Part shown: positions 1 to 64,000 of the stretch, piece after piece
How the letters are laid out: every line of letters starts with the position of its first letter
How positions within the stretch are numbered: position 1 is the first letter of the stretch
NCBI RefSeq assembly: GCF_900091725.1
Contig: NZ_FMBW01000071.1
Span: forward strand, 248,001 to 312,000
DNA length: 64,000 nucleotides
Origin: Streptomyces sp. DvalAA-43
GTDB taxonomy: Bacteria; Actinomycetota; Actinomycetes; Streptomycetales; Streptomycetaceae
Reading direction: 5' to 3'
Position numbers and translations under genes: made by a program
Notes under the pieces: generated by a model
Databases searched by the model: none
The model's input: only the letters and a program-made list of their open reading frames with translations
What the model was told of the DNA's origin: nothing

Positions 1-1548
1 CTGGTAGACGAGCTGCTCGCCCTGGTTGCGCGACTCGGCGGCCTCGCGGCGGCGGTGGTCCTCCTCCGCGTACTGCTCGGCCTCCTCACGCATCCGGTTG
101 ACCTCGTCCTTCGGCAGCGAGGAGCCGCCGGTGACGGTCATCTTCTGCTCCTTGCCGGTGCCGAGGTCCTTGGCGGCGACGTGCATGATGCCGTTCGCGT
201 CGATGTCGAACGCGACCTCGATCTGCGGGACGCCACGCGGGGCCGGCGGCAGGCCGGTCAGCTCGAACATGCCGAGCTTCTTGTTGTACGCCGCGATCTC
301 GCGCTCGCCCTGGTAGACCTGGATCTGCACGGACGGCTGGTTGTCCTCGGCCGTCGTGAAGATCTCGGAGCGCTTGGTCGGGATCGTGGTGTTGCGCTCG
401 ATGAGCTTCGTCATGATGCCGCCCTTGGTCTCGATACCGAGGGACAGCGGGGTGACGTCGAGGAGCAGGACGTCCTTGACCTCGCCCTTGAGGACACCGG
501 CCTGGAGCGAGGCGCCGATGGCGACGACCTCGTCCGGGTTCACACCCTTGTTGGCCTCCTGGCCACCGGTCAGCTCCTTGACGAGCTCGGCGACGGCCGG
601 CATACGGGTGGAGCCACCGACGAGAACGACGTGGTCGATCTCGGAGAGCTGGATGCCCGCGTCCTTGATGACGTTGTGGAACGGGCTCTTGCAGCGGTCC
701 AGGAGGTCGGCCGTGAGCTGCTGGAACTGCGAGCGCGTGAGCTTCTCGTCCAGGTGCAGCGGGCCCTCGGCGGACGCCGTGATGTAGGGCAGGTTGATCG
801 TGGTCTCCGTCGAGGACGAGAGCTCGATCTTCGCCTTCTCCGCGGCCTCGCGCAGACGCTGGAGAGCCATCTTGTCCTTGGACAGGTCCACGCCGTGCCC
901 GTTGGCGAACTGCTTCACCAGGTAGTCGACGACGCGCTGGTCCCAGTCGTCACCACCGAGGTGGTTGTCACCGTTGGTGGCCTTCACCTCGACGACGCCG
1001 TCACCGATCTCCAGGAGCGACACGTCGAAGGTGCCGCCACCGAGGTCGAAGACGAGGATCGTCTGGTCGTCCTTGTCGAGCCCGTACGCCAGCGCGGCGG
1101 CGGTCGGCTCGTTGACGATACGCAGGACGTTCAGGCCCGCGATCTCGCCGGCCTCCTTCGTCGCCTGACGCTCGGAGTCGTTGAAGTACGCGGGGACGGT
1201 GATGACCGCGTCGGTCACCTTCTCGCCCAGGTACGACTCGGCGTCGCGCTTCAGCTTCTGCAGGATGAAGGCGCTCATCTGCTGCGGGTTGAAGCTCTTG
1301 CCGTCCAGGTCGATCTTCCAGTCAGTGCCCATGTGGCGCTTGACCGAGCGGATGGTCCTGTCGACGTTGGTCACTGCCTGGCGCTTGGCGACCTCGCCGA
1401 CCAGCACCTCGCCGTTCTTCGCGAAGGCGACGACGGACGGCGTGGTCCTGGCGCCCTCTGCGTTGGTGATGACGGTGGGCTCGCCGCCTTCGAGAACGCT
1501 GACGACGGAGTTAGTCGTGCCCAGGTCGATGCCGACCGCACGTGCCAT
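1..1548 (-). CDS. dnaK: DnaK (Hsp70 chaperone), 5' part; 3' end lies beyond window start
   Basis: Cytosolic ATP-dependent Hsp70 chaperone. The minus-strand reading begins [16 protein letters not shown] and contains the phosphate-binding loop [10 protein letters not shown], the [10 protein letters not shown] block, the interdomain linker [15 protein letters not shown] and the start of the substrate-binding domain, so about 516 of the usual ~620 residues are present. ATG at 1548-1546 follows a strong GGAGGAAC ribosome site. In Streptomyces dnaK heads a dnaK-grpE-dnaJ-hspR operon; those genes would lie to the left, outside the window. Two HAIR operators upstream indicate HspR control. Confidence 0.98.
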
Positions 1549-1570
1549 TTCAGTTCCTCCAGCTTGACTA

Positions 1571-1591
1571 CTTGAGTGGATCTGACTCAAG
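1571..1591. promoter_or_regulatory. HAIR operator for HspR, perfect copy
   Basis: CTTGAGT-N7-ACTCAAG is an exact match to the HAIR inverted repeat bound by the HspR repressor in actinobacteria. It lies 23 bp upstream of the dnaK start codon. Confidence 0.9.
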
Positions 1592-1622
1592 GATGCATGA
1601 CGCCTGCCCCACTGTCAACAGA

Positions 1623-1643
1623 CCTGAGTCGAGGAGACTCAAC
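1623..1643. promoter_or_regulatory. Second, imperfect HAIR operator
   Basis: CCTGAGT-N7-ACTCAAC matches the HAIR consensus at 12 of 14 arm positions with the same 7-bp spacer. It starts 52 bp further upstream, about five helical turns, so HspR could bind both sites on the same face of the DNA. Confidence 0.7.
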
Positions 1644-1886
1644 TATCGTGCACACCCCCGGCGCCGACTGCGGATCCCCGACCCTACGGCCGGCACGCGG
1701 CCCCGCCCATGCGGCACGCGCGAAGCGCACACGAACCGGGCAGCGGCCGATCGCACGCGACACTCCCCGTCCCCCCGGCGCCGCAGCCCCTCCCCATCAT
1801 CGCCCCATGGGATCGTTCTGTCACAAAATGCCGTGAGTCACACAAAACCGGCACTCGAACCCCGCCGAGACCCCAGGCAGGTGCGA

Positions 1887-2585
1887 ATGATGCGGACCCG
1901 GAGAACGCGGAACCGGAGAACAAGGACAGCGGAGGCGGAGAAGAAGGCAGGGACACGCACCCGGCCGAGCGGCTGGGAGCCGCCGTCCGCCAAGCGCGTA
2001 CTGGATCTCGCCCTCGGCTCGGCCCTCCTGGCCCTGACCTCACCCCTGCTCGGCGCGGGCGCCCTCGCCCTGGCGGCACGCCGGCCCCCCGGCGGCGTAC
2101 TGACCCGTTCGCCCCGGATCGGCCTGGACGGCCGCGTCTTCGTCCTGCGCTCACTGCGCACCCGGCGGCTGCGGCTGGATCTGCTCTCCCGGCTGCCGCA
2201 CGTCGTACGGGGAGACCTCTCCCTGGTCGGCCCGGAACCCCTGGCGCCCGACGACGAGAGGAACGGGGCCGACCCCGCCGGAACGCCCGGCTCCCCCGCC
2301 GCGAGACACTGGCGGCAGGAACTGAAACCGGGCCTCACCGGCCTGGCCCAGGTCCGCTCCCGCTCCGGGATGCCGTGGGACGAGCCGGCCCTGCTGGACC
2401 AGCACTACGCCGAGCACCACGGGGTGGGACCGGACCTGGCCATCCTGGCGAGCGCCGTACACGCTGCGCTGCGCGGGGCGGCCCGCGGGCTCGCCCGGCG
2501 CGGCAAGGCACGCCTGAGCGACACAGATCACCGCCCGTCCGGCTACAGCACGGCGGAAGAAGTGGGTAGTGTCGGCACAGACTGA
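1887..2585 (+). CDS. Bacterial sugar transferase (WbaP/ExoY-type), short form
   Basis: Predicted membrane-associated sugar-1-phosphate transferase of the Bac_transf family, which moves a hexose-1-phosphate onto undecaprenyl phosphate in exopolysaccharide synthesis. Visible are the entry motif KRVLDLALGSALLAL with a hydrophobic hairpin, RIGLDGRVFVLRSLRT, the core GDLSLVGPEPL and the typical RHWRQELKPGLTGLAQV. The ORF could begin further upstream; I chose ATG 1887 because a CAGGCAGG-type site precedes it and the upstream translation is low-complexity Arg/Pro. At 232 aa it is close to the minimal catalytic domain and lacks the N-terminal membrane region of WbaP. The acceptor and the pathway cannot be told from this locus. 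Confidence 0.7.
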   Translation: MMRTRRTRNRRTRTAEAEKKAGTRTRPSGWEPPSAKRVLDLALGSALLALTSPLLGAGALALAARRPPGGVLTRSPRIGLDGRVFVLRSLRTRRLRLDLLSRLPHVVRGDLSLVGPEPLAPDDERNGADPAGTPGSPAARHWRQELKPGLTGLAQVRSRSGMPWDEPALLDQHYAEHHGVGPDLAILASAVHAALRGAARGLARRGKARLSDTDHRPSGYSTAEEVGSVGTD

Positions 2586-2615
2586 TTAAGTTACTGCTTA
2601 GTAATCACTGATAAT
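2586..2615 (+). promoter_or_regulatory. Candidate promoter with palindromic operator before the Fe-S gene
   Basis: A 14-bp palindrome TTACT-GCTT-AGTAA (2591-2604) sits between a -35-like TTAAGT (2586) and a -10-like GATAAT (2610). The layout fits a TetR- or GntR-type repressor site; the regulator is not in the window. Confidence 0.45.
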
Positions 2616-2683
2616 CGCCAGTACTCGTCTCATTGACGCTTGATCCGACCCTCCCCACCCTCGCAGGCCCGAGGAGCCCTCAA

Positions 2684-4942
2684 ATGCAACTCGCCGCGAT
2701 CATCGTGTCGCTGGTTCTGATCGTGGTCGGCGTGGCCCTGTTCGTCCGCGCCCTCCTGCAGATCTACAACTTCATGCGGCTCGGCCAGAACGTGCCCGCG
2801 GGCACCCGCACGGACGAGCCCGCACAGCGCACCGTCACCGTGGCCAGGGAATTCCTCGGTCACACCCGGATGAACCGCTGGGGCATCGTCGGTGTCGCGC
2901 ACTGGTTCGTGGCGGTGGGCTTCTTCTCCCTGCTCCTGACGATCGTCAACGCCATCGGCCAGCTCTTCAAGGCCGACTGGCTCCTGCCGATCATCGGCGA
3001 CTGGGCGCCGTACAACGTCTTCGTCGAGTTCATCGGCACGATGACCGTGCTCGGCATCCTGACCCTGATCGTGATCCGCCAGCTGGCCCATCCGCGCAAG
3101 CCGGGCCGCAAGTCCCGCTTCGCCGGGTCCAACTTCGGCCAGGCGTACTTCGTCGAGGCCGTCATCCTCATCGTCGGCGTCTGCATCTTCATGCTGCACG
3201 CCCTCGAAGGCGCCCAGCACCACGTCGACGGCTACGAGTCCTCCTTCTTCATCTCGTACCCGGTCGTCAACTGGCTGGAGGGCATGGACATCTCCACCCT
3301 CCAGAACCTCACCTACTTCTTCGCCGGCCTGAAGATCGCGACCTCCTTCATCTGGATGATCACGGTCGCGCTGAAGCAGGACATGGGTGTCGCCTGGCAC
3401 CGCTTCCTGGCCTTCCCGAACATCTGGTTCAAGCGCAACGCCAAGGGCGAGACCTCGCTCGGCGAGCTGCTGCCGATGACCTCCGGCGGCAAGGAGATCG
3501 ACTTCGAGGACCCGGGCGAGGACGACGTCTACGGCGTCTCGCAGATCGAGCACTTCTCCTGGAAGGGCCTGCTCGACTTCTCCACCTGCACCGAGTGCGG
3601 CCGCTGCCAGTCGCAGTGCCCCGCGTGGAACACCGGCAAGCCGCTCTCGCCCAAGCTCCTGATCATGTCCCTGCGCGACCACGCGCACGCCAAGGCCCCG
3701 TACCTGCTGGCCGGCGGCGGCAAGACCATGGAGGGCGAGGAGAAGGCGTCCGAGGAGCAGCTCAAGGACGTCCCCGCGGCCGCCCTCGCGGAGGCCGAGC
3801 GTCCGCTGATCGGCACGGTCGAGGAGAACGGCGTCATCGACCCGGACGTGCTCTGGTCCTGCACCACCTGCGGTGCGTGCGTGGAGCAGTGCCCGGTCGA
3901 CATCGAGCACATCGACCACATCGTCGACATGCGCCGCTACCAGGTGATGATCGAGTCCGCGTTCCCGTCCGAGGCGGGCACGATGCTCAAGAACCTGGAG
4001 AAGAAGGGCAACCCCTGGGGGCTCGCCAAGAAGCAGCGCGTCGAGTGGACCAAGGAGGTCGACTTCGAGGTCCCGATCGTCGGCAAGGACGTCGAGGATC
4101 TGTCGGAGGTCGACTACCTCTACTGGGTCGGCTGCGCGGGAGCTCTCGAAGACCGCGCCAAGAAGACGACGAAGGCCTTCGCCGAACTCCTCCACATCGC
4201 GGGCGTCAAGTTCGCGATCATGGGCGGCGACGAGAAGTGCACCGGTGACTCGGCCCGCCGCCTGGGCAACGAGCCGCTGTTCCAGCAGCTCGGCCAGGAG
4301 AACGTCGCGATGCTGAACATGGCGTTCGGCGAGGACGACTCGACGAAGAAGGCGAAGGCGTCGAAGAAGATCGTCGCCACCTGCCCGCACTGCTTCAACA
4401 CCATCGCCAACGAGTACCCGCAGCTCGGCGGCGAGTACGAGGTCATCCACCACACCCAGCTGCTCCAGCACCTCATCGACGAGGGCAAGCTGATCCCGGT
4501 GACCCCGGTCGAGGGCCTGATCACGTACCACGACCCGTGCTACCTGGGCCGCCACAACAAGATCTACACGCCGCCACGCGAGATCATGGACAAGGTCCCC
4601 GGCCTGCGCCAGCAGGAGATGCACCGCCACAAGGAACGCGGCTTCTGCTGCGGCGCCGGTGGTGCCCGGATGTGGATGGAGGAGCGGATCGGCAAGCGCA
4701 TCAACAACGAGCGCGTCGACGAGGCCCTCTCCCTCAACCCGGACATCGTCTCCACCGCCTGCCCGTTCTGCCTGGTCATGCTGACCGACTCGGTCAACGG
4801 CAAGAAGAACGACGGCAAGGCGAAGGAGTCGATCCAGGTGGTCGACGTCTCCCAGCTGCTGCTGGACTCCGTGAAGGCCCCCGCCGACCCGGCCGGGGAA
4901 GCGGAGTCGGCGGACGAGCCGGAACCGGAGCCGGTGAAGTAA
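2684..4942 (+). CDS. Membrane-bound Fe-S oxidoreductase, HdrD/GlpC-like
   Basis: A 752-residue protein with an N-terminal membrane part of about five hydrophobic segments (residues 1-240), then two 4Fe-4S ferredoxin motifs, CTECGRCQSQCP near residue 302 and CTTCGACVEQCP near residue 393. It ends in two cysteine-rich CCG-type domains, visible as GCAGALED, CPHCF, the CCGAGGARM block and ACPFC. This is the plan of heterodisulfide-reductase-like proteins in which a membrane cytochrome-like part is fused to a HdrD-like subunit. The likely role is moving electrons between a soluble dehydrogenase and the membrane quinone pool; the substrate is unknown. ATG 2684 has GAGGAG 8 bp upstream. Monocistronic, followed by a strong terminator. 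Confidence 0.85.
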   Translation: MQLAAIIVSLVLIVVGVALFVRALLQIYNFMRLGQNVPAGTRTDEPAQRTVTVAREFLGHTRMNRWGIVGVAHWFVAVGFFSLLLTIVNAIGQLFKADWLLPIIGDWAPYNVFVEFIGTMTVLGILTLIVIRQLAHPRKPGRKSRFAGSNFGQAYFVEAVILIVGVCIFMLHALEGAQHHVDGYESSFFISYPVVNWLEGMDISTLQNLTYFFAGLKIATSFIWMITVALKQDMGVAWHRFLAFPNIWFKRNAKGETSLGELLPMTSGGKEIDFEDPGEDDVYGVSQIEHFSWKGLLDFSTCTECGRCQSQCPAWNTGKPLSPKLLIMSLRDHAHAKAPYLLAGGGKTMEGEEKASEEQLKDVPAAALAEAERPLIGTVEENGVIDPDVLWSCTTCGACVEQCPVDIEHIDHIVDMRRYQVMIESAFPSEAGTMLKNLEKKGNPWGLAKKQRVEWTKEVDFEVPIVGKDVEDLSEVDYLYWVGCAGALEDRAKKTTKAFAELLHIAGVKFAIMGGDEKCTGDSARRLGNEPLFQQLGQENVAMLNMAFGEDDSTKKAKASKKIVATCPHCFNTIANEYPQLGGEYEVIHHTQLLQHLIDEGKLIPVTPVEGLITYHDPCYLGRHNKIYTPPREIMDKVPGLRQQEMHRHKERGFCCGAGGARMWMEERIGKRINNERVDEALSLNPDIVSTACPFCLVMLTDSVNGKKNDGKAKESIQVVDVSQLLLDSVKAPADPAGEAESADEPEPEPVK

Positions 4943-4960
4943 GCCGCTCAGCCGCCCGTC

Positions 4961-5003
4961 AGAAGCGGCCGGACCTGCCTCGGGGGCGGGACCGGCCGCT
5001 TCT
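4961..5003 (+). terminator. Intrinsic terminator after the Fe-S gene
   Basis: Perfect 12-bp stem AGAAGCGGCCGG/CCGGCCGCTTCT with a 19-nt loop, 19 bp after the stop codon. There is no long T run, as is normal in Streptomyces. Confidence 0.8.
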
Positions 5004-5146
5004 GCCTTTCCACCGCACGCGGTACGGGAACCCCGGGGAGCGGCCCCCCAGGGTTCCCCTAGGGGATGTCACAGCTCGGCCGCAATGGCGGGCAGGTTCC
5101 CCAGGCCCTCTGACCGCACCGGCCCGGACCAGGTACGTTCGATGAC

Positions 5147-6136
5147 GTGGCTGGATTCAGGATCGGACGCGGCCGGGACAACCGCACCCCGCAGCAAGCG
5201 CAACAGCAACCGCGGCAGCAGCCGTACGGCACACAGGCACCACCGCCGTACGGCCAACAGCCCTGGCCGCCGGCAGGAGGCAACGGGGCCCCGCCCCCGT
5301 ACAACAACGGCGGCTACGGCAACGGCGGAACCGGCTACAACGGCGGAGGCCATGGCGGCGGGCACGCCGGAGGCCACGGCGGCGGGCACGGGGGCGGCGG
5401 CCACGGCGGCGGCCACGGCGAGCCGGAATACTTCGGCGACCCGTACAACCAGCAGCCCCAGCACCCCCACGGTTCCCCTCAGCAGGGCGACCCGTATGCC
5501 AACTCCCCCGGCCACACCCAGGCGTTCAGCATCGGCGAGGACCCGTACGGCGGCGACACCTACCGCGCCGGCCAGCCCCCCGCCCAGCCCACGGGCCCCC
5601 GGCTGCGGTGGAAGGAGCTGCTCACCGGCATCGTGCTCCGCCCGGGGCCGACGTTCTGGCAGATGCGCGACTACCCCGTCTGGGGTCCGGCGCTCATCGT
5701 CACGTTCCTGTACGGCCTGCTCGCGCTCTTCGGCTTCGACCAGGCCCGGGACGACGCGATCCACGCCACGATCTCCGCAGCGGTGCCCTACGTCATCATC
5801 ACGGGCCTCGGCTTCGTCATCGGCGGCCTGGTCCTCGGCGCGGTCACGCACACGCTCGCCCGCCAGCTGGGCGGCGACGGCGCCTGGCAGCCGACGGTGG
5901 GCCTGTCCATGCTGATCATGTCGATCACGGACGCGCCCCGCCTGATATTCGCGGTCTTCCTCGGCGGCGAGAACTCCCTGGTCCAGATTCTCGGCTGGAT
6001 CACCTGGCTGGCCTCGGCCGCGCTCTTCACATCGATGGTGAGCAAATCGCACGACCTGCCCTGGCCGAAGGCACTGGGCGCGTCCGCGATCCAGCTGATC
6101 GCATTGCTGTCGATCATCAAACTGGGCACGATCTGA
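5147..6136 (+). CDS. Yip1-family-like integral membrane protein with Gly/His-rich N-terminus
   Basis: 329 residues. The first ~150 are low-complexity: Gln/Pro rich, then a Gly-His stretch (repeats of GGHGG at about 65-95). From WKELLTGIVLRPGPTFWQMR onward there are about five membrane segments resembling the Yip1 domain, a family of unassigned role in bacteria. The GTG start has no clear ribosome site, but a TACGTTCGAT stretch lies just upstream, so the mRNA may be leaderless. The His-rich tail could bind metal, which is speculation. It converges on the phosphoribosyltransferase gene across a shared terminator. Confidence 0.75.
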   Translation: MAGFRIGRGRDNRTPQQAQQQPRQQPYGTQAPPPYGQQPWPPAGGNGAPPPYNNGGYGNGGTGYNGGGHGGGHAGGHGGGHGGGGHGGGHGEPEYFGDPYNQQPQHPHGSPQQGDPYANSPGHTQAFSIGEDPYGGDTYRAGQPPAQPTGPRLRWKELLTGIVLRPGPTFWQMRDYPVWGPALIVTFLYGLLALFGFDQARDDAIHATISAAVPYVIITGLGFVIGGLVLGAVTHTLARQLGGDGAWQPTVGLSMLIMSITDAPRLIFAVFLGGENSLVQILGWITWLASAALFTSMVSKSHDLPWPKALGASAIQLIALLSIIKLGTI

Positions 6137-6150
6137 CGCACGACCGACCG

Positions 6151-6211
6151 CCCCAGGACGCGGGAAACCCCCGGCACAAGAAAAGTGCCGGGGGTTTCCC
6201 GCGTCCTGGGG
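6151..6211. terminator. Bidirectional terminator with a 27-bp perfect stem
   Basis: Positions 6151-6177 and 6185-6211 are exact reverse complements with a 7-nt AAGAAAA loop. It lies between the converging Yip1-like and phosphoribosyltransferase genes and can serve both. Confidence 0.9.
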
Positions 6212-6227
6212 TTTCCCGATCCAGGAA

Positions 6228-6737
6228 TCAGGCGTCGAGAACCTGCCCACTGCGCCGCACGACGGGCTTGTCCACGCTCCACGGGAAGTTGATCCAGCGG
6301 TCGGTCTTCTTCCACACGTATTCGCACTTCACCAGCGAGTGCGACTTCTCGTAGATGACCGCGCTGCGCACCTCGGCGACATGATCGATACAGAAATCAC
6401 GCACCAGCTTCAGCGTCTTCCCGGTATCGGCGACGTCGTCGGCGATCAGGACCTTCTTGTCCGAGAAGTCGATGGCGTTCGGAACGGGCGCCAGCATGAC
6501 CGGCATTTCCAGGGTGGTGCCCACCCCGGTATAGAACTCCACGTTCACCAGATGAATGTTCTTGCAGTCCAGCGCGTAGGCGAGCCCGCCGGCGACGAAC
6601 ACCCCGCCGCGCGCGATGCTCAGCACGACATCGGGCTCGAACCCGTCGTCCGCCACGGTCTGCGCCAGCTCACGCACGGCACGGCCGAACCCCTCGTACG
6701 TCAGGTTCTCCCGCACGTCACCCGCATCAGCGCTCAT
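6228..6737 (-). CDS. Phosphoribosyltransferase (type I, purine-salvage like)
   Basis: 169-residue cytosolic PRTase. The PRPP-binding signature VLIADDVADTGKT lies near residues 96-108, and the P-loop-like region LSIARGGVFVAGGLAYAL near 40-57. The size and order fit the xanthine/hypoxanthine-guanine PRTase group that makes nucleoside monophosphates from a free base and PRPP; the base cannot be assigned by eye. ATG 6737 lies 6 bp after the dcd stop, with the ribosome site inside the end of dcd, so the two are co-transcribed as a nucleotide-metabolism pair. Confidence 0.85.
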   Translation of the reverse strand: MSADAGDVRENLTYEGFGRAVRELAQTVADDGFEPDVVLSIARGGVFVAGGLAYALDCKNIHLVNVEFYTGVGTTLEMPVMLAPVPNAIDFSDKKVLIADDVADTGKTLKLVRDFCIDHVAEVRSAVIYEKSHSLVKCEYVWKKTDRWINFPWSVDKPVVRRSGQVLDA

Positions 6738-6743
6738 GGGACA

Positions 6744-7319
6744 TCACACCTGGGTCCGATGGAAATTCAGGAAGGAACGCGACGCGGTCGGCCCGCGCTG
6801 GCCCTGGTATCGCGACCCGTACCGCTCGGATCCGTACGGGAACTCCGAGGGCGAACTCAGCCGGAACATGCACAGCTGCCCGATCTTCATCCCCGGCCAC
6901 AGCTTTATCGGCAGCGTCGCGAGATTCGACAGCTCCAGCGTCACGTGCCCGGAGAAACCGGGGTCGATGAACCCGGCGGTCGAATGCGTCACCAGCCCGA
7001 GCCGCCCCAGCGAACTCTTGCCCTCCAGCCGCGACGCGAGATCGTCGGGCAGCGAGATGACCTCGTACGTCGAAGCGAGCACGAACTCACCGGGGTGCAG
7101 GATGAACGCCTCGTCGCCGTCCGGCTCGACCATGCGCGTCAGATCGGCCTGCTCGACGGCCGGGTCGATATGTGGATAGCGGTGGTTCTCGAACACCCGG
7201 AAGTAGCGGTCGAGCCGCACATCGATGCTCGATGGCTGCACCATCGACGCATCGAACGGATCAATGCGTACACGTCCGGCGTCGATCTCGGCCCGGATGT
7301 CCTTATCTGAGAGAAGCAC
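6744..7319 (-). CDS. dcd: dCTP deaminase
   Basis: Converts dCTP to dUTP plus ammonia and so feeds thymidylate synthesis. The 191-residue reading, starting from GTG 7319 as (M)[12 protein letters not shown], has the normal family length. Recognisable are [21 protein letters not shown], the active-site block [22 protein letters not shown] (catalytic Glu replaced in position by the family's usual residues around STAG) and the C-terminal GQRGPT. An in-frame ATG 63 bp upstream exists, but the family length favours the GTG. First gene of a two-gene operon with the phosphoribosyltransferase. Confidence 0.93.
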
Positions 7320-7388
7320 GCCCCGAGGATACGCAGAACGCGCGGGCCCGCCCCAATCCGGGACCACCCGCGCGCCTGCCACCGCCGC

Positions 7389-7562
7389 TTACCGCTGCTC
7401 GAACACCACGGGCACGGCATGCCGCAACCGCGCACAACGCGGACAGCGAATGAGCCGCCCGGGACCGAGCCGCCCGGCCCCGAGCTGCTGCATCGGGAAC
7501 GAAGCGGTAGCGAAAACGTGCCCTTCGGCACAGCGGACGACGGTGCGCTCCATGGAGTCCAT
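7389..7562 (-). CDS. Small zinc-ribbon-like protein
   Basis: 57 residues, MDSMERTVVRCAEGHVFATA continuing to RCPRCARLRHAVPVVFEQR. One C-x3-H pair and one C-x2-C pair could form a zinc site. GGAAGGGA lies 5 bp before ATG 7562; a second in-frame ATG follows three codons later. It is divergent from the tRNA-Gly gene and 69 bp upstream of dcd. Function unknown. Confidence 0.6.
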   Translation of the reverse strand: MDSMERTVVRCAEGHVFATASFPMQQLGAGRLGPGRLIRCPRCARLRHAVPVVFEQR

Positions 7563-7786
7563 CAAGTCCCTTCCCCAACAAGCCTTGGACGAGAACGCCA
7601 CATTAAGGGATGAACAGGACGCCACTCCAGGCGGCACTCCGACCACCCACGCTACGCCCCCAACTCCCGCCCAAGGCACCCGCATCCACCCCTCACCCAC
7701 ACCAAAAAGGCCCCACGGCTCAAACGCCGGGGACCTGCGATGGGGTACAGTATGGGACGGTAGCCGCCGCTCAGGCGGCATGCTTC

Positions 7787-7857
7787 GCGGGTGTAGTTTA
7801 ATGGTAGAACATGAGCTTCCCAAGCTCAGAGCGCGAGTTCGATTCTCGTCACCCGCT
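7787..7857 (+). tRNA. tRNA-Gly, anticodon CCC
   Basis: 71 nt fold into a full cloverleaf: acceptor stem GCGGGTG/CACCCGC, D stem 7796-7799 with 7807-7810, anticodon stem TGAGC/GCTCA with loop TTCCCAA (anticodon CCC at 7819-7821), and T arm GCGAG-TTCGATT-CTCGT. CCA is not encoded. Its 3' half is the integration site of the whole downstream island, and the gene stays intact because the element restores the sequence. Confidence 0.96.
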
Positions 7858-7858
7858 C
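7817..7858 (+). repeat. att core 1, tRNA copy
   Basis: The 42 bp from the anticodon loop to just past the 3' end of tRNA-Gly, the block repeated at 31309, 37595, 42711, 50469 and 51941. This copy alone has a complete tRNA in front of it. Confidence 0.92.
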
Positions 7859-7866
7859 TTTGATGA

Positions 7867-7891
7867 AGGCCCTGGTCAATGACCGGGGCCT
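7867..7891 (+). terminator. tRNA-Gly terminator hairpin
   Basis: AGGCCCTGGTC-AAT-GACCGGGGCCT followed by TTTCTTG; 11-bp stem with one wobble. The other att copies are followed by equivalent hairpins (clear in four, weak at 50520). Confidence 0.8.
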
Positions 7892-8359
7892 TTCTTGTTG
7901 TCTAGACCTCCTTAGGGGCGGCGTGCCCTCCACGTGCCCAAAGTCGCGCGAATGCGCCACGGAAAGGCCCAGGGCACACCTCGCGGCATCCGCGCCAGTC
8001 CGCTGGACCAGGCCGCCGCCACCCCCTTCACGAGGCAACGGGCGCCAGCCAGAGGAAATGCTGTCGCCACCCCGTCCCGGCAGCACCCCGTACACCAACA
8101 AGGACGGGTCCGCTCGGGCGGCATCCCCAGCCCGGCTCTCCCGCACCGGAGTAACTACCCAAGAGCAAAGCAGTAGACGCACACGCAACGACCGAAGCCG
8201 CAAGTTGCGACACAGAAAATGCCGAATTACGAACTGAACGTTCCCTTGATGCCATTTCCTGATCAATAGCGAACTTTACTACCCACGCTCGCCGCATCAT
8301 GCAGTTGAATTCTCGCGCATCGCGCCATTCGCGCGCGACAGGTAAACACGGGGGTTGCA
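7892..8359. other. Left end of the island; no gene seen
   Basis: Contains GTCTAGACCTCC (also seen after the att copy at 37636 as GTCTAGACCACT) and two GTGCCC/CGTGCC motifs at 7922-7942 that resemble the arm motif of the other att sites. The last 100 bp are AT-richer and should hold the promoter of the gene at 8360. No convincing ORF. Confidence 0.4.
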
Positions 8360-8917
8360 ATGAGTGATGCATTGGCGTTTCCCGCACTGGCCGCCTCGGC
8401 TCTCCCCCAGGCCATCGGGTTCCTCCTCCACCGTGCCGAGGTAGTCCTCGACCGCCGCGCACAGCGACGGGATACGAGCGCTCCGCTCCCGCCGGAGGAA
8501 GTGGAGGAAGTACCAGACGTGGTGGTCGGGGACCCTGGCCACGCGCTGGACTTCGACCCGGCCGAGGTGACCGACGAGCGAACGGAACGGCTAGAGACGT
8601 TGGTGGAAGCGCTCGGGCTGTACGCCGAGAACGGGCACCTGGCCGAGGGGCAGGATGAACGACTGCGCCGCACCCTGGGTCGGCTTCGGGCCCTCCTTGA
8701 GGACGTGTACGGACGTCACATCACCTTCGTCGGCGAAGCGCAGCGGCCTGCAAGCGGCATGCGCATCGTCAACAGAGCCCGAGACGTCCGCGGTGTCTCG
8801 CGTGCATTGAAGGCTCGACGGGTATCCAGCAGCGCGAACGCCGACATCCTCCACACCGCTGAGGTTGTCCATCCCGGCGGGGAAATGATCAGCGTCGAGA
8901 TTGACGAACTTATGTGA
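8360..8917 (+). CDS. Uncharacterised protein, first gene of a three-gene cassette
   Basis: 185 residues, family not recognised. The N-terminus has a hydrophobic/amphipathic segment (LAFPALAASALPQAIGFLLH, residues 5-24), then an acidic linker and a predicted helical middle (ERLETLVEALGLYAENGHLA). Codon use is less GC-biased than in the flanking chromosome. ATG 8360 follows a weak GGGG site. It is 71 bp upstream of the 801-residue STAND-like gene on the same strand, so it probably belongs to that operon. A small partner with an N-terminal hydrophobic helix next to an NTPase-like protein is a layout met in anti-phage systems; that role is inference. Confidence 0.7.
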   Translation: MSDALAFPALAASALPQAIGFLLHRAEVVLDRRAQRRDTSAPLPPEEVEEVPDVVVGDPGHALDFDPAEVTDERTERLETLVEALGLYAENGHLAEGQDERLRRTLGRLRALLEDVYGRHITFVGEAQRPASGMRIVNRARDVRGVSRALKARRVSSSANADILHTAEVVHPGGEMISVEIDELM

Positions 8918-8988
8918 GTTGCGTTCTTAACGCCTCGCCGCACAAGCAAAAATCACAGACCGCATGACCAGCAACGGGGAGAGCAAGC

Positions 8989-11394
8989 ATGGGATTTCCT
9001 GCGCCCGAAAATCCACTCGGCGGAACCTTTCGGGGCGGAAATGGCTACGACGGCTTCGGTAAGGAAGGTCCCCGGGTTGAGCGGGCCAGGCAGGACGATG
9101 CTGACGGCGGCACGCCAACCGACCCACAGTTGCGGGACGGACGTGGGGACCACCGCTCCGATGATGGTCGGGACGGTTCTGTCGGGTCTGGAGCGAACGG
9201 CTTTGCTAGCGGTACAGGCCCAGCCAGCCATGACGATGATCCCGGCGTACGTGAGGCTCAGCGGATGCTGCGGGCTGCGGTCGCCGAACTGCGGCAGGAG
9301 GCCCTGTTCAACTTCGGTGAGATGACGGCGGTGAAGCTCACGGCGGTCCTGGGACAGTTGCTGGAGCACTCGGAGCTGCCCCGCCGCTACCTGGAGACCG
9401 TCCGCGCGGTGTTCGCCGAGCCGGTCGGTTACCGGACGGCATATAAAGCACTTGAGGAGCCGGGCGCGGTGTTGGTCCTGCCCCGGGAGCCTGGTGCGGG
9501 CCGGACGTTCACCGCCCACGCCCTCCTGGCTGATCTGCACCTTCGTACCGGGGCCAGAGTAGGACCCTTGAGCTTCGGCGGCACCGCACGGTTTCCCCTG
9601 CGGCTTCTCCCTCGTGAGCAGAACGCCGGCTATCTACTGGATCTCCCGGCCGACGAGGACGAGACCGTGGCGGTCAGCAGCGACTTCGGGGCGCTGCTCC
9701 ACGACATCCAGCAGACGTTGAAGAACCGCTCCTCACGACTGATCGTGCTGACCACACCGGAGCAGTGGCAGCGGATCCGAGGGGGCGCCCCGGAAGGGGT
9801 CGTCCCCCAACTGGGCAAGCCAGACCCCGTGAAGGTGGCCCGCACCTGGCTCTCGGCCGAGGCTCCCGAACTTGACACCACGCGCTGGCTCACCGACGGA
9901 CGCATTCTGGAACTGTTAGCCGGGCAGCCACCCTCCGACGTTCTCCACACCGTCGGCCTCATCCTCAAGTCCGAGCAGACCAAGCAAATCCACTGGACTA
10001 AGGAGTCCGTAACCCAGGAACAGGTCGAAGCCGACCCGGACGGCTTCAATGCCAGGGTGCTGAGTGTTGTCGAGGCACGCACCGACTGGCGCGAGGAATT
10101 ACTCAAGTGGCACAAGAAGCCGGGAAGGACCGACTTCCAGCGGAACTTCCTTCTGGTCGCCGCACTGTTCCGGAGCGCGACTGTCGCGCATGTGTACGTG
10201 AAGGCGGCCGATCTCTGCGGCCACTTCAAGACACCGCTGTCGCTAAAAGGACAGGTCTCGCCAGGCGTCGTTGAGCTGGTGGATGAGATCGATGCCGACC
10301 TCGATCCGGCGGACGACACGCTCGATTTCGGCCGACCAGGATGGGACGACGCCGTCCTGAGCTACTTCTGGATCGACCGACCAGCGGTACGGAAGACTTT
10401 CCTGGCGTGGATGGCCGAGGCGCCAACGACCAAGAAGAAAAAGACCAACGAGTTCCTGGAGTCGTTCACGACGGACGACCGGCTCCTCTTGGCGAACAGG
10501 GTCGGCACCTTCGCTGTGCGCTGGGCCACCCGTCATAGGAAGCCGGATCCCCTTGAAAAAATCATCTCAGCCTGGCATGGGGACCCGGTCCTGTGGAAAA
10601 CAGCCACCGAGCTGATCTCGGCTGCCTCCCTTCATCCGACCATGGGGCGTTTCATCCACGAGCTGTTGCTGCGCTGGTCCAAGAACAGGGAGGACGCAGC
10701 ACTGCCCAGGTTGGCTGTCGATGTGTGCGCTGGCGAGTTTGGTCGCCTCTACACCACCAAGGCGCTGCTGCGCCTTGGATACGCGGCAGGCTCGGAGGAC
10801 TCCGGGCTACAAAAGTCGCTGCACTCCGCGGTCCGCGCCATCTGGTCTAACCCGACTGCTCGCAAAGCCCTGTTCAACTCAATCATCGACTGGTGCGCTT
10901 CTGATACGAACCGTCTTGCGTCAGGCCGCCGTTCCTTTGCGGCCTTGGCCACTCTGACGGCTGGCCGAGAGGGTGAGGCCGACCCCGAGCCGGTGCTGCT
11001 CCAGGAAGGTAGCGAGGAGGACGAGTTCCAGCCCGCGCTGAAAGACCTGGCCGTCGGCTGGCAGACGTTGTTGACACCCACTGACGACGACACGGTGCCC
11101 GCAGAAGCGCTCCGCCTTTGGATGGACGCCGCCCACCAGCGTCCGAACCTGAGCCCTCTCGTGTTCAGCGTCCTCAGAGAGGCCCTGGACGCACCAGACC
11201 CGGACCTTGCCCGCAGGCTCCGCAACCGCCTGAACGACCTGTTGTACGCCTGGCAGCCCTACCCGGCACCGAACGCCGACGCCACACGCGTACGACTACG
11301 ACACGAACTGGCCGACCTCCTCGCCCATGATCGGAGCCGGGCCGTCGCCAAGTACCACCCCCGTGTCGTCGGCCGTTCCACGGAGACCGCGTGA
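8989..11394 (+). CDS. Large STAND-like protein with degenerate P-loop
   Basis: 801 residues. Residues 1-85 are Gly/Asp-rich and disordered. A P-loop-like region follows: LVLPREPGAGRTFTAHALL (about 162-180) matches Walker A except that Arg replaces the Lys. A hydrophobic strand ending RLIVLTTPEQW could be Walker B, but without the acidic pair. The rest is predicted alpha-helical with repeat-like character, as in the sensor arm of STAND proteins. This fits an inactive STAND protein; no exact family is recognised. ATG 8989 follows CGGGGAGAG. The last four bases overlap the next gene (GTGA), so translation is coupled. Confidence 0.7.
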   Translation: MGFPAPENPLGGTFRGGNGYDGFGKEGPRVERARQDDADGGTPTDPQLRDGRGDHRSDDGRDGSVGSGANGFASGTGPASHDDDPGVREAQRMLRAAVAELRQEALFNFGEMTAVKLTAVLGQLLEHSELPRRYLETVRAVFAEPVGYRTAYKALEEPGAVLVLPREPGAGRTFTAHALLADLHLRTGARVGPLSFGGTARFPLRLLPREQNAGYLLDLPADEDETVAVSSDFGALLHDIQQTLKNRSSRLIVLTTPEQWQRIRGGAPEGVVPQLGKPDPVKVARTWLSAEAPELDTTRWLTDGRILELLAGQPPSDVLHTVGLILKSEQTKQIHWTKESVTQEQVEADPDGFNARVLSVVEARTDWREELLKWHKKPGRTDFQRNFLLVAALFRSATVAHVYVKAADLCGHFKTPLSLKGQVSPGVVELVDEIDADLDPADDTLDFGRPGWDDAVLSYFWIDRPAVRKTFLAWMAEAPTTKKKKTNEFLESFTTDDRLLLANRVGTFAVRWATRHRKPDPLEKIISAWHGDPVLWKTATELISAASLHPTMGRFIHELLLRWSKNREDAALPRLAVDVCAGEFGRLYTTKALLRLGYAAGSEDSGLQKSLHSAVRAIWSNPTARKALFNSIIDWCASDTNRLASGRRSFAALATLTAGREGEADPEPVLLQEGSEEDEFQPALKDLAVGWQTLLTPTDDDTVPAEALRLWMDAAHQRPNLSPLVFSVLREALDAPDPDLARRLRNRLNDLLYAWQPYPAPNADATRVRLRHELADLLAHDRSRAVAKYHPRVVGRSTETA

Positions 11395-12149
11395 GCCCGC
11401 TGATACGCAAAGATTCCTCGCGCAGCGCGGGCACCGCACAGGCCAGCTGGGTGCGTGAATTCCGCGACCTCCTCGACAGCAACGAACCCGGCCTCACATT
11501 CGACGCCACCATCCGAGTCGAGTGGCGCCGGCAGGAAGGCGGGCCGGGCAGCACTACTGCCTACGAAGACGCCGGACGAGCGGTACGGCATATCGCGGAG
11601 AGTCTCGCTTCCCAGCGCAGCGTTTTGCGCTGGGAAGCTACGGAACAGGACATCAACCACGACCTCAGACGCCTCCTTCCATGGTGCACCGAAGGCATTG
11701 AGATCCTGAGAGCGCAGGTCACCCTCCACGTCGACGATCACGCTCACGCCACCGCCCAGCGCATCGCTCAACTCAAGCGTGAAGAGACACTGGAAGAACT
11801 CGCACGCCGCCAGACCGCAGCACGTGTCCGATTCATGCAGGACGAGATTCTGCGTACCCCGGCCACGGCACGCCTATACCTGTTGCTGGAGCAGACCGCG
11901 CACCACGGCTACCTGCCGCCAGGCGTCGATGCCGATCAGATCGTGCGGGATGTCCAGCAGTGGCACCCAGAAGCACAGTGGGTCGCCGTCGCCCAGCTCC
12001 TGCACACCTTCCTAGGCAAACTGACCGACAAGGACGCAGGCGACCTTCTACGCACCCTGCACGTACTGTTCCTGGAGTACGGACAAAAGGAACTCGCCGA
12101 ACAACTCCCAATGGAACTGGGCCAGCGGAACTCGGAGCGACCGGCGTGA
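11391..12149 (+). CDS. Uncharacterised helical protein, third gene of the cassette
   Basis: 252 residues starting at GTG 11391, inside the stop of the STAND-like gene. A beta-rich N-terminal half (LTFDATIRVEWRR, LRAQVTLHVDD) is followed by a charged helix HATAQRIAQLKREETLEELA and helical segments to the end. The order strand-rich domain then long charged helix loosely recalls SPFH/band-7 proteins, but there is no diagnostic motif. It probably works with its two upstream partners, given the coupling. Function unknown. Confidence 0.65.
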   Translation: MSPLIRKDSSRSAGTAQASWVREFRDLLDSNEPGLTFDATIRVEWRRQEGGPGSTTAYEDAGRAVRHIAESLASQRSVLRWEATEQDINHDLRRLLPWCTEGIEILRAQVTLHVDDHAHATAQRIAQLKREETLEELARRQTAARVRFMQDEILRTPATARLYLLLEQTAHHGYLPPGVDADQIVRDVQQWHPEAQWVAVAQLLHTFLGKLTDKDAGDLLRTLHVLFLEYGQKELAEQLPMELGQRNSERPA

Positions 12150-12391
12150 GCCGGGGGAAAGAGATCCGGCTGACCATAGTCCGCGTGCTCCTGTCCCCTC
12201 GTACCAGCTGGCACGCTTGCACGGCGATACGGCGAAGCCGGGCCCCGCTGACCTTCGATGCTGCGTGGCGGTACGCACGGCTGCGCGGACATCCTGATGA
12301 GGCGCCCTATCGGCTTCAGGGTCACCGAGCCGAAACTCTTCAACAGCCGGAAGGCCCTAGCCGAAGAACACCGGATAGCCGGGGCGTGTAA
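12146..12391 (+). CDS. Possible small fourth ORF of the cassette
   Basis: GTG 12146 overlaps the preceding stop (GTGA) and opens an 81-codon reading (VSRGKEIRLTIVRVLL...). Composition is Arg-rich and could be chance. The other frame (12258-12506) carries a more protein-like stretch (RPIGFRVTEPKLFNSRKALA), so this may be a frameshifted remnant. Low support. Confidence 0.2.
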   Translation: MSRGKEIRLTIVRVLLSPRTSWHACTAIRRSRAPLTFDAAWRYARLRGHPDEAPYRLQGHRAETLQQPEGPSRRTPDSRGV

Positions 12392-12415
12392 CGACGGCGC
12401 CCCGGCCATACGACG

Positions 12416-13567
12416 TCAGCCTTCCCAAGCAGCGGACGAAGCTTGGCTAGTTGCCCTCCTGACTGCACGAACCCTCAAGTCGATGCCTCCAGCGACCTCC
12501 TGCTGACGTTCGTCGTCGGAGTGCTGGTAGATCAGCGCCGCCTTCTCCGAGGACTGGCCGGCGCGGACCATCGTGTCCTTGAGCGTGGCGCCCGACTGGG
12601 TGGACAGGGTGTGGCCGGTGTGCCGGAGGTCGTAGAAGCGGAAGCCCTCCGGCAGGCCGACCTCGGTCCGGGCCCGGCGCCACTTGCGGCCGAAGGTGGA
12701 CCGGCGGAAGGGGGCGCCCCTCTCTCCGACGAACAGGAGCCCGTCGGGTTCCTTCTCGGCGTACCAGTCGAGGTGACGCTTCACCTCGATGTACAGGAAG
12801 GCTGGGAGGAAGACCGTTCGCCTTCCCGCGGCCGACTTGGTGTCGCCTTCGACGCGACGCCCGGTGGTCAGCTCGGGTGCAGCATCCCGAACCTTGACCG
12901 CGAGCGGTTCGAGGGTGACGTCGGGCCGCCGAAGGGCGGCCTGCTCCTCCGGGCGCATGGGCCCGTAGGCGCCGAGGTAGACCATCAGCCGCCACCTCGG
13001 TCCCATGACGTCGGCGAGCGCGTCGACCTGTTCGACGGTGGCCGTCGGGCGTTCCCTGGCCTTCTCGCTGCCTGCGCCCCTGATCCGGCAGGGGTTGCGG
13101 CGGATCAGCTCGTCGTCGGCCGCCGTCTCCATGATGGCCTTGAGTAGGCGGTAGGACTTGGCGACGGTCGTCGCACCGGTAGTCCCCAGCCGCTCGACCC
13201 GCCAGGTGCGCACGCCCGGCGGCGTGATGTCACCCAGGTTCACCGAGGCGAATGCGGGCAGCAGGTGCAGGCGCAGGAGCCTTCGGTACAGCTCCTCCGT
13301 GGTGGCGGAGAGCCCGCGCTCCTCGACCCACTTCATGGCGTACGTCTCGAAGTTGATCGAGCCAGCATCGGGATCAACCCAGTGCTTGCGCTCAATGTCG
13401 GCCTGGGTGAGCGTGAGCCAGGTCTGGGCCTCGGTACGCGTCTCGAAGGTCTCCGGGGCGGTGCGACGGCTGCCGTCCGGAGCCCAGTAGCGCGTCTGCC
13501 ACCGCCCCGACGGGAGCTGACGGACGGTGCCGAATTCACGTCGCCGCTGCGGCTTCCGGGCAGCCAT
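12416..13567 (-). CDS. int: Tyrosine-recombinase integrase
   Basis: 383 residues: an N-terminal arm-binding part (GRWQTRYWAPDGSRRTAPET), a SAM-like core-binding domain (about 70-155) and a catalytic domain. Catalytic candidates are R205 (YGPMRPEE), R315 (FYDLRHT) and Y347 (ALIYQHSDDER). The usual His of H-x-x-R is Tyr312, and the usual His/Trp before the nucleophile is Gln338 (RAGQSS). Both substitutions are unusual, though decayed copies elsewhere in the island share the Gln. ATG 13567 overlaps the xis stop by one base (TGATG). It should recombine the tRNA-Gly att cores, although it lies 4.5 kb from the nearest one because the cassette at 8.4-12.1 kb intervenes. Confidence 0.9.
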   Translation of the reverse strand: MAARKPQRRREFGTVRQLPSGRWQTRYWAPDGSRRTAPETFETRTEAQTWLTLTQADIERKHWVDPDAGSINFETYAMKWVEERGLSATTEELYRRLLRLHLLPAFASVNLGDITPPGVRTWRVERLGTTGATTVAKSYRLLKAIMETAADDELIRRNPCRIRGAGSEKARERPTATVEQVDALADVMGPRWRLMVYLGAYGPMRPEEQAALRRPDVTLEPLAVKVRDAAPELTTGRRVEGDTKSAAGRRTVFLPAFLYIEVKRHLDWYAEKEPDGLLFVGERGAPFRRSTFGRKWRRARTEVGLPEGFRFYDLRHTGHTLSTQSGATLKDTMVRAGQSSEKAALIYQHSDDERQQEVAGGIDLRVRAVRRATSQASSAAWEG

Positions 13568-13785
13568 CAGGCGGCCTTCCCGAAGCGGGAACGCGCGTCG
13601 CCGAGAATCGGAACGGTGCGCTCCTCGATGTACGCGGCGATGGCGCTCTCGGGGATCCGTACGGGCTTGCCGAGCTTGACGTAGCGGATGCGGCGCTCCT
13701 GGATGAGTCGCCGGATGAAGCGCACGCCGGTGCCGAGGCGTTCGGCAGCCTGTTCCACGGTGAGGAGGGTGTCGGTAGTGGTCAC
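13567..13785 (-). CDS. xis: Excisionase / helix-turn-helix DNA-binding protein
   Basis: About 72 residues: LLTVEQAAERLGTGVRFIRRL, then RRIRYVKLGKPVRIPESAIAAYI, the winged-helix pattern of MerR-like excisionases that bend DNA and drive excision. The GTG at 13785 overlaps a purine-rich stretch (AGGGGGAG), leaving little spacer, so the true start may differ by some codons; the ORF itself is open to 13842. Overlaps int by one base, so the two are made together. Confidence 0.85.
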   Translation of the reverse strand: MTTTDTLLTVEQAAERLGTGVRFIRRLIQERRIRYVKLGKPVRIPESAIAAYIEERTVPILGDARSRFGKAA

Positions 13786-13863
13786 CTCCCCCTGCGGTCG
13801 CGGGTGCTTAACGGGGGCGTGCGGTATCGCCGAAGGGCGCAAGTGAGTGCTCCGGGTCTGGCC

Positions 13864-13914
13864 GGCGGATGGGGCGGCAACCCCGGGCCTGGCCTCATGT
13901 CGTTCAGGGATGGG
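13864..13914. repeat. Inverted repeat, left arm (flanks regulator gene)
   Basis: About 50 bp ending in CGTTCAGGGATGGG, with GGGGCGGCAACCCCGGGCCT inside. A diverged reverse-complement copy lies at 14691-14740. The pair encloses the regulator gene and its operator. Confidence 0.6.
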
Positions 13915-13973
13915 ATGGGCAGGACGGCCACAGCGGGGGTTTGCGTTCCCGCTGCGCCACGTGGTGTGGGCCG

Positions 13974-14459
13974 CTATGAGTCCGAGGCGGGCCCGTACTC
14001 TTCGTTGCTCTTCATCAGTTCGGTGGCGATGGCGTTGGAGACCATCACGTCAGCCTCTTCGCGGATGTCCGGGTGGTCGGCGAGATAGGCGTCGAGCTGG
14101 TCGCGGGCCTTGCGTGCCTCGTGGTTGGCACGGTTGGAGGCTCTGTAGGCGGCGACGACGTTGTCGATCAGCTCCATGGCCCGGCCCATGGTCGCCAGGC
14201 TGGGCGGCCCGACGAAGTTACTGAGCGGGACGCCGAAGATCTCGGCGAAGCCGATGGCCTCATCGAGGTTGATCCGGCGCTTGCGGTTCTCGATGCGCCA
14301 GACCGCAGACGGGTTCATGTCGAAGCCGACGTCGTTCATGCGGTCGGACAGCGTGGTGGTGCTCCAGCCGCGTTTCTCGCGCTCCAGTTTGACCCGCACA
14401 GCGGCGTTCTCCTCACCGCTGAGGAGCACGCCCTCAGGGTTTCCCTCGTCATCCGGCAT
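13974..14459 (-). CDS. XRE-family repressor of the element
   Basis: 161 residues. Residues ~15-75 form a helix-turn-helix domain (VKLEREKRGWSTTTLSDRMN, then NPSAVWRIENRKRRINLDEA). The C-terminal part is helical and charged and may mediate dimerisation. ATG 14459 follows GGAGGAGGGGGG. It is divergent from the DUF3631 gene with a perfect 30-bp palindrome between them, so it probably represses both its own promoter and the replication/transfer genes, as expected for an immunity-type repressor of an integrative element. Confidence 0.8.
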   Translation of the reverse strand: MPDDEGNPEGVLLSGEENAAVRVKLEREKRGWSTTTLSDRMNDVGFDMNPSAVWRIENRKRRINLDEAIGFAEIFGVPLSNFVGPPSLATMGRAMELIDNVVAAYRASNRANHEARKARDQLDAYLADHPDIREEADVMVSNAIATELMKSNEEYGPASDS

Positions 14460-14528
14460 CGCCCCCCTCCTCCCGTTCGCTGCGTGTACCGCCGGTTGTG
14501 CGGCATAGAAGAAGATTAGCATCCGTTC

Positions 14529-14558
14529 TGCGGATCGCATAGCTCTATGCGATCCGCA
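14529..14558. promoter_or_regulatory. Perfect 30-bp operator palindrome
   Basis: TGCGGATCGCATAG-CT-CTATGCGATCCGCA, with an overlapping second palindrome CTATGCG-ATC-CGCATAG at 14545-14561. It lies in the divergent promoter region next to a -10-like TACTGT (rightward) and TAATCT (leftward). Likely bound by the XRE protein. Confidence 0.7.
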
Positions 14559-14639
14559 TAGTCCGTGGTACTGTAAAGCACCCCAGCAGACCGCACCGAT
14601 CCGCTGAGGCATGCCTTCAACCAGCCCCGACATACAAAA

Positions 14640-14669
14640 AGCCCCCCGGTGACCCAACACCGAGGGGCT
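14640..14669 (+). terminator. Hairpin in the leader of the DUF3631 gene
   Basis: AGCCCCCCGGTG-ACCCAA-CACCGAGGGGCT, 12-bp stem with one mismatch, preceded by an A run (14636-14640). It stands between the promoter and the gene at 14760, so it may act as an attenuator or end leftward transcripts. Confidence 0.5.
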
Positions 14670-14690
14670 CAGAGCGCAAACCTCATGCCG

Positions 14691-14740
14691 CCCATCCCTG
14701 AACGACTGACCTGCGAGGCCGGGATTGCCGTCCCATTGGC
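14691..14740. repeat. Inverted repeat, right arm
   Basis: Starts CCCATCCCTGAACGACTGAC and is a diverged reverse complement of 13864-13914. Its end overlaps the untranslated leader of the DUF3631 gene. Confidence 0.6.
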
Positions 14741-14759
14741 CCGCAAGCGGAGGAGCTAC

Positions 14760-15995
14760 ATGTCCAGTATGGACGATCCCGCCCAGAGCACGCCATCCCT
14801 TCCGGACACCGCCGCCGTATGGCCGCCGGTGGCCATACCCGGCCGCCCCGCCGAACCCGTACCGCCGCCCGCAGAGGAGCCCGAACCTGCTCCGGCGTCC
14901 GAGGGCGAGGCGGTGCTCGCGGAGCTGCGGGAGCAGATTCGCCGCTACGTCGTACTGCCGAGCGGGGAGGCTTTCACAGCTGTGACCCTGTGGGTTGCGG
15001 CTACGCACTTGCAGACGGCGTGGCAGCACGCTCCGCGACTGGCCGTCGTGGGGCCGGCGAAGCGGTGCGGCAAGTCGCGGCTGCTGGACGTGATCACCGA
15101 GAGCGTTCACGATCCGTTGATCACGGTCAACGCGTCGGCCGCCGCGGTGTTCCGGTCGATCACCGCCACACCGCCCACCCTGCTGGTCGACGAGGCCGAC
15201 ACTCTCTTCGGCTCCGCGAAGGTCGCGGAGAAGAACGAGGAGATGCGCGGCCTGCTCAACGCGGGGCACCAGCGCAACCGCCCCACCCTGCGGGTTTCCG
15301 GACCCAACCACGAGGTCTCGAAGTTCCCCACGTTCGCCATGGCGGCCCTCGCTGGCATCGGCGACCTGCCGGACACGATCATGGACCGGTCGATCGTGAT
15401 CCGGATGCGGCGCCGCAGGCCGGGCGAGAAGGTGGCGGAGTTCCGTACTTTCCGTGACACCCCGCCGCTCCACGCGCTACGTGACCGGCTCGTCGCCTGG
15501 CTGACTCCCCTGCACGCCGAGGCGATGGAGCTGACACCGGCCATGCCGGTCGAAGACCGGGCGGCCGACACCTGGCAGCCGCTGGTGAGCGTCGCCGATC
15601 TCGCCGGCGGAGCGTGGCCGGACCTCGCCCGCACCGCCTGCCAGATCATGGCCAAGCACGAAGCCGAACATGACCAGGACCGCAGCAGCCTGGGCATCCG
15701 CCTCCTGGCCGACGTCCGCCGCGCCTTCACCACCGAAGGCAACCCGCCAGCACTTCGCACCAGCCGACTCCTCGACATCCTCAACCAGGACGACGAGATG
15801 CCCTGGGCGGAGTACACCACCCACGGCCTGACCCCTCGGGGCCTGCAACTCCTGCTCAAGGAGTACGACATCAGCTCGGTCACCCGCCGCTTCCACGGCA
15901 ACGTCCAGGCTCGTGGCTTCACCCGCCTGCAGTTCGCCGACTCCTGGGCCCGCTACTGCCCCGAGCCCACCCCCGAAACGGCGACCGGGGCCTGA
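14760..15995 (+). CDS. DUF3631 ATPase, probable replication/helicase protein of the element
   Basis: 411 residues from ATG 14760 (GGAGGAG just upstream). A P-loop NTPase core shows Walker A VVGPAKRCGKSRLLD and Walker B LLVDEADTLF, a sensor-like region NHEVSKFPTFAMAALAGIG, RSIVIRM, and a C-terminal DUF3631 part ending in a DNA-binding-like domain (SRLLDILNQDDEMPWAEY, GLTPRGLQLLLKEY). DUF3631 proteins occur beside primase-polymerases in actinobacterial integrative elements and plasmids and are thought to help replication or transfer. No RepSA or prim-pol gene is next to it, so this protein may be the main replication factor here. Confidence 0.75.
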   Translation: MSSMDDPAQSTPSLPDTAAVWPPVAIPGRPAEPVPPPAEEPEPAPASEGEAVLAELREQIRRYVVLPSGEAFTAVTLWVAATHLQTAWQHAPRLAVVGPAKRCGKSRLLDVITESVHDPLITVNASAAAVFRSITATPPTLLVDEADTLFGSAKVAEKNEEMRGLLNAGHQRNRPTLRVSGPNHEVSKFPTFAMAALAGIGDLPDTIMDRSIVIRMRRRRPGEKVAEFRTFRDTPPLHALRDRLVAWLTPLHAEAMELTPAMPVEDRAADTWQPLVSVADLAGGAWPDLARTACQIMAKHEAEHDQDRSSLGIRLLADVRRAFTTEGNPPALRTSRLLDILNQDDEMPWAEYTTHGLTPRGLQLLLKEYDISSVTRRFHGNVQARGFTRLQFADSWARYCPEPTPETATGA

Positions 15996-15996
15996 C

Positions 15997-16131
15997 CCGG
16001 CACGACCCGTCACGACCCGTCCCCGCGCAGGTCAGCGCGGTGACGAGTCGCGGTCCGGTGACGAGTCGACTCGTCACTACCGCCGCACTCGTACCGGCCC
16101 TGACCAGGCACGCGACGAGTCGTGACGGGTC
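15997..16131. repeat. Iteron-like cluster of GACGAGTCG/CACGACCCGT palindromes
   Basis: Tandem CACGACCCGT at 15999-16018, GGTGACGAGTCG near 16039, a perfect 20-bp palindrome GTGACGAGTCGACTCGTCAC at 16058-16077, and GCGACGAGTCGTGACGGGTC near 16112-16131. Dense short repeats just after a replication-type ATPase suggest an origin or a conjugation locus. Confidence 0.65.
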
Positions 16132-16181
16132 CCCCGCCCTCAGGGCCACCTCAGCCGCACCCGCACTCTGGAGCATTTCCC

Positions 16182-16955
16182 TTGCCCTCCCCCGCCATCA
16201 CCGCGGCACCGTCTGCCCCGCTGCCACTGGCCACCGCGATCCGCACGGGCGTGTCGCTGCTGGCCGTGGCCGCCTTCGCCCTGTCCTACGACGCGCTGCG
16301 TCAGATGGCCGCCGCCAGCCACATCCACCGGGCGCTCACCTATGCCTTCCCGCTCGTCATTGACGGGTTCATCGCCATCGGGATCGGCGCCCTGCTCATC
16401 CTGCGGACCGCACCCCTGTCCGCCCGCCTCTACGTCTCCGCCCTGGTCGGCGTCGCCACCGCCACAAGCATCTGGGCCAACGTCCTGCACGCCGTCCGCC
16501 TCAACCAGCAGACCCGCCACACCAACCTCGCCCTCGACGACATCACCGTCGGAGTCATCTCCGCCATCGCCCCGCTCGCCCTGGCCGGAGCCGTCCACTT
16601 CTACCTCCTCGTCGCCCGACGCCCCACAGCCACCGACCGCCACAACAGCGGCGACCGCCACGAACCCCGCGCGGAACACACCATCGGTAAGCTCGCGCCA
16701 CCACACGCCACGGACACGGACACCGATGTGCCGCAGCAGCCCGGTAAGCCGGGAGGCAAGCAGTCGAGCGTTTCCCTGGAGCAGGCCGTGGCCATCGGCC
16801 GCACGGCTCCCCTCGGACGAGGCGACAGCGTTTCCCGCCGCAACGTCGAGAAGGCGATCCGGGACAACGGATTCGGCATGTCACGCGCCCGCTTGGACAA
16901 GGTCAAGGACCTGCTGCAGGCCGAACTCGACGCCGTCACCACAAGCACCGACTGA
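16182..16955 (+). CDS. DUF2637 membrane protein (Spd-like)
   Basis: About 257 residues. Four membrane helices lie in the first half (AIRTGVSLLAVAAFALSYDA, TYAFPLVIDGFIAIGIGALL, LYVSALVGVATATSIWANVL, VISAIAPLALAGAVHFYLLV). A hydrophilic tail ends in a helix-turn-helix-like segment (GDSVSRRNVEKAIRDNGFGM). DUF2637 proteins sit in transfer/spread regions of Streptomyces integrative elements. Start uncertain: the TTG at 16182 has GGAG 9 bp upstream and gives the usual N-terminus, while an in-frame GTG at 16122 would run through the repeat cluster. Confidence 0.75.
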   Translation: MPSPAITAAPSAPLPLATAIRTGVSLLAVAAFALSYDALRQMAAASHIHRALTYAFPLVIDGFIAIGIGALLILRTAPLSARLYVSALVGVATATSIWANVLHAVRLNQQTRHTNLALDDITVGVISAIAPLALAGAVHFYLLVARRPTATDRHNSGDRHEPRAEHTIGKLAPPHATDTDTDVPQQPGKPGGKQSSVSLEQAVAIGRTAPLGRGDSVSRRNVEKAIRDNGFGMSRARLDKVKDLLQAELDAVTTSTD

Positions 16956-16978
16956 ACCTCGCACCCCACGTCACCCCA

Positions 16979-17016
16979 GCCCGTTCCTCCCATGAATCAG
17001 CACCGGAGGAACGGGC
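16979..17016. promoter_or_regulatory. Hairpin before mobC, candidate oriT or terminator
   Basis: Perfect 12-bp stem GCCCGTTCCTCC/GGAGGAACGGGC with a 14-nt loop, 34 bp before the mobC start. Inverted repeats next to mob genes are typical of oriT, but a terminator for the DUF2637 gene is equally possible. Confidence 0.45.
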
Positions 17017-17049
17017 CCTCTCCCTCCACCACCGCTTGCAGGAGCCCTC

Positions 17050-17703
17050 ATGCACAGGCCCGTCCGCGAGCCCTCGTCGGCGCAGCAGCAGACCACCTCC
17101 ACCCCGGCATCAGGCGGAGCAAGGTATGGCATTGGACCGTCCACGGGCCGGTCCAACGCAGATGCCTCCGCCCCGGGGGTGGCGGAGGAGCTCGGGCGCC
17201 AGGGGGCGCCCGACCGGAACGAGCCCGTCGACACCACCACCCGCACCGTGCTGCCGCAGCGTGCCGCCGAAGCCGCCGCGCTGCACCGAGTCGCCCGCCG
17301 CCGTCAGCGCAAAGAGACCCAGCGCAAAGAACGCGTCGACGTCCGCTACAGCACCGACGAGAAGACAGCGATCCTCACCGTGGCCCGCTCGCTGAACATC
17401 GCCGCCGCCCACTACGTCGGCGCTGTCGTCATGGCCCACATCCACGGGGACCTCGCCCTGCCCGGTCAGCGCACCCAGCTCGACGACTACATCGACGAAC
17501 TCGCAGCCCTCCGCGGTGAGGTCGCGAAGATTGGCCACAACGTCAACCAGATCGCCAAGAAGCTCAACTCCGGCGACCGTCCACACCATGGGGACACCGC
17601 ACTCCTCGACCATGCGGAACGCGCCCTCGGCACGGTCGGCACCACCATCCGCCACATCGCCGCAGCCGCCACTCAGGCCGCCGCCACAAAGGGGCAGCGG
17701 TGA
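17050..17703 (+). CDS. MobC-like relaxosome accessory protein
   Basis: 217 residues with a disordered N-terminal ~90. A ribbon-helix-helix-like region (RVDVRYSTDEKTAILTVARS, LNIAAAHYVGAVVMA) and the C-terminal signature EVAKIGHNVNQIAKKLNSGD follow; the latter is the hallmark of MobC proteins (G-N-N/V-x-N-Q-I-A). MobC helps the relaxase open the origin of transfer. The stop overlaps the relaxase start by four bases (GTGA), fixing the functional link. Confidence 0.85.
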   Translation: MHRPVREPSSAQQQTTSTPASGGARYGIGPSTGRSNADASAPGVAEELGRQGAPDRNEPVDTTTRTVLPQRAAEAAALHRVARRRQRKETQRKERVDVRYSTDEKTAILTVARSLNIAAAHYVGAVVMAHIHGDLALPGQRTQLDDYIDELAALRGEVAKIGHNVNQIAKKLNSGDRPHHGDTALLDHAERALGTVGTTIRHIAAAATQAAATKGQR

Positions 17704-19400
17704 TTGCGAAGATCAGCAGCGGCAAGAGCACAGCCGGCCTCATCCGCTACCTCTACGGCCCCGGCCGGGCCAACGAGCACACCGACCCGCACCTCGTCGC
17801 CTCCTGGGACGGCTTCGCACCCGACCCCGGCCGCACCGACGACATCGCCGCCACGAAGAAGCTCCTCGTGGCCGACCTCGACCTACGCGTCCAGCAGGCC
17901 AGGCGACTCGGCCGGGCCCCGAAGCAGCACGTGTGGCACTGCTCCGTCCGCGCCGCACCCGGCGACCGCACCCTCGACGACGCCGAATGGGCGGACATCG
18001 CCCGCCGTGTCGTCACAGCGACCGGCATCGCACCGACAGACGATCCGGACGGCTGCCGATGGGTCGCCGTCCGGCATGCCGACGACCACATCCACATCGC
18101 CGCCACCAAGATCCGAGGCGACCTGCGCACCGCACGCCACTGGAACGACTACCTCACCGCCGACCGCGAACTCGCAGCCAGCGAGAAGGAATACGGCCTC
18201 TTTCAAGTCGTACGCGGAGACCGCACCGCCGCGAAACGGCCCACCCGCGCCGAGCAGGAGAAGGCCCGCCGCACCGGCCACGACAAGCCCGCCCGCATAC
18301 GCCTACGCACCCTTGTCCGCACAGCAGCGGCTGCCGCCACCAACACCGAGGAGTTCCTCGCTCTACTCACCCGCACCAACGGCGTCCTCGTCGAGGTCTT
18401 GCACTTTCCCTCCGGAGAACCACGCGGCTACAAAGTCGCCATGGAGCACGACACGAACGCCGAAGGAGAACCGGTGTGGTTCTCCGGCTCCACACTGTCG
18501 CCGGACCTCTCCCTCCCCAAGATCCAGAGCCGTCTCGCCGCAGCAGACATCCCGGTCGGCAATCCCAACGGGCATCTACGGCCGCACCCGTGGCACCAAG
18601 CCACCGCAGCCACGGAGCGCATCCCCCGCCACCTCGGCCGGCCGGACGCCGAAGCCGCCCAGGCCCACCTGGCCGCCCTCGGCGAAGCACTCGACGCCGT
18701 GGCCCTCACCGCACCGCCGGACATCCGTACCGAACTCCGTGCAGCGGCCTCTGCCTTCGAACGGGCAACCCGTTCACGTATCCACGCCGAACACCACCAC
18801 GCCCGTGCCCTGCGCGGGGCAGTGAAATCTATGCTCCGCGAGCCATCACCCAAGGACGGAGCTCTCCTGGCGATGTTCCTCGATGCCGCGCTCCTGGCCG
18901 TCATCGCCGCCGCCCGCTGGCACGACCAACGACAGCACAATCAGCAGGCCGCAGCCGCCCACCAGACTCTGCTCCACCTCCAGGCCGCCTACGAGCGAAC
19001 CTCATCCGGGCACCTGCTTGCCGCCGGCCAGCATCGACCGCCTCAGAAGGTCGCAGTCCGGTACGCCCAGCTCATCCGCCAGACCGCCCCCGCATACGCT
19101 GACCAAATCCTCGCCGACCCCGCCACCGATGCGCTGACTACCGCCTTGGCCGCCGCGGAGACCGCAGGCCACGATCCCGGACGGTTGTTGCAGCAGGCGG
19201 CAGACGAACGCGCCCTCGACGACGCCCGCTCCCCAGCACGCACACTGGCCTGGCGCGTGCAACGGCTCTCGCAGAGGCCCGCTCCAAGCCGACAAGCTCA
19301 GGCGGCACAGGCACGTAGCACCGTCCTACGCCCCGTAGCTCTCCCGCAGCCTGCGACACCGGCCGCACCCACCGCTACCTCTCGGCCTCGGCGTAGGTGA
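17700..19400 (+). CDS. Relaxase (MOBP/VirD2-type mobilization nuclease)
   Basis: 566 residues, GTG start. The N-terminal relaxase domain begins MIAKISSGKSTAGLIRYLYG, where Tyr17/Tyr19 are candidates for the nicking residue, and carries the metal-binding three-His motif RHADDHIHI (H126, H130, H132). The C-terminal half is helical and Ala/Arg rich with a possible hydrophobic segment (LAMFLDAALLAVIAAA). It should nick the transferred strand at oriT. No TraB/FtsK-type pump is found in the window, so the element is mobilizable rather than self-transmissible. Confidence 0.88.
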   Translation: MIAKISSGKSTAGLIRYLYGPGRANEHTDPHLVASWDGFAPDPGRTDDIAATKKLLVADLDLRVQQARRLGRAPKQHVWHCSVRAAPGDRTLDDAEWADIARRVVTATGIAPTDDPDGCRWVAVRHADDHIHIAATKIRGDLRTARHWNDYLTADRELAASEKEYGLFQVVRGDRTAAKRPTRAEQEKARRTGHDKPARIRLRTLVRTAAAAATNTEEFLALLTRTNGVLVEVLHFPSGEPRGYKVAMEHDTNAEGEPVWFSGSTLSPDLSLPKIQSRLAAADIPVGNPNGHLRPHPWHQATAATERIPRHLGRPDAEAAQAHLAALGEALDAVALTAPPDIRTELRAAASAFERATRSRIHAEHHHARALRGAVKSMLREPSPKDGALLAMFLDAALLAVIAAARWHDQRQHNQQAAAAHQTLLHLQAAYERTSSGHLLAAGQHRPPQKVAVRYAQLIRQTAPAYADQILADPATDALTTALAAAETAGHDPGRLLQQAADERALDDARSPARTLAWRVQRLSQRPAPSRQAQAAQARSTVLRPVALPQPATPAAPTATSRPRRR

Positions 19401-19435
19401 TCAGCCCTGGGCAGGCGCTCTCAGCGGGAGCAGGG

Positions 19436-20278
19436 TCAAGCGGTTCTTCCCGACCGGAGCTGAGAGAGGACCTGCGCGACCGGCAAGTCGTACTGGTCCT
19501 TGTCCTGTTCCCAGAACAAAAGGGCCCGAGCCGTGGCCTCGGCCATGTCGGCGGGCAGGTCGGCCGCCCGGAGGGTATCGGCGACCTCTTCCATCTCGGG
19601 CGCCCAGCGCCAGGCCCTGGCAGCCACGCTCGGCAGGAATCCCGGATCGGAGAGGATCGCCGATACCATGATCTCGGCTTCAGCCGTGAGCTGGTCGCCG
19701 ACTCCATGGGCGTGTGCGAGCGCGTGGGAGACGCCTGCGAGAGTACGAGCGGCCTTCTGGTAACTGGCGAAGGCCATCTTCAGGGCGGAAGCGGAACCGA
19801 TGGCCTCGCCTGCCCGGCGCACATCCAGCGAAGAGTTCGCGAACAGCGGCTCCACCAGGTCGACGGCGGGGCCAGCCCCTGCGAGATAGAGCCGTGCCGT
19901 ACGCCCTTCACCTGGCGGCGGACCGAAGACGGCGCCGTCGACGACCTCGGAGCCGGGACGGATCTTCTCTGCGATGCGCTGCACGCGCTGGGGACTGATG
20001 GCATTGACATCGACGTACACCCCAGCGAAGGCATGCTCAACCACGGCCGCTGCCACGTCCTCCGCCGCCTGCGGTGGGCAGACCGAGAGAACGACCGCGC
20101 TACGGGACAGCGCGTCCGCGAGCGAGTCGCAAGCTGTGGCGCGAACCTCTCTCGCGCGGCGCCACGTGTTCTCACTGCGTTCCTTGGACACCCACAGCAC
20201 CTCGTGGCCGCCGGCGACAAGCTCGGCGGTGACCGCCGCCCCCATGGATCCCGGGTGCAAGACGGTCACGACGGTCAC
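19436..20278 (-). CDS. NAD(P)-binding 6-phosphogluconate dehydrogenase-like protein (DUF1932)
   Basis: 280 residues from GTG 20278, which has GGAGG 6 bp upstream. The Rossmann start TVVTVLHPGSMGAAVTAELV carries a G-x-M-G-type nucleotide loop; VVLSVCPPQAAEDV and YVDVNAISP match the beta-hydroxyacid dehydrogenase core, and the C-terminal helical part (ALKMAFASYQKAARTLAGVS, with a Lys at the catalytic position) fits DUF1932. Substrate unknown. It points against the neighbouring relaxase and regulator genes; probably cargo. Confidence 0.8.
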   Translation of the reverse strand: MTVVTVLHPGSMGAAVTAELVAGGHEVLWVSKERSENTWRRAREVRATACDSLADALSRSAVVLSVCPPQAAEDVAAAVVEHAFAGVYVDVNAISPQRVQRIAEKIRPGSEVVDGAVFGPPPGEGRTARLYLAGAGPAVDLVEPLFANSSLDVRRAGEAIGSASALKMAFASYQKAARTLAGVSHALAHAHGVGDQLTAEAEIMVSAILSDPGFLPSVAARAWRWAPEMEEVADTLRAADLPADMAEATARALLFWEQDKDQYDLPVAQVLSQLRSGRTA

Positions 20279-20578
20279 TGGCTGCCTCCGGCGAAATGCG
20301 ACGTGGGTTGTTTTCCTCATCAACATGATCCGCTGCCGTAGAGCAGCAACGACGGAGGACTCAACACCTGGCTCGGACGAGCCGGTCGCCAATAAGGCAA
20401 AAGCTCCTCCTGCCTCGTGTCGGCCCTTCATGGCGAAGCAGGGAACACAGCTGTGGCACCCCTGTCCGGGCAGCTCGTCTCACGCGGAAGCGGCGTCATG
20501 GGTACCGTGCTGGAGACGAAGTCTGTACGGACAGACCGGCGATCGCGCCGGATCGTCCGGCGGCCGGGAGGTGTCCTG

Positions 20579-21808
20579 ATGCTGGAGGAAGCCGAGGAGA
20601 TCGGCAAGCGGGTCCGCAGGGCGAGGCTGCGGTTGGGTATGCCGCAGGCCGACCTGGCGACGGCCCTGGGGAAGTCGCAGGGCTGGGTGTCGAAGATGGA
20701 GCGTGGCCTGATCGAGCTGGACCGGGTCGGGCTGCTCAACCAGGTGGCCGCGGAGCTGCACGTCCATCCGAACGACCTGATCGGGCGCCCGTACAGCAGC
20801 TCCCCCGAGGACAACCAGTGGCAGGTTGCCGCCTCGTCGATCCTGCGCGAGCTGCGCCGCTACGACCTCGTCCCCGTCTTCGACGGGGCTCCGCGGCCCG
20901 CATCACAGCTGTGGCGTGAGGTAACCCGGCTGCACCGTTTACGGGACACCGCTTCCAACGTGGCGATTCTCCGGGTTCTCCCGGACCTGTTCCGCGAGGC
21001 GCGCGCCCTGGCTGAGGAGTCGGAGGGGCACGAGCGGGAGGAGGCGTATGCCATCTACGCCGTGTGCTGCAAGTTCGCGCACACCGCCGCCCACTCCCTC
21101 GGGCACCCCGAACTGGTCGCCATGGCCTGCGAGCGGGCCGCATGGTCAGCCAGGTTGTCGGGAGATCCGGTGCTGCCTGCCGTCGCCGACTGGATGAGGG
21201 TCTGGGACATGTGGGCGACGGCTGACTGGGCCGACGCTCTGACGCTCTCGGACAAGGCGATCACCTCGGTGGAGCAGGAGTACGACCGTGGCGAGCCGCT
21301 GGCCGTGCGGGCCTGGGGCACGCTGCAACTGCGGGCTGCGGTCTCTGCCGCCCGGGCCGGCCGCGCCTCGGAGGCCGAGGACCGGATCGGATACGCGAAG
21401 GCTGCTGCCGAGCGCATGGACGCGTATGTCGGGGCACCGGTGTACGACCGGCATTCGCTGACGTTCTCCGCCGGGAACGTGCAGATCCACGCGATCAGCG
21501 TGGCCCTGGAAATGGGCAAGCAGGGGAAGGCACTGGAGATAAACCGCCGTACCAGCCCGGGACTGGTGGGTTCGCTGCCCAACTCCCGTCAGGGACACCA
21601 CCACATGGATGTCGCGCGCGCCTGGCTGTGGGACGGGAACCGGGGAAAGGCCCTGGCCGAATTGGAGACGGCTGAGCGGATCGCGCCCCAACTCGTACGG
21701 AACCACCCCATCGCCCGTTCGACGCTTCGCAGCATCGTCTACGCGGAACGAGCAGCCACGCGGGAGAAGCTGCGGCGCATGTCCGACCGCTTCCACCTGG
21801 ACGGATAG
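20579..21808 (+). CDS. XRE-family regulator with TPR-like C-terminal domain
   Basis: 409 residues. The N-terminal helix-turn-helix (IGKRVRRARLRLGMPQADLA, GKSQGWVSKMERGLIELDRV) is followed by ~300 residues of helical TPR-like repeats (AYAIYAVCCKFAHTAAHSLG, RAWGTLQLRAAVSAARAGRA, MDVARAWLWDGNRGKALAEL). This is a common Streptomyces type in which the repeats may sense a peptide or partner. ATG 20579 follows GGGAGG. It heads a rightward run of genes (21.9-25.7 kb) and may regulate it. Confidence 0.8.
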   Translation: MLEEAEEIGKRVRRARLRLGMPQADLATALGKSQGWVSKMERGLIELDRVGLLNQVAAELHVHPNDLIGRPYSSSPEDNQWQVAASSILRELRRYDLVPVFDGAPRPASQLWREVTRLHRLRDTASNVAILRVLPDLFREARALAEESEGHEREEAYAIYAVCCKFAHTAAHSLGHPELVAMACERAAWSARLSGDPVLPAVADWMRVWDMWATADWADALTLSDKAITSVEQEYDRGEPLAVRAWGTLQLRAAVSAARAGRASEAEDRIGYAKAAAERMDAYVGAPVYDRHSLTFSAGNVQIHAISVALEMGKQGKALEINRRTSPGLVGSLPNSRQGHHHMDVARAWLWDGNRGKALAELETAERIAPQLVRNHPIARSTLRSIVYAERAATREKLRRMSDRFHLDG

Positions 21809-21863
21809 GGGTCGTATTCCTCCGGCTCATATTCGAGGGTTGTCCTGTCCCTAACTTCAGGGC

Positions 21864-22310
21864 ATGACGCCACGACGTTCTCCCCACCTTCCCTCCCAGG
21901 GAGCCGGGTTAGGTACGGCAGCTCCCTTCGTTCCCCGGCTCGGCGACCTCGCCACCGACAGCGCCCGCGAGGACCGTGTGGGAGTCGTGGTCGCCCTCCC
22001 TGGTGAGGGCTCCGCCACGACCTACCACCTGTGCCCTCCCGGGGGCGGAACCCAGTGGTCCGCGCCCGCCGACGGGACGACGCTCAGGCCCGTGCCGGTG
22101 AAGGCCACGCACGCCACGCTGCTGGCCGGCCGGGACGCGGTCTACGACCCGAGGGCCCAGCAAGGGTCGGTTCCCGTCGAGTTCCACTTCGATGACGGCT
22201 CGACCCTAGACGGCGCGCTCATCCTCACCTCTGCTGAGCTGGAGCGGTTGTACGCGCAGACCAGCCGCCTCCTCGTCGCCCACGAACACCCCCTCGGCGG
22301 CACCTCGTGA
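21864..22310 (+). CDS. Hypothetical protein
   Basis: 148 residues, not recognised. Predicted mostly beta: VGVVVALPGEGSATTYHLCP, TTLRPVPVKATHATLLAG, PVEFHFDDGSTLDGALILTS, then a short helix ELERLYAQTSRLL. No membrane or signal segment. Its stop overlaps the next small ORF (GTGA). Likely in the same transcript as the upstream XRE-TPR regulator. Confidence 0.6.
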   Translation: MTPRRSPHLPSQGAGLGTAAPFVPRLGDLATDSAREDRVGVVVALPGEGSATTYHLCPPGGGTQWSAPADGTTLRPVPVKATHATLLAGRDAVYDPRAQQGSVPVEFHFDDGSTLDGALILTSAELERLYAQTSRLLVAHEHPLGGTS

Positions 22311-22519
22311 CCGGGGCTCGGCGCCGCCATGCCCGAAACGCCGCGTCCAGAACCGCACGGTCCGACCACGGAGGCCGAATCGCGTTCACGTTCCTGGCCG
22401 TCGTCGGCCTGGTCGGCCCGGCCTGGGCACTGCGTGAGCACGCCGGCCCGCTCCTTGAAGGAGCTGGCCATCGGCCCACTGCCGTCGCACCGGCGGCGAG
22501 CCTGCCCTCCGACCGCTGA
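22307..22519 (+). CDS. Small single-pass membrane protein (hypothetical)
   Basis: 70 residues starting at GTG 22307 inside the stop of the preceding gene. One hydrophobic segment (IAFTFLAVVGLVGPAWAL) flanked by an Arg-rich N-terminus predicts a single-pass membrane topology. The overlap and the clear helix favour a real gene. Confidence 0.45.
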   Translation: MTGARRRHARNAASRTARSDHGGRIAFTFLAVVGLVGPAWALREHAGPLLEGAGHRPTAVAPAASLPSDR

Positions 22520-22700
22520 GGCCGCTCCCGGCACCGCCGCCGTCTGCCCGCGCTCGACCGCCGGAGCCTCCCACGCTGTCTCTCGTCGAGCGGCGCTGAA
22601 GAACCGCCCCGCTCAGCGCGGCTTCGGGTGCCCGGAGCGGGACGACCGGCACCTCGTCAGCCATCTGGAACATCCACGCGTGATTCCCCAGGGAGGGATC

Positions 22701-23933
22701 ATGGACATCCCGTACATCGTCATCGACCAGCTCGTCCCCGACCAGCAGCAGGTCTGGAAGACGTACTTCGGCGACGCCGACCGCCCCCGCTACATCGAGG
22801 AAGGCATCTGGCGCCGCACCCAGGAGAAGGCCACTGCCGGCCAGTCCGGCTGGGCGGCCTCCGACGACGCACGGCGGCGGATCATCCACTACCGCTACCG
22901 GTACGGCCTGGTGCCCACGACGGCTGCGCCAGCTATTGGCTTGACCGACCTGTACCTCTATCACTCCGTATCCGCCCCGGCCGAGGAGATCGACGCGCAT
23001 CACGACGCCCTGTGCGATTCGCTCGTCGCTGGCGGCTGGAAGGAGGCTCCCGGTGGATTCTTATGGACCCGGCGGGATCTGAAGTGCCGGATCACCGAGC
23101 ACGACGTCCACCCTCAGGACGCCTCTGCGGGCCGCACCCTCCCAGCCGGCTACCGGAGCCTGGACGTGCAGATCGCCTCTGTGGCCTACGCGCCGCCGCC
23201 CGCTGTCCGGCAACTGCCGTGGAACGTGCTCTCCACCGGAATCCGGTTCAAGGACCGCCCCGGCACGCCGACCCGCGTGCCGGATCTGTCCGTCCTCGTG
23301 GACTTGCGGCCGTTCCAGGTGGAGATCGGATGCGGTACGTCGGTCGAGGCGGGTATCCCGCCCCTGCACCGGCTCCACGAGATCTACCGGGTCACCGACC
23401 GCCAGGGCCACGAGCCGCGTGAGCATCGCTTCACTCTCTCCCCGACCGCGGACACGCTCCTCCATGAGGTGCTGACAGAGCCGGAGGAGAAGACCGCGGA
23501 ATTCGTGGAGATGTTCCGTGCCTGCTTTCTGGCCGAGCCGACTCCGGCCATGTGGGCGCTGAAGGAACTGAAGGACGCCGGGCACCTCGTCGGCCCGGTC
23601 ATCACCAACAACTTCGACGTGCTCGCCGCGCGCGCCGGCCTCGACGAGTGCTTCATGCGCCGCTACGACCAAGCCGTACCCGACGTCGAGTGGGTCGACG
23701 GCGCCAAGGCCCTCCTCGTCGTCGGCCTTCACGCCGACCGACGCAAGGTCCAGGCCCGCGCCCGCGCACGCGGCATGCAGATCGTCTACCTGGACCCGGA
23801 GGGCTTCTGGCACGACGGCCAGTTCATGCCGTACCCGCTGGAAGGGCCCCAGGACGGTGACCTGGTGTGCCGGGCAACCGCCGCTGAGGCGCTGCCCGCA
23901 CTCGTCAATCTCCTGAAGCAGCACGCTGGTTGA
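22701..23933 (+). CDS. Sirtuin-like (SIR2-fold) protein with unknown N-terminal domain
   Basis: 410 residues; ATG 22701 follows CAGGGAGGG. Residues 1-195 are unrecognised. Residues ~207-365 follow the sirtuin order: GCGTSVEAGIPPLHRL (G-A-G-x-S-x-x-x-G-I-P), PTPAMWALKELKDAGHLVGP then ITNNFDVLAARAGL (Q-N-x-D-x-L-x-x-x-A-G), and AKALLVVGLHADRRKVQARA. The catalytic His-Gly and zinc cysteines of true deacetylases are not seen, so it may bind NAD or ADP-ribose without deacetylating. It lies 106 bp before the nucleotide-sugar dehydrogenase, another NAD user. Confidence 0.6.
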   Translation: MDIPYIVIDQLVPDQQQVWKTYFGDADRPRYIEEGIWRRTQEKATAGQSGWAASDDARRRIIHYRYRYGLVPTTAAPAIGLTDLYLYHSVSAPAEEIDAHHDALCDSLVAGGWKEAPGGFLWTRRDLKCRITEHDVHPQDASAGRTLPAGYRSLDVQIASVAYAPPPAVRQLPWNVLSTGIRFKDRPGTPTRVPDLSVLVDLRPFQVEIGCGTSVEAGIPPLHRLHEIYRVTDRQGHEPREHRFTLSPTADTLLHEVLTEPEEKTAEFVEMFRACFLAEPTPAMWALKELKDAGHLVGPVITNNFDVLAARAGLDECFMRRYDQAVPDVEWVDGAKALLVVGLHADRRKVQARARARGMQIVYLDPEGFWHDGQFMPYPLEGPQDGDLVCRATAAEALPALVNLLKQHAG

Positions 23934-24039
23934 TTCACCTGCACGAAGAGGGCCGCGCCGGGTGGTGGCGCTAGCGTGACGCACCCGGCCGGCCCGGACT
24001 CCTCGGGCGGTCGAAAGGCAAGGAAAGGAGCGTCGACCC

Positions 24040-25362
24040 ATGCGCGTATCCGTCATCGGCTGCGGTCACCTGGGCATCCCCCACGCCGCTGCCATGGCCG
24101 AGATCGGCCACGAGGTCATCGGCGTGGACCTGGACCAGGCGAAGATCGACCGCCTCAACGCCGGCGAGTGCCCCATCTACGAGGACGGCCTGCCCGAACT
24201 CCTCACCACCCACACCGCCACTGGACGCCTGCGGTTCACCACCAGCCTCGAAGAGGCGGCCGAGTTCGCGGACGTCCACTTCCTCGCCGTGGGCACGCCG
24301 ATCGACGCGGACGGACGGAGCTACGACACCGGCCAGGTCTTCGGCGCCGCCCGCGCCCTCGCCCCGCACCTAACCCGCCCGGCAGTGGTCATCGGCAAGT
24401 CCACGGTCACCGTCGGCACCTCACGCGACCTCGGCGCACTCCTCGCGCGTCTCTCCCCGGCGGGTGAAGACGTGGAGGTCGTCTGGAACCCGGAGTTCCT
24501 CCGCGAGGGCCACGCCATCGACGACACCCTGCGACCCGACCGGATCGTCGTCGGCGTCCCCTCGGCCCGCGCAGAGGACGCCGTACGCCAGGTCTACGCA
24601 CCTCTCCTGGCGAACGGGATCCCGCTGTTCGTCACTGACCCCGCCACCGCCGAACTCATCAAGGGTGCCGCCAACGCCTACCTCGGCATGAAGATCTCCT
24701 TCATCAACGGCGTCGCCGACATGTGTACCGCTGCCGGAGCCGACGTCCAGCAGCTCACCGAGGCCATCGGCCTGGACCCCCGCATCGGCCGCGGTGGCCT
24801 CAACGCCGGCCCCGGCTACGGCGGCGGCTGCCTCCCGAAGGACATCCGCGCCTTCACAGCCTCAGCCAGCGCCCTCGGAGCCACCGAGGCAGCAACCTTC
24901 CTGCGGGCGGCAGAGCAGGTCAACGAATCCCGCCCCACCGCTGCGCTGAAGCTCATCGAGCAGACCCTCGGCCACCCCGTCGACGGCGTACGCGTCACCG
25001 TCTGGGGAGCTTCCTTCAAGGCTGGCACCGACGATGTCCGCGAATCCCCGGCCCTGGCGATCGCCGCCCTCATGCACCAGCGCGGTGCGACCATCACCGT
25101 CCACGACCCGCACGCCGTGCCCACGGCACTGCGCCGGCACCCGGAGCTCGACTACGCCGAAGCCCTCGACAACTCCGTCCAGGGCGCCCAACTAATCGTC
25201 CTGGCCACCGAGTGGCCCCACTTCCGAGAGGCCGACCCCAAGGCCCTCGCCCCACTGGTCGCGAACCCGGTCCTCGTCGACCTCCGCAACCTCATCGACG
25301 CCGACGCCTGGCGCATGGCCGGATGGACCGTACGCCAGCTCGGACGACCCGCACAGGAATAA
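24040..25362 (+). CDS. UDP-glucose/GDP-mannose-type nucleotide-sugar 6-dehydrogenase
   Basis: 440 residues. It oxidises a nucleotide-sugar C6 hydroxyl to a carboxylate with two NAD+. The N-terminal Rossmann loop is VIGCGHLGIPHAAAMAEIG. The catalytic set is visible: WNPEFLREGHA (Glu152), ELIKGAANAYLGMKISFIN (Lys208) and GPGYGGGCLPKD (Cys264). The C-terminal substrate/NAD domain has WGASFKAGTDDVRESPALAI. ATG follows AAGGAAAGGAG. The sugar (glucose, mannose or N-acetyl form) cannot be told. No sugar polymer cluster surrounds it, so it is isolated cargo on the element. Confidence 0.9.
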   Translation: MRVSVIGCGHLGIPHAAAMAEIGHEVIGVDLDQAKIDRLNAGECPIYEDGLPELLTTHTATGRLRFTTSLEEAAEFADVHFLAVGTPIDADGRSYDTGQVFGAARALAPHLTRPAVVIGKSTVTVGTSRDLGALLARLSPAGEDVEVVWNPEFLREGHAIDDTLRPDRIVVGVPSARAEDAVRQVYAPLLANGIPLFVTDPATAELIKGAANAYLGMKISFINGVADMCTAAGADVQQLTEAIGLDPRIGRGGLNAGPGYGGGCLPKDIRAFTASASALGATEAATFLRAAEQVNESRPTAALKLIEQTLGHPVDGVRVTVWGASFKAGTDDVRESPALAIAALMHQRGATITVHDPHAVPTALRRHPELDYAEALDNSVQGAQLIVLATEWPHFREADPKALAPLVANPVLVDLRNLIDADAWRMAGWTVRQLGRPAQE

Positions 25363-25389
25363 CCGAACCCATCAAATCGGAGGTCCGCC

Positions 25390-25719
25390 GTGGACACCCT
25401 GTGGGACAACATCGAGAAGCTCTCCGCCGTCTGCCGAGCGGCCGGCGCCCACCTGCCCGACGAGGAGCTCAAAGCCCTCCAGGTCGGCAAGGTCGCGGAG
25501 GAAGCCGGCGAGGCGATGCACGCCCTCCACGGCCTGAAGGGCCTCACCACCTGCGGCGACGACCACACCTGGTCCGAGGTCCAGAACGACCTGGTCGGCG
25601 CCGTCATCGCTGCCCTCCTGGCGATGCACTACATCGACCCCAAGGGCGCCCGCGCCACCTTTGACGAGATCCTCCACCGGCGCACCCGCAGGGGCCGCGA
25701 AGTCAGTCCTGCGACCTGA
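25390..25719 (+). CDS. MazG-like nucleotide pyrophosphohydrolase family protein
   Basis: 109 residues from GTG 25390 (GGAGGT 6 bp upstream). The EExxE-type metal motif appears as KVAEEAGEAMHALHG, with a later Asp in VQNDLVGAVIAALLAM; this is the all-alpha NTP pyrophosphatase fold. Such proteins remove non-standard or alarmone nucleotides. 27 bp after the dehydrogenase, probably co-transcribed. Confidence 0.8.
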   Translation: MDTLWDNIEKLSAVCRAAGAHLPDEELKALQVGKVAEEAGEAMHALHGLKGLTTCGDDHTWSEVQNDLVGAVIAALLAMHYIDPKGARATFDEILHRRTRRGREVSPAT

Positions 25720-26217
25720 AAGCCTTTGTCCTCCGTCGGCCGCGCCCACAAGGTGCGGTCGATGGCCAAGTCCGACACACAAGCTGCGGCAGGCACCTGC
25801 TCCCAGCGCGATAGAACATTCTCCACCTCATCAAGGCGGCTCACGCCGCGCTCCCCGACTCACCGCCGGGGTCCGACGCTGCTGCCTTCGGCTACACCGG
25901 TCGCGCGACTGGAGCGAGCATCATGCTGGGGCGGAAATCCGCTGTGGCTGGGGCGGTGGGCTCAAAGGCTTGAGCCACCACCCCGGCTCGGGGCCCGTGC
26001 GGAGCAAGACCAGGGGGCCACTCCTTCAAATTCCGGGCAGGATCACAGTCTGCCCCGAATGCCGATCAGCGTACGGCCACCTGATCATGCTCGACCCCAA
26101 ACCTGGCAGGGCACCTGCCAAGCCCGCGCCGCCGGCCTTCGCAATCCCCCAGCGCGCGAGGGGGCAGCACCGTAAGCTATAGAGGCTTGGCAGGCAGACA
26201 ATAAGGGGAGATTACAA
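25720..26217. other. Intergenic; hairpin and possible gene remnant
   Basis: No convincing gene. GGTGGGCTCAAAGGCTTGAGCCACC (about 25957-25982) can fold as a terminator for the upstream operon. Frame 25661-26182 shows a zinc-ribbon-like scrap (CPECRSAYGHL), perhaps the end of a lost gene. The last 40 bp become AT-rich and include TATAGA and AGGGGAG ahead of the OLD-like gene. Confidence 0.4.
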
Positions 26218-27762
26218 ATGAAGAGCGAAATTCGAAATAGCGACATCACCGGGCTCTTCACGCGGGTAAATAAGCGAGCCTACGACAAATATCTCCGCCG
26301 GGTGCGCCTTGTCAAGCTGCGCGGATTTGAGAATCGTGAAGTTAATTTCGATTTCCCAGTCACGGCACTAGTCGGGCCGAACGGCTCTGGAAAGACTACC
26401 ATTCTAGGCGCGGCCGCACTGATTCATCAGGGCGTTGTCCCCCGGCGATTTTTTGCGAAGAGCGGGAAATATGACGAGAGCATGAAGAACTGGAGAGTTG
26501 AATACGAAATTCTAGACAAGCGCGAAATGAGCAGCACTACAATCAGTCGGACTGCAAGCTATCTCGCGGCGAAGTGGAACCGAGACGCTGTCGAACGAGA
26601 TGTACTTGTCTTTGGAGTTAGCCGCACACTACCCGCAAGCGAACGTAAGGAGTTGTCGAGGTTCATCGGGTCGGGATTTACCGGGTTTTCTGAAGATCAA
26701 CTCACAAGGCCGGTAATCGATGCAGTAGAGGCTATTCTCGGAAAGGATGCCGCAGCTTATTTGCGCGTAAACTCTGGCGAGGGGGACCTTTCGATCTTTG
26801 CCTCCCAGGCCACCGAGGAGTCTGCGGGGTATTCAGAGTTTCATTTCGGCGCTGGCGAGGCCAGCGTGATTAGGATCGTCTCACAGATCGAGTCAGCTCA
26901 AGACCACGCCTTGATCTTGGTCGAGGAGATCGAGAACGGCCTCCATCCCGTAGCAACTAGACGCTTGGTTGAATATTTCATTGGTGTAGCGAAACGAAAA
27001 GCTATCCAGGTAATTTTCACGACGCATTCTAACGATGCACTGGCCCCCCTTCCCAACGAGGCGGTCTGGGTAGCATACAGAGGAGAAATCAAGCAGGGCA
27101 AGTTGGATGTGGCCTCCTTGCGTGCTCTGACTGGGCAAATCAATGCGCGAATCTCAATCTTCACCGAGGATCGATTCGACGAAATCGTTGCCGACGTCAC
27201 CTTGCGTTCCTACTGCCAGAAGCACGGGCTAGACCGCTCCGGAATCGAGATTCACAAACTGGGCGGTGCTGCTCCGGCTAGGGACCACACGCGTTTCCAC
27301 AACTCCAGCCCTGCTCGCAGATTCTTCGCCATTGCTCTCCTTGATGGAGATAAGCGAACCGAGAGTGGGTTCGAACCTAGGGACGTGACCATTTCCAATT
27401 CCGAGGAGGAAGCCAAGACTTTTCCCGACATTGCTTTCATTCCAGGAGATGGCGATCCCGAAGACTTCATTATTGACAGGATTTTGGCAGGGATCAAACA
27501 AGTTCCTACTCTGCTAGGGAAACTGACGATCTCACTGCACCTGGACAGCTTCATGCAAGAGAATGTTCGCCGGTCCGTAATACAGAGGTCATACACAACC
27601 GGTGATCGGCATAACATCTTCCGACAGATCGGCGAAGATCTTGACTTCTTGAGCGAGGAATTGGTGCAGCGCGCATTCATCACCACGTGGGCTTACGCGT
27701 TTCCCGAAGACGTCGATGAGATGTGGAACCAAGTACGCCCGGTACTAGCTCAGCCGGCCTGA
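26218..27762 (+). CDS. OLD-like ATPase with TOPRIM-like C-terminus (putative defence nuclease)
   Basis: 514 residues. An SMC/ABC-type ATPase: Walker A LVGPNGSGKTT (51-61), a signature-like FHFGAGEAS (208-216), Walker B ALILVEEIENGLHP (231-244) and an H-loop IFTTHSNDA (267-274). The C-terminal part has a TOPRIM-like pattern, IFTEDRFDE (314-322) then ALLDGDKR (373-380), as in OLD-family nucleases. OLD proteins cleave DNA in anti-phage defence; class 2 members pair with a UvrD-like helicase, which is absent here. Codon use is markedly AT-richer than all neighbours, which indicates recent transfer. ATG 26218 has AGGGGAG 8 bp upstream. Confidence 0.75.
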   Translation: MKSEIRNSDITGLFTRVNKRAYDKYLRRVRLVKLRGFENREVNFDFPVTALVGPNGSGKTTILGAAALIHQGVVPRRFFAKSGKYDESMKNWRVEYEILDKREMSSTTISRTASYLAAKWNRDAVERDVLVFGVSRTLPASERKELSRFIGSGFTGFSEDQLTRPVIDAVEAILGKDAAAYLRVNSGEGDLSIFASQATEESAGYSEFHFGAGEASVIRIVSQIESAQDHALILVEEIENGLHPVATRRLVEYFIGVAKRKAIQVIFTTHSNDALAPLPNEAVWVAYRGEIKQGKLDVASLRALTGQINARISIFTEDRFDEIVADVTLRSYCQKHGLDRSGIEIHKLGGAAPARDHTRFHNSSPARRFFAIALLDGDKRTESGFEPRDVTISNSEEEAKTFPDIAFIPGDGDPEDFIIDRILAGIKQVPTLLGKLTISLHLDSFMQENVRRSVIQRSYTTGDRHNIFRQIGEDLDFLSEELVQRAFITTWAYAFPEDVDEMWNQVRPVLAQPA

Positions 27763-28160
27763 GAGTGTCCGGCTACATCGCATAGCACCTGCGACACTAG
27801 CGCCAGGTAGGCACCAGAACGCGCGGCTAGCTGCGGTCAACACGGGGCAGCCGATAGGCGCTGCGACCGCACTCAGATGTCGTATCGCCTACTCAGGGGG
27901 CTGCCGCCGCATGCTGATCTGACTCGCCGTTTCGACCCATAGAGCCGCCCGTCGTTCGGCGGCGGGAACGTGTCGACTCATGAGGGGACGCGCGCGGCCT
28001 CCAGAGCGAGTGAGTCCGGTGTCGCTGAAGGCAACGGCCGCATGCCCCGACGCCGGGGCCTTCCGAACATCACGCGGACACGCCCGTTATACGGGGGACA
28101 CGCACCAAACGTCACCCTCAAGCGCATGGTCCGAAGCTGCGATTCGCGAAGATTCCGGCC
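27763..28160. other. Intergenic, nothing recognised
   Basis: 398 bp without a supported gene or clear repeat. GC rises back from the AT-rich OLD-like gene to the normal level across this stretch, which may mark the edge of the acquired fragment. Confidence 0.4.
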
Positions 28161-28569
28161 ATGACGTCCATGACCGAGACCTTCCACCGGGCCCTACGGA
28201 ACGTGCTGGCAGGGCGGGACACAGTCAGCATCCGCCGCACTCTTGTCGAGGAGCTGAAACGTGACCCGTCCCAGACGGAAGCCTCTGCGGCCCACAAGGC
28301 GGCCCGCAAGATCGCCGAGGACGGGGACGCGGTCCTCATCTCACTTCTTCCCGACCGGACCGGCGCAGACGCCTACGTGCCTCAGGCTCGTGGGGCCGCG
28401 AGGCGGGCTACGAACTACCTGACCGTCAACGAAAAGATCATCAAGGACCTGCCCTGCCGCATCGAAATCGCCACGGAGAAGGTGGGACGCGCTCATCGAC
28501 GAAGGCATGCGGCTCACCCAGCAGAGCACCGCAGACGACCCGATGCTCTCGGCACTCCTGCCCGCCTGA
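28161..28569 (+). pseudogene. Hypothetical protein broken by a frameshift
   Basis: Frame 1 reads MTSMTETFHRALRNVLAGRD, KAARKIAEDGDAVLISLLPD, NYLTVNEKIIKDLPCRIEIA and then turns Arg/His-rich. At about 28475-28485 the +1-shifted frame takes over with sensible sequence, RWDALIDEGMRLTQQSTADD then PMLSALLPA and a stop at 28569. The two pieces together would give a ~135-residue helical protein of unknown role. Confidence 0.65.
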
Positions 28570-28769
28570 AATGCCGAACCACGCGCCGTAAAGCGAGCAC
28601 GCTTGGCGGCAGAGGCGGCAGCCAAATAGCTCATTGTCCAGGAAATCCCCGCCGGCGCACGAGCCCTCGGAGGCTGGGGAGGCATTCCGCCTTCCCAGCC
28701 CCGGGACGCCACGCCTCTTGAGCTCGCCTCGGCTGGACCTTCGATTCGTAGCGGGCCGCCGGGGACCAT

Positions 28770-28975
28770 GCGTCGATGCATCCGGCGACCTTCTGCTGGC
28801 GGGCGTCATCGGAGTGTTGGTAGATCATCACGGCCTTCTCCGAGGACTGGCCGGCGCGGACCGCCGTGCTTGAGGGTGGAGCGGGTGTGGCCCGTGTGCC
28901 GGAGGGCCGGGCCTTCGCCTACTTCCGGCCGAAGGCGGTCCGCCGGAACGGCGCCCACCTTCTCCCCCGGAACGG
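28770..28975 (-). pseudogene. Integrase remnant (C-terminal end)
   Basis: Matches the C-terminal part of the integrase at 12.4 kb: RHTGHTRST, a shifted frame reading ...EKAVMIYQHSDDARQQKVAG and CID. Internal deletions and frameshifts separate the pieces; the catalytic Tyr is still readable but the protein is not. Nucleotide similarity to 12477-12720 is obvious by eye. Confidence 0.7.
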
Positions 28976-28979
28976 TCAG

Positions 28980-29343
28980 CGCTGGCTCTCCGTGGCCTCG
29001 CCCGTGCAGTGCGTCGACCTCGGCTGCCGGTCCATCCACTGGGCCCACGAATCCGGCATGATCCTCTCCCGCCTCGGCGACCTCGACGCCGCCGAGGAAC
29101 ACCTCCACCTCGCCCTCGCCTGCCGCCGCACCTGCGCCATCGGCCCCGCCGACGTCCGCCTCTGCCATGGCGCCATCGACGGCACCATGGCCTTCTGGAG
29201 CGACTTCCTCGACTACGCCGACGGCATCCGCTCCGTGAAGGTCCAGGCCGTGCTCCACGGATATGCGCGTCGGCCTGAGCCGGTACAACGGCGTCCCGGA
29301 GGCCCAAAAGCTACGGGAGCGGGAAGCCCGGTTCGTTCCCTGA
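28980..29343 (+). pseudogene. 3' fragment of a TPR-type regulator gene
   Basis: Reads HESGMILSRLGDLDAAEEHL, HLALACRR, DGTMAFWSDFLDYADGIRSV, then after a frameshift near 29260 continues as DMRVGLSRYNGVPEAQKLRE and stops at 29343. The repeats resemble the C-terminal TPR part of Streptomyces XRE-TPR regulators. There is no N-terminal helix-turn-helix; it abuts the integrase remnant. Confidence 0.55.
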
Positions 29344-29374
29344 CTCACCAGAGCGTCATTCACACTTACGCCGG

Positions 29375-29530
29375 TCATTCTCGGTAAGAAAGCTGAGAGA
29401 GAAGCCAGGCTGCGATCGCGCGAGCCGCCCCAGAGCATGCACCGCCGACCGCCGCGAGCGCGAATCTGCGCGTAGTCTTTCCCGACGCACTGCGTTGTGG
29501 TGCGGCTGGCGCCTCGTTGGGTGATGCCAT
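29375..29530 (-). CDS. Possible 51-residue protein with strong ribosome site
   Basis: ATG 29530 is preceded by GAGGAGG at ideal spacing. It reads MASPNEAPAAPQRSASGKTT then RRFALAAVGGACSG and AARAIAAWLLSQLSYRE. The middle is moderately hydrophobic. No homologue known to me. Confidence 0.35.
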   Translation of the reverse strand: MASPNEAPAAPQRSASGKTTRRFALAAVGGACSGAARAIAAWLLSQLSYRE

Positions 29531-29702
29531 GGCTCCTCCTCGCTACATCAGCGCGTTGTTGCGCCTCCTGATCCAGTCTTGGCAGTCACGCCGTCAGGAA
29601 GGCACGTCTTGCCAGAGCCTGACGAGCTTTGACACGATCCTGGTCGGAAGCCACAACCCAGATGACTGGACGATTTTTGACAGTCTTTGACATGCTCTGA
29701 CG

Positions 29703-30797
29703 ATGGGTGTCTTCCATCAGCCTCAGCTTCGGCCAGGCCCTCATCGAGATCTGAACGAAGCCCTGCACGACCTGCATCTCCGAGCCGGGTGCCCCAGCAG
29801 CCGAGACATCGCAAAGGCGATCAGCGCTGGTGACTTTCCCGTCACTGCCAGTCATGAGCGGGTACGTATGGCGTTCTCGGCGCCACAGCTCCCTGCCTGG
29901 CAACTGGTGGAAGCTCTCTGCCAAGTGCTAGCGCCGCTGGCAGGCAGCACTCCTACCAGGGAGCTGGACCTAGTCCGCAGCCTTTGGCAAGACTCTCGCC
30001 GGCCCCCACAGGCACGCCCCAGGTCGGCGGTTTCCGCTTCCAGGCCCTCCACTCCACGGCTCGCGCCTGCGCCACGCTCACTTCCCGAAGTACCCGCCTT
30101 CGGCGTCGATGTCATACGGGCCATCAGGGAGCAGTTGAGAGGAACTCTCGTCCAAATGGACACCATTCCCCTGGAAACGGCCAAGGTGGCAGAAGTCCCT
30201 GACTCTGCAGGCATCTACCAACTATTTCACAATGACAGGGCCGTGTTCGCAGGCCGGGCAGAACGCAGTCTGCGCAGCCGGCTCCTTCAAACCCAACGAA
30301 AACTGATTGGCCGCCAGCATATATCCGTCCAGGAGATGGCGTTTCGGGTCGTACCTATGGATGCCCTGCTGGTCGATATAGCCCCTGAGCGCCTGATCAT
30401 CCAATCCACCGATCACCCTTGGAACCAAATTGGCTTCGGAGTTAAGGATCCCGGACGCCAACGGGATAGGACCGCGCTGGCCTCAAGTCACTTCGACCTT
30501 CAATACCCAATCGACCTTGACTGGATCATCCCACAGGAAATCATGGGGGAGTCCCTCCCGCAGCTCCTGCAATCGATTCGCTCTTCATTGCCATACTTGT
30601 TCCGATACGGGAAGAATTACCCGGACCAGCCGGTAAAGAATTTGCGCATCGCCAGCCGGACGCCTGCAAGGGAGGTTTTCGCCGCTCTCTCCGAAGGCCC
30701 TCTTCGAGGATGGCAGATCACCGCCAAGCCGGGGTATGTCATCGCATACGAGGAGAGATACGACTACCCACAGTCCTTGGACGTCTTCCGGCAGTAG
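29703..30797 (+). CDS. HTH protein fused to an Eco29kI-like GIY-YIG endonuclease domain
   Basis: 364 residues. Residues 15-95 resemble the XRE-like N-terminal domain of many Streptomyces proteins (DLNEALHDLHLRAGCPSSRD, SHERVRMAFSAPQLPAWQLV). After a Pro/Ser linker, residues 164-300 follow the Eco29kI GIY-YIG pattern: VPDSAGIYQLF (GIY), VFAGRAERSLRSRL (YIG position, here FAG), KLIGRQHISVQEMAFRVVP, APERLIIQ (Glu), WNQIGFGVKDPGRQRDR (Asn). The second Tyr is replaced by Phe, so activity is uncertain. No methyltransferase is adjacent. Three TTTGACA-like direct repeats (29676, 29686, weaker 29696) lie just before the ATG, which lacks a good ribosome site. Confidence 0.6.
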   Translation: MGVFHQPQLRPGPHRDLNEALHDLHLRAGCPSSRDIAKAISAGDFPVTASHERVRMAFSAPQLPAWQLVEALCQVLAPLAGSTPTRELDLVRSLWQDSRRPPQARPRSAVSASRPSTPRLAPAPRSLPEVPAFGVDVIRAIREQLRGTLVQMDTIPLETAKVAEVPDSAGIYQLFHNDRAVFAGRAERSLRSRLLQTQRKLIGRQHISVQEMAFRVVPMDALLVDIAPERLIIQSTDHPWNQIGFGVKDPGRQRDRTALASSHFDLQYPIDLDWIIPQEIMGESLPQLLQSIRSSLPYLFRYGKNYPDQPVKNLRIASRTPAREVFAALSEGPLRGWQITAKPGYVIAYEERYDYPQSLDVFRQ

Positions 30798-31191
30798 CCC
30801 CACCTGACGTCGATCCTTGAGACCCTACAGAGCGAGCAGGGAGACTCCCTTCGCCTCAATCCACTAGACAGCTGCTTGCGGGAGAAAATCAGATATCAGC
30901 GGCTGTCGGCAAGACACAAGCAGGTGGGCACAGAGCGGCTTTGCCCCCTCCGAGACAACCACAGAGGCAGGCCCCGACCATGCACGGTCAAAGAAGAAGG
31001 CCCGCCTCCCCTGACCTGTCACGAGGCGTGTGCCATAACGTGCCGAAACCCGTCGCCCTCCTGACTTCCGACAGCGACGGCATGACCAAACTCTGCGGAG
31101 ATCAGGTCTGCATCATCCCTCTCTGACGCATTGGCCCACCCCACGCACACCCCTGGGGGGCTTAGCTGCACCGCCACGCTCGTGCCCCATC
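30798..31191. other. Intergenic before att core 2
   Basis: No supported gene. A GTGCCATAACGTGCC motif at 31029-31043 resembles the GTGCCACAACGTGCC seen before att cores 3, 4 and 5. Confidence 0.4.
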
Positions 31192-31221
31192 CGTGCCCAG
31201 CAGAACGGACAACAGCGGTCA
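31192..31221 (+). repeat. att arm motif, core 2
   Basis: CGTGCC-N8-CGG-AC-AACAGCGGTCA, 117 bp before the core at 31309. Same internal spacing as five other copies; likely an integrase arm-binding site. Confidence 0.7.
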
Positions 31222-31308
31222 GGTACAGCTTCCAGAGACCATGGCAATCCACGCTTCCTCGCGGAAAAGTGCAGGCCAGAGAGCTACCAGCGGCCCAAGA
31301 ACCGTTGA

Positions 31309-31350
31309 TTCCCAAGCTCAGAGCGCGAGTTCGATTCTCGTCACCCGCTC
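31309..31350 (+). repeat. att core 2 (tRNA-Gly 3' remnant)
   Basis: Identical over all 42 bp to 7817-7858 of the tRNA-Gly region. The 5' half of the tRNA is absent, so it cannot encode a tRNA. Confidence 0.93.
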
Positions 31351-31359
31351 CATGATGAG

Positions 31360-31382
31360 GGCCCAGGTCAGCGACCTGGGCC
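31360..31382 (+). terminator. Hairpin after att core 2
   Basis: Perfect 10-bp stem GGCCCAGGTC-AGC-GACCTGGGCC followed by TTTCTTA. Confidence 0.8.
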
Positions 31383-32169
31383 TTTCTTACTGCCTGAGAC
31401 CTGCCCCATGCGTCGCGTACCACATCCTGCCAGATGCCCGGTAGCCCGCCGCTGCTGACCGAGCCCGCACGAGCCGGCCGCCGGTCCGTGTCCGATGGGT
31501 GCCGCCCTCGTCACAGCGGTCCCGTGTTCAGCCCCGGGGCAGCCTCGGCAAACCGTCCGGCAAGCGGGGCGCGAGCACCGACCTCCGGCCCAAGGCCATC
31601 TGCCCTTCTCGGACCGCATCGGCCCGCAGGCGCGGAAGCAGCCAATCAGCCGCCGCCGGCCCGAGACCTCGCCAAGATGGCGGAATCAGGACCTGACCAA
31701 GGACACGGGCCGACTCACCGACGAGGTCGACTGCCGTATCACCCCTGCCGGGACAGCCCTTAGCTGTCGTGACCGAGCCTCATTCTGTCGCAAACACGTG
31801 ACAGCGATGGCTAATTCCATGACGAACACGACTGTCCTGGCAAAAAATATGTGGACGTGCCTCTATCCGCTTTGCAAGTGGTAATGCGCTGTTGATAGAC
31901 ATGGCACACCGGTGCAGATCATGGTGATCGACCCGCAGGCTTCGAGAGGTGACCATGTCGAACTCGTGAAGTTCGGTTTGATCAGGCGACGTTGACGGGA
32001 CTGATGACTCACAGGGGTGGCGACTGAGGTCCGCTTGATCATCGCGCGCTCGACGTTGGAGAAGAACGACGGCACAGCGCACCAGGCGTCGGCCAGGGCC
32101 ACGGCCGCCGTCGAGGCCATCGGCGGACGCCGGGGCACTGGAAAGAGACGTTTACGGAGCGGGGGGACC
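31383..32169. other. Start of segment B; no gene recognised
   Basis: About 790 bp with no supported coding region. Composition falls from very GC-rich (31440-31700) to moderately AT-rich near 31790-31990, which could hold the promoter for the toxin operon. Frames on the minus strand (31780-32082) look partly protein-like but match nothing I know. Confidence 0.35.
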
Positions 32170-32553
32170 GTGTCCAAGTGGGACATCAAGCCGGATGGCG
32201 TTCGTGGAGTCCTGAGCAGGACGGCCGAGGTCGGCAGCGAGTTCGAGGAAGAGTTCACGTCGTACGGCGAGGGCTTGTTGGGCGCCGCGACGTGTGCGGG
32301 AACGATGGTTCTGGGCGGGACCGAAATCCCCAAGGGGGGTGCGTTCGGTCCCGTGGCACAGGCGTTGCAGGAGTTCCAGGACCATACGAGCGGCGACTTG
32401 AAGTTCCTTGCCGTCCGGACGGGGAAGTCCATCACCGGGGCGCGCTTGGCCACTGAGGAGTACATCAAGGGCGACCTGGAGATGGCGAGGAACAAGCAGA
32501 GGGAGTATTCGAAGGCTCCGACCCCGGAAGAATTGAAGGGTCTCAAGAAGTGA
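32170..32553 (+). CDS. DUF6507-type small ESX/T7SS-associated protein
   Basis: 127 residues from GTG 32170 (GGGGGGA upstream); the open frame runs further left but the family begins SKWDIKPDGVRGVLSRTAEV. The rest is helical: EFEEEFTSYGEGLLGAATCA, GPVAQALQEFQDHTSGDLKF and ITGARLATEEYIKGDLEMAR. DUF6507 proteins precede large WXG/LXG-type proteins in Streptomyces and are thought to be their partner or targeting subunit for type VII secretion. The stop overlaps the toxin start (GTGA). Confidence 0.75.
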   Translation: MSKWDIKPDGVRGVLSRTAEVGSEFEEEFTSYGEGLLGAATCAGTMVLGGTEIPKGGAFGPVAQALQEFQDHTSGDLKFLAVRTGKSITGARLATEEYIKGDLEMARNKQREYSKAPTPEELKGLKK

Positions 32554-34868
32554 TTGACCTGGAGAAGATTCCGACCTTCACAGGCGATCTGGGGGCCTTG
32601 GAGAGGCAGGCGACTTCACTGAAGACGACTGCTTCCAGCATTCGCGGTACGGGCAAGGACACTCACAGCGCTTTCCAAGCCTTGGACGCGGTCTATGACG
32701 CTCCCGAGCAGGAGGAGTTGCTCAATTCGACCGTCCCGGTGCGGGACAAGTCGGATGAGTTCGCGAAAAAGCTGGAGTCTGTCAGTGGTGCGTTGACGGA
32801 GTTCGCGTCGACTGCCCGTCCGCTGGTGAGCAAGATGAAGCAGCTCCGCGAGGATGCGGAGAGATTCGTCGCGGAGAACAAGGAAGACGACGACTGGCAG
32901 AAGGACCAGGACAAGATCGACGAGAACGCGCGTCTTGTCCGTGAGGTCGGTACGACATGGGTGGCGTTCCAGGGCGTTGAACGTGATACGGCAAATAAGA
33001 TCACTTCATTGGTGGGCGGTACGCGCTTCGTCGTTGATGACGGTTCGCATAAGGCCGGCATGTACGGCTTCAAGGAAAGCGACGTCAAGGACGCCACGGA
33101 AACACCCTGGGGAACGGCCGACGAGCGTGAGTACACGGGTCTTCGGGCTGCGTGGGAGTGGACGAAGGACCACGTCGGCGGTGGGCTGAAGGGGTTCTTC
33201 GTCGACGGCGTCTGGGGCACGATCAAGGGCCTGGGCAGCATGGTCAACGTGTTCGACTGGGACAATTTCAAGAAGACCTGGTCGGGCATCGGTAGTGTCT
33301 TCGGCGGTATCAGCGCCTACCTCATCACGCCGTATGACTGGGCCATGGACAAGATGTTCGGCCCGGTCGACCACAGCGACCGTGAAAAGCAGAAGGCGGC
33401 TCTGCGCAACTTCGGCAAGTCGCTGGTCGCGTGGGACGAGTGGGACAAGGATCCCTCGCGGGCGTTCGGGGCCGTGCTTTTCAACGGCGCGACGCTCGGT
33501 TCGGGCTCATTGCTCAAGCTCGGCAAGGCCGGAAAGCTGGGTGTGGGCGCGGAGGCCGCGACCGTGCTGGGCAAGGCGGGCGCACTCGTCGATCCGATGA
33601 GTTACCTCGGCAAGGCGGCGGGTGTCACCAAGCTGAAGGTCGGCGACTTCATGGAAGGCCTGAAGGCCAGCCAGGCCGGCATCGACGACATGGCCCGCAA
33701 CGCACCTGCCGGGGCCCCGCCTCATACAGGTGGGGTGGACGCACCCCCCGGCCATGAATACGTCGACCACGCGGGCAACAAGCGCATCATCGGAGCTGAT
33801 GCGTACATCAGGGACGAACACGGCAACGTCGTTCCCGATACCCAACCCGTCCGGGAGCCGCACAAGGACCACCTGCCCAGCACGCACGAGACCACCCCCG
33901 GCGAGGAGAAGGTGCTCGAGGGCGCGGGCGGACCCAGCCGCGCGGAGAACACGGCGGGCCACCCGACCGGCTCGGCGCACCCGGGCGGTGGTTCCCACCT
34001 GACGGATGGCGGTGGCACACACCACACACCGTCCACGGGCGGCCACGCCGCGGACCACTCGACGACCGGTCGAGGCTCGGGCAGCGCCGCGGGTTCGTAC
34101 ACGCCTTCCCGCGGCGGTGGTCATGGCGAAACCCCGGGTACGGGCACGCGCGGCCACTCGGAAAGCACTCATGGCGGCGACGGTGCGCACAGTGGCGACG
34201 CGGGTGGCGGCCCTGCGTCCGGCTCCGCCGATCATGGATCCGGTGACGGTGCCGATGGCCAGGTGGAGAAGCACACGCCTGGCACGGAGACGCAGGAGCA
34301 CGGGGGAACAGGAACATCGGATGCCTCAAGTGAGACAGGCACGACGCCCGGCGATCGTGTGAACGAGCCGATTCCGGAGCTGACGGCGGAGCAAAAGGCA
34401 GCGCACTGGGGCCATCTAGAGGACGTGGAGAAGCGGGCTCCAGAAGAATTCGATCACCTGAAGCACGACCCGGATCACAAGAATCAGATCGATGACAAAT
34501 CGATGGATGAGGCCCGGGTCGGCCTCGACCTCCGGGAGAGCGGACGCCTCCCGAAGGACATCCGCCGCCCGGAAGCCGATATGGGCGAGTTCTATTCCGA
34601 AACCACCGGCGAGTATTATGACATCAAGGGCGTCCACTCCGACTATCCTCCATTCAATAATGTGCGCGACAAGTCCCAGCCGTTCAGGGGTGCGTACGAC
34701 CCGGCCAATAATGAGGCATGGGTCAACAAACAACTGGTGAAGCAGATCGAAAAGCGCGGACGTATAGTAATTATTGACATCCGGAATGCAAATCAAGCAG
34801 CAATCGACAGCGTCAAAGCAACTGTTGAAAGCCGCGGTTGGGGAGATCGTGTCATCTGGTATCCGTAA
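32550..34868 (+). CDS. Polymorphic toxin-like T7SS effector with PD-(D/E)XK-like C-terminal domain
   Basis: 772 residues. Residues 1-160 are long helices of the WXG/LXG type (FTGDLGALERQATSLKTTAS, VSGALTEFASTARPLVSKMK). Residues ~215-370 are a hydrophobic/glycine-rich segment (WTKDHVGGGLKGFFVDGVWG, FGAVLFNGATLGSGSLLKLG). Residues ~385-600 are a Gly/His/Thr low-complexity linker. The last ~125 residues look like a nuclease: DEARVGLDLRESGRLP, FYSETTGEYYDIKGV (D-x-K), VNKQLVKQIEKRGRIVIIDI, the E...D-x-K order of PD-(D/E)XK enzymes. The tail is followed by, and overlaps, a pentapeptide-repeat gene, the likely immunity protein. Confidence 0.7.
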   Translation: MIDLEKIPTFTGDLGALERQATSLKTTASSIRGTGKDTHSAFQALDAVYDAPEQEELLNSTVPVRDKSDEFAKKLESVSGALTEFASTARPLVSKMKQLREDAERFVAENKEDDDWQKDQDKIDENARLVREVGTTWVAFQGVERDTANKITSLVGGTRFVVDDGSHKAGMYGFKESDVKDATETPWGTADEREYTGLRAAWEWTKDHVGGGLKGFFVDGVWGTIKGLGSMVNVFDWDNFKKTWSGIGSVFGGISAYLITPYDWAMDKMFGPVDHSDREKQKAALRNFGKSLVAWDEWDKDPSRAFGAVLFNGATLGSGSLLKLGKAGKLGVGAEAATVLGKAGALVDPMSYLGKAAGVTKLKVGDFMEGLKASQAGIDDMARNAPAGAPPHTGGVDAPPGHEYVDHAGNKRIIGADAYIRDEHGNVVPDTQPVREPHKDHLPSTHETTPGEEKVLEGAGGPSRAENTAGHPTGSAHPGGGSHLTDGGGTHHTPSTGGHAADHSTTGRGSGSAAGSYTPSRGGGHGETPGTGTRGHSESTHGGDGAHSGDAGGGPASGSADHGSGDGADGQVEKHTPGTETQEHGGTGTSDASSETGTTPGDRVNEPIPELTAEQKAAHWGHLEDVEKRAPEEFDHLKHDPDHKNQIDDKSMDEARVGLDLRESGRLPKDIRRPEADMGEFYSETTGEYYDIKGVHSDYPPFNNVRDKSQPFRGAYDPANNEAWVNKQLVKQIEKRGRIVIIDIRNANQAAIDSVKATVESRGWGDRVIWYP

Positions 34869-35496
34869 GAACTGGAAGCCGAACGTGCTCCCCACTGATC
34901 CGGACGCCACACGGCAACTGCAGGAATGGCTTGCCTCGAGTGAGTACAACCTCAACGGGATGGGCCGTGACTTCCGGGGCGCCGACCTCTCGGGCGGAGA
35001 CTTCTCGAATGCATGGTTCACCGACGCAATCCTGGTAGGCGTACGACTTGCCAGCACATCCTTCTACCGGGCCGACCTTCAGTCGGCCGATCTGACCGGA
35101 GCGGATCTGACCGGAGCTGATCTCGTCAGGGCGAACCTGGACGAGGCGGTGCTCCGATCAGCGCGGCTCGACGGAACGGACATGGTCCGGGCTTCGCTGT
35201 GCGATGTCGACGCGTCGGGAGCGAGCTTCCGCAGAGCACGGTTCCTCGGTGCTTCGCTGATCGACACCGACATGAGGGGGGCAGACCTGACCGATGCTGT
35301 CCTTGACGAGAACTTCTTCGAGATCAAAGTCGACGACACTACAGTGGTGCGTGGCCTGACGGGCACCGTTTTCGGGCCGATCACTGTCTTCAGCGGCGAA
35401 TCATCCCAAGAGCTGGCCGGCGCAGAACTCGAGGCATGGATCGGTGCGCGAGGCGGACAAGTACGAGTGATTCCTCCGCGCCGCCCATCGCAATAG
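34849..35496 (+). CDS. Pentapeptide-repeat protein, probable immunity to the upstream toxin
   Basis: 215 residues from GTG 34849 (GGGGAG upstream); a longer frame from 34774 would overlap the toxin by 95 bp. Tandem A(D/N)LxX units run from FRGADLSGGDFSNAWF through ADLQSADLTGADLTGADLVR, ANLDEAVLRSARLDGTDMVR to GASLIDTDMRGADLTDAVLD, about 14 repeats forming a right-handed beta-helix. Such helices mimic DNA and can shield nucleic-acid targets. The 20-bp overlap with a nuclease-like toxin supports an immunity role by context only. Confidence 0.75.
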   Translation: MSSGIRKNWKPNVLPTDPDATRQLQEWLASSEYNLNGMGRDFRGADLSGGDFSNAWFTDAILVGVRLASTSFYRADLQSADLTGADLTGADLVRANLDEAVLRSARLDGTDMVRASLCDVDASGASFRRARFLGASLIDTDMRGADLTDAVLDENFFEIKVDDTTVVRGLTGTVFGPITVFSGESSQELAGAELEAWIGARGGQVRVIPPRRPSQ

Positions 35497-35929
35497 GGCC
35501 TGGTGGCCCATTAGTCGGAATCCACCAGTTCTGCAGCAGGTGACTGGTTTTCGCTGATCTGCCAATTCTTCTGGTCTCGAAGTCGAGCGGCTCTTCAGGC
35601 GGTTTGTCAGCGACGAACGCAGAGGATCCAGTAGCCGTCCCATGCACTGCCATCGTGAATTGTGCGACACGGATTTCGGCGGTCAGCCGACGGACGAAAT
35701 CGACGACGTGATCCACGACGCGCTCGAACGTCCCTGCTGCACCGGCCCTGTGCCCCTGGCCTCGTCGCCTTGATGAACAGCCCCAGTGCGCCCGAGATCG
35801 GGCGGTTGTCGGCTTGCCTGGTGCTGACGACCTGGGACCAGGCGGTGGGATACGGAACGGTGATCCGCGCTGCCGCGGACGTCGGCATCAAGACGACAGC
35901 CGACCACGCATGATCGGAGAATACTTCGC
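35497..35929. other. Gap with decayed coding scraps
   Basis: Two protein-like scraps in different frames: ELCDTDFGGQPTDEIDDVIH ending near 35774, and ALMNSPSAPEIGRLSACLVL followed by TTWDQAVGYGTVIRAAADVG ending at 35913. They may be one frameshifted gene. Not recognised. Confidence 0.4.
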
Positions 35930-37357
35930 ATGACCAAGGACGTGATCGCGCTCACCGAGCGTGTACCGGACGCGCTGAGCGTGCTGGCGGGCCTGCTCGC
36001 GGGCGGCCCGGACCTGCGGGTCGAGGCTGCCGGCGAGGGTGCCGTGGTCCAGCTGTGTGACGCCGAGGGTCGGCCGCTCGTCTCGATCGAGGTGCCGCTG
36101 CTGCTCCAGGTGCGGGGTGAGGCGGCTCGGCTACTGGGTCCCGGCGCCGAGCCGTCCGGCGACGGCCCGGCGTGGTGGGTCGAGGCCCGTGCCGCCGCGG
36201 GGGTTCCCCAGGCCGAACAGCTCGCGGGTGCCTTCGCAGCACGGCTGACCATGCTTCTGGGCGGCAGGGTTTGGCCGCCGGATGCCCCCGGCACCGTCGG
36301 TGCGGCCAGCCCGGTCGATGTCTCCGGTATCACCGCCGTACCGGCCCCCGCCGCTGCCCAGCCGGCCGTCGACATGCTCACCGACAAGGCTGCCGTCGTA
36401 CTCCAGGACCGACCAGTCGTCCCCATGACCAGCTGGCTCTCCGAGGCACTGCGGGCCACCGTGGACAGCGACCGGTCCCTGCAGATCGTCACCCCACCGC
36501 ACTGCCGTCTCTCCCTGCCCACCCGCATGCTGCTGCAGTCCACATCCTCGCGTTGGGTGGTCCAGGACGAACGGTGCGGCTACTACGACGGACTGACCGG
36601 CGCAGTGCTGCGCTGGCAGAACGACACCTTCTCCCCGGTCCGGGATGAGAACGGTGAGACCCCGGTGGCGGACGCCTTCGCAGAGGTTCGGCCCAGCGGC
36701 GAGTGTCAGCTCATCCTTTCCTTCCGCACCCTGCACCCTCCCAGAGCGGACCTCGTTCTCGGCGGCGCGCTGGAAGCCACCTGGCAGGCGCTCACCGGCG
36801 CTCCCCCGGCCGGCTGGGGAACATCGGAACCGGCCGGTCTGACCTGGTCGAGGCGGCAGCTGACCGAGCTGGCGTACGAACGTGCCCCGCAGCCCACCTG
36901 GACGGTGGTCGTCGGCGCCCCGGACCGTCCCGCCCTCGCCACCCTGCGCGTGATCCGCACACCGGAAGGCGTCGAGGAGGACATCACCCTCACAGTGGGC
37001 TACGGGACCGATGAGAAGCCGCCCCTGGAAGCACTGCCGGAACTGGCCGACGACCTGGTGACCCGGCACGGACTGAAGACCATGCTGTGCCAACTCCGCG
37101 CGGCACGCCAAGACCTGAGCGCCCCACCCCACTTCGAACACCCACCACTGCCCTACGCCTTCGTACTGGGCCCCGCGGAGGTCCGGGAGGCAGGGCGCGA
37201 CACCGCGAGCAGAACACCGCTCAAGGAACGCCCGGTGCGACTGGGGCCGAACGCCCGACCCGGCTTCTACTACCCACTCGGCGACGGAGAGACCGCCGAG
37301 AGCTGGCACGCGCTTGAACAGCTGATGCGCCATTTGCGAGGTGCACCACCCGCCTGA
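35930..37357 (+). CDS. DUF6177 family protein (ESX-associated)
   Basis: 475 residues, soluble. N-terminus MTKDVIALTERVPDALSVLA; further on PAAAQPAVDMLTDKAAVVLQ, LQIVTPPHCRLSLPTRMLLQ and LILSFRTLHPPRADLVLGGA. This series fits DUF6177, found mainly in actinobacteria in or near ESX/type VII loci; its role is unknown. It starts 433 bp after the immunity-like gene on the same strand and may be a chaperone or accessory factor for effector export, which is inference. Confidence 0.65.
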   Translation: MTKDVIALTERVPDALSVLAGLLAGGPDLRVEAAGEGAVVQLCDAEGRPLVSIEVPLLLQVRGEAARLLGPGAEPSGDGPAWWVEARAAAGVPQAEQLAGAFAARLTMLLGGRVWPPDAPGTVGAASPVDVSGITAVPAPAAAQPAVDMLTDKAAVVLQDRPVVPMTSWLSEALRATVDSDRSLQIVTPPHCRLSLPTRMLLQSTSSRWVVQDERCGYYDGLTGAVLRWQNDTFSPVRDENGETPVADAFAEVRPSGECQLILSFRTLHPPRADLVLGGALEATWQALTGAPPAGWGTSEPAGLTWSRRQLTELAYERAPQPTWTVVVGAPDRPALATLRVIRTPEGVEEDITLTVGYGTDEKPPLEALPELADDLVTRHGLKTMLCQLRAARQDLSAPPHFEHPPLPYAFVLGPAEVREAGRDTASRTPLKERPVRLGPNARPGFYYPLGDGETAESWHALEQLMRHLRGAPPA

Positions 37358-37475
37358 GCAGTCACGCCCGTACAACTGGCAACTGGGCATCCCGCCCCAC
37401 CACACCACCCCACCGGGCAAGCTGGCTTCCTTCCCGGGGGCCTTCGCCGACGCCGCACAGGAGGCCGTGCCACAA

Positions 37476-37505
37476 CGTGCCAGAAGGGGCGGTGAACAGC
37501 GGTCA
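37476..37505 (+). repeat. att arm motif, core 3
   Basis: CGTGCC-N8-CGG-TG-AACAGCGGTCA, 119 bp before the core at 37595, and preceded by a further GTGCCACAA unit. Confidence 0.75.
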
Positions 37506-37594
37506 CCAAAGGACAGCCGACGCTTATCAGGACGGGTCCGCCGACACTCGTTCCCGCAGATCAGACACGATGAGCAAAGCGCGGTACCAGGTGA

Positions 37595-37636
37595 TTCCCA
37601 AGCTCAGAGCGCGAGTTCGACTCTCGTCACCCGCTT
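37595..37636 (+). repeat. att core 3 (tRNA-Gly 3' remnant)
   Basis: 40 of 42 bp match the tRNA copy; changes are T to C in the T loop (GTTCGACTC) and C to T at the last base. Confidence 0.92.
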
Positions 37637-37643
37637 CATGAAA

Positions 37644-37667
37644 AGCCCCAGGCCAGCGGCCGGGGCT
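37644..37667 (+). terminator. Hairpin after att core 3
   Basis: AGCCCCAGGCC-AGC-GGCCGGGGCT followed by TCTTTG. Confidence 0.75.
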
Positions 37668-37687
37668 TCTTTGTTGTCTAGACCACT

Positions 37688-38010
37688 TCAAGCGTCCCGC
37701 ACCAGATCCGCACCAGAAGGATTCTCGTCGGCCTTCTCGCGGGCGGCGCGCACGAGGTCATCCAATCCGCTCGCGACCTCCTGCCGTCGTTCGAGATCCG
37801 AGTGCTGATGGATCGGCGCGGCCTTCTCCGGCGGCTGCCCGGCGCGGACCATCGCTGCGGCTTCCGTGATGGCCTTGAGCGGCCGGCACGGCTTGGCCGC
37901 GGTCGTGGCGGTCCCGGTGGACGAGAGCCGTTCGGTCCGCCAGGTACGAACGCGGGGACACTGCACCAGGAGGTCGGCCGGCTCCTCGTAACAGGTGCAG
38001 GATGCCCATT
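37688..38010 (-). pseudogene. Integrase with large internal deletion
   Basis: Reads RVRTWRTERLSSTGTATTAA, KPCRPLKAI, which matches residues ~119-147 of the intact integrase. It then jumps directly to MVRAGQPPEKAAPIHQHSDL, matching residues ~333-350, and ends ADENPSGADLVRDA. About 185 codons, including both catalytic Arg, are missing, and the nucleophilic Tyr is now His (PIHQHS). It lies immediately after att core 3 and its hairpin, the position expected for the integrase of an element. Confidence 0.8.
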
Positions 38011-38096
38011 CCCGACAATCTCGTCGAGCACCTCATGGTTCGGCAGGCACGCGCAGAGCTCGGCCTGTCGGTGAGCCGAGACGGACGGGCATGCGG

Positions 38097-38789
38097 TCAG
38101 TCCGCGGCCGCTGGCCCGGGGCCGTAGTCCGCCTTGAATCCGCCCAGGGTGTCCGCGAGGTGGGCCAGCCAGCCGCTCGGGGAGAACGGCTGGGGCGGGT
38201 CCACCTCCATGCCGAGCTCCGCCACCGCGAGGGCGTATTCGGGCTCCTCCAGGGCCAGGGCGAGCAGTTCGTGGAGTTCGCCCGTGAGGCGGGCGAGCAG
38301 CTGTGGGTGCGTGGTGGTGGTGTAGTCGTGTACGGCCGCATCGTGGTCGGGGAACTCGTCCGGCATGTCCTGGGAGAACCAGCCGCCGAGGAACTGGCCG
38401 AGCTCGGGGAAGCGGGCGTGCCACTCCCAGTGGGTGCCAGGGGCGGCCGGGGACGGGACATCGCCCTCCTCGATGGACCGCTTCAAATGGTCCGCGATCA
38501 CGAACAGCCAGTCCTGGATGGCCGATTGGGGCAGGCCGACGTCCGGCACGGGGTAGAACTCACCGAGGCTCAGGCGCAGCCGGCCCGGTGGGTTGCGGGC
38601 GTACTCGCGGATCTGGCGTTCGGCCGTGGCCAGGGCCCAGGGGCGGGTGTGCCAGGTGTGGCGGAGATAGGCCCGGAGGGCTTCGCTCGGCTCGTCCGGC
38701 TCGTCGTCGGCCGGCATGCCGGTGTACGCGCTGATCACCTGGTCCAACTCACCGTAACGGCGGTCGAATTCGAGCGGCTTCATGGACAC
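38097..38789 (-). CDS. Tandem CdiI-like immunity protein
   Basis: 230 residues with two related halves. The first (ALRAYLRHTWHTRPWALATA, GRLRLSLGEFYPVPDVGLPQ) and the second (HARFPELGQFLGGWFSQDMP, LHELLALALEEPEYALAVAE) each match patterns of contact-dependent-inhibition immunity families. The start is GTG 38789 or ATG 38783. It is the last gene of the leftward toxin operon, just after an orphan RNase A-like fragment, and probably protects against one or both RNase A-like domains encoded upstream. Confidence 0.65.
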   Translation of the reverse strand: MSMKPLEFDRRYGELDQVISAYTGMPADDEPDEPSEALRAYLRHTWHTRPWALATAERQIREYARNPPGRLRLSLGEFYPVPDVGLPQSAIQDWLFVIADHLKRSIEEGDVPSPAAPGTHWEWHARFPELGQFLGGWFSQDMPDEFPDHDAAVHDYTTTTHPQLLARLTGELHELLALALEEPEYALAVAELGMEVDPPQPFSPSGWLAHLADTLGGFKADYGPGPAAAD

Positions 38790-38801
38790 GGCGCTGGACC
38801 T

Positions 38802-39107
38802 CTACAGGTAGATCGGGACGGTGGCGAGCACGACGAAGCCGTGCGGGCTGCTCGGCTCACGCCTGAGGACGACACGTGCCGCGCGCACATCGACGGGCTC
38901 GCGCCCAGCGAGCATCATCGCCTGCAGCAGTACACGGCCGACGGGCGCCTCGCGGGAGGGCCAGGCGGCCTCGATGACGAGGCGGGCGCGGGTGCCCTGG
39001 GCGAGCCAGCGGTGAATCTTCTGCTCGCTGCCGGTCACCACCTGCTGGGTGGCCCAGTGAGCGGTCTCTCGGCCGGGGTAGGTGGCCGAGCGGGTCCGTA
39101 CGGTCAT
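38802..39107 (-). CDS. Orphan RNase A-like toxin domain (truncated)
   Basis: 101 residues: RSATYPGRETAHWATQQVVT, GSEQKIHRWLAQGTRARLVI, VRAARVVLRREPSSPHGFVV, LATVPIYL. This matches the C-terminal two thirds of bacterial RNase A-like toxin domains and aligns with the tail of the effector at 39.7-41.5 kb. The leading GHTL..HVG block with the first catalytic His is missing, so it may be inactive or a donor cassette. Gaps of 11-12 bp separate it from both neighbours. Confidence 0.6.
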   Translation of the reverse strand: MTVRTRSATYPGRETAHWATQQVVTGSEQKIHRWLAQGTRARLVIEAAWPSREAPVGRVLLQAMMLAGREPVDVRAARVVLRREPSSPHGFVVLATVPIYL

Positions 39108-39118
39108 GTCTGTCCACT

Positions 39119-39727
39119 TCAGCTTGCGTCGAACGACCAGATGAGGCCGACTTCCTCGTGGGACACCGCGAGGAGGCCGAAGTCCCAGGCGTACTGAGTC
39201 ATCGGCCAGCAGCCGGTGACCCGTTCGTAGAAGTCGGGGCGGTCATCACCGTGGCGGGTGTTCGTGAAGAACCGCGAGCCCTCCGGGAAGCGCGACAGGA
39301 TCACCTGCGCGTGTTCCTCCATGCCCGGCCTGCGCTCGGCGAAACCGTACTGCCGGGACACGTCCATGGCATCCGTAGCCAGCATCACGAGCAGCCGTAC
39401 GACGGCGGAACGCGGAATCTCGAACAGCCGGCTGCGCCACTGCGCGGCCCCGGTCCCGTCCGTCGGCGGGACCCGGAACGGAAAGGCGGGGTCCTCCTCC
39501 AGTTCCTCGTCACCCTGCTCGGGATCCCTGCCGCGCCAGCCGCGGGGATCGGCCACCTCGCGGCGCATGACCGCGGCCACGTCGGGCAGCCAGTCCTCGT
39601 GGGCGCGCGGGCCGACCGCGACGAAGGAATACCGGTTGCGGTACATCTCCACCGCCATCGCCCATGTACCGGCGTCGGGACCCGGCTGCGGACCGCTCTG
39701 CCGGGCGGGCTCGATCTCGCTGTTCAT
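39119..39727 (-). CDS. Hypothetical protein, possible immunity protein
   Basis: 202 residues from ATG 39727 (AAGGA upstream). No family recognised. Soluble, mixed fold, Trp/Arg rich (TWAMAVEMYRNRYSFVAVGP, RSRLFEIPRSAVVRLLVMLA, YAWDFGLLAVSHEEVGLIWS). It follows the effector gene by 11 bp, the normal place for the cognate immunity gene. Confidence 0.6.
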   Translation of the reverse strand: MNSEIEPARQSGPQPGPDAGTWAMAVEMYRNRYSFVAVGPRAHEDWLPDVAAVMRREVADPRGWRGRDPEQGDEELEEDPAFPFRVPPTDGTGAAQWRSRLFEIPRSAVVRLLVMLATDAMDVSRQYGFAERRPGMEEHAQVILSRFPEGSRFFTNTRHGDDRPDFYERVTGCWPMTQYAWDFGLLAVSHEEVGLIWSFDAS

Positions 39728-39738
39728 CCGGGTCCTTC

Positions 39739-41487
39739 TCACTTGGGCATCGAGCTGAAGACGACGAACGGCGGGTTGAGGTCGGGCTCGTACATGAGGC
39801 GCAGCGAGACCCCCCTCGTGTCCCGTACTTCCGTGACCTTTCCGTCGACCAGCATGGTGCCCCGTCCGGTCACCGCGTCGCCCGTCAAGGGCCCTTGCAG
39901 AGGAACGGACGTGGTGTCGAACTCCGCCATCGGCCGCGGCGGGTCCTCGCTCAGCCACTTGTTGATCTCGTTCGTGTTGTCGCGCAGAGCGTACTGGGTG
40001 AGTCTCTGAGCGGATTCCATGTCGGCGTACGTCGATGCACCCGGGATCTTCGGTGTCCCGTCCGCCTTGCTCTCGTCCCTCATCCGCTGCAGCAATTGCT
40101 CGTCGGTCTTCCCCACATGCTTGTCGAGGGTATGGCCGTTCCCCATCCCTTCCGCTGCGGCAAGGTCCACCGAGTACATGTACGGGAACCGGCCTTCCGG
40201 CAGCTGCCAGCTGTGCTCCTTCTTGAACTCATTCAGGGAGCGCGCACCGAACCCCTGCGCCCGTGCCCGTTCCGCCTGGAACGTGGGCACGCCCAAGAGT
40301 GCCTCGTCGAGCTCGAACTCCAGCATGTACAGCTTGCCCGCGGCATCACTGAACGCCTCGTGATAGGCCTCGACCGCCGCGTCCATGGCCGCCTGGTCCA
40401 TATGGGACCGGAAGGTCAGGACGACCTCCGCGACTATGAGGCCGGCCGCGATCTTGGTGAGTTCGAAGAGGTCGAGACCCGAGGTGAGGTCCTTCACCGT
40501 CTTTTCCGCGGCCTCCTTGGCCAGGCGCATGGTGGTTTCCGTGGTCCTCTGGCCCACGTCGGCCAGTTCGTCGAGCAGCTTCTGAATGGTGTTCGCGCTC
40601 TTGTCGAGGACCTCGATGATGGGACGCCTGGTGGCCGGGTCCATCTTCCCGTGGGTCTTCCAGCTCCGTGCGCCCTTCTTGGCCGTCACCTCGGCCCGCT
40701 GGTCACGGACCTTCCCCCATGCCGTGGTTCCCCAGATCGTCTGGCAGAAGGACCTCATCGCGGCCTGCCATTCACCGTTGCCCGTGGGGTCGGTGATGTA
40801 GGAGATCGCGTCCGTGAACTCGTCGGCCGACTTCTTCACGTCCTTGGAGGCGTCCCGCCACGCCCCGGCGATGTCGCGAAACTGCTCTTCTTCGACGCCC
40901 GGCGTGATCTCGTGGATGCGGCCGAGTCTCAGCCCTTCGTCGACCACGGGTTTCATGATGAACATGAGGAAGTCCGGGACCTCTCCGAGGATTCCGGAGA
41001 TCGCCCACGAGTAGTGATACTCGCCCTCTCCCCGCCACGTCAGATCCTTCGGCGGACCGTACTTGGGCGCCCTGTCGATCACCGCCGGCGGCTGCTTCTC
41101 CTCCGGTGGCTCTCCCTTGCCCTTGCTCGCCGCCCAGTCCGCCTGCGCGTAGTTGTTCGCGGTCTGCGTGAAGCCCACCGCCACACCGCCCACCGCCACC
41201 ACGCTCTTCGCCCAGAGCTCCAGGAACTTTCCGGCGACGATGCCGTACCGGTCGGCGAAGGAGTCCGCGCCCCAGCCAGTTCCCGCGGACTGGCTGTACT
41301 TGTCCAGCGTGCCCGTCAACGCCTTCGCCCTCTTGTCATAGGCGAACTGGCCGTCGCGCACGACGAGCGAGGTGAAGTAGAGGTGCTGCGGCTGCACATC
41401 GAAGCTGCCCACACCTCGGTTGGGTGGTGCGGTCCTGGCCTGGTCCTGTTCCCGTTGCCGCTGCTTGTCGGAAGGCAGATCAGCCAT
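39739..41487 (-). CDS. T7SS-type effector with RNase A-like C-terminal toxin domain
   Basis: 582 residues; ATG 41487 overlaps the stop of the WXG100 gene (TGATG). The N-terminal ~450 residues are mostly helical (DVKKSADEFTDAISYITDPT, LDELADVGQRTTETTMRLAK) with one hydrophobic segment (LTKIAAGLIVAEVVLTF). The C-terminal ~135 show the RNase A-like layout: GHTLDKHVGKTDEQLLQRM (first catalytic His), ASTYADMESAQRLTQYALRD, NTNEINKWL, TGRG, TRGVSLRLMYEPDLNPPFVV. Expected to cleave RNA in target cells after export; the partner WXG100 proteins are encoded just upstream. Confidence 0.7.
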   Translation of the reverse strand: MADLPSDKQRQREQDQARTAPPNRGVGSFDVQPQHLYFTSLVVRDGQFAYDKRAKALTGTLDKYSQSAGTGWGADSFADRYGIVAGKFLELWAKSVVAVGGVAVGFTQTANNYAQADWAASKGKGEPPEEKQPPAVIDRAPKYGPPKDLTWRGEGEYHYSWAISGILGEVPDFLMFIMKPVVDEGLRLGRIHEITPGVEEEQFRDIAGAWRDASKDVKKSADEFTDAISYITDPTGNGEWQAAMRSFCQTIWGTTAWGKVRDQRAEVTAKKGARSWKTHGKMDPATRRPIIEVLDKSANTIQKLLDELADVGQRTTETTMRLAKEAAEKTVKDLTSGLDLFELTKIAAGLIVAEVVLTFRSHMDQAAMDAAVEAYHEAFSDAAGKLYMLEFELDEALLGVPTFQAERARAQGFGARSLNEFKKEHSWQLPEGRFPYMYSVDLAAAEGMGNGHTLDKHVGKTDEQLLQRMRDESKADGTPKIPGASTYADMESAQRLTQYALRDNTNEINKWLSEDPPRPMAEFDTTSVPLQGPLTGDAVTGRGTMLVDGKVTEVRDTRGVSLRLMYEPDLNPPFVVFSSMPK

Positions 41488-41786
41488 CAGGCCGCACCCC
41501 AGCCCCGCAGCACCGCCCTGTGTGCCGCCGCGTAGTTGATCTCCCCGTTGACCACGATGTCGTGCAGCCACGCCTGGGCCGCCTGGAGGTCCGACGCGGA
41601 CCGGTCCCACTCGTCCAACTTGTCGACGAACACCTCGCGGGCTTCGCCCTCCCAGGTCAGGACCACCTTCTCGGCGCGCCGGTAGAGCAGGTCCAGCTGC
41701 TCGTTGAGGTGCTTGAGAATGTCCTCCAGATCTCCGGAGAGTTCCTGCAGCGTCGCGAAATCGACGGTTATGCGGTCGTCGTCCAC
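41487..41786 (-). CDS. WXG100-family protein
   Basis: 99 residues from GTG 41786 with GGGGGA upstream. Helix-turn-helix hairpin with the W-x-G signature in the turn (VVLTWEGEAREVFVDKL), flanked by helices FATLQELSGDLEDILKHLNE and QAAQAWLHDIVVNGEINYAA. WXG100 proteins are exported as dimers by type VII secretion and often escort larger effectors. Coupled to the effector gene by a one-base overlap. Confidence 0.8.
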   Translation of the reverse strand: MDDDRITVDFATLQELSGDLEDILKHLNEQLDLLYRRAEKVVLTWEGEAREVFVDKLDEWDRSASDLQAAQAWLHDIVVNGEINYAAAHRAVLRGWGAA

Positions 41787-41841
41787 CAGGTGTCCCCCGT
41801 TCACACGTTGTCTCGGAATTCGCCGGTCGGCGTATGGGACC

Positions 41842-42246
41842 TCAGAGGTCGGAGAGTGCGCTGCGCGGCGCCGCGTGCACATCGGTGTTCGGCGTCGACA
41901 GCGCGTCCGTCTCGCCCTTCACATCCGTCTCGGCCTGGACCTTCCGCAGCTGCTCCATGACGTCCAGGTCCTGCTCCGAGAACCCGTCCCGGCTCAACCG
42001 CACGGCCTGTTCGAGAGCCTGGATGACCATGCGGATACGTACGGCGTCCTCGGCCGCGCCACGGTGGAGGTCCCGGTAGGCACGGGCGGCCGGACCCCGC
42101 CATCCTGCCTCGATCCGGTCGACGATCGCGTCCATGCGTCTGACCTGCTTGTCCAGGTGGTCCTGCATACCGTCGAGGTCATTGGCCAGGTCCGTCAGCC
42201 GGTCGGCCTTCACCCGAAGTCGTGGATGCCCGCCTGCGCCGCTCAT
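41842..42246 (-). CDS. WXG100-like protein with C-terminal extension
   Basis: 134 residues. LRVKADRLTDLANDLDGMQD and a second helix flank IEAGWRGPAARAYRDL, which carries the W-R-G turn. An acidic ~25-residue tail follows (KGETDALSTPNTDVHAAPRS). It is 55 bp upstream of the second WXG100 gene; the two may form a heterodimer. First gene of the operon. Confidence 0.75.
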   Translation of the reverse strand: MSGAGGHPRLRVKADRLTDLANDLDGMQDHLDKQVRRMDAIVDRIEAGWRGPAARAYRDLHRGAAEDAVRIRMVIQALEQAVRLSRDGFSEQDLDVMEQLRKVQAETDVKGETDALSTPNTDVHAAPRSALSDL

Positions 42247-42592
42247 CGGATCCCCGATTCCGACATCGTCAACGCCGCTCCCGCACCCGTTACTTGAAGC
42301 ACCTGCGTCAGCCTAGCAACGCTCCTTCGTCCCCTGCGGCAGCGAAGAGGAGCCGATCGCCCGGGGTGCGTACCACGTCGACGATCGGCTCCTTGAGGTC
42401 GCCGCCCCACCCTCGATGCCACCGCCCCACCCTCGATGCGACCGCCCTGCCCACGGGCTCCGCCCGGCCTGAAACCCGCTGCGGCACCAGGGGCGCATCC
42501 ACTGCTCAACCTCTCCCCCGCAGCTGTGGTCACAGCCCTCGGCGACGCCATCTGTTCCTCCACAGCCGAACTCCACCCCGGGTGTGCCACAA
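42247..42592. other. Intergenic between WXG operon and att core 4
   Basis: Should hold the leftward operon promoter. A CCGCCCCACCCTCGATG unit is repeated twice (about 42402-42439). No gene seen. Confidence 0.4.
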
Positions 42593-42622
42593 CGTGCCAG
42601 TGAAGGCGGTGAACAGTGGTCA
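42593..42622 (+). repeat. att arm motif, core 4
   Basis: CGTGCC-N8-CGG-TG-AACAGTGGTCA, 118 bp before the core at 42711; a GTGCCACAA unit precedes it. Confidence 0.75.
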
Positions 42623-42710
42623 GCAGCAGCGTTCATCGGAGCCGGCGGGAACCGCCGCTCGATGGCGTTCTCGCAGTTCAGCGGCTCCCTGCCCCCCGAA
42701 TGCCGGGTGA

Positions 42711-42752
42711 TTCCCAAGCTCAGAGCGCGAGTTCGATTCTCGTCACCCGCTC
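42711..42752 (+). repeat. att core 4 (tRNA-Gly 3' remnant)
   Basis: All 42 bp identical to the tRNA copy. Confidence 0.93.
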
Positions 42753-42758
42753 TTCCCC

Positions 42759-42787
42759 GAGGCCCCAGGTCAGCAACCTGGGGCCTC
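42759..42787. terminator. Hairpin after att core 4, overlapping the WYL gene stop
   Basis: Perfect 12-bp stem GAGGCCCCAGGT-CAGCA-ACCTGGGGCCTC. The stop codon of the leftward WYL regulator (42770-42772) lies inside it. Confidence 0.8.
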
Positions 42788-43813
42788 GTCGTTGCCCAGA
42801 CTTCTCTGGGCGTCGCGGACCAGCGCACCCCCTGGCCTCTTGTTCTCGTAGGCTCGGGCGAGTATCCCCACGGTGGCGGCCATGGCCTGGCGGAGTTCGG
42901 CCGGTGCAACGACCTCGACATCCCCACCGAGCCTCAGCAGCTCGCCGCAGGCGTGCTCGGTGCCCTCGACCGGGATGACCGCCTCGACCCATCCGTCGTC
43001 GCCGACGGCGGTCGCGGTGGAGTCGACTGCCCGCACCACCTCCGGGGGGACGTTGTCGGGCAGGCGCCGGCGTCCCCGGGGAGAGAGGCGGACGGTGGCT
43101 GTGCCGGTGTAACGGCGAGCCTGGAAGTCATCGAGGTAGGAGACCCAGTACGCGCCCAGGTCGAAGTCCTGCGGCCGGTCGAATCGCTCGTCGCCCAGCA
43201 CCGCGTCGAGGACTTGGGCGACGCGGTAGGTCGCGGTCCCCTTGTCGGTGGCGGCCACGAGGTACCAGGTACCGGACTTGAGTACCAGGCCGTAGGGGTG
43301 GAGGTGGCGATTCACCTCCTGCGGGGCGCGCCAGCGGCGGTAGCGCACATCCACCGCACGCCGGGTGAGCACCGCGTCGACGAACAAGGTGAGATGCGGT
43401 ACCTGTTCGGGTTCCCGGTACCAGCCGGGGGCGTCCAGGTGGAACACGGCCGCGGCCCGTGCCGCCTCCTCGCGCAGTCCTGCCGGCAGCGCGGCGAGAA
43501 GCTTCAGCCGGGCCGCCGACATCTCCGCCGTGAATCCCAGGTCGGCGGCGGGCCCGGGCAGTCCGGCAAAAAGCAGTGTCCTCGCCTCGCCCTCGCTCAT
43601 CCCGGTGAGGCGGGTGCGGTAGCCGTCGAGCAGCTGGTAGCTGCCCCCGCGGCCCGGCTCCGCGTAGACCGGGACCCCTGCTGACTGGAGGCGCGCCACG
43701 TCACGGTAGGCGGTGCGCACGGACACGTTCAGCTCGTCGGCGATTTCCCGCGCGGACATACGGCCCCGCGATTGCAGCAACAGCAGCACCGAGAGCAGTC
43801 GACTGGCAGACAT
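42770..43813 (-). CDS. WYL-domain transcriptional regulator (YafY/DeoR-type)
   Basis: 347 residues from ATG 43813 (GAGGAG upstream). The N-terminal winged helix is SRLLSVLLLLQSRGRMSARE, VSVRTAYRDVARLQSAGVPV; the middle WYL domain shows GLVLKSGTWYLVAATDKG, and the C-terminus a WCX-like part. WYL proteins sense nucleic acids or other ligands. Divergent from the NIPSNAP gene, a likely target. The last residues (EAPGC) are encoded by the att hairpin, so the native C-terminus may have been replaced at the recombination junction. Confidence 0.85.
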   Translation of the reverse strand: MSASRLLSVLLLLQSRGRMSAREIADELNVSVRTAYRDVARLQSAGVPVYAEPGRGGSYQLLDGYRTRLTGMSEGEARTLLFAGLPGPAADLGFTAEMSAARLKLLAALPAGLREEAARAAAVFHLDAPGWYREPEQVPHLTLFVDAVLTRRAVDVRYRRWRAPQEVNRHLHPYGLVLKSGTWYLVAATDKGTATYRVAQVLDAVLGDERFDRPQDFDLGAYWVSYLDDFQARRYTGTATVRLSPRGRRRLPDNVPPEVVRAVDSTATAVGDDGWVEAVIPVEGTEHACGELLRLGGDVEVVAPAELRQAMAATVGILARAYENKRPGGALVRDAQRSLGNDEAPGC

Positions 43814-43938
43814 GCGCGCATTCTCCTCGGAAACCCTGACAGCACCTGTCACACAGCTCCCCTACCGTCGAACCACTTCCCGGCTACGGCCGAACAGGCC
43901 GGAGCCTTGCACGGAGAACACCGAACAGGAGTCTTGCT

Positions 43939-44676
43939 GTGCCACCCACCGAACTCGTCGGCCCACCGGCCGTGATCGAGCTTCGCCAGTACACGCTGCG
44001 TCCCCGCCGACGCGACGAGCTCATCGAGCTGTTCGACCGGGAGTTCGTCGAATCCCAGGAAGGCGTGGGGATGAGTGTGCTCGGCCAGTTCCGGGACCTC
44101 GACGATCCGGACCGATTCGTCTGGCTGCGCGGATTCCGGGACATGGAGACGCGCCATCGCGCGCTCACGGACTTCTACGGCGGACCCGTCTGGGCCGAGC
44201 ACGGTCCGCAGGCGAACGACACCATGATCGACTCCGACGATGTCCTCCTCCTGCGCCCCGTGTCGGCCGTGGGCGGCTTCACCGGCTCCCTGTCCGGGCG
44301 GCCCCCGGTCGGCGCTACGGCGCCTGACCGGTTCGTGTCCGCCACCGTGTGGTCCTTCCCTCCCGGACGGCAGGACGGCATCGCGCTGATCCGGGACGGC
44401 TTCCTCCCCGCGCTCCAGGAGACGGGACCCGCACCGCTCGCCTTCCTGACCACCGAGCACGCGCACAACACATTCGCCGGGCTGCCGGTCCGCGCCGGCG
44501 AGAACGTCGCCGCGATCTTCACCTCGTACCCCGACGAGAGTGCGCACCGTCGGCACCTCGCCGACCTGCAAGTCCACCCCCTCGCACGGGACGAGATCCT
44601 GCCGGGTATCGAGCGGGAACAGACAGCGGCACCTCAGGTACTCCGGCTCGGGCCCACCGGTCGCTCGCTGATCTGA
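43939..44676 (+). CDS. NIPSNAP-family protein
   Basis: 245 residues from GTG 43939 (AGGAG upstream). Two ferredoxin-like alpha/beta units: VIELRQYTLRPRRRDELIEL, SVLGQFRDLDDPDRFVWLRG in the first, and a second unit from FVSATVWSFPPGRQDG on. NIPSNAP domains bind small ligands or act as oxygenase-like enzymes; bacterial roles are mostly unknown. Divergent pair with the WYL regulator, 125 bp apart. Confidence 0.85.
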   Translation: MPPTELVGPPAVIELRQYTLRPRRRDELIELFDREFVESQEGVGMSVLGQFRDLDDPDRFVWLRGFRDMETRHRALTDFYGGPVWAEHGPQANDTMIDSDDVLLLRPVSAVGGFTGSLSGRPPVGATAPDRFVSATVWSFPPGRQDGIALIRDGFLPALQETGPAPLAFLTTEHAHNTFAGLPVRAGENVAAIFTSYPDESAHRRHLADLQVHPLARDEILPGIEREQTAAPQVLRLGPTGRSLI

Positions 44677-45088
44677 CTCCGAACGGGCGCCTGGGGAGAG
44701 GCGGTCGAGGGCGCGCCTGCAGCAAGGCCGTGCCACAACGTGCCAGTGAGAACGGTGAACAGCGGACAGCACAGGGTTCGCCAGGGCAGCCAGAACGGGG
44801 CTGTAAATGAATACCTGCGCCGGCCGTCTCAGAATTTAACGGCCCTTACTGGGAGAGTTTCTGCCGCAGCACGCACGGGAAATATTCGTCGCACACAATC
44901 CTCCATGGCGTGCTACTGTCGGACTCAGTTGCAGTTTTGGTACCCAAAAACTTCAAGCGCCTCCGGTCGGCCTCGATGCCGCAGGGTAGCGCTTTGTATT
45001 TCCGGTCATTTTCCGGGCAGGGCATCATCGCGGCGACACGGTTTCCGTACAGTACGGATTCCGGTGTACTGCCCAAAGGAGATATGAC
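44677..45088. other. Intergenic with an orphan att arm; long leader of csp
   Basis: The arm motif is at 44739-44768. After it the DNA becomes AT-richer (44800-45080) and probably holds the cold-shock gene promoter and a long 5' untranslated leader, typical of csp mRNAs. Confidence 0.5.
44739..44768 (+). repeat. Orphan att arm motif without a core
   Basis: CGTGCC-N8-CGG-TG-AACAGCGGACA, preceded by GTGCCACAA as at the other sites. No tRNA core is found about 118 bp downstream (around 44857). Confidence 0.65.
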
Positions 45089-45292
45089 ATGGCTACTGGC
45101 ACCGTGAAGTGGTTCAACGCGGAAAAGGGTTTCGGCTTCATCGAGCAGGACGGTGGCGGCGCTGACGTGTTTGCCCACTTCTCGAACATCGCCGCCCAGG
45201 GCTTCCGCGAACTGCAGGAAGGCCAGAAGGTCAGCTTCGACATCGCGCAGGGTCAGAAGGGCCCGACGGCCGAGAACATCGTTTCTGCCTGA
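45089..45292 (+). CDS. Cold-shock protein (CspA family)
   Basis: 67 residues, [20 protein letters not shown] with RNP1 KGFGFI and RNP2 VFAHF. A single cold-shock domain that binds single-stranded RNA/DNA and melts secondary structure. AAAGGAGATAT gives a strong ribosome site. A second csp lies at 49937 with about 80% identity. Followed by a terminator and, 300 bp on, an RNA helicase gene. Confidence 0.95.
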
Positions 45293-45310
45293 CGCTGACG
45301 CACATTTCGT

Positions 45311-45348
45311 AGCTGGGGCCCGCATCCCTCGGGGTGCGGGCCCCAGCT
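45311..45348 (+). terminator. Terminator after csp
   Basis: Perfect 14-bp stem AGCTGGGGCCCGCA/TGCGGGCCCCAGCT with a 10-nt loop. Confidence 0.85.
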
Positions 45349-45556
45349 GCACGCGTTTCCGTAGTGGTTTCGTCTACGGGAACACCCTATTGAGGGACGC
45401 AGCCTCCTCGGAGCCGCGCCCGGCGATGCACCGGATTCATTTCTGCACGCCATCCCCCATTTCTGCTTACGTCGACGCGGATTTCCCGTGGGTCGCGTTC
45501 GCATTCCATTCGGTCCGTGCCTGTGATTCCCCGTGCTGCTCTTTCGCTGCGGAATT

Positions 45557-45579
45557 CCTTGATACGTGCCGTATCAAGG
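45557..45579 (+). promoter_or_regulatory. Leader hairpin that covers part of the helicase ribosome site
   Basis: Perfect 10-bp stem CCTTGATACG-TGC-CGTATCAAGG. Its last bases AAGG are the first half of the AAGGAAGG Shine-Dalgarno run 6 bp before the start codon at 45590. In RNA it could act as a temperature- or protein-sensitive switch. Confidence 0.6.
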
Positions 45580-45589
45580 AAGGTTCTGT

Positions 45590-47131
45590 ATGAACCCCAC
45601 ACGCACGAACAACCGTTCCTCCCGTGCCCGCCGCGACGGCGGCCACGGGTACGGCTCCACCGCTGGTTCGGGTCGGGGCAGTCGCTTCGGTTCGTCCGCC
45701 CCGAACCGTTCGTCCGCATCGAGTCGCTCGTCCGCCCCGAACCGTTCGGCAGGTCCGAGCCGTTCGGGTGGCCGGCGGCCCGCCGCGATGCAGGGAGAGT
45801 TCGCCCTGCCCGAGACGATCACTCCGGCGCTGCCCGCAGTCGAGGTGTTCAGCGACCTCGACATGCCGAGGAGCCTGCTGGCCGCGCTCACCGCGCAAGG
45901 CGTGGCCAAGCCGTTTCCGATCCAAGGTGCGACGCTGCCGAACTCCCTGGCGGGCCGCGACGTCCTGGGCCGCGGCCGGACCGGTTCCGGCAAGACTCTC
46001 GCCTTCGGCCTGGCCCTGCTGGCCCGCACCGCCGGGCAGCGCGCCGAGCCCCGTCAGCCGCTGGCCCTGGTTCTGGTTCCCACCCGGGAACTCGCTCAGC
46101 AGGTCACCGATGCCCTCACCCCTTACGCCCGCGCCGTGAAGCTGCGCCTGACCACTGTCGTCGGCGGGATGCCGATCGGCCGGCAGGCGAACGCGCTGCG
46201 GAGCGGCACCGAGGTCGTCGTGGCCACCCCCGGTCGCCTCAAGGACCTCATCGACCGCGGCGACTGCCGGCTGAACCAGGTCGCCATCACCGTCCTGGAC
46301 GAGGCCGACCAGATGGCCGACATGGGCTTCATGCCGCAGGTCACCGCGCTCCTGGACCAGGTCCGCCCCGAGGGCCAGCGCATGCTGTTCTCCGCGACCC
46401 TGGACCGTAACGTCGACCTTCTGGTCCGTCGCTACCTCACCGACCCCGTCGTCCACTCCGTGGATCCCTCCCAGGGGGCCGTCACCACGATGGAACATCA
46501 CGTCCTGCACGTGCACGGTGCCGACAAGCACCGGCTGACGACGGAGATCGCGGCGCGCGACGGCCGGGTGATCATGTTCCTGGACACCAAGCATGCCGTG
46601 GACCGCCTCACCCAGGACCTCCTCACCAGTGGTGTCCGGGCTGCCGCTCTCCACGGCGGCAAGTCACAGCCGCAGCGCACCCGCACCCTCGCCCAGTTCA
46701 AGACGGGGCACGTCACCGTCCTGGTCGCGACGAACGTCGCGGCGCGCGGCATTCACGTCGACCACCTGGACCTCGTCGTGAACGTGGACCCGCCGACCGA
46801 CCACAAGGACTACCTCCACCGCGGCGGCCGTACCGCGCGGGCCGGCGAGTCCGGCAGTGTCGTCACCCTGGTCACCAACAACCAGCGCCGCGACATGACG
46901 CGCCTCATGGCGGCCGCCGGCATCGTGCCCCGGACCACCCAGGTCCGCTCCGGCGAGGAAGCACTCAGCCGGATCACCGGTGCCCGGACCCCCTCCGGTA
47001 TCCCCGTGACGATCACCGCGCCGGCACCCGAGCGGCGCAAGCGCGGCACGGCCTCCCGTGGCCGGCGCAGCCCGGCCGCGGCTGCCCGGCGCGTGAGCGG
47101 GCGGCAGTCCGCCTTCGACGCGGCGGCCTGA
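45590..47131 (+). CDS. DEAD-box RNA helicase
   Basis: 513 residues. A low-complexity Ser/Arg/Gly N-terminus (~70 residues) precedes the two RecA domains. Motifs: Q-like KPFPIQGATLP, I RGRTGSGKT (usually A-x-T-G-S-G-K-T), Ia VPTRELA, II VLDEADQMADMGF, III FSATLD, V VATNVAARGIHVDHL, VI HRGGRTARAGESG. The C-terminal tail is basic (ERRKRGTASRGRRS), as in RNA-remodelling helicases. ATG 45590 follows AAGGAAGG. With csp on both sides it likely unwinds RNA in the cold. Confidence 0.92.
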   Translation: MNPTRTNNRSSRARRDGGHGYGSTAGSGRGSRFGSSAPNRSSASSRSSAPNRSAGPSRSGGRRPAAMQGEFALPETITPALPAVEVFSDLDMPRSLLAALTAQGVAKPFPIQGATLPNSLAGRDVLGRGRTGSGKTLAFGLALLARTAGQRAEPRQPLALVLVPTRELAQQVTDALTPYARAVKLRLTTVVGGMPIGRQANALRSGTEVVVATPGRLKDLIDRGDCRLNQVAITVLDEADQMADMGFMPQVTALLDQVRPEGQRMLFSATLDRNVDLLVRRYLTDPVVHSVDPSQGAVTTMEHHVLHVHGADKHRLTTEIAARDGRVIMFLDTKHAVDRLTQDLLTSGVRAAALHGGKSQPQRTRTLAQFKTGHVTVLVATNVAARGIHVDHLDLVVNVDPPTDHKDYLHRGGRTARAGESGSVVTLVTNNQRRDMTRLMAAAGIVPRTTQVRSGEEALSRITGARTPSGIPVTITAPAPERRKRGTASRGRRSPAAAARRVSGRQSAFDAAA

Positions 47132-47177
47132 GCACCGCGTGGTCCGGAAGCCGACCCATCTCCGCAGGAGGCACGTC

Positions 47178-47576
47178 ATGACACTGGTCCAGATGCAGCC
47201 CCACCCGGCGAACGCCGGCCCCGTACCCCGGACGGCGCTCGACACCATGAACACGGCCGGGCCGCAGGTCTGCGACGACATGACCGTCGAGGTGGCCCTC
47301 TCCGTCATGGCCAGTGCCAGGACCGGGCACCTGAGGGTCTGCGACAACGACGGCCTGTGCACCGGACTGATCACCCGGGACCAGCTCACCATCGTCCGCG
47401 ACGGCCCCGCCTACACGGACCGGCTCCAGCTGCGCGACATCCTCGGCGACCGCGGGCCGCACACCTCGCCCGCCACCAAGATGGCCGAGCACGCCACGCA
47501 CCGCCGCCGGCTGGCTACCCAATCCGTCGTGGACGAGCAGGACAAGGCCCCGGGCGTCCTCGCCCTGGCCCTCTGA
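47178..47576 (+). CDS. CBS-domain-like protein
   Basis: 132 residues from ATG 47178 (GCAGGAGG upstream). A single CBS-like unit: TMNTAGPQVCDDMTVEVALS, VMASARTGHLRVCDNDGLCT, GLITRDQLTIV. CBS units usually pair to bind adenosyl nucleotides; with one unit it would need to dimerise. It lies 46 bp after the helicase and is probably co-transcribed with it. Confidence 0.75.
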   Translation: MTLVQMQPHPANAGPVPRTALDTMNTAGPQVCDDMTVEVALSVMASARTGHLRVCDNDGLCTGLITRDQLTIVRDGPAYTDRLQLRDILGDRGPHTSPATKMAEHATHRRRLATQSVVDEQDKAPGVLALAL

Positions 47577-47625
47577 ACCGTCTTACCACGGCGGAACAAT
47601 CCCCTTCCTCTCCCTGTGAGGCATC

Positions 47626-47937
47626 GTGCGCTGTGTCATCGCCCGCTTCCCGTTCGAACTCACCAAGAGCGGCGTCCTGGACTCCATGAAGGACATCAAG
47701 CCCGAGGAGGTCGTCGGCGAGTCCGTGACCATCGGCCGCCGCGCCTACCCCGTCAAACAGGTCGGCGAGGTCATCACCCGCCAGGACCGCCGCGACTTCA
47801 GCGCCGACGAAGTCCTCCGGGCCATGACCAAGCTCGGCTTCACCTGCCGCAGCCTCCCCCGGACCGCCGCGCCCACCCGCGCCCTCAGCCCACTCCAGCA
47901 CGCCTCCGCGATGCTCGGCACGCCGGTGGCCGTCTGA
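47626..47937 (+). CDS. SCO5918-family protein
   Basis: 103 residues from GTG 47626, starting MRCVIARFPFELTKSGVLDS and containing VGESVTIGRRAYPVKQVGEV and DEVLRAMTKLGFTCRSLP. This small conserved Streptomyces protein is regularly next to the DEAD-box helicase, CBS protein and csp; function unknown. End of the rightward operon, followed by a strong terminator. Confidence 0.8.
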   Translation: MRCVIARFPFELTKSGVLDSMKDIKPEEVVGESVTIGRRAYPVKQVGEVITRQDRRDFSADEVLRAMTKLGFTCRSLPRTAAPTRALSPLQHASAMLGTPVAV

Positions 47938-47990
47938 CCATCTGGCCACCTGGCCGATGGGAAACGCGAGCTGACACCTGAACAGTCGGG

Positions 47991-48022
47991 AGGGCCCGAC
48001 CGGCACACGCCGGTCGGGCCCT
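47991..48022 (+). terminator. Terminator of the helicase operon
   Basis: Perfect 14-bp stem AGGGCCCGACCGGC-ACAC-GCCGGTCGGGCCCT. It may also serve the converging gene at 48059. Confidence 0.85.
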
Positions 48023-48058
48023 CTCGCGTTCCGGTGAGTTTCTCTACGCGGCGCGCCG

Positions 48059-48418
48059 TCAGTGATCGGAGTAGCTGAAGTCGCCCATGGTCCAGGCGCT
48101 GACATCCGCGATCGAGACGCGGTACATCCCACCCGTCTCCGGGATCCCCACCGTGCCCTGAAGGATCCGCGCCATATGGAAGTGCAGATACGCGGGAGGC
48201 CCGTCCCGCCGCGTCGTAGCGGTGAACACGGCGGAGAACTCGCCCAGACGGGACGAGTCCGTCAGGACCTCCGACACCCGTTGCCTCCACACGGCTTCGG
48301 GCGCCAGTCGGCCGGTGATGACAGCACCACCGGTGACCACGGTCAGGGACATCTGATTGTTGTGCCCGGACTCCACCAGCGCGGCGACGTCAACGAGCAG
48401 CTCGTCAGGCTTCGACAT
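48059..48418 (-). CDS. Hypothetical protein, loosely GvpU-like
   Basis: 119 residues. ALVESGHNNQMSLTVVTGGA, VITGRLAPEAVWRQRVSEVL and PAYLHFHMARILQGTVGIPE suggest a small beta-barrel. The V-T-G-G-x-V-I-T-G pattern recalls gas-vesicle accessory protein GvpU, but no gas vesicle genes are near. Convergent with the helicase operon. Confidence 0.6.
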   Translation of the reverse strand: MSKPDELLVDVAALVESGHNNQMSLTVVTGGAVITGRLAPEAVWRQRVSEVLTDSSRLGEFSAVFTATTRRDGPPAYLHFHMARILQGTVGIPETGGMYRVSIADVSAWTMGDFSYSDH

Positions 48419-48730
48419 GAGAGCCGATCCTATTCGCGGGTCGACCCGTCCGTCCCCTCGACCGGTCGTGCTGCCGAGCGGGACGGGCAGTCACCGTCTT
48501 CCCCTCGGAGGCCCGCCGGCTGACCGCGGCCGCTCTGACGAGTCGGTTGGCCACGGGCCGGCCGATGCCTCCGGCGAGGTCGATTACCTCCTCACGGGAC
48601 ACACAAAAATCTCTGTTGGCCGGAGTAGACATTGGGTGGTGGTGTGGTTATGGTTTCTCTCGTAACCCAGAGAGACAGCAAGACCTGGCAGAGACGAACT
48701 GCCGGTAGTACATGTAGGTGCAGGACGGTG

Positions 48731-48990
48731 CGGCAGTGGAGTTTCGAAGCCAGGGTTGTTGAAGGACGGCGACGGGACTGACGGCCGGACCGGGTGGCCC
48801 GCAGCGAGGGGCCGCCGGAGCGGGACCGCCGTCATGACAGTTGCGGTGCCCGTGAGTGCAGTACGCAGTACCCAGCAGTGAAGTGACCGAGCGGTACCTC
48901 GGTGAAGGCGTCGGCTGCGGACGCGCGCACCGGGAAGTTCGGCAGTGGGGTTCCAAGCCAGAGCAGACGCAGGACGGGCAACGGGGCTGG
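48731..48990. repeat. Pair of diverged ~50-bp direct repeats
   Basis: Copy one 48731-48780 (CGGCAGTGGAGTTTCGAAGC...) and copy two 48940-48990 (CGGCAGTGGGGTTCCAAGCC...); both continue into GGACGG(C/G)(G/C)A(A/C)GGG(A/G)CTG. Confidence 0.6.
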
Positions 48991-49023
48991 CTGCCGAAGA
49001 GTGGCGCTGTCACAGGCCGCTGA

Positions 49024-49087
49024 GCAGTACGCATCACCAGCAGTACGCGTCACCAGCAGTAGAGCAGTACCAGCAGTACGCAGTACC
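49024..49087. repeat. Tandem GCAGTACGC repeat cluster
   Basis: Two 16-bp units GCAGTACGC(A/G)TCACCA in tandem at 49024-49055, then partial GCAGTA units at 49056, 49064 and 49073. A further copy, GCAGTACGCAGTACC, is at 48858-48872. Confidence 0.7.
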
Positions 49088-49310
49088 CCCATGGTAGGTA
49101 GTGATCACCGAGGGAAGAACGGAGGAGCAAGCGCCATCAGGATCGCCTGGGCCGGAGTCTTTGGGCCCGGGTACCGCAGGACATCGATAGTGAGGTGGTC
49201 TCCGGTCAAGCAACCGCGATCCCCGCACTCCCGACAGCAGCCAGGTCGGGGCCGCGGATACAGAATGCCGGTGCAGTATCAGGGCCGGCAGGTGGTGTAG
49301 TAGTTCCTTC

Positions 49311-49342
49311 GGGGCCCTGGTGCCGTACGGCACCAGGGCCCC
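49311..49342 (+). terminator. 32-bp perfect palindrome before the MerR-like gene
   Basis: GGGGCCCTGGTGCCG-TA-CGGCACCAGGGCCCC. It could end an upstream transcript or act as an attenuator, since the gene's ribosome site begins 16 bp later. Confidence 0.6.
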
Positions 49343-49369
49343 TCCACGCGTTCCACAAGAGAGGTGCAA

Positions 49370-49708
49370 GTGACAGCAGACGACTCGTACGGCCGTCTTG
49401 ACGACGACGACTACCCCGCCTACACGATGGGCCGGGCCGCCGAGATGCTCGGCACCACCCAGGGTTTCCTCCGCGCCATCGGCGAAGCCCGTCTGATCAC
49501 CCCGCTGCGCTCGGAGGGCGGCCATCGCCGCTACTCCCGCTACCAGCTGCGCATCGCCGCCCGCGCCCGCGAACTGGTCGACCAGGGCACGTCCATCGAG
49601 GCCGCCTGTCGCATCGTCGTCCTGGAGGACCAGCTGGAAGAGGCGCAGCGCATCAACGCCGAGTACCGCCGCGCCGCCGAATCGGCAGAGCCGCCGACCG
49701 CCGAGTGA
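49370..49708 (+). CDS. MerR-like helix-turn-helix regulator
   Basis: 112 residues from GTG 49370 (GAGAGG upstream; another GTG is two codons earlier). YTMGRAAEMLGTTQGFLRAI and LITPLRSEGGHRRYSRYQLR give the MerR winged helix, and the C-terminus is a short coiled coil (AACRIVVLEDQLEEAQRINA). No sensor cysteines. Found in Streptomyces next to csp genes, so a role in cold or stress control is plausible. Followed by a terminator. Confidence 0.85.
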   Translation: MTADDSYGRLDDDDYPAYTMGRAAEMLGTTQGFLRAIGEARLITPLRSEGGHRRYSRYQLRIAARARELVDQGTSIEAACRIVVLEDQLEEAQRINAEYRRAAESAEPPTAE

Positions 49709-49709
49709 G

Positions 49710-49740
49710 GCGGTGCCCGCCGGACACCGGCGGGCACCGC
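49710..49740 (+). terminator. Terminator after the MerR-like gene
   Basis: Perfect 14-bp stem GCGGTGCCCGCCGG-ACA-CCGGCGGGCACCGC just after the stop codon. Confidence 0.85.
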
Positions 49741-49936
49741 GCACAGGTGCAGGCGATTCCTCTGGTGACGGAGTGTGCGGACGTGTAGCGTCCCGGTGAG
49801 TTGTCGTGGTTCGGAAGTTCCCTCTGCCCACCCCTTCGGTGTGGGCGTTTTGCTGTGCTGTGCCGCAGGAACCAGGACGATCACCTCCGCCTTCCGCATG
49901 GAGCGGGAGACGTCAATCGACTGGAAGGCATGAGAC

Positions 49937-50140
49937 ATGGCTACGGGAACTGTGAAGTGGTTCAACGCGGAAAAGGGCTTCGGCTTCATCGCTCAGGACG
50001 GCGGCGGCCCGGACGTCTTCGCCCACTACTCGGCGATCAACTCCTCGGGCTTCCGTGAGCTCCAGGAGGGTCAGGTCGTGACGTTCGACGTCACCCAGGG
50101 CCAGAAGGGCCCCCAGGCGGAGAACATCAACCCGGCCTGA
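49937..50140 (+). CDS. Second cold-shock protein (CspA family)
   Basis: 67 residues, [43 protein letters not shown]1 and RNP2 intact. GGAAGG precedes ATG 49937. The DNA around the start (ATGGCTAC-GG-AC-GTGAAGTGG) is nearly identical to the first csp, so the pair arose by duplication or shared import. Confidence 0.95.
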
Positions 50141-50199
50141 TCTTCCCCACACCTCCGGCGGAACCGGGATCTTCTGGGTCCGGCCGCAGGCCACGGCGG

Positions 50200-50222
50200 C
50201 CCCGGACCGCCCCGGTCCGGGG
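50200..50222 (+). terminator. Terminator after csp 2
   Basis: Perfect 10-bp stem CCCCGGACCG-CCC-CGGTCCGGGG. Confidence 0.65.
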
Positions 50223-50349
50223 CTCGCCCACGCGATCATGCGGGGTTCGGATGTATGCGCGCGGGGTCCCGGCCGGGAAACGACGGTACTGGGCGGGAGC
50301 TTCGCCTCCTCCGTCCCCTGGCAGCACCACGTGCCACAACGCGCCACAA

Positions 50350-50379
50350 CGTGCCAGTAGCGGCGGTGAACAGCGGTCG
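50350..50379 (+). repeat. att arm motif, core 5
   Basis: CGTGCC-N8-CGG-TG-AACAGCGGTCG, 119 bp before the core at 50469; two GTGCCACAA/GCGCCACAA units precede it. Confidence 0.75.
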
Positions 50380-50468
50380 GCAGGGCATCCGGCCATGGCG
50401 GCGAGAACAGTACCTTCAGTGGCTGTTCTGACGGTCAGCAGCCCTGCGGGCCACCAAGTGCCGAGTGA

Positions 50469-50510
50469 TTCCCAAGCTCGGAGCGCGAGTTCGATTCTCG
50501 TCACCCGCTC
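50469..50510 (+). repeat. att core 5 (tRNA-Gly 3' remnant)
   Basis: 41 of 42 bp match the tRNA copy (A to G in AAGCTCGGAGC). The hairpin after it is weak (GGCCCCGGGTCAACGCCGGTC). Confidence 0.92.
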
Positions 50511-50743
50511 CAGGAGATGGCCCCGGGTCAACGCCGGTCGCGCCGCCGCTCCCCGAGGCCGTGGCCGACTGCCGGCGGTGACGGACACCGGCCCTCGTGC
50601 TGCTCCTGACGTCGGGCGGCCGGGGGCTGGTCTGTTGGTAGCTTCACCGCCGGTGAGGCGGCGGTCGGGCCCGTCTCCTGCTCACAGGAGTGTTGTCTGC
50701 GTACCAAGCAGCTCACTGACAGCCCTTCCTGGATAATCGACCT
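50511..50743. other. Left end of segment E
   Basis: No gene; probably carries the promoter of the toxin pair (AT-richer patch at 50690-50735 with GATAAT at 50730). Confidence 0.4.
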
Positions 50744-51091
50744 ATGGCGTCACAGTCCGGCCTTTCCGATCTCCGTCGTGCAAAGTTCGCCCGGCGCCTG
50801 CCCTCAGCGCTCTCCGAGCTCGCCGGTCCCCAGCACGGCTCGGTACGCCTGCCGCTCCACCTTGCATGGTCAGGGCTGACCACGTTCGACCTCGACCGGC
50901 CCCGGCTGCGGATGAGCTACTACCGCATCGTCCTGGCCGAAGGCCAGCACGACGACCTGGTCCAGTACCTCGACCAGGATCTTCTCGTCGGCCTGTGGCC
51001 CACCCTGCGCACGCTGGTCAGCCGGGATGTCCGCGAGGTCTGGGAGAGCGCCTTCGGCGAGCTGGCCGACAGTGCCCGGACCGCTGCGTGA
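50744..51091 (+). CDS. Antitoxin-like partner of AbiEii-type protein
   Basis: 115 residues: MASQSGLSDLRRAKFARRLP, HGSVRLPLHLAWSGLTTFDL, YYRIVLAEGQHDDLVQYLDQ. Not a classical AbiEi, but its gene overlaps the nucleotidyltransferase gene by four bases (GTGA), the layout of type IV toxin-antitoxin pairs. It may neutralise the toxin or control the operon. Confidence 0.65.
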   Translation: MASQSGLSDLRRAKFARRLPSALSELAGPQHGSVRLPLHLAWSGLTTFDLDRPRLRMSYYRIVLAEGQHDDLVQYLDQDLLVGLWPTLRTLVSRDVREVWESAFGELADSARTAA

Positions 51092-51759
51092 ACCTCACGG
51101 GCCTGCACCACCGCTTGCTTGCAGACGTGCTCGCCGTAGGCGGCGCCTACCCTCTCGCACTCACCGGCGACTACGCGGTCCAGGCCCATGGCCTGGTCGA
51201 CCGGCTCAGCCAGGACCTCGATGTCGCAACCGAGAACCCAGATCCTATGGAGGACATCGCGACCGTCGTGCGCATCGGGCTGGAGCAGCGCGGATGGCAC
51301 GTAGAAGCCCTGGAGACAGACCCGCTGTCCGCACGCCTGATCGTGACCGACCCTGCCAGCCGCGAAGAGTGCGAGGTCGACATCCTCAAGGAAGCACTCT
51401 GGCGACCACCCGTACACACCGAGCGCGGCTTGGTGCTGTCCCTCGAAGACGTCGTCGGCACCAAGGTCCGCGCCCTGGCCGACCGCGGACTCGCCAGGGA
51501 CCTGATCGACGTACAGGCCGCCACGAGCCGATGGAGCCCCGTCGAACTCGAAGAGCTCGGCCGACGCCATGCCCGCGACTCCTTCGACCTCAGCGAGCTT
51601 CAAGCGCGGCTGAGCGGGGCCGACTGGATCGACGACACGGAATTCGCCGCCTACGGACTCGACGCGCAGGCAATTATCGGGCTGCGCCGGTGGGCACAGA
51701 CCTGGGCTGACGACATCGGCGAACGGCTCCAGGAGCTGGAAGCTCCGCACGAAGACTGA
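51088..51759 (+). CDS. AbiEii/AbiGii-type nucleotidyltransferase toxin
   Basis: 223 residues from GTG 51088. Nucleotidyltransferase fold: YPLALTGDYAVQAHGLVDRL SQDLD shows the G-G/D-x-A-x-x-x-H-G start and the D-x-D-like metal site SQDLDVAT; ECEVDILKEA gives the third acidic residue; ARDLIDVQAATSRWSP is the C-terminal helical part. AbiEii toxins transfer nucleotides to tRNA or other targets and cause growth arrest in phage defence. Sole cargo, with its partner, of a 1.4-kb att-bounded segment. Confidence 0.8.
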   Translation: MNLTGLHHRLLADVLAVGGAYPLALTGDYAVQAHGLVDRLSQDLDVATENPDPMEDIATVVRIGLEQRGWHVEALETDPLSARLIVTDPASREECEVDILKEALWRPPVHTERGLVLSLEDVVGTKVRALADRGLARDLIDVQAATSRWSPVELEELGRRHARDSFDLSELQARLSGADWIDDTEFAAYGLDAQAIIGLRRWAQTWADDIGERLQELEAPHED

Positions 51760-51823
51760 TGGCCGTATGGAGACCGGGCGGCACTCGGCAGGATACGCAT
51801 CAGGCTGCTCAGACCTCAGCGAC

Positions 51824-51853
51824 CGTGCCCTTCGGAGCGGACAACAGCAGTCA
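51824..51853 (+). repeat. att arm motif, core 6
   Basis: CGTGCC-N8-CGG-AC-AACAGCAGTCA, 117 bp before the core at 51941. Like core 2 it has AC where cores 3-5 have TG. Confidence 0.7.
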
Positions 51854-51940
51854 GGAGCAGCGCTCGGAGACCACGCCCGCCTTGACCGCCCCGGTCAAAC
51901 ACGCAGGTCGGAGCTGCTTCAGCCGTCCAGGAACTGTTAA

Positions 51941-51982
51941 TTCCCGATCTCGGAGCGCGAGTTCGTCTCTCGTCACCCGCTC
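51941..51982 (+). repeat. att core 6 (most diverged), right end of the island
   Basis: Differs from the tRNA copy at five positions (TTCCCGATCTCGGAGC and GTTCGTCTC); the last 16 bp are intact. The most decayed copy, consistent with the oldest junction. Confidence 0.88.
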
Positions 51983-51989
51983 CATGACA

Positions 51990-52018
51990 AATGCCCCAGG
52001 TCGGCAACCTGGGGCATT
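51990..52018. terminator. Hairpin after att core 6
   Basis: Perfect 12-bp stem AATGCCCCAGGT-CGGCA-ACCTGGGGCATT. It also lies downstream of the leftward deacetylase gene. Confidence 0.8.
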
Positions 52019-52093
52019 GTCGGCGGTCTCCGGGGACCGGTGGCGGCGGTCGTCGTTGATGGTCTCCGGGGTGGCGGTACGGGCGGGGCTCGG

Positions 52094-52876
52094 TCAGCGG
52101 ACGGGGAAGCCGAAGGAGTAGCCCTGCTGCCTCAGCCAGGGCAGCACCTCGCGGAGGGCTGCCAGGGTCTGGGAGCGGTCTCCGCCCGCGTCGTGGAAGA
52201 GGACGGTCGGTCCGTTGGAGATCTCGCTCTTGACGGTGGCGACCATGGCGTCCACGCCGGGATGCTCGAAGTCCTTGGTGTCGACGTTCCAGCCCAGCGG
52301 CCGCATTCCCCGGGACGCGGCGAGGTGTCGGCTGTACGGGGTGAAGGCGCCGCCCGGGGCCCGGTAGTACTGCGGGCGGACGCCGCCGGACGCCTTGGTG
52401 ATCATGCGTTCGGCGTCCAGGATCTGCTGGGACTGGTAGGCCTCGGACTTCTTGTCCATGGAGGTGTCGTGCGAGACCGTGTGGTTGCACAGCCGGTGCC
52501 CGCCCGCCACGACCGCCTTGACCAGGTCCGGGTACGCCTGGGCCTGTGTGCCCACCATGCAGAACGTGGCCTTTACACCGTTGTCCTTCAGCAGTTGCAG
52601 CACCTGGGGCGTCCAGGTCGGGTCCGGTCCGTCGTCGATGGTGATGTTGACGCCCCGGGCGCCGCGGTCCGAGGCGTGCGCGATGTCTTCCGCCACCTTG
52701 GTCACGGCCCCGTCCTGGTGCCGGGCGTCCGGCGTCGAGACATGTGCTCCCGGCTGCCGCCCTCCGGCGGTGTCGGCCTGCGCGGTCCAGACCGAGGTGG
52801 CCGCGGCCATCGCCGTCACACCGAGCGCCGCCGCGAGAAGCTTGCTGTGCCAGCCCCTTCCCTTGTGCTTTGCCAT
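52094..52876 (-). CDS. Secreted polysaccharide deacetylase (NodB domain)
   Basis: 260 residues with an N-terminal signal peptide (KLLAAALGVTAMAAATSVWT, cleavage near AQA-DT). NodB motifs: ITIDDGPDP (catalytic base and metal Asp), HTVSHDT (metal His pair), RAPGGAF, WNVDTKDF and VLFHDAGG. Carbohydrate esterase family 4 removes N-acetyl groups from peptidoglycan or chitin-like polymers outside the cell. The TIDDGP variant for the usual TFDDGP is harmless. First chromosomal gene to the right of the island. Confidence 0.9.
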   Translation of the reverse strand: MAKHKGRGWHSKLLAAALGVTAMAAATSVWTAQADTAGGRQPGAHVSTPDARHQDGAVTKVAEDIAHASDRGARGVNITIDDGPDPTWTPQVLQLLKDNGVKATFCMVGTQAQAYPDLVKAVVAGGHRLCNHTVSHDTSMDKKSEAYQSQQILDAERMITKASGGVRPQYYRAPGGAFTPYSRHLAASRGMRPLGWNVDTKDFEHPGVDAMVATVKSEISNGPTVLFHDAGGDRSQTLAALREVLPWLRQQGYSFGFPVR

Positions 52877-53073
52877 GTCCGCCCGCCCCTTTGCCGTCTC
52901 CGCCGATGCCGTGCACCCATCAAGTCATACGAACGTCTCTGCGAGAAAGCTCTGTTACCGATCGCGGACGAATCCGCAGGGGACCGGCGACAACTGGAGG
53001 AGCTCCGCGACAGAGGAGGGGGCGCGACGGTCCCGGGGAGGGGTCGGCGCAGGCGGCCCCCGCAAGCGGCGAA

Positions 53074-53098
53074 GAGCCCGCCAGCAAGCTGACGGGCT
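53074..53098 (-). terminator. Hairpin after the gene at 53132
   Basis: GAGCCCG/CGGGCTC outer stem extended by AGC/GCT with a short mismatch; lies 34 bp past the leftward stop codon. Confidence 0.6.
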
Positions 53099-53131
53099 CC
53101 TGCGAAGGACCGGGGCTAACCTGCCATCAGG

Positions 53132-53731
53132 TCAGATCGTCGGTGTGTCGTCGACGATCTCCTTGTGCGGTTCGACGACGAACTTCCAGCCCTCGCTGGG
53201 CTCCAGGAAGCGCACTCGGGTCGGGTAGATGTCCAGGGCGCGGCGGTCGCGGTTCTGGTTGTTCGTGTTCTTCCGTCCCCGGGCCGGCTCCTCGAAGAGG
53301 TCGACCTTGACGTCCGGGACCGCGACGGTCTCCTCGCTCCAGCGCTGAACGATCCCCGCACCGAAGGCGTCCCGGGCGGCGGTGTAGAGCGAATCCAGGG
53401 ATTCCTTGTTCCCGTTGGGAACGAAGAGGGCGAGATTCAGGAGGACGCCGGCGCTCTGAAGAACCTCGATTTCTTCCCCGGTCTTGTCGGCGACCCAGAT
53501 CCCGCGCTCTTCGGCATTGTCCGGGAGAACGTGGATTTCCTCACCGAAGACCGTCTTCGCGATGAAGGACCCTCCCTCGAAATTCTTACCCGGCTTTGTG
53601 AGGAAAGCCGGGGCGTAGCAGTCGAGAGGAAGGCCGTCCGCCTCCGCCGAGACGAAGATTTCGTCCTGGAGACCCAACTCCGAAACCTCTTCGGCCGTAA
53701 GACGACGAGCCGTAGCCTTCTCGGTATTCAC
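53132..53731 (-). CDS. Hypothetical protein
   Basis: 199 residues, not recognised. Acidic and soluble: LTAEEVSELGLQDEIFVSAE, KNFEGGSFIAKTVFGEEIHV, LLNLALFVPNGNKESLDSLY, VRFLEPSEGWKFVVEPHKEI. GTG 53731 follows an A-rich tract and GGGG. Codon use is less GC-biased than its neighbours, so it may be a later arrival. Standing alone between two unrelated genes. Confidence 0.65.
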   Translation of the reverse strand: MNTEKATARRLTAEEVSELGLQDEIFVSAEADGLPLDCYAPAFLTKPGKNFEGGSFIAKTVFGEEIHVLPDNAEERGIWVADKTGEEIEVLQSAGVLLNLALFVPNGNKESLDSLYTAARDAFGAGIVQRWSEETVAVPDVKVDLFEEPARGRKNTNNQNRDRRALDIYPTRVRFLEPSEGWKFVVEPHKEIVDDTPTI

Positions 53732-54326
53732 GCCATTCCCCTTTTTTCGTGGCGTACTGTGAATTCACTGAAAGCCTACCACGAAAACGATCAGTCAGTT
53801 CCTTCCCAATTCCCTCTGGGAGTACGGCGGAAGAGCCCTCACGCCTTGTCGGCGAAACGCCGGGACGCGTCGGGAAATGCGGCAAGTTTCGAGAGGTTGC
53901 CCGCCCACGGGCTTCGGCGGAGATTTCGGATAGCAAGCCGGTCGGCCGTCAAGACGGTCGGCCACCAGGTGGAATGCGCGCAAAATTGGCGGAATGGAAA
54001 CAAGTGGGCAGAAGGCGCCCGGTCGTTGAGGGGGGGGCTGGGTGCCCCGACCGGCCCTTCGGGGAGTCGCGGGTGTGGGACGGCTGCATCCCGTCCCGTC
54101 CGGTCCGGCCCGTACGAGCCCTGCGGCAAGGGGCGTTGAAGGCGGTCGCCCGCGATGCCGAAGCTGCCGGGGACGACTGGTGGCCGGACTCGGCGCGGGC
54201 GGTGTTCGCGGGCGGCGTTCGCGGGCGACACACGGCAACGCGGACGACCATCACATCCGGCCGCTCGAAGCGCCGGCTGCGGTGTTTGGCCTCCGGCCGG
54301 GGCGGTGGCCGCGCAGAGTGGTCCCC
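53732..54326. other. Intergenic, nothing recognised
   Basis: 595 bp. AT-rich near 53740-53800 (promoter of the leftward gene), then GC-rich with a run of nine G at 54030-54038. Overlapping open frames look like composition artefacts. Confidence 0.4.
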
Positions 54327-55073
54327 ATGACGACACCCGCGCGGCTGCTCCGCTCCTTCGCCCGCACCCGTGCCTCGCTCGACGGTGAGGAGATCACGTA
54401 CTGGTGGTCCGGGGACGTGTACTCCTGGGCCCCGGACGAGCCCTATCAGCGCGTCTTCGGCTTTGAAGGGCTCAATGTCGCCCGGCTGGTCCAGGACGCC
54501 AAGGCCGGCCCGGACGCCTATCAGCTGCTCACCCGCGAGGCCGCCTTCTACCTGGACCCCGCCACCCGCGAGATCCTGGAGACCTGGCAGGACCTGCCGG
54601 TGGTGCACGTCTGGAACGACCCGGCGAACCAGAAATGGCGCCCCTTCCCGATCCCGACGACCGAGCTCGGCGGGCAGGTCTGCTTCAGCCTGGAGATCCC
54701 GCTGGCCTACCCCTCGCCGCTGCCGGTGGCCCAGTACCCCGTCCACTCGGCCGGTGACACCTACAAGGCCCTGGAACTCTTCCAATTCTTCGCCGACCGC
54801 GCCGACCTGGCAGGTTCGGCACCCGGCGTCCCGGCCACCATGTCGTGGACCCGGATGTCCCCGTGGCTCCCGTGGATGGCCCGCGGCCAGGCGCCCGGCG
54901 GCCTCACCTTCCACTGCCGGGGCCACAAGCTCGGCTCGTACGCCGAGGTCCCCGAGCGGACCCGCGCCCACATCGCCGACCGCCACCCGGAGTTCGCCCA
55001 CGCCCCGGAGAAGTGGAGCGAGCCGAACGAGACCAGTTGGACGTACTTCCGGAAGCTCAACCCGCCGAAGTAG
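54327..55073 (+). CDS. DUF1838 family protein
   Basis: 248 residues: GEEITYWWSGDVYSWAPDEP, GFEGLNVARLVQ, HVWNDPANQKWRPFPIPT and MSWTRMSPWLPWMARGQAPG are typical of DUF1838, a soluble family of unknown function rich in Trp. The ATG at 54327 lacks a ribosome site and may be leaderless. Its 3' end overlaps the converging gene by 17 bp. Confidence 0.8.
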   Translation: MTTPARLLRSFARTRASLDGEEITYWWSGDVYSWAPDEPYQRVFGFEGLNVARLVQDAKAGPDAYQLLTREAAFYLDPATREILETWQDLPVVHVWNDPANQKWRPFPIPTTELGGQVCFSLEIPLAYPSPLPVAQYPVHSAGDTYKALELFQFFADRADLAGSAPGVPATMSWTRMSPWLPWMARGQAPGGLTFHCRGHKLGSYAEVPERTRAHIADRHPEFAHAPEKWSEPNETSWTYFRKLNPPK

Positions 55074-56046
55074 CACAGGGAAGAGTTCCAGGAAGGGGGC
55101 CGCCGGGAAGGGCGAGCTGCTTCGGCGTGGTGCGGTCCAGGAGGCCCTTCGTCCCGGGCTGCTTCAGGTGGGTGAGGAGGTCGTCTAGGGCCTGGGTGAG
55201 GTCTTCGGAGTTGGCCGGGGTGAACCATGTGGTGCGGATGCGTTCGTTGTTGCCGTTCGGGGTCTCGTGGTCGGCGGCCAGTCGGTGCAGGGAGCGGGTC
55301 CCGTCGCCCAGGGTGCGGCCGACGCCCTGGAAGAGGCCGCGGACGTACCGGTCGGCGTGGTCGGCGGGGATGCGCTGACCGATGGCCCAGGACGTGAGCG
55401 CGGCGAGGTACGCGTAGTGGGTGGTCAGTGTCCCCGTCAGTGCGGAGAAGACGTCGAAGGCCGTCTCGTCCTCGACCGGCTGCGCCCCGCCCAGCCGCTC
55501 GAAGAGCGCGTCCGCGACCGGGTGGGACGGAAACGTCACCGTGACGGAGCGGCGTTCTCGTACGGAGGGCAGGGGGATGGCGCGTACCGACGCGGCGTCG
55601 GTGGCGAGGATCCGGCGCAGGTCGTCGTTGGCGACGCCGGCCATCACGTTGACCACCGTCCTGCCGTCGGCGACCTCCAGGCCCGCCAGTGCTTCGTGCC
55701 GGTCGTGACGGCGCACGGCGATGATGACCGGCTCGGAACGGTCCACCACCTCCTGGTTGTCGGCGCAGACCCGTACGCCCTCGTAGCGCTCGGACAGTTC
55801 TGCGGCCGTGCGGGCTCCCCGGGGGGAGAGGAACACCTCCGTCTCCGCCTCCTGCGATGCGCCGGAGGCGTCGCGCAGGCCCGTCACGATGGCCCGGCCG
55901 GTCTCGCCCACTCCGATGATGCCGATGCGCTGCGCTGTCTCTTCCTCCGTGGTGTGTGGGGGCCTCGGCCCAGGTGGGTCCGGGGCGGGGCGCCGCTCCC
56001 CGAGCGGTGTCAGCGGGACGGTTGGCGCGGCTGGCGCGGTCGGCTC
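55057..56046 (-). CDS. NAD(P)-dependent reductase, ProC-like
   Basis: About 329 residues. Rossmann loop RIGIIGVGETGRAIVTGLRD, then EVFLSPRGARTAAELSERYE, VIIAVRRHDRHEALAGLEV and VVNVMAGVANDDLRRIL match pyrroline-5-carboxylate reductase-like enzymes (IG-x-G-x-M, A-V-K-P, S-x-x-A-G). The C-terminal helical part is divergent. The start is unclear: a GGAGGAAGAG run stands just before the Rossmann motif but no ATG/GTG follows, so I used GTG 56046, which overlaps the upstream gene by 37 bp. Last gene of a three-gene leftward cluster. Confidence 0.7.
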   Translation of the reverse strand, partial: EPTAPAAPTVPLTPLGERRPAPDPPGPRPPHTTEEETAQRIGIIGVGETGRAIVTGLRDASGASQEAETEVFLSPRGARTAAELSERYEGVRVCADNQEVVDRSEPVIIAVRRHDRHEALAGLEVADGRTVVNVMAGVANDDLRRILATDAASVRAIPLPSVRERRSVTVTFPSHPVADALFERLGGAQPVEDETAFDVFSALTGTLTTHYAYLAALTSWAIGQRIPADHADRYVRGLFQGVGRTLGDGTRSLHRLAADHETPNGNNERIRTTWFTPANSEDLTQALDDLLTHLKQPGTKGLLDRTTPKQLALPGGPLPGTLPCATSAG

Positions 56047-56474
56047 CACAGCAGCGCGACCGCCAGGAGGGCCGCCAGGCCGGGGGCCATCCCGGCCCAG
56101 CCCAGGGCCGGGGGCAGGCCGGTGGCGCCGGAGGTGTCCTTGGTGAGCAGGCCGGTCAGCCCCACGCCCGCGCCGAGCACGAACATCGCGGTCACGGCGG
56201 GGCGGGCCCACCGTTTGCCCGCCCTGACGGCCCAGGTCGTCCAGAGCCAGGCGAGGACGCCGAGCGCTCCGACCACGGAGAGGAGGACCAGGTACGTGCT
56301 GACGGCCGAGTCGATCCGGGCCGGGGTGTACGTGGGGTAGCCGGCCCGGATGTGGTCGGCCAGCAGATGGGTGGTGGCGCGGTCGGCGTACGGGACGATC
56401 GTCGCGATCACGGCGAGGCCGAGGCCCGCGTACATCGCTCCGACGGCCCGTCGCTCATGAGGTGTCTTCGTCAT
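56010..56474 (-). CDS. Four-helix membrane protein (hypothetical)
   Basis: 154 residues with four membrane segments: AMYAGLGLAVIATIVPYA, YLVLLSVVGALGVLAWLWTT, AVTAMFVLGAGVGLTGLL, MAPGLAALLAVALLW. No known domain. ATG 56474 overlaps the esterase stop (ATGA), so it is translated with it. Confidence 0.7.
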   Translation of the reverse strand: MTKTPHERRAVGAMYAGLGLAVIATIVPYADRATTHLLADHIRAGYPTYTPARIDSAVSTYLVLLSVVGALGVLAWLWTTWAVRAGKRWARPAVTAMFVLGAGVGLTGLLTKDTSGATGLPPALGWAGMAPGLAALLAVALLWSRPRQPRQPSR

Positions 56475-57511
56475 CGGGACGCCGCCCCTTCGCCCGACTC
56501 GGCGAGGGAGGCCCGGAGGAACGCGAGGATCTCCGTCCGCGCGGCCTCGGCCTGCGGTACGACGCCCGGCAGGCTGAGGAACCCGTGTATGGCCCCCGGG
56601 TATTCGGTGAGCCGCACGGATGTCCCGGCCTCTTCCAGCCGCTCGGCGTAGCGGCGGCCGTGATCGGCCACGGCGTCACGGGTCGGCACCACCACGAGCG
56701 CCGGGGGCAGTTCCTCCAGGCTGTCGGCGTACAGCGGCGAGAGCGCGCGGGCATCGGTCCCCGGGGGAACGGCGAGCCGTTGGAACAGGCGGAGCTGCGG
56801 CTCGGCGAGGCCCGGACCGGACGCGTGCTCGGCGACCGAGGCGTAGTCGAACATCGTCCCGGTCACATCGACAGCGGGGTTGACCAGCACCTGCGCCCTG
56901 AGCCGCAGGCCGGCCTCCCTCGCCCGGATCGCCGTCAGGGCGGTGATCAACGCGCCGCAGCTCTCGCCGAAGACGACCGTCCGGGCCGGGTCCACGCCCC
57001 ACCGTGCGGCATGCCGTATCACGTGCCGGAGCACGTCCCAGCCGTCGTCGACGGCCGCCGACAGCGGGCTGTCCGGGGCGAGTAAGCGGTGCTCGACCGA
57101 GACGACGAGTGCGGGCAGCCGGGCGGCGAGGTGGCTGTTGACCCAGTCGCACTGCACCGCCGTACCCACGAAACCCCCTCCGTGCACATGGAGCACGAGT
57201 GGCAGGGCCGTCCGGTCGGTCCGGGCGGTCAGATCAGTCCGGTCCGTCTGGTCCGTACGGTCGGTCCCGTCTGTGTCTTCGCTGTCGTGGCCGGGCGCCG
57301 GGCGGTACACGCGGACCGGGAGTTCGCGGCCGTCCAGTGCCACGTGCCGCCATTCCGTCGTGGCGCCGGGGTCCGGCTGCCCGGTGAACGCGCGGGCGGC
57401 CTCGGACGCCCGGAAACGGTTCTCCGCGTCGCGGTAGGCGGACAGTTCCTCGTCCGTCATGGCGAGCCAGTCCGGCTCCGGCGGCCGTTGCGCAGCAGTG
57501 GTCTCGGTCAT
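56471..57511 (-). CDS. Alpha/beta hydrolase, hormone-sensitive-lipase-type esterase
   Basis: 346 residues. Oxyanion motif LHVHGGGFVG, nucleophile elbow VFGESCGAL (G-x-S-x-G), a later acid in VPTRDAVAD and His in PGAIHGFLS. Hydrolyses short acyl esters. A low-complexity insert of Thr-Asp-Arg units (DGTDRTDQTDRTDLTARTDR) precedes the oxyanion strand. Divergent from a TetR-type gene, its probable repressor. Confidence 0.87.
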   Translation of the reverse strand: MTETTAAQRPPEPDWLAMTDEELSAYRDAENRFRASEAARAFTGQPDPGATTEWRHVALDGRELPVRVYRPAPGHDSEDTDGTDRTDQTDRTDLTARTDRTALPLVLHVHGGGFVGTAVQCDWVNSHLAARLPALVVSVEHRLLAPDSPLSAAVDDGWDVLRHVIRHAARWGVDPARTVVFGESCGALITALTAIRAREAGLRLRAQVLVNPAVDVTGTMFDYASVAEHASGPGLAEPQLRLFQRLAVPPGTDARALSPLYADSLEELPPALVVVPTRDAVADHGRRYAERLEEAGTSVRLTEYPGAIHGFLSLPGVVPQAEAARTEILAFLRASLAESGEGAASR

Positions 57512-57540
57512 GTCTTCTCCTTGCCCGGGGAATTACGCGA

Positions 57541-57562
57541 CCTCAAGTATCGATACCCGAGG
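57541..57562. promoter_or_regulatory. Operator between esterase and TetR gene
   Basis: Imperfect 22-bp palindrome CCTCAAGTATC/GATACCCGAGG (9 of 11 arm pairs) in the 76-bp divergent gap. Confidence 0.6.
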
Positions 57563-57587
57563 TAGCGAAAACAAGTACCCTGTGGCC

Positions 57588-58160
57588 ATGCCATCGAGCA
57601 CATCCGCCAGACCGCCCGGCCGTCCACGCACGGGCATCAATGCCACGGTCTTCGCCGCCACGCTGAGCACGGTGCGGGAGCTCGGCTACGCGCGCGCCAC
57701 CGTCGAGCGCATCGCCGCCGCGGCCGGTATCGCGAAGTCGACGGTCTACCGGCGCTGGCCGTCGAAGGGCGAGCTGATCGTGGACTGCCTCCTGGACGCG
57801 CTCGGCCCGGCGCCGCTGGAGGGCGGCGACCGGGCCGAGCGCATGGCCTCGGCCATCCGCTGGACAGCGGCCAGGATCGGCGAGCCCGGGGTGGGTGACA
57901 CGTTCGCCGGCGTGTTCAGCGACGCCGTCAGCGACCCGGCCCTGCGCGAGATCCTGTCCACGCGCTTCCAGGCCCCGTACCTGCTCGCCTTCCAGGAGGC
58001 CCTCGGCGAGCCGGAACACCGGGTCCTGTTCTTCATCGACGTCGTCGTCGGCGTCCTGCTCCACCGGATGGGCATGACCGGCGAGCCGATGGCCGATGCC
58101 GATGTCGACGCGCTGGTCGACATGGTCCTGCCGTACTTCGCGGACGGTCCCTGCCCGTAG
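57588..58160 (+). CDS. TetR-family repressor 1
   Basis: 190 residues. The N-terminal helix-turn-helix is VRELGYARATVERIAAAAGI, AKSTVYRRWPSKGELIVDCL; the C-terminal ligand domain is helical (VLFFIDVVVGVLLHRMGM). Divergent from the esterase cluster with a palindrome between, so it likely represses those genes in the absence of a ligand. Confidence 0.88.
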   Translation: MPSSTSARPPGRPRTGINATVFAATLSTVRELGYARATVERIAAAAGIAKSTVYRRWPSKGELIVDCLLDALGPAPLEGGDRAERMASAIRWTAARIGEPGVGDTFAGVFSDAVSDPALREILSTRFQAPYLLAFQEALGEPEHRVLFFIDVVVGVLLHRMGMTGEPMADADVDALVDMVLPYFADGPCP

Positions 58161-58221
58161 GGCCTCTCGCCGGACGGCCCGCGCCCGTGGCCAGTACCTC
58201 TCCGGCGGGCAGGCGGTGCCG

Positions 58222-59172
58222 TCACGCGTCGGTGGTGCCCCGGCGCGTGGACGGGTCGCGGGAGTCGATGTCGTCCATGAAGGCCAGCATCCGGGTGTTG
58301 ACCAGCTCGGGGTGGTCGATCTGCGGTCCGTGGCCGGTCGCCGCGACGATCTCGGCGCGGGCGCCGGGAATCAGGCGGGGCACCCGCTCCAACTGCCGCT
58401 GCGGGTGTACGAGGAGGCTGCGCTTGCCCATGACGAGGTAGAGCGGGGTCCGGATGGAGCGCAACGCGTCCTCGGCCAGCGGCAGAGGTGCGGGACGGCG
58501 AATCCGAAAGGCCCGGGTGCCTGCCTGGACCCACTTCCGCACCTCGGGAACGGCGATGACCGGCTGCTCCAGCCAGGAGGCGAGGCGCGGACGCAGCGCT
58601 TTGGGAGCGAAGCTGGCGAAGAGGCTCACGAAGACCCATGCGAAGAAGCGCAGGCCCACCTTTTCCAGGCCGCCCGGGTCGAGGGCGGTGACGGAGGCGA
58701 GCCGTCCGGGCCGCAGGTGGGCCTGGTTGAGCACCAGCCAGCCGCCGTACGACGAGCCGACGAGGTGGACCCGGTCGAGGCCGAGCCCGTCGAGGGCCTC
58801 GTCCATCCACTGCGCGGCGCGCTCGGGCTGCCACATGGGCTCGCGGTGGACGCTGCGCCCGGCGTCGCCGGGGGTGTCGAGCGCGTAGACGGGCCGTTCG
58901 GCGCTGAGCGCGGGGGTGTTGGGATACCACATCGCCGAGCAGTAGCCCGCGCCGTGGATCAGGACCACTGGGGTGCGGGACTCGGCGGCCGGGTCGGCGG
59001 GGCCGTACCGGTAGACGTGGGTGGTGCCGAAAGTGGTCTCGACGTCGGTCTCGGAGCGGGCCGGCGCACCCAGCGCGTAGACGGCCTCGCAGGCGGCGAA
59101 GTACCGGTCGCGCAGGGTGTCGTTGACATAGCGGCCGATGTCACGGCGGGCACGGGTCGCGTTCTCGGGCAC
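58222..59172 (-). CDS. Alpha/beta hydrolase 2
   Basis: 316 residues from GTG 59172 (GGAGGTG upstream). VVLIHGAGYCSAMWYPN is the oxyanion strand, LVGSSYGGWLVL the nucleophile elbow with Ser, and TGHGPQIDHPELV the His region. Cytosolic esterase or C-C hydrolase type; substrate unknown. Divergent from TetR 2. Confidence 0.85.
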   Translation of the reverse strand: MPENATRARRDIGRYVNDTLRDRYFAACEAVYALGAPARSETDVETTFGTTHVYRYGPADPAAESRTPVVLIHGAGYCSAMWYPNTPALSAERPVYALDTPGDAGRSVHREPMWQPERAAQWMDEALDGLGLDRVHLVGSSYGGWLVLNQAHLRPGRLASVTALDPGGLEKVGLRFFAWVFVSLFASFAPKALRPRLASWLEQPVIAVPEVRKWVQAGTRAFRIRRPAPLPLAEDALRSIRTPLYLVMGKRSLLVHPQRQLERVPRLIPGARAEIVAATGHGPQIDHPELVNTRMLAFMDDIDSRDPSTRRGTTDA

Positions 59173-59186
59173 AGCGTCACCTCCGA

Positions 59187-59230
59187 TGAGGATCCATGGG
59201 ATCCATGGGATCCGGCGGGATCCGGTGGGG
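59187..59230. repeat. Short GGATCC(ATG)G tandem repeats
   Basis: GGATCCATGG units at 10-bp spacing followed by two GGGATCCGG(C/T)G units, upstream of the hydrolase gene. Confidence 0.5.
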
Positions 59231-59250
59231 ATCGATTCTTCGTGATACGA

Positions 59251-59272
59251 CCGTACCATCATGTTGGTACGG
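59251..59272. promoter_or_regulatory. Operator between hydrolase 2 and TetR 2
   Basis: CCGTACCA-TCATGT-TGGTACGG, perfect 8-bp arms; a further GGTACC half follows at 59274. Confidence 0.65.
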
Positions 59273-59347
59273 CGGTACCATGAAGCCCTCCGGGCAGACC
59301 GGAGTACGCAGCCACGACCGACGGGCGGGGACAGGGGACACGGGAGC

Positions 59348-59974
59348 ATGCCGAAGCGCGTGGACCACGAGGAACGGCGGGGCCAGATCGCCGAGGCGCT
59401 CGTCCGGGTCGCCGGGCGGCGCGGGCTGCACGCGGTCGGCATGCGGGACGTGGCGGCCGAGGCCGGCGTCTCGCTGCGGCTCGTGCAGTACTACTTCGGA
59501 ACCAAGGAGAAGCTGCTGCTCTACGGGCTCCAGCATCTGACCGACCGGTTCACCGAGCGGGTGGGCGCCCGCCTCCGGGCCGTCGGCAGGGACCCCGGTC
59601 CGCGCGCGACCGCCGAGGCGCTGCTCCTGACCTCCCTCCCGACCGACGAGGAGAGCCGCACCTTCCACCTCCTCTACACCTCGTACGCGGTCCTGTCCGT
59701 GACCGACGAGGCGCTGGCCGCCCAGCCCTTCATCGCCAACCCCGACGCCGCCGAGGACGCCCTGGCCGGGCTGCTGCGCCAGGCCCAGGAGTCCGGACTG
59801 GCCGATCCCGGCGTGGACGCGCGCACGGAGGCCATCGGCCTGCTCGCCATGGCGGCGGCCATGGGCACCAGCATCCTGGTGGGCCAGCGCGGTCCGGAGT
59901 CGGCCACCGAGGTGCTGCGCCACCATCTGGACCGCATCTTCACGCCCCCGGACGACGGCCCTCCGGCTCCCTGA
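59348..59974 (+). CDS. TetR-family repressor 2
   Basis: 208 residues from ATG 59348. Helix-turn-helix HAVGMRDVAAEAGVSLRLVQ, YYFGTKEKLLLYGLQ; the C-terminal part is helical. YYFGTKE is the usual end of the recognition helix. Its target is most likely the divergent hydrolase gene, through the palindrome at 59251. Confidence 0.88.
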   Translation: MPKRVDHEERRGQIAEALVRVAGRRGLHAVGMRDVAAEAGVSLRLVQYYFGTKEKLLLYGLQHLTDRFTERVGARLRAVGRDPGPRATAEALLLTSLPTDEESRTFHLLYTSYAVLSVTDEALAAQPFIANPDAAEDALAGLLRQAQESGLADPGVDARTEAIGLLAMAAAMGTSILVGQRGPESATEVLRHHLDRIFTPPDDGPPAP

Positions 59975-60078
59975 CCCGCACGGGCGAGCCACCGCACCGC
60001 ACCTCGCCCGCCGCCCGGCCTCGGACCCGGACCCCGCACACTGGTGGGGAAGTTGCGTACGAGCGAGCGGGGGAACGG

Positions 60079-61251
60079 GTGGAGAGCTGGGCGCGGCGGC
60101 ATCGCGGGTGGCTGTGGGGTTCGGTCGGCGCGCTGGTCGTGCTGGTGGCCGTCGGGGTCTCGGTCCGGGCGCCGGTGGAGGACTGGTGGCTGGCGCGCGA
60201 GGCGTGCGGCGGCGAGTTGCCGGGGGACGATCTGAAGACGGTACGGGCGGATGTGCGGCTCGGCTCGGAGAAGGAGTCCTTCGACGAGGAACTCGGGGCC
60301 TATCACTGTGTGCTGACGAGCGACCTGGGCAAGGTCGTGGTCGCCGTGGACACCTATCCGGCGGGGTCGGACCGGGACCAGGAGCTGGCGTTCGCCGCCC
60401 GGTCCTACGCACCGCACGCCGTGCTGCCCGGCGGACTGCCGGGCTTCGAGGACGAACACAGCCGCGTCCTCCTGATGCCCGAGTGCCCGAGCGGCGGCAA
60501 GGGCTCCTCCGGGAAGCCCCGCAGGCTGCTGGTGGGGACCTGGGCCTACTTCGCCGAGAGCCGCGAGGAGAAGGCCGCCATGCTGCGGCTCGCGGTGCGG
60601 ATGACCAATGCGGTGACCGGCAAACTCGGCTGCGGCGGCGAGCCGTTGCCCGCGCCGGAGGACGGGGCGGTACCGGACACGGGTACGTACCTGCCCCGCG
60701 CGGCGGCGAAGGGCACCGCCTGCGACGCGCTCGCCACCACACGCGTCCCGGCGGAAGGGCGCGACGGGAAGGTCCGCATCGCCGTCGCCGACGGCGGGAT
60801 CGTCGGACGGTGCACCCTGCGCGCGCCGGGCGAAGGCGGCGACGGCACGAAACCGGGCAGACCGCTGGTCGAGCTCACCAGCTGGCGCGGGGACTGGGGC
60901 ACGGCCTCGCGCGAGACGGGTTCGGGCACCGACCCGCTGTCGGGCGCGGGCAGCGCCCGGGAGCCCGTGCTGACCGATTCCCTGGCATGGGCCGCCGCCA
61001 CGTGCGGGGGCGAGGACGTCGGCTTCGCCGCGCACTGGGGCGAGGACTACTCCTACCGGAAGGCGGGCAAGCCTTCCGACTCTCCGACCGGCCCGCCTTC
61101 GGGCACTCCTTCCGGCCCGCCTTCCGGCCCGCCGACCGCGGCCGAGCGGGACGAGCGGCGCGCGCTGCTGGGCGAGTACGTGACCGCGTTCGCGAAGGAC
61201 CAGGTCCGGCGCGGCGCCTGCACGGGGCTGCGACTGCCCGCGCACCCCTGA
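60079..61251 (+). CDS. Single-pass membrane protein with extracellular domain (hypothetical)
   Basis: 390 residues. One N-terminal helix (WLWGSVGALVVLVAVGVSV) then an extracellular region with pairs of Cys (REACGGELP, AYHCVLTS, MPECPSG, KLGCGGEP, TACDALATT, GRCTLR) that could form disulfides. A Pro/Ser/Gly linker (SDSPTGPPSGTPSGPPSGPP) precedes a C-terminal helix. The domain is internally repeated in outline (two Cys-rich halves). Streptomyces-type secreted/membrane protein of unknown role. GTG start. Confidence 0.7.
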   Translation: MESWARRHRGWLWGSVGALVVLVAVGVSVRAPVEDWWLAREACGGELPGDDLKTVRADVRLGSEKESFDEELGAYHCVLTSDLGKVVVAVDTYPAGSDRDQELAFAARSYAPHAVLPGGLPGFEDEHSRVLLMPECPSGGKGSSGKPRRLLVGTWAYFAESREEKAAMLRLAVRMTNAVTGKLGCGGEPLPAPEDGAVPDTGTYLPRAAAKGTACDALATTRVPAEGRDGKVRIAVADGGIVGRCTLRAPGEGGDGTKPGRPLVELTSWRGDWGTASRETGSGTDPLSGAGSAREPVLTDSLAWAAATCGGEDVGFAAHWGEDYSYRKAGKPSDSPTGPPSGTPSGPPSGPPTAAERDERRALLGEYVTAFAKDQVRRGACTGLRLPAHP

Positions 61252-61392
61252 GACGGGCCGCCGGGGAGCGCGGCGCCGGCCGCCTGCCGCCCGGCACGCC
61301 GCCCGCCCCCCTGGCACACGGCCTGCCAACCGGCCCGCGACGCGGGACGCTTGTGAACATTCGGCGTCAACAGTGCAACTGGCGTGTCCGTC

Positions 61393-61431
61393 TTGACAAT
61401 TGCCAGCCTGACCGATGTTAAGATCATCTTA
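61393..61431 (+). promoter_or_regulatory. Candidate promoter of the conservon
   Basis: TTGACA at 61393 and the 13-bp palindrome TAAGAT-C-ATCTTA at 61419-61431, whose left half resembles a -10 box (spacer of 20 bp, longer than usual). Confidence 0.4.
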
Positions 61432-61445
61432 CTTCCAGTGGGCTG

Positions 61446-62831
61446 ATGGCATATGGGGGCATTCCGGGAGGGATGAATTCCTCGGCCCCACACCCGGAGG
61501 GGCCCTCCCTGGGTGGCGCAGACCGTGGCTCGACCGGCCCGGCACTGCGGCACATGAGGGAGTGTCAAGCCGTATCCATAGCCATGGCACTTGAAGTGAG
61601 TCTCATGACATTTGCACAGGGCCCTCTTCTGTGGGCACTGGTTGTCGTCGCGCTGGTCGCCGTGGGTGCCGTTCTGCGGGCTCGCAGGACCAACATCGGA
61701 CTGCGCAGACAGAACGCCGAACTCCATCAGCAACGGGATGTGCTGCAGAGACAGCGGGACGAACTCCACGTCGCCTACGCCGGGCTGACGCACCAGCACT
61801 CCGCCGAGCTCGCCGAGGTCCGCAAGGACGCCGAGGAGGAGACCAAGGCGGTCCTCAAGGCCGCCGTGCGTACCCTCCAGGGCCTCGCGGACGAGCAGCA
61901 GGTGGTCATCGAGAACGCCCAGCGCAAGTACGGCGACGACCCCGGCATCCTCGCCGACCTGATGGCCATCGACCACGCCAACAGCCAGTTCGGGCGCCGG
62001 GCGCAGGGCATCGCGGTGCTCTGCGGCGGCTGGCTCGGGCGCCGGGAGACCGTCGCCTCCGTCTTCGACGTGGCCCGCAGCGCCCAGGGCCGTATCCGGC
62101 AGTTCGACCGGGTGCGGGTCAACGGGCAGGTGAACTTCTCGGTCGTCAGCAGGGCCGTGGAGCCCGTGGCGGTCGTCCTCGCCGAGCTGCTGGCCAACGC
62201 CACCAACTACTCCGCCCCGGGCGCCCCGGTGGAGATCAACATCCAGGCGGTCCCGACGGGCGTCTGCCTCATCGTCGACGACGCCGGTCTCGGCATGGGC
62301 CAGGAGGAGAAGGACCGCGCGGCGGCCCTCCTCGCCCCGCAGGCCGCGATCAGCGTCTCCAGCCTGGGCATTCCCCCCCAGTTCGGGTTCGCCGTCTCCG
62401 GGCTGCTGGCCGCCCGCTACGGGTTCAAGGTCTCGGTGGACTCCGTATCCCCCTATGGAGGCGTACGCGCGGTGGTTCTCCTGCCCGACGAGTTGCTCAC
62501 CGGCGACGTCCCGTCGCCGCCCCCGGTCGCCGCCGAGCACCATGACGCCGACGTGGCGGCCCTGCCCCGGCGTCAGGCGCCCGCGCCGTCCCCGACCCCC
62601 CTGTTCCCCCCGGTCGCGCAGTCGGCCGCCGCTCCGCAGCCCATCGGGCCCGCCACCACCTCCGGCGGCCTGCCCAAGCGTCGTCGCAAGAGCCCGGTGT
62701 CGGTCGTGCCGTCGACCGAGCCGGGACCGGTGCGCAGCAACGAGGAGACCGCTTCCCGTCTGGGCGCGTTCCAGCGTGGAACCCGGTCCGGGCGTGACAC
62801 GACGACGATGGAAGGACCCGAGTTCCAGTGA
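61446..62831 (+). CDS. Conservon sensor-like ATP-binding protein (CvnA-type)
   Basis: 461 residues if ATG 61446 is used; ATG 61584 or 61605 just before the membrane helix (LLWALVVVALVAVGAVL) are alternatives. A coiled coil follows (LRRQNAELHQQRDVLQRQRD), then a histidine-kinase-type ATPase domain: N box ELLANATNYSAPGAPVEI, G1 VDDAGLGMG, G2 FGFAVSGLLAARYGFKVSV. There is no clear phospho-acceptor His domain. A Pro-rich tail ends it. In conservons CvnA works with B, C and D in a membrane G-protein-like signalling unit. The stop overlaps cvnB. Confidence 0.85.
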   Translation: MAYGGIPGGMNSSAPHPEGPSLGGADRGSTGPALRHMRECQAVSIAMALEVSLMTFAQGPLLWALVVVALVAVGAVLRARRTNIGLRRQNAELHQQRDVLQRQRDELHVAYAGLTHQHSAELAEVRKDAEEETKAVLKAAVRTLQGLADEQQVVIENAQRKYGDDPGILADLMAIDHANSQFGRRAQGIAVLCGGWLGRRETVASVFDVARSAQGRIRQFDRVRVNGQVNFSVVSRAVEPVAVVLAELLANATNYSAPGAPVEINIQAVPTGVCLIVDDAGLGMGQEEKDRAAALLAPQAAISVSSLGIPPQFGFAVSGLLAARYGFKVSVDSVSPYGGVRAVVLLPDELLTGDVPSPPPVAAEHHDADVAALPRRQAPAPSPTPLFPPVAQSAAAPQPIGPATTSGGLPKRRRKSPVSVVPSTEPGPVRSNEETASRLGAFQRGTRSGRDTTTMEGPEFQ

Positions 62832-63232
62832 ACCCCGATCTGTCCTGGGTGCTCAACGACCTGATCCAGGTACCCGGCGCACGGCATGCGATCCTCGTCT
62901 CCGCCGATGGTCTGCTGCTGGCCAGCTCCAGTGAGATCGGCCGGGACGACGCGGAGACCGTGGCGGCCGCGATGAGCTCCATGCAGTCGCTGAGCCGGGC
63001 CGTCGCGCCCTTCATCGGGGCCCAGGCCCCGGGCCGCTGGCGCCAGACGCTGCTGGAGTACGACCACGGCTGGATCTTCCTGATCGCGGCGGGCACCGGC
63101 GCGTACCTGGCGGCCGCCGCCGCGGCCGATGTGGACATGGAGGCCATGTCCTTCCGCATGCAGCAGCAGGTCACCGCGCTGGGGAAGGCGATGACCACAC
63201 CTCCCCGCCAGGACGCGGGAATCGACGTATGA
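62828..63232 (+). CDS. Conservon roadblock/LC7 protein (CvnB-type)
   Basis: 134 residues, LNDLIQVPGARHAILVSADG, LLLASSSEIGRDDAETVAAA, YDHGWIFLIAAGTGAYLAAA. Roadblock proteins act as GTPase-activating or exchange partners of the CvnD GTPase. GTG start inside the cvnA stop; stop overlaps cvnC (ATGA). Confidence 0.92.
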   Translation: MNPDLSWVLNDLIQVPGARHAILVSADGLLLASSSEIGRDDAETVAAAMSSMQSLSRAVAPFIGAQAPGRWRQTLLEYDHGWIFLIAAGTGAYLAAAAAADVDMEAMSFRMQQQVTALGKAMTTPPRQDAGIDV

Positions 63233-63603
63233 CGGCGCCGGGCGAGGAGCAGGCGGTCAACAGCGGGTTCGTCCGGTCCTACGTCATCACCGGCGGGCGC
63301 GGCCTGCCCGATGCGGAGGAGCTCTCCCTCGTCACTCTGGTCACCATCGCACCCGAGCGGCAGCCGCCCCCGAACCCGAGCCCCGAGGTCCGGGCGATCT
63401 GGGACCTGTGCTCGGGCGGCTATCTGTCGGTGGCCGAGGTGGCGGGTCACCTCGGCCAGCCGGTCGGTGTGGCCCGGCTGCTGCTGAACGACTTAGCGGA
63501 ACAAGGTCACCTGATGCGCCGCAAGGCGCCCCCGCCGGCCCAGCTCGTTGACAGGAAGATCCTCGAAGAGGTGTTGCATGGACTCCACGTCCGGTTCGGC
63601 TGA
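63229..63603 (+). CDS. Conservon DUF742 protein (CvnC-type)
   Basis: 124 residues. FVRSYVITGGRGLPDAEELS, IWDLCSGGYLSVAEVAGHLG, PVGVARLLLNDLAEQGHL form the winged-helix-like DUF742 fold. A connector in the Cvn complex. Its 3' end overlaps cvnD by 26 bp. Confidence 0.92.
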   Translation: MTAPGEEQAVNSGFVRSYVITGGRGLPDAEELSLVTLVTIAPERQPPPNPSPEVRAIWDLCSGGYLSVAEVAGHLGQPVGVARLLLNDLAEQGHLMRRKAPPPAQLVDRKILEEVLHGLHVRFG

Positions 63604-64000
63604 CAGCATCTATGTGCCGGACGCGGTACGGCGTGCGGCGAAGATTCTCGTCGTCGGACACTTCGCCGTGGGCAAGACGACGCTCATCGGCACCCTCTCC
63701 GAGATCACTCCGCTGCGTACCGAGGAGCGGATGACGCAGGCCGGGGCGCACATCGACGATCTGCGGGGCGCACCGGACAAGGTGACCACGACGGTCGCGC
63801 TGGACTTCGGCCGTCTGACGCTCAGCGACGAACTGGTGCTGTACCTGTTCGGTACGCCGGGCCAGCAGCGCTTCGTCGAGCTGTGGGAGGACATGGCGCG
63901 CGGCTCGCTGGGCGCCCTGCTCCTGGTCGACCCGGCCCGTCTCGCCGACACCTTCCCGGTGATCGACCTGGTCGAGACGTACGGGCTGGAGTACGCGGTC
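63578..64000 (+). CDS. Conservon GTPase (CvnD-type), 3' part beyond window end
   Basis: 141 codons are present. P-loop KILVVGHFAVGKTTLIGTL, switch-II-like LYLFGTPGQQRFVELWEDM. The Ras-like small GTPase that relays the conservon signal. ATG 63578 lies inside cvnC. The rest of the gene is to the right. Confidence 0.93.
   Translation, partial: MDSTSGSADSIYVPDAVRRAAKILVVGHFAVGKTTLIGTLSEITPLRTEERMTQAGAHIDDLRGAPDKVTTTVALDFGRLTLSDELVLYLFGTPGQQRFVELWEDMARGSLGALLLVDPARLADTFPVIDLVETYGLEYAV

Follow-up and report, generated by a model that had tools for sequence, protein, structure and literature searches.

We analysed a window of 64,000 nucleotides (the whole stretch of DNA) in which three genes on the forward strand form a compact cassette. 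The open reading frames starting at 8360, 8989 and 11391, on which the original prediction was built, were recovered at these positions, together with the overlap of the last two, the GTG start of P3 overlapping the stop of P2 as GTGA. The genes and their segments are the following:

8360..8917, + strand: P1, effector candidate of 185 residues (N-terminal hydrophobic segment, body, two-repeat tail)
8372..8428, + strand: hydrophobic segment of P1, residues 5-23
8765..8821, + strand: tail pseudo-repeat R1 of P1, residues 136-154
8846..8902, + strand: tail pseudo-repeat R2 of P1, residues 163-181
8989..11394, + strand: P2, STAND-like AAA+ protein of 801 residues with C-terminal helical repeats
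9289..9345, + strand: motif R0 of P2, residues 101-119 (N108 and G110 in 43/43 aligned sequences)
9487..9507, + strand: degenerate Walker A of P2, residues 167-173 (Arg-172 in 43/43 aligned sequences)
9631..9645, + strand: Walker-B-like strand of P2, residues 215-219 (position 218 Asp or Glu in 41/43)
11391..12149, + strand: P3, 252 residues, protein with a modelled SPFH/band-7 fold and a long helix
11439..11735, + strand: segment of P3 with the SPFH domain, roughly residues 17-115 (against the mouse stomatin SPFH, 4fvg: Z 10.1, rmsd 3.2, 102 aligned)

The three genes are a genuine conserved cassette and not a chance arrangement. Their co-occurrence, a check that the original prediction had proposed and that was run here, was observed in 43 of 47 named relative loci; P2 and P3 were found together in three of the others and a piece of P2 alone in the last one. 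Among the 43 loci with the full set, P1 was oriented divergently in two (L082 and L090) and only a piece of it was present in L110. In L097, P1 and P3 were missing in this count and a P3-like piece was recovered by a richer model.

None of the three proteins of the window matched PADLOC, PHROGs or NCBIfam, in line with the earlier statement that the set corresponds to no nameable system, and a whole-protein Pfam scan of the set returned only nSTAND3 for P2 (E 0.2) and DUF5798 for P3 (E 0.56). The original prediction had also described P2 as resembling an inactive STAND protein, citing a Walker A-like REPGAGRT devoid of its Lys. This motif was confirmed at residues 166-173: the Lys expected of a catalytically active STAND NTPase is absent, its position being occupied by Arg-172 in all 43 aligned sequences (alignment A6, the window and 42 of 47 P2 relatives), and by Arg in 31, Ser in two and Lys in one of a broader set of 34 P2 sequences (alignment A1, 34 of 38). 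The AAA+ domain thus probably acts by binding rather than by hydrolysis. The description therefore holds in substance; membership of the published iSTAND systems, by contrast, was rejected, no MoxR or vWA gene being found by Pfam among the 35 proteins of the window. As surveyed, the iSTAND ternary systems are defined by having MoxR and vWA as partners, and hardly any of them occur in actinobacteria (PMC7159879). They share with the present cassette a STAND domain with a lost catalytic motif as constant component, but the partner here is an SPFH protein, and the Band seven domains reported in that survey occur only inside vWA components (PMC7159879).

The AlphaFold2 (AF2) model of P2 (pLDDT 83.4, pTM 0.79) comprises an AAA+ domain followed by helices. 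It matched AAA+, ORC/Cdc6 and Avs5 chains with Z values of 8.3-10; no PDB chain was retrieved by Foldseek at E 0.001 and no PDB sequence matched P2. The Pfam family nSTAND3 was matched by 11 of 43 P2 members (best E 3.8e-6). The model indicates an AAA+ core fold and, C-terminal to this core, helical repeats, a STAND-like organization.

P3 was named by no family library searched; Pfam Band_7 was detected in one of 33 P3 members (E 0.094; alignment A4, the window and 32 of 46 P3 relatives) and not in the P3 of the window. Its AF2 model (mean pLDDT 81.5) retrieved 7vhq_G by Foldseek (E 3e-6, prob 1.00), followed by stomatins and HflK/C, and a VIA comparison gave a Z of about 10. Whole-chain superpositions were poor in the top Foldseek rows (query TM about 0.3, rmsd 12-22), the SPFH part alone fitting well. 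The predicted long charged helix was located in the model at residues 116-154. Judging by this modelled fold, P3 belongs to the SPFH/band-7 domain proteins (stomatin, prohibitin, HflK/C), the domain being followed by the long helix. For all 17 fetched P3-like matches in genomes without an earlier P2 match, which were hand-picked from E 8e-24 to 3e-17, a P2 relative was located upstream on the same strand; weaker P3 matches, outside this check, may be ordinary SPFH proteins.

The predicted N-terminal hydrophobic stretch of P1 was recovered as well, with a mean hydropathy of 1.68 over 19 residues, and the corresponding value was at least 1.0 in 40 of 42 aligned P1 sequences (alignment A5, the window and 41 of 43 P1 relatives). 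A Pfam scan of 42 P1 sequences yielded scattered weak matches only. In three other loci, P1 relatives adjoin NACHT-type proteins that contain a stretch like the P1 tail.

The pattern of the two tail pseudo-repeats of P1 occurs once near the N-terminus of P2, as R0, in a fixed register. From 58 P1-P2 pairs, we removed L092, whose P2 frame is split, and reduced the remaining 57 to 35 non-redundant pairs, for which P1/P2 local alignment gave 28.1 vs 24.5 (p 5e-5). The comparison of R1 with R0 covered 33 of these pairs, R1 being absent from L093 and L094; matched pairs scored 9.8, mismatched pairs 4.5 and shuffled sequences -15.0 (matched vs mismatched, p 5e-5), and the aligned register was far above 53 other offsets (mean -15.2, sd 3.4). 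The window's own pair ranked 5/35 by row and 12/35 by column, with 11.7% of pooled shuffled-tail scores as high, and is a weak match when taken alone. Within one protein, matched R1 and R2 did not score above mismatched ones (p 0.22). A profile built from R1 and R2 was a poor detector, reaching at least 5 bits in 6 of 35 P2 N-termini vs 33 of 7000 shuffled decoys, the best decoy (9.4) exceeding the best real match (9.2). At the level of the family, the sequences show a related motif at the C-terminus of the effector and the N-terminus of its partner.

Such a pair of motifs may be read in two ways. Within the same three-part conflict module, P1 and P2 could be coupled by ordinary homotypic contacts, helical or beta, in the style of effector-associated domains, instead of amyloid templating. 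AF2 predicted helix, not strand, at residues 85-107 and 115-121 of P2, covering 12 of the 19 residues of R0, which agrees with this possibility, although model confidence was low over R0 (pLDDT 74 for block 101-110 and 48 for block 111-120). Copies of one small domain in an effector and a core component have also been described in other systems (PMC7159879). However, the tail motifs are short and contain Gly, Asn and Gln, with two copies in P1 and a single one in P2, all in a fixed register, and sister systems use very different motifs in the same role, as amyloid signalling motifs do according to the account of filamentous bacteria (PMC7889193). We regard coupling by ordinary homotypic contacts as rather unlikely and prefer amyloid-type templating.

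In these sister systems, found at more distant loci, P1 is replaced by a TIR protein or by other effectors and the SPFH gene is kept. The tails of the other effectors were compared with their own P2 N-terminus in nine representatives, drawn from 17 loci with a same-strand gene at most 100 bases upstream of P2 after exclusion of merged or missed effector calls; they scored 52.0 vs 27.3 (p 4e-5), and seven of the nine were best in their row. By eye only, the effectors of L046, L052, L055 and L062 have the look of class III cyclases; Pfam detected no class-III-cyclase family in them, and that of L046 had no PDB sequence match. An N-terminal membrane-type segment was present on P3 in 33 of 33 TIR loci vs none of 58 P1 loci, in a count (58 P1, 33 TIR, 6 cyclase-like and 6 other loci) where the class reflects a match anywhere in the locus and duplicate genomes shared by two collections are included. 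The pattern looks like one membrane-directed component per system, and the 33/33 contrast may go back to a single ancestral event.

The SPFH fold of P3 raises the question of a membrane-homeostasis module in which an SPFH protein works together with a regulatory ATPase, as HflK/C do with FtsH, and which has no role in conflict. We consider this highly improbable, given the TIR effectors of the sister systems, the loss of the catalytic Lys of P2, the tRNA-linked insertion seen in some loci and a patchy distribution among 199 Streptomyces genomes: P1 was detected in 18, P2 in 37 and the P3 family in 71 at E 1e-3 or 56 at E 1e-12, that is in a quarter to a third of them.

The surroundings of the cassette match the integration hotspot that had been proposed from the sequence, with the following features:

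7787..7858, + strand: tRNA-Gly (CCC) gene, integration site (ARAGORN; Rfam tRNA, 69.6 bits)
7838..7858, + strand: att core, 21-mer at the 3' end of the tRNA-Gly gene (exact copies at 31330-31350, 42732-42752 and 50490-50510)
12416..13567, - strand: tyrosine integrase (Phage_integrase, 2.3e-09)
13567..13842, - strand: HTH_17 protein (2.7e-14), probably an excisionase

Two further copies of the att core carry two mismatches (37616-37636 and 51962-51982); for the exact and mismatched copies, the expected number was 0.00. Defence genes had also been announced in this neighbourhood. This holds in part: a HEC-04 homologue (26218-27762) was located between the first two att copies, together with an Eco29kI-type nuclease match (29703-30797) that stayed below threshold, with 23.6 bits vs a cut-off of 30.8. 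The location of the cassette within the att array, between the tRNA-Gly att site and the integrase, would also suit a module that serves the mobile element and not the host, by exclusion of rival elements or addiction-based stabilisation, and so would L071, where two att copies 5.35 kb apart flank the cassette and an integrase remnant. An integrase similar to that of the window was found, however, in only six of 59 P1-type loci, window included, in a search with one query that unrelated integrases escape. Defence modules also travel with mobile elements, so mobility does not exclude defence, and we find a service to the element alone quite improbable. Among viral contigs, 43 pattern matches included no relative of P2; none was found in phage records, and a single plasmid record matched 26% of the query at 24.9% identity.

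The absence of this layout from the libraries, the co-occurrence of the genes, their patchy and mobile distribution and the TIR effectors of sister systems all support the proposal that the cassette is a candidate conflict system. We consider it somewhat probable that it is a mobile three-part module of STAND type (NLR-like). P2 would sense a trigger, possibly phage, probably through its helical repeats, and oligomerise through its AAA+ domain; R0 would then serve as a template for the P1 tail with its two repeats, much as in BASS/HET-s-like amyloid signalling, driving the hydrophobic segment of P1 into the membrane, so that the cell would be killed or halted. Assembly of P2 and P1 would take place on a ring or patch that P3 builds at the membrane. 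The P2-P3 core of the sister systems would drive other effectors, often TIR, each with its own motif pair. SPFH proteins (stomatins, prohibitins, flotillins) build membrane microdomains across life.

By analogy, the cassette appears to work on the principle of NLR-effector pairs that use amyloid signalling (BASS/HET-s-like), with SPFH as a third component. Like the BASS/Bell signalosomes described in filamentous bacteria (PMC7889193), it has adjoining or overlapping genes, a motif at the effector C-terminus with a related one at the N-terminus of the NLR-like protein, and a small helical effector with a hydrophobic helix, at times replaced by TIR; in contrast to them, the NTPase is an Arg-loop STAND near nSTAND3 and an SPFH gene follows the STAND gene. 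The P1 family was also not unified with three small proteins that we label Bell-like (hhalign probability 8.4%). In fungal HET-s/NLR prion signalling, the effector likewise ends in two pseudo-repeats with a conserved Gly and the NLR next to it bears a related motif, but the accounts drawn on here mention no SPFH partner; the likeness is one of layout, with no sequence homology claimed. With the Avs5/nSTAND3 defence proteins, P2 shares a STAND NTPase with a repeat sensor, a weak nSTAND3 match and a fold like that of Avs5 filaments, although Avs5 carries a Sir2 effector in the same chain, as described there (PMC12931631), whereas the present cassette encodes its effector in a gene of its own and has no P-loop Lys in P2. 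No SPFH protein coupled to a bacterial NLR-like sensor was found in the literature searched, and the layout looks undescribed for a bacterial cell-suicide or phage-defence alarm.

More tentatively, the cassette could be a bacterial counterpart of the necrosome, with an Arg-loop STAND hub, structural templating to interchangeable effectors (the membrane-seeking P1, TIR and others) and a dedicated SPFH membrane scaffold. If this is true, membrane-scaffold proteins would take part in the suicide of prokaryotic cells, bacterial amyloid-type signalling would gain an effector with a two-repeat tail, and the effector-swapped systems would provide a natural series for direct tests of motif specificity.

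The three genes of the cassette lie exactly where the original prediction placed them in the window, and P2 and P3 overlap as claimed in a GTGA, the start codon of P3 being the GTG that overlaps the P2 stop. The ATG at 8989, preceded by a purine-rich stretch, is the plausible start for P2, because a TGA in the window closes the upstream frame that is left open in near-identical relatives.

tRNA-Gly(CCC) gene, upstream of the cassette
8360-8917, forward strand: P1, effector candidate, 185 residues
8989-11394, forward strand: P2, STAND-like AAA+ protein, 801 residues
11391-12149, forward strand: P3, SPFH/band-7 fold protein, 252 residues
Tyrosine integrase gene, downstream of the cassette, opposite strand
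HTH_17 protein gene, downstream of the cassette, opposite strand

The grouping of these genes into one cassette was borne out by their co-occurrence, since P1, P2 and P3 were found together at 43 of the 47 loci with a P2 relative in the named GTDB collection (P2 and P3 without P1 at three, a piece of P2 alone at one). These relatives occur in Streptomyces, Kitasatospora, Embleya, Nonomuraea, Amycolatopsis, Labedaea, Plantactinospora and Glycomyces. Among the 199 genomes of the genus survey, P2 was matched in 37, P1 in 18 and the P3 family in 71 (E 1e-3) or 56 (E 1e-12). To see whether P3 occurs apart from P2, we examined 17 P3-like hits (E 8e-24 to 3e-17) in genomes lacking a P2 match in this survey; at all 17 the family profile revealed a same-strand P2 relative upstream. 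The P2-P3 pair thus looks like the core of the system, the gene preceding P2 being exchangeable.

P3 was modelled with AF2 from 33 sequences (mean pLDDT 81.5, mostly above 90 for residues ~21-140 and lower in the C-terminal third). The best Foldseek matches in the PDB were SPFH proteins, led by 7vhq_G (HflK/C; E 3e-6) and including stomatins of human and archaeal origin; the vault protein also matched, through its SPFH-like part. The probability was 1.00 for the first 29 rows and 0.87-0.97 for flotillins. Whole-chain superpositions were poor (query TM ~0.3) because they are limited to the SPFH part. In VIA-align, the SPFH domain of mouse stomatin matched at Z 10.1 (102 residues, rmsd 3.2); the unrelated folds listed reached 8.5 at most. 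Sequence profiles miss this fold, Pfam Band_7 matching only one of 33 members (E 0.094).

For P2, Pfam nSTAND3 was detected in 11 of 43 members (best E 3.8e-6; 0.2 for the window protein). In its AF2 model (pLDDT 83.4, pTM 0.79), residues 1-79 are disordered and a P-loop-type sheet (strands 161-165, 190-194, 213-218 and 250-255) is followed mostly by helices up to the C-terminus. Foldseek against the PDB returned no match at 0.001, the best being HEAT/armadillo proteins. By VIA-align the model stands equally close (Z 8.3-10) to AAA+ domains of the proteasome and Clp, to ORC/Cdc6 and to Avs5 filaments; the tool cautions that such values are middling where models are helical. The noted lack of the Walker A lysine extends to the aligned relatives, with arginine at this position in 43/43 sequences and, in a broader set of 34, arginine in 31, serine in two and lysine in one. 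Position 218, in the Walker B-like strand, is Asp or Glu in 41/43.

The hydrophobic N-terminal segment noticed in P1 is a family trait (mean hydropathy at least 1.0 in 40 of 42 aligned sequences). The P1 tail carries two pseudo-repeats, R1 and R2, spaced by 27 residues in the window protein, and P2 contains one related stretch, R0 (residues 101-119), whose N108 and G110 are kept in 43/43. In ungapped BLOSUM62 comparisons over 33 loci, R1 scored on average 9.8 against R0 of the same locus, 4.5 against that of other loci and -15.0 with shuffled residues (permutation p 5e-5). Only the aligned offset stood out of 54 (next best -5.7; the other 53 averaging -15.2, sd 3.4). R2 matched R0 more weakly (-8.6 versus -12.1, p 7e-4), its best offset lying two residues off register (score 4.2), and R1 versus R2 showed no locus specificity (p 0.22). 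Local alignment of 35 P1-P2 pairs agreed with the R1-R0 scores (28.1 same versus 24.5 mismatched, p 5e-5), these p values being optimistic because the loci share ancestry. By local alignment, the match was not significant for the window's own pair alone, and a P1-repeat profile separated real P2 N-termini poorly from decoys.

In more distant loci, P2 is preceded by a TIR protein gene (both of those scanned match TIR_2, at 1.2e-9 and 6.2e-9), by a family of ~240-280 residues, cyclase-like by eye only, or by a small helical-looking protein of 140-190 residues. The C-terminal tails of nine representative effectors scored 52.0 against the N-terminus of their own P2 and 27.3 against mismatched ones (p 4e-5), the own P2 being best in its row for seven; the clearest match, at locus L052, comprises 13 common residues with one change. 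The motif differs from one sister system to the next, as passages of PMC7889193 and PMC8086366 report for bacterial amyloid signalling sequences. P3 carries an N-terminal membrane-type segment at 33/33 TIR loci and at 0/58 P1, 0/6 cyclase-like and 0/6 other loci. We read this as one membrane-directed part per system, either P1 itself or P3 where the effector is soluble; a single ancestral event could also have produced the pattern. TIR-STAND-SPFH operons recur in Streptomyces (L118-L134, L049-L070), often preceded by a gene of 420-540 codons resembling, by eye, a helix-turn-helix regulator. The window's own genome (G000:C57) holds, as its second member of the family, such a TIR-type system, with STAND and membrane-anchored SPFH genes, at locus L060.

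Three relatives of P1, from genomes with no P2 match, adjoin large proteins of the NACHT/AAA_16 type, in which Walker A is complete and which may be an alternative partner of P1.

L135, 6117-10469: NACHT-type protein beside P1 relative (E 7e-30)
L136, 6126-10808: NACHT-type protein beside P1 relative (E 3e-24)
L137, 3213-5882: NACHT-type protein beside P1 relative (E 9e-28)

Each contains a P1-tail-like stretch between Walker A and a later NACHT match, scoring 48, 42 and 45, respectively (shuffled tails as high in 2/300, 8/300 and 2/300). The alignment spans both repeats in L135 and L136 and 16 residues of one repeat in L137. This placement inside the NTPase region is unlike the usual N-terminal motif.

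The proposed integration site was recognisable in the 21-base 3' end of tRNA-Gly, which is repeated along positions 7838-51982 of the window, exactly at 7838, 31330, 42732 and 50490 and with two mismatches at 37616 and 51962; several integrative elements therefore seem stacked at one tRNA gene. In Streptomyces sp. man185 (L071; P2 99% identical), att copies 5.35 kb apart flank P1-P2-P3 and a short integrase piece. In the same genome, numbered also L032, a stop codon interrupts the P3 frame of the near-identical cassette (L032 12381-12986), which, with its integrase reduced to a piece, may be decaying. At 7 of 47 P1-type loci scanned, two of these seven being near-identical, the operon has a tRNA gene for Gly, Arg, Ser or Pro within 0.9 kb; at an eighth, L106, the distance is ~1.0 kb.

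The first att-to-att interval of the window looks like a mobilisable integrative element. Along with the cassette, it holds DUF3631, DUF2637, MobC and relaxase genes (14649-19400), a UDP-glucose/GDP-mannose dehydrogenase gene at first sight unrelated to defence or transfer (24040-25362), and a HEC-04 homologue (26218-27762; PADLOC 6.5e-197) followed by a sub-threshold Eco29kI-type nuclease match (29703-30797). Other att intervals contain a polymorphic-toxin module (38097-41610), with a CdiI-type immunity gene and a short and a 623-residue protein bearing CdiA-CT RNase A domains, close to DUF6177, DUF6507 and pentapeptide-repeat genes.

Literature searches, judged by title or passage and with most subscription papers and preprints outside their coverage, found no paper describing an SPFH/band 7 partner in a STAND, TIR, amyloid or NLR conflict or anti-phage system; a passage of PMC7159879 notes Band seven domains within vWA components. 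The cassette is likely a three-part conflict module. Judging from its parts, the repeats of P2 would sense a trigger, P2 assembly would be driven by binding without hydrolysis, and R0 would template P1, which would attack the membrane, with the SPFH protein P3 as a putative platform. We give about even chances to an amyloid step between P2 and P1.
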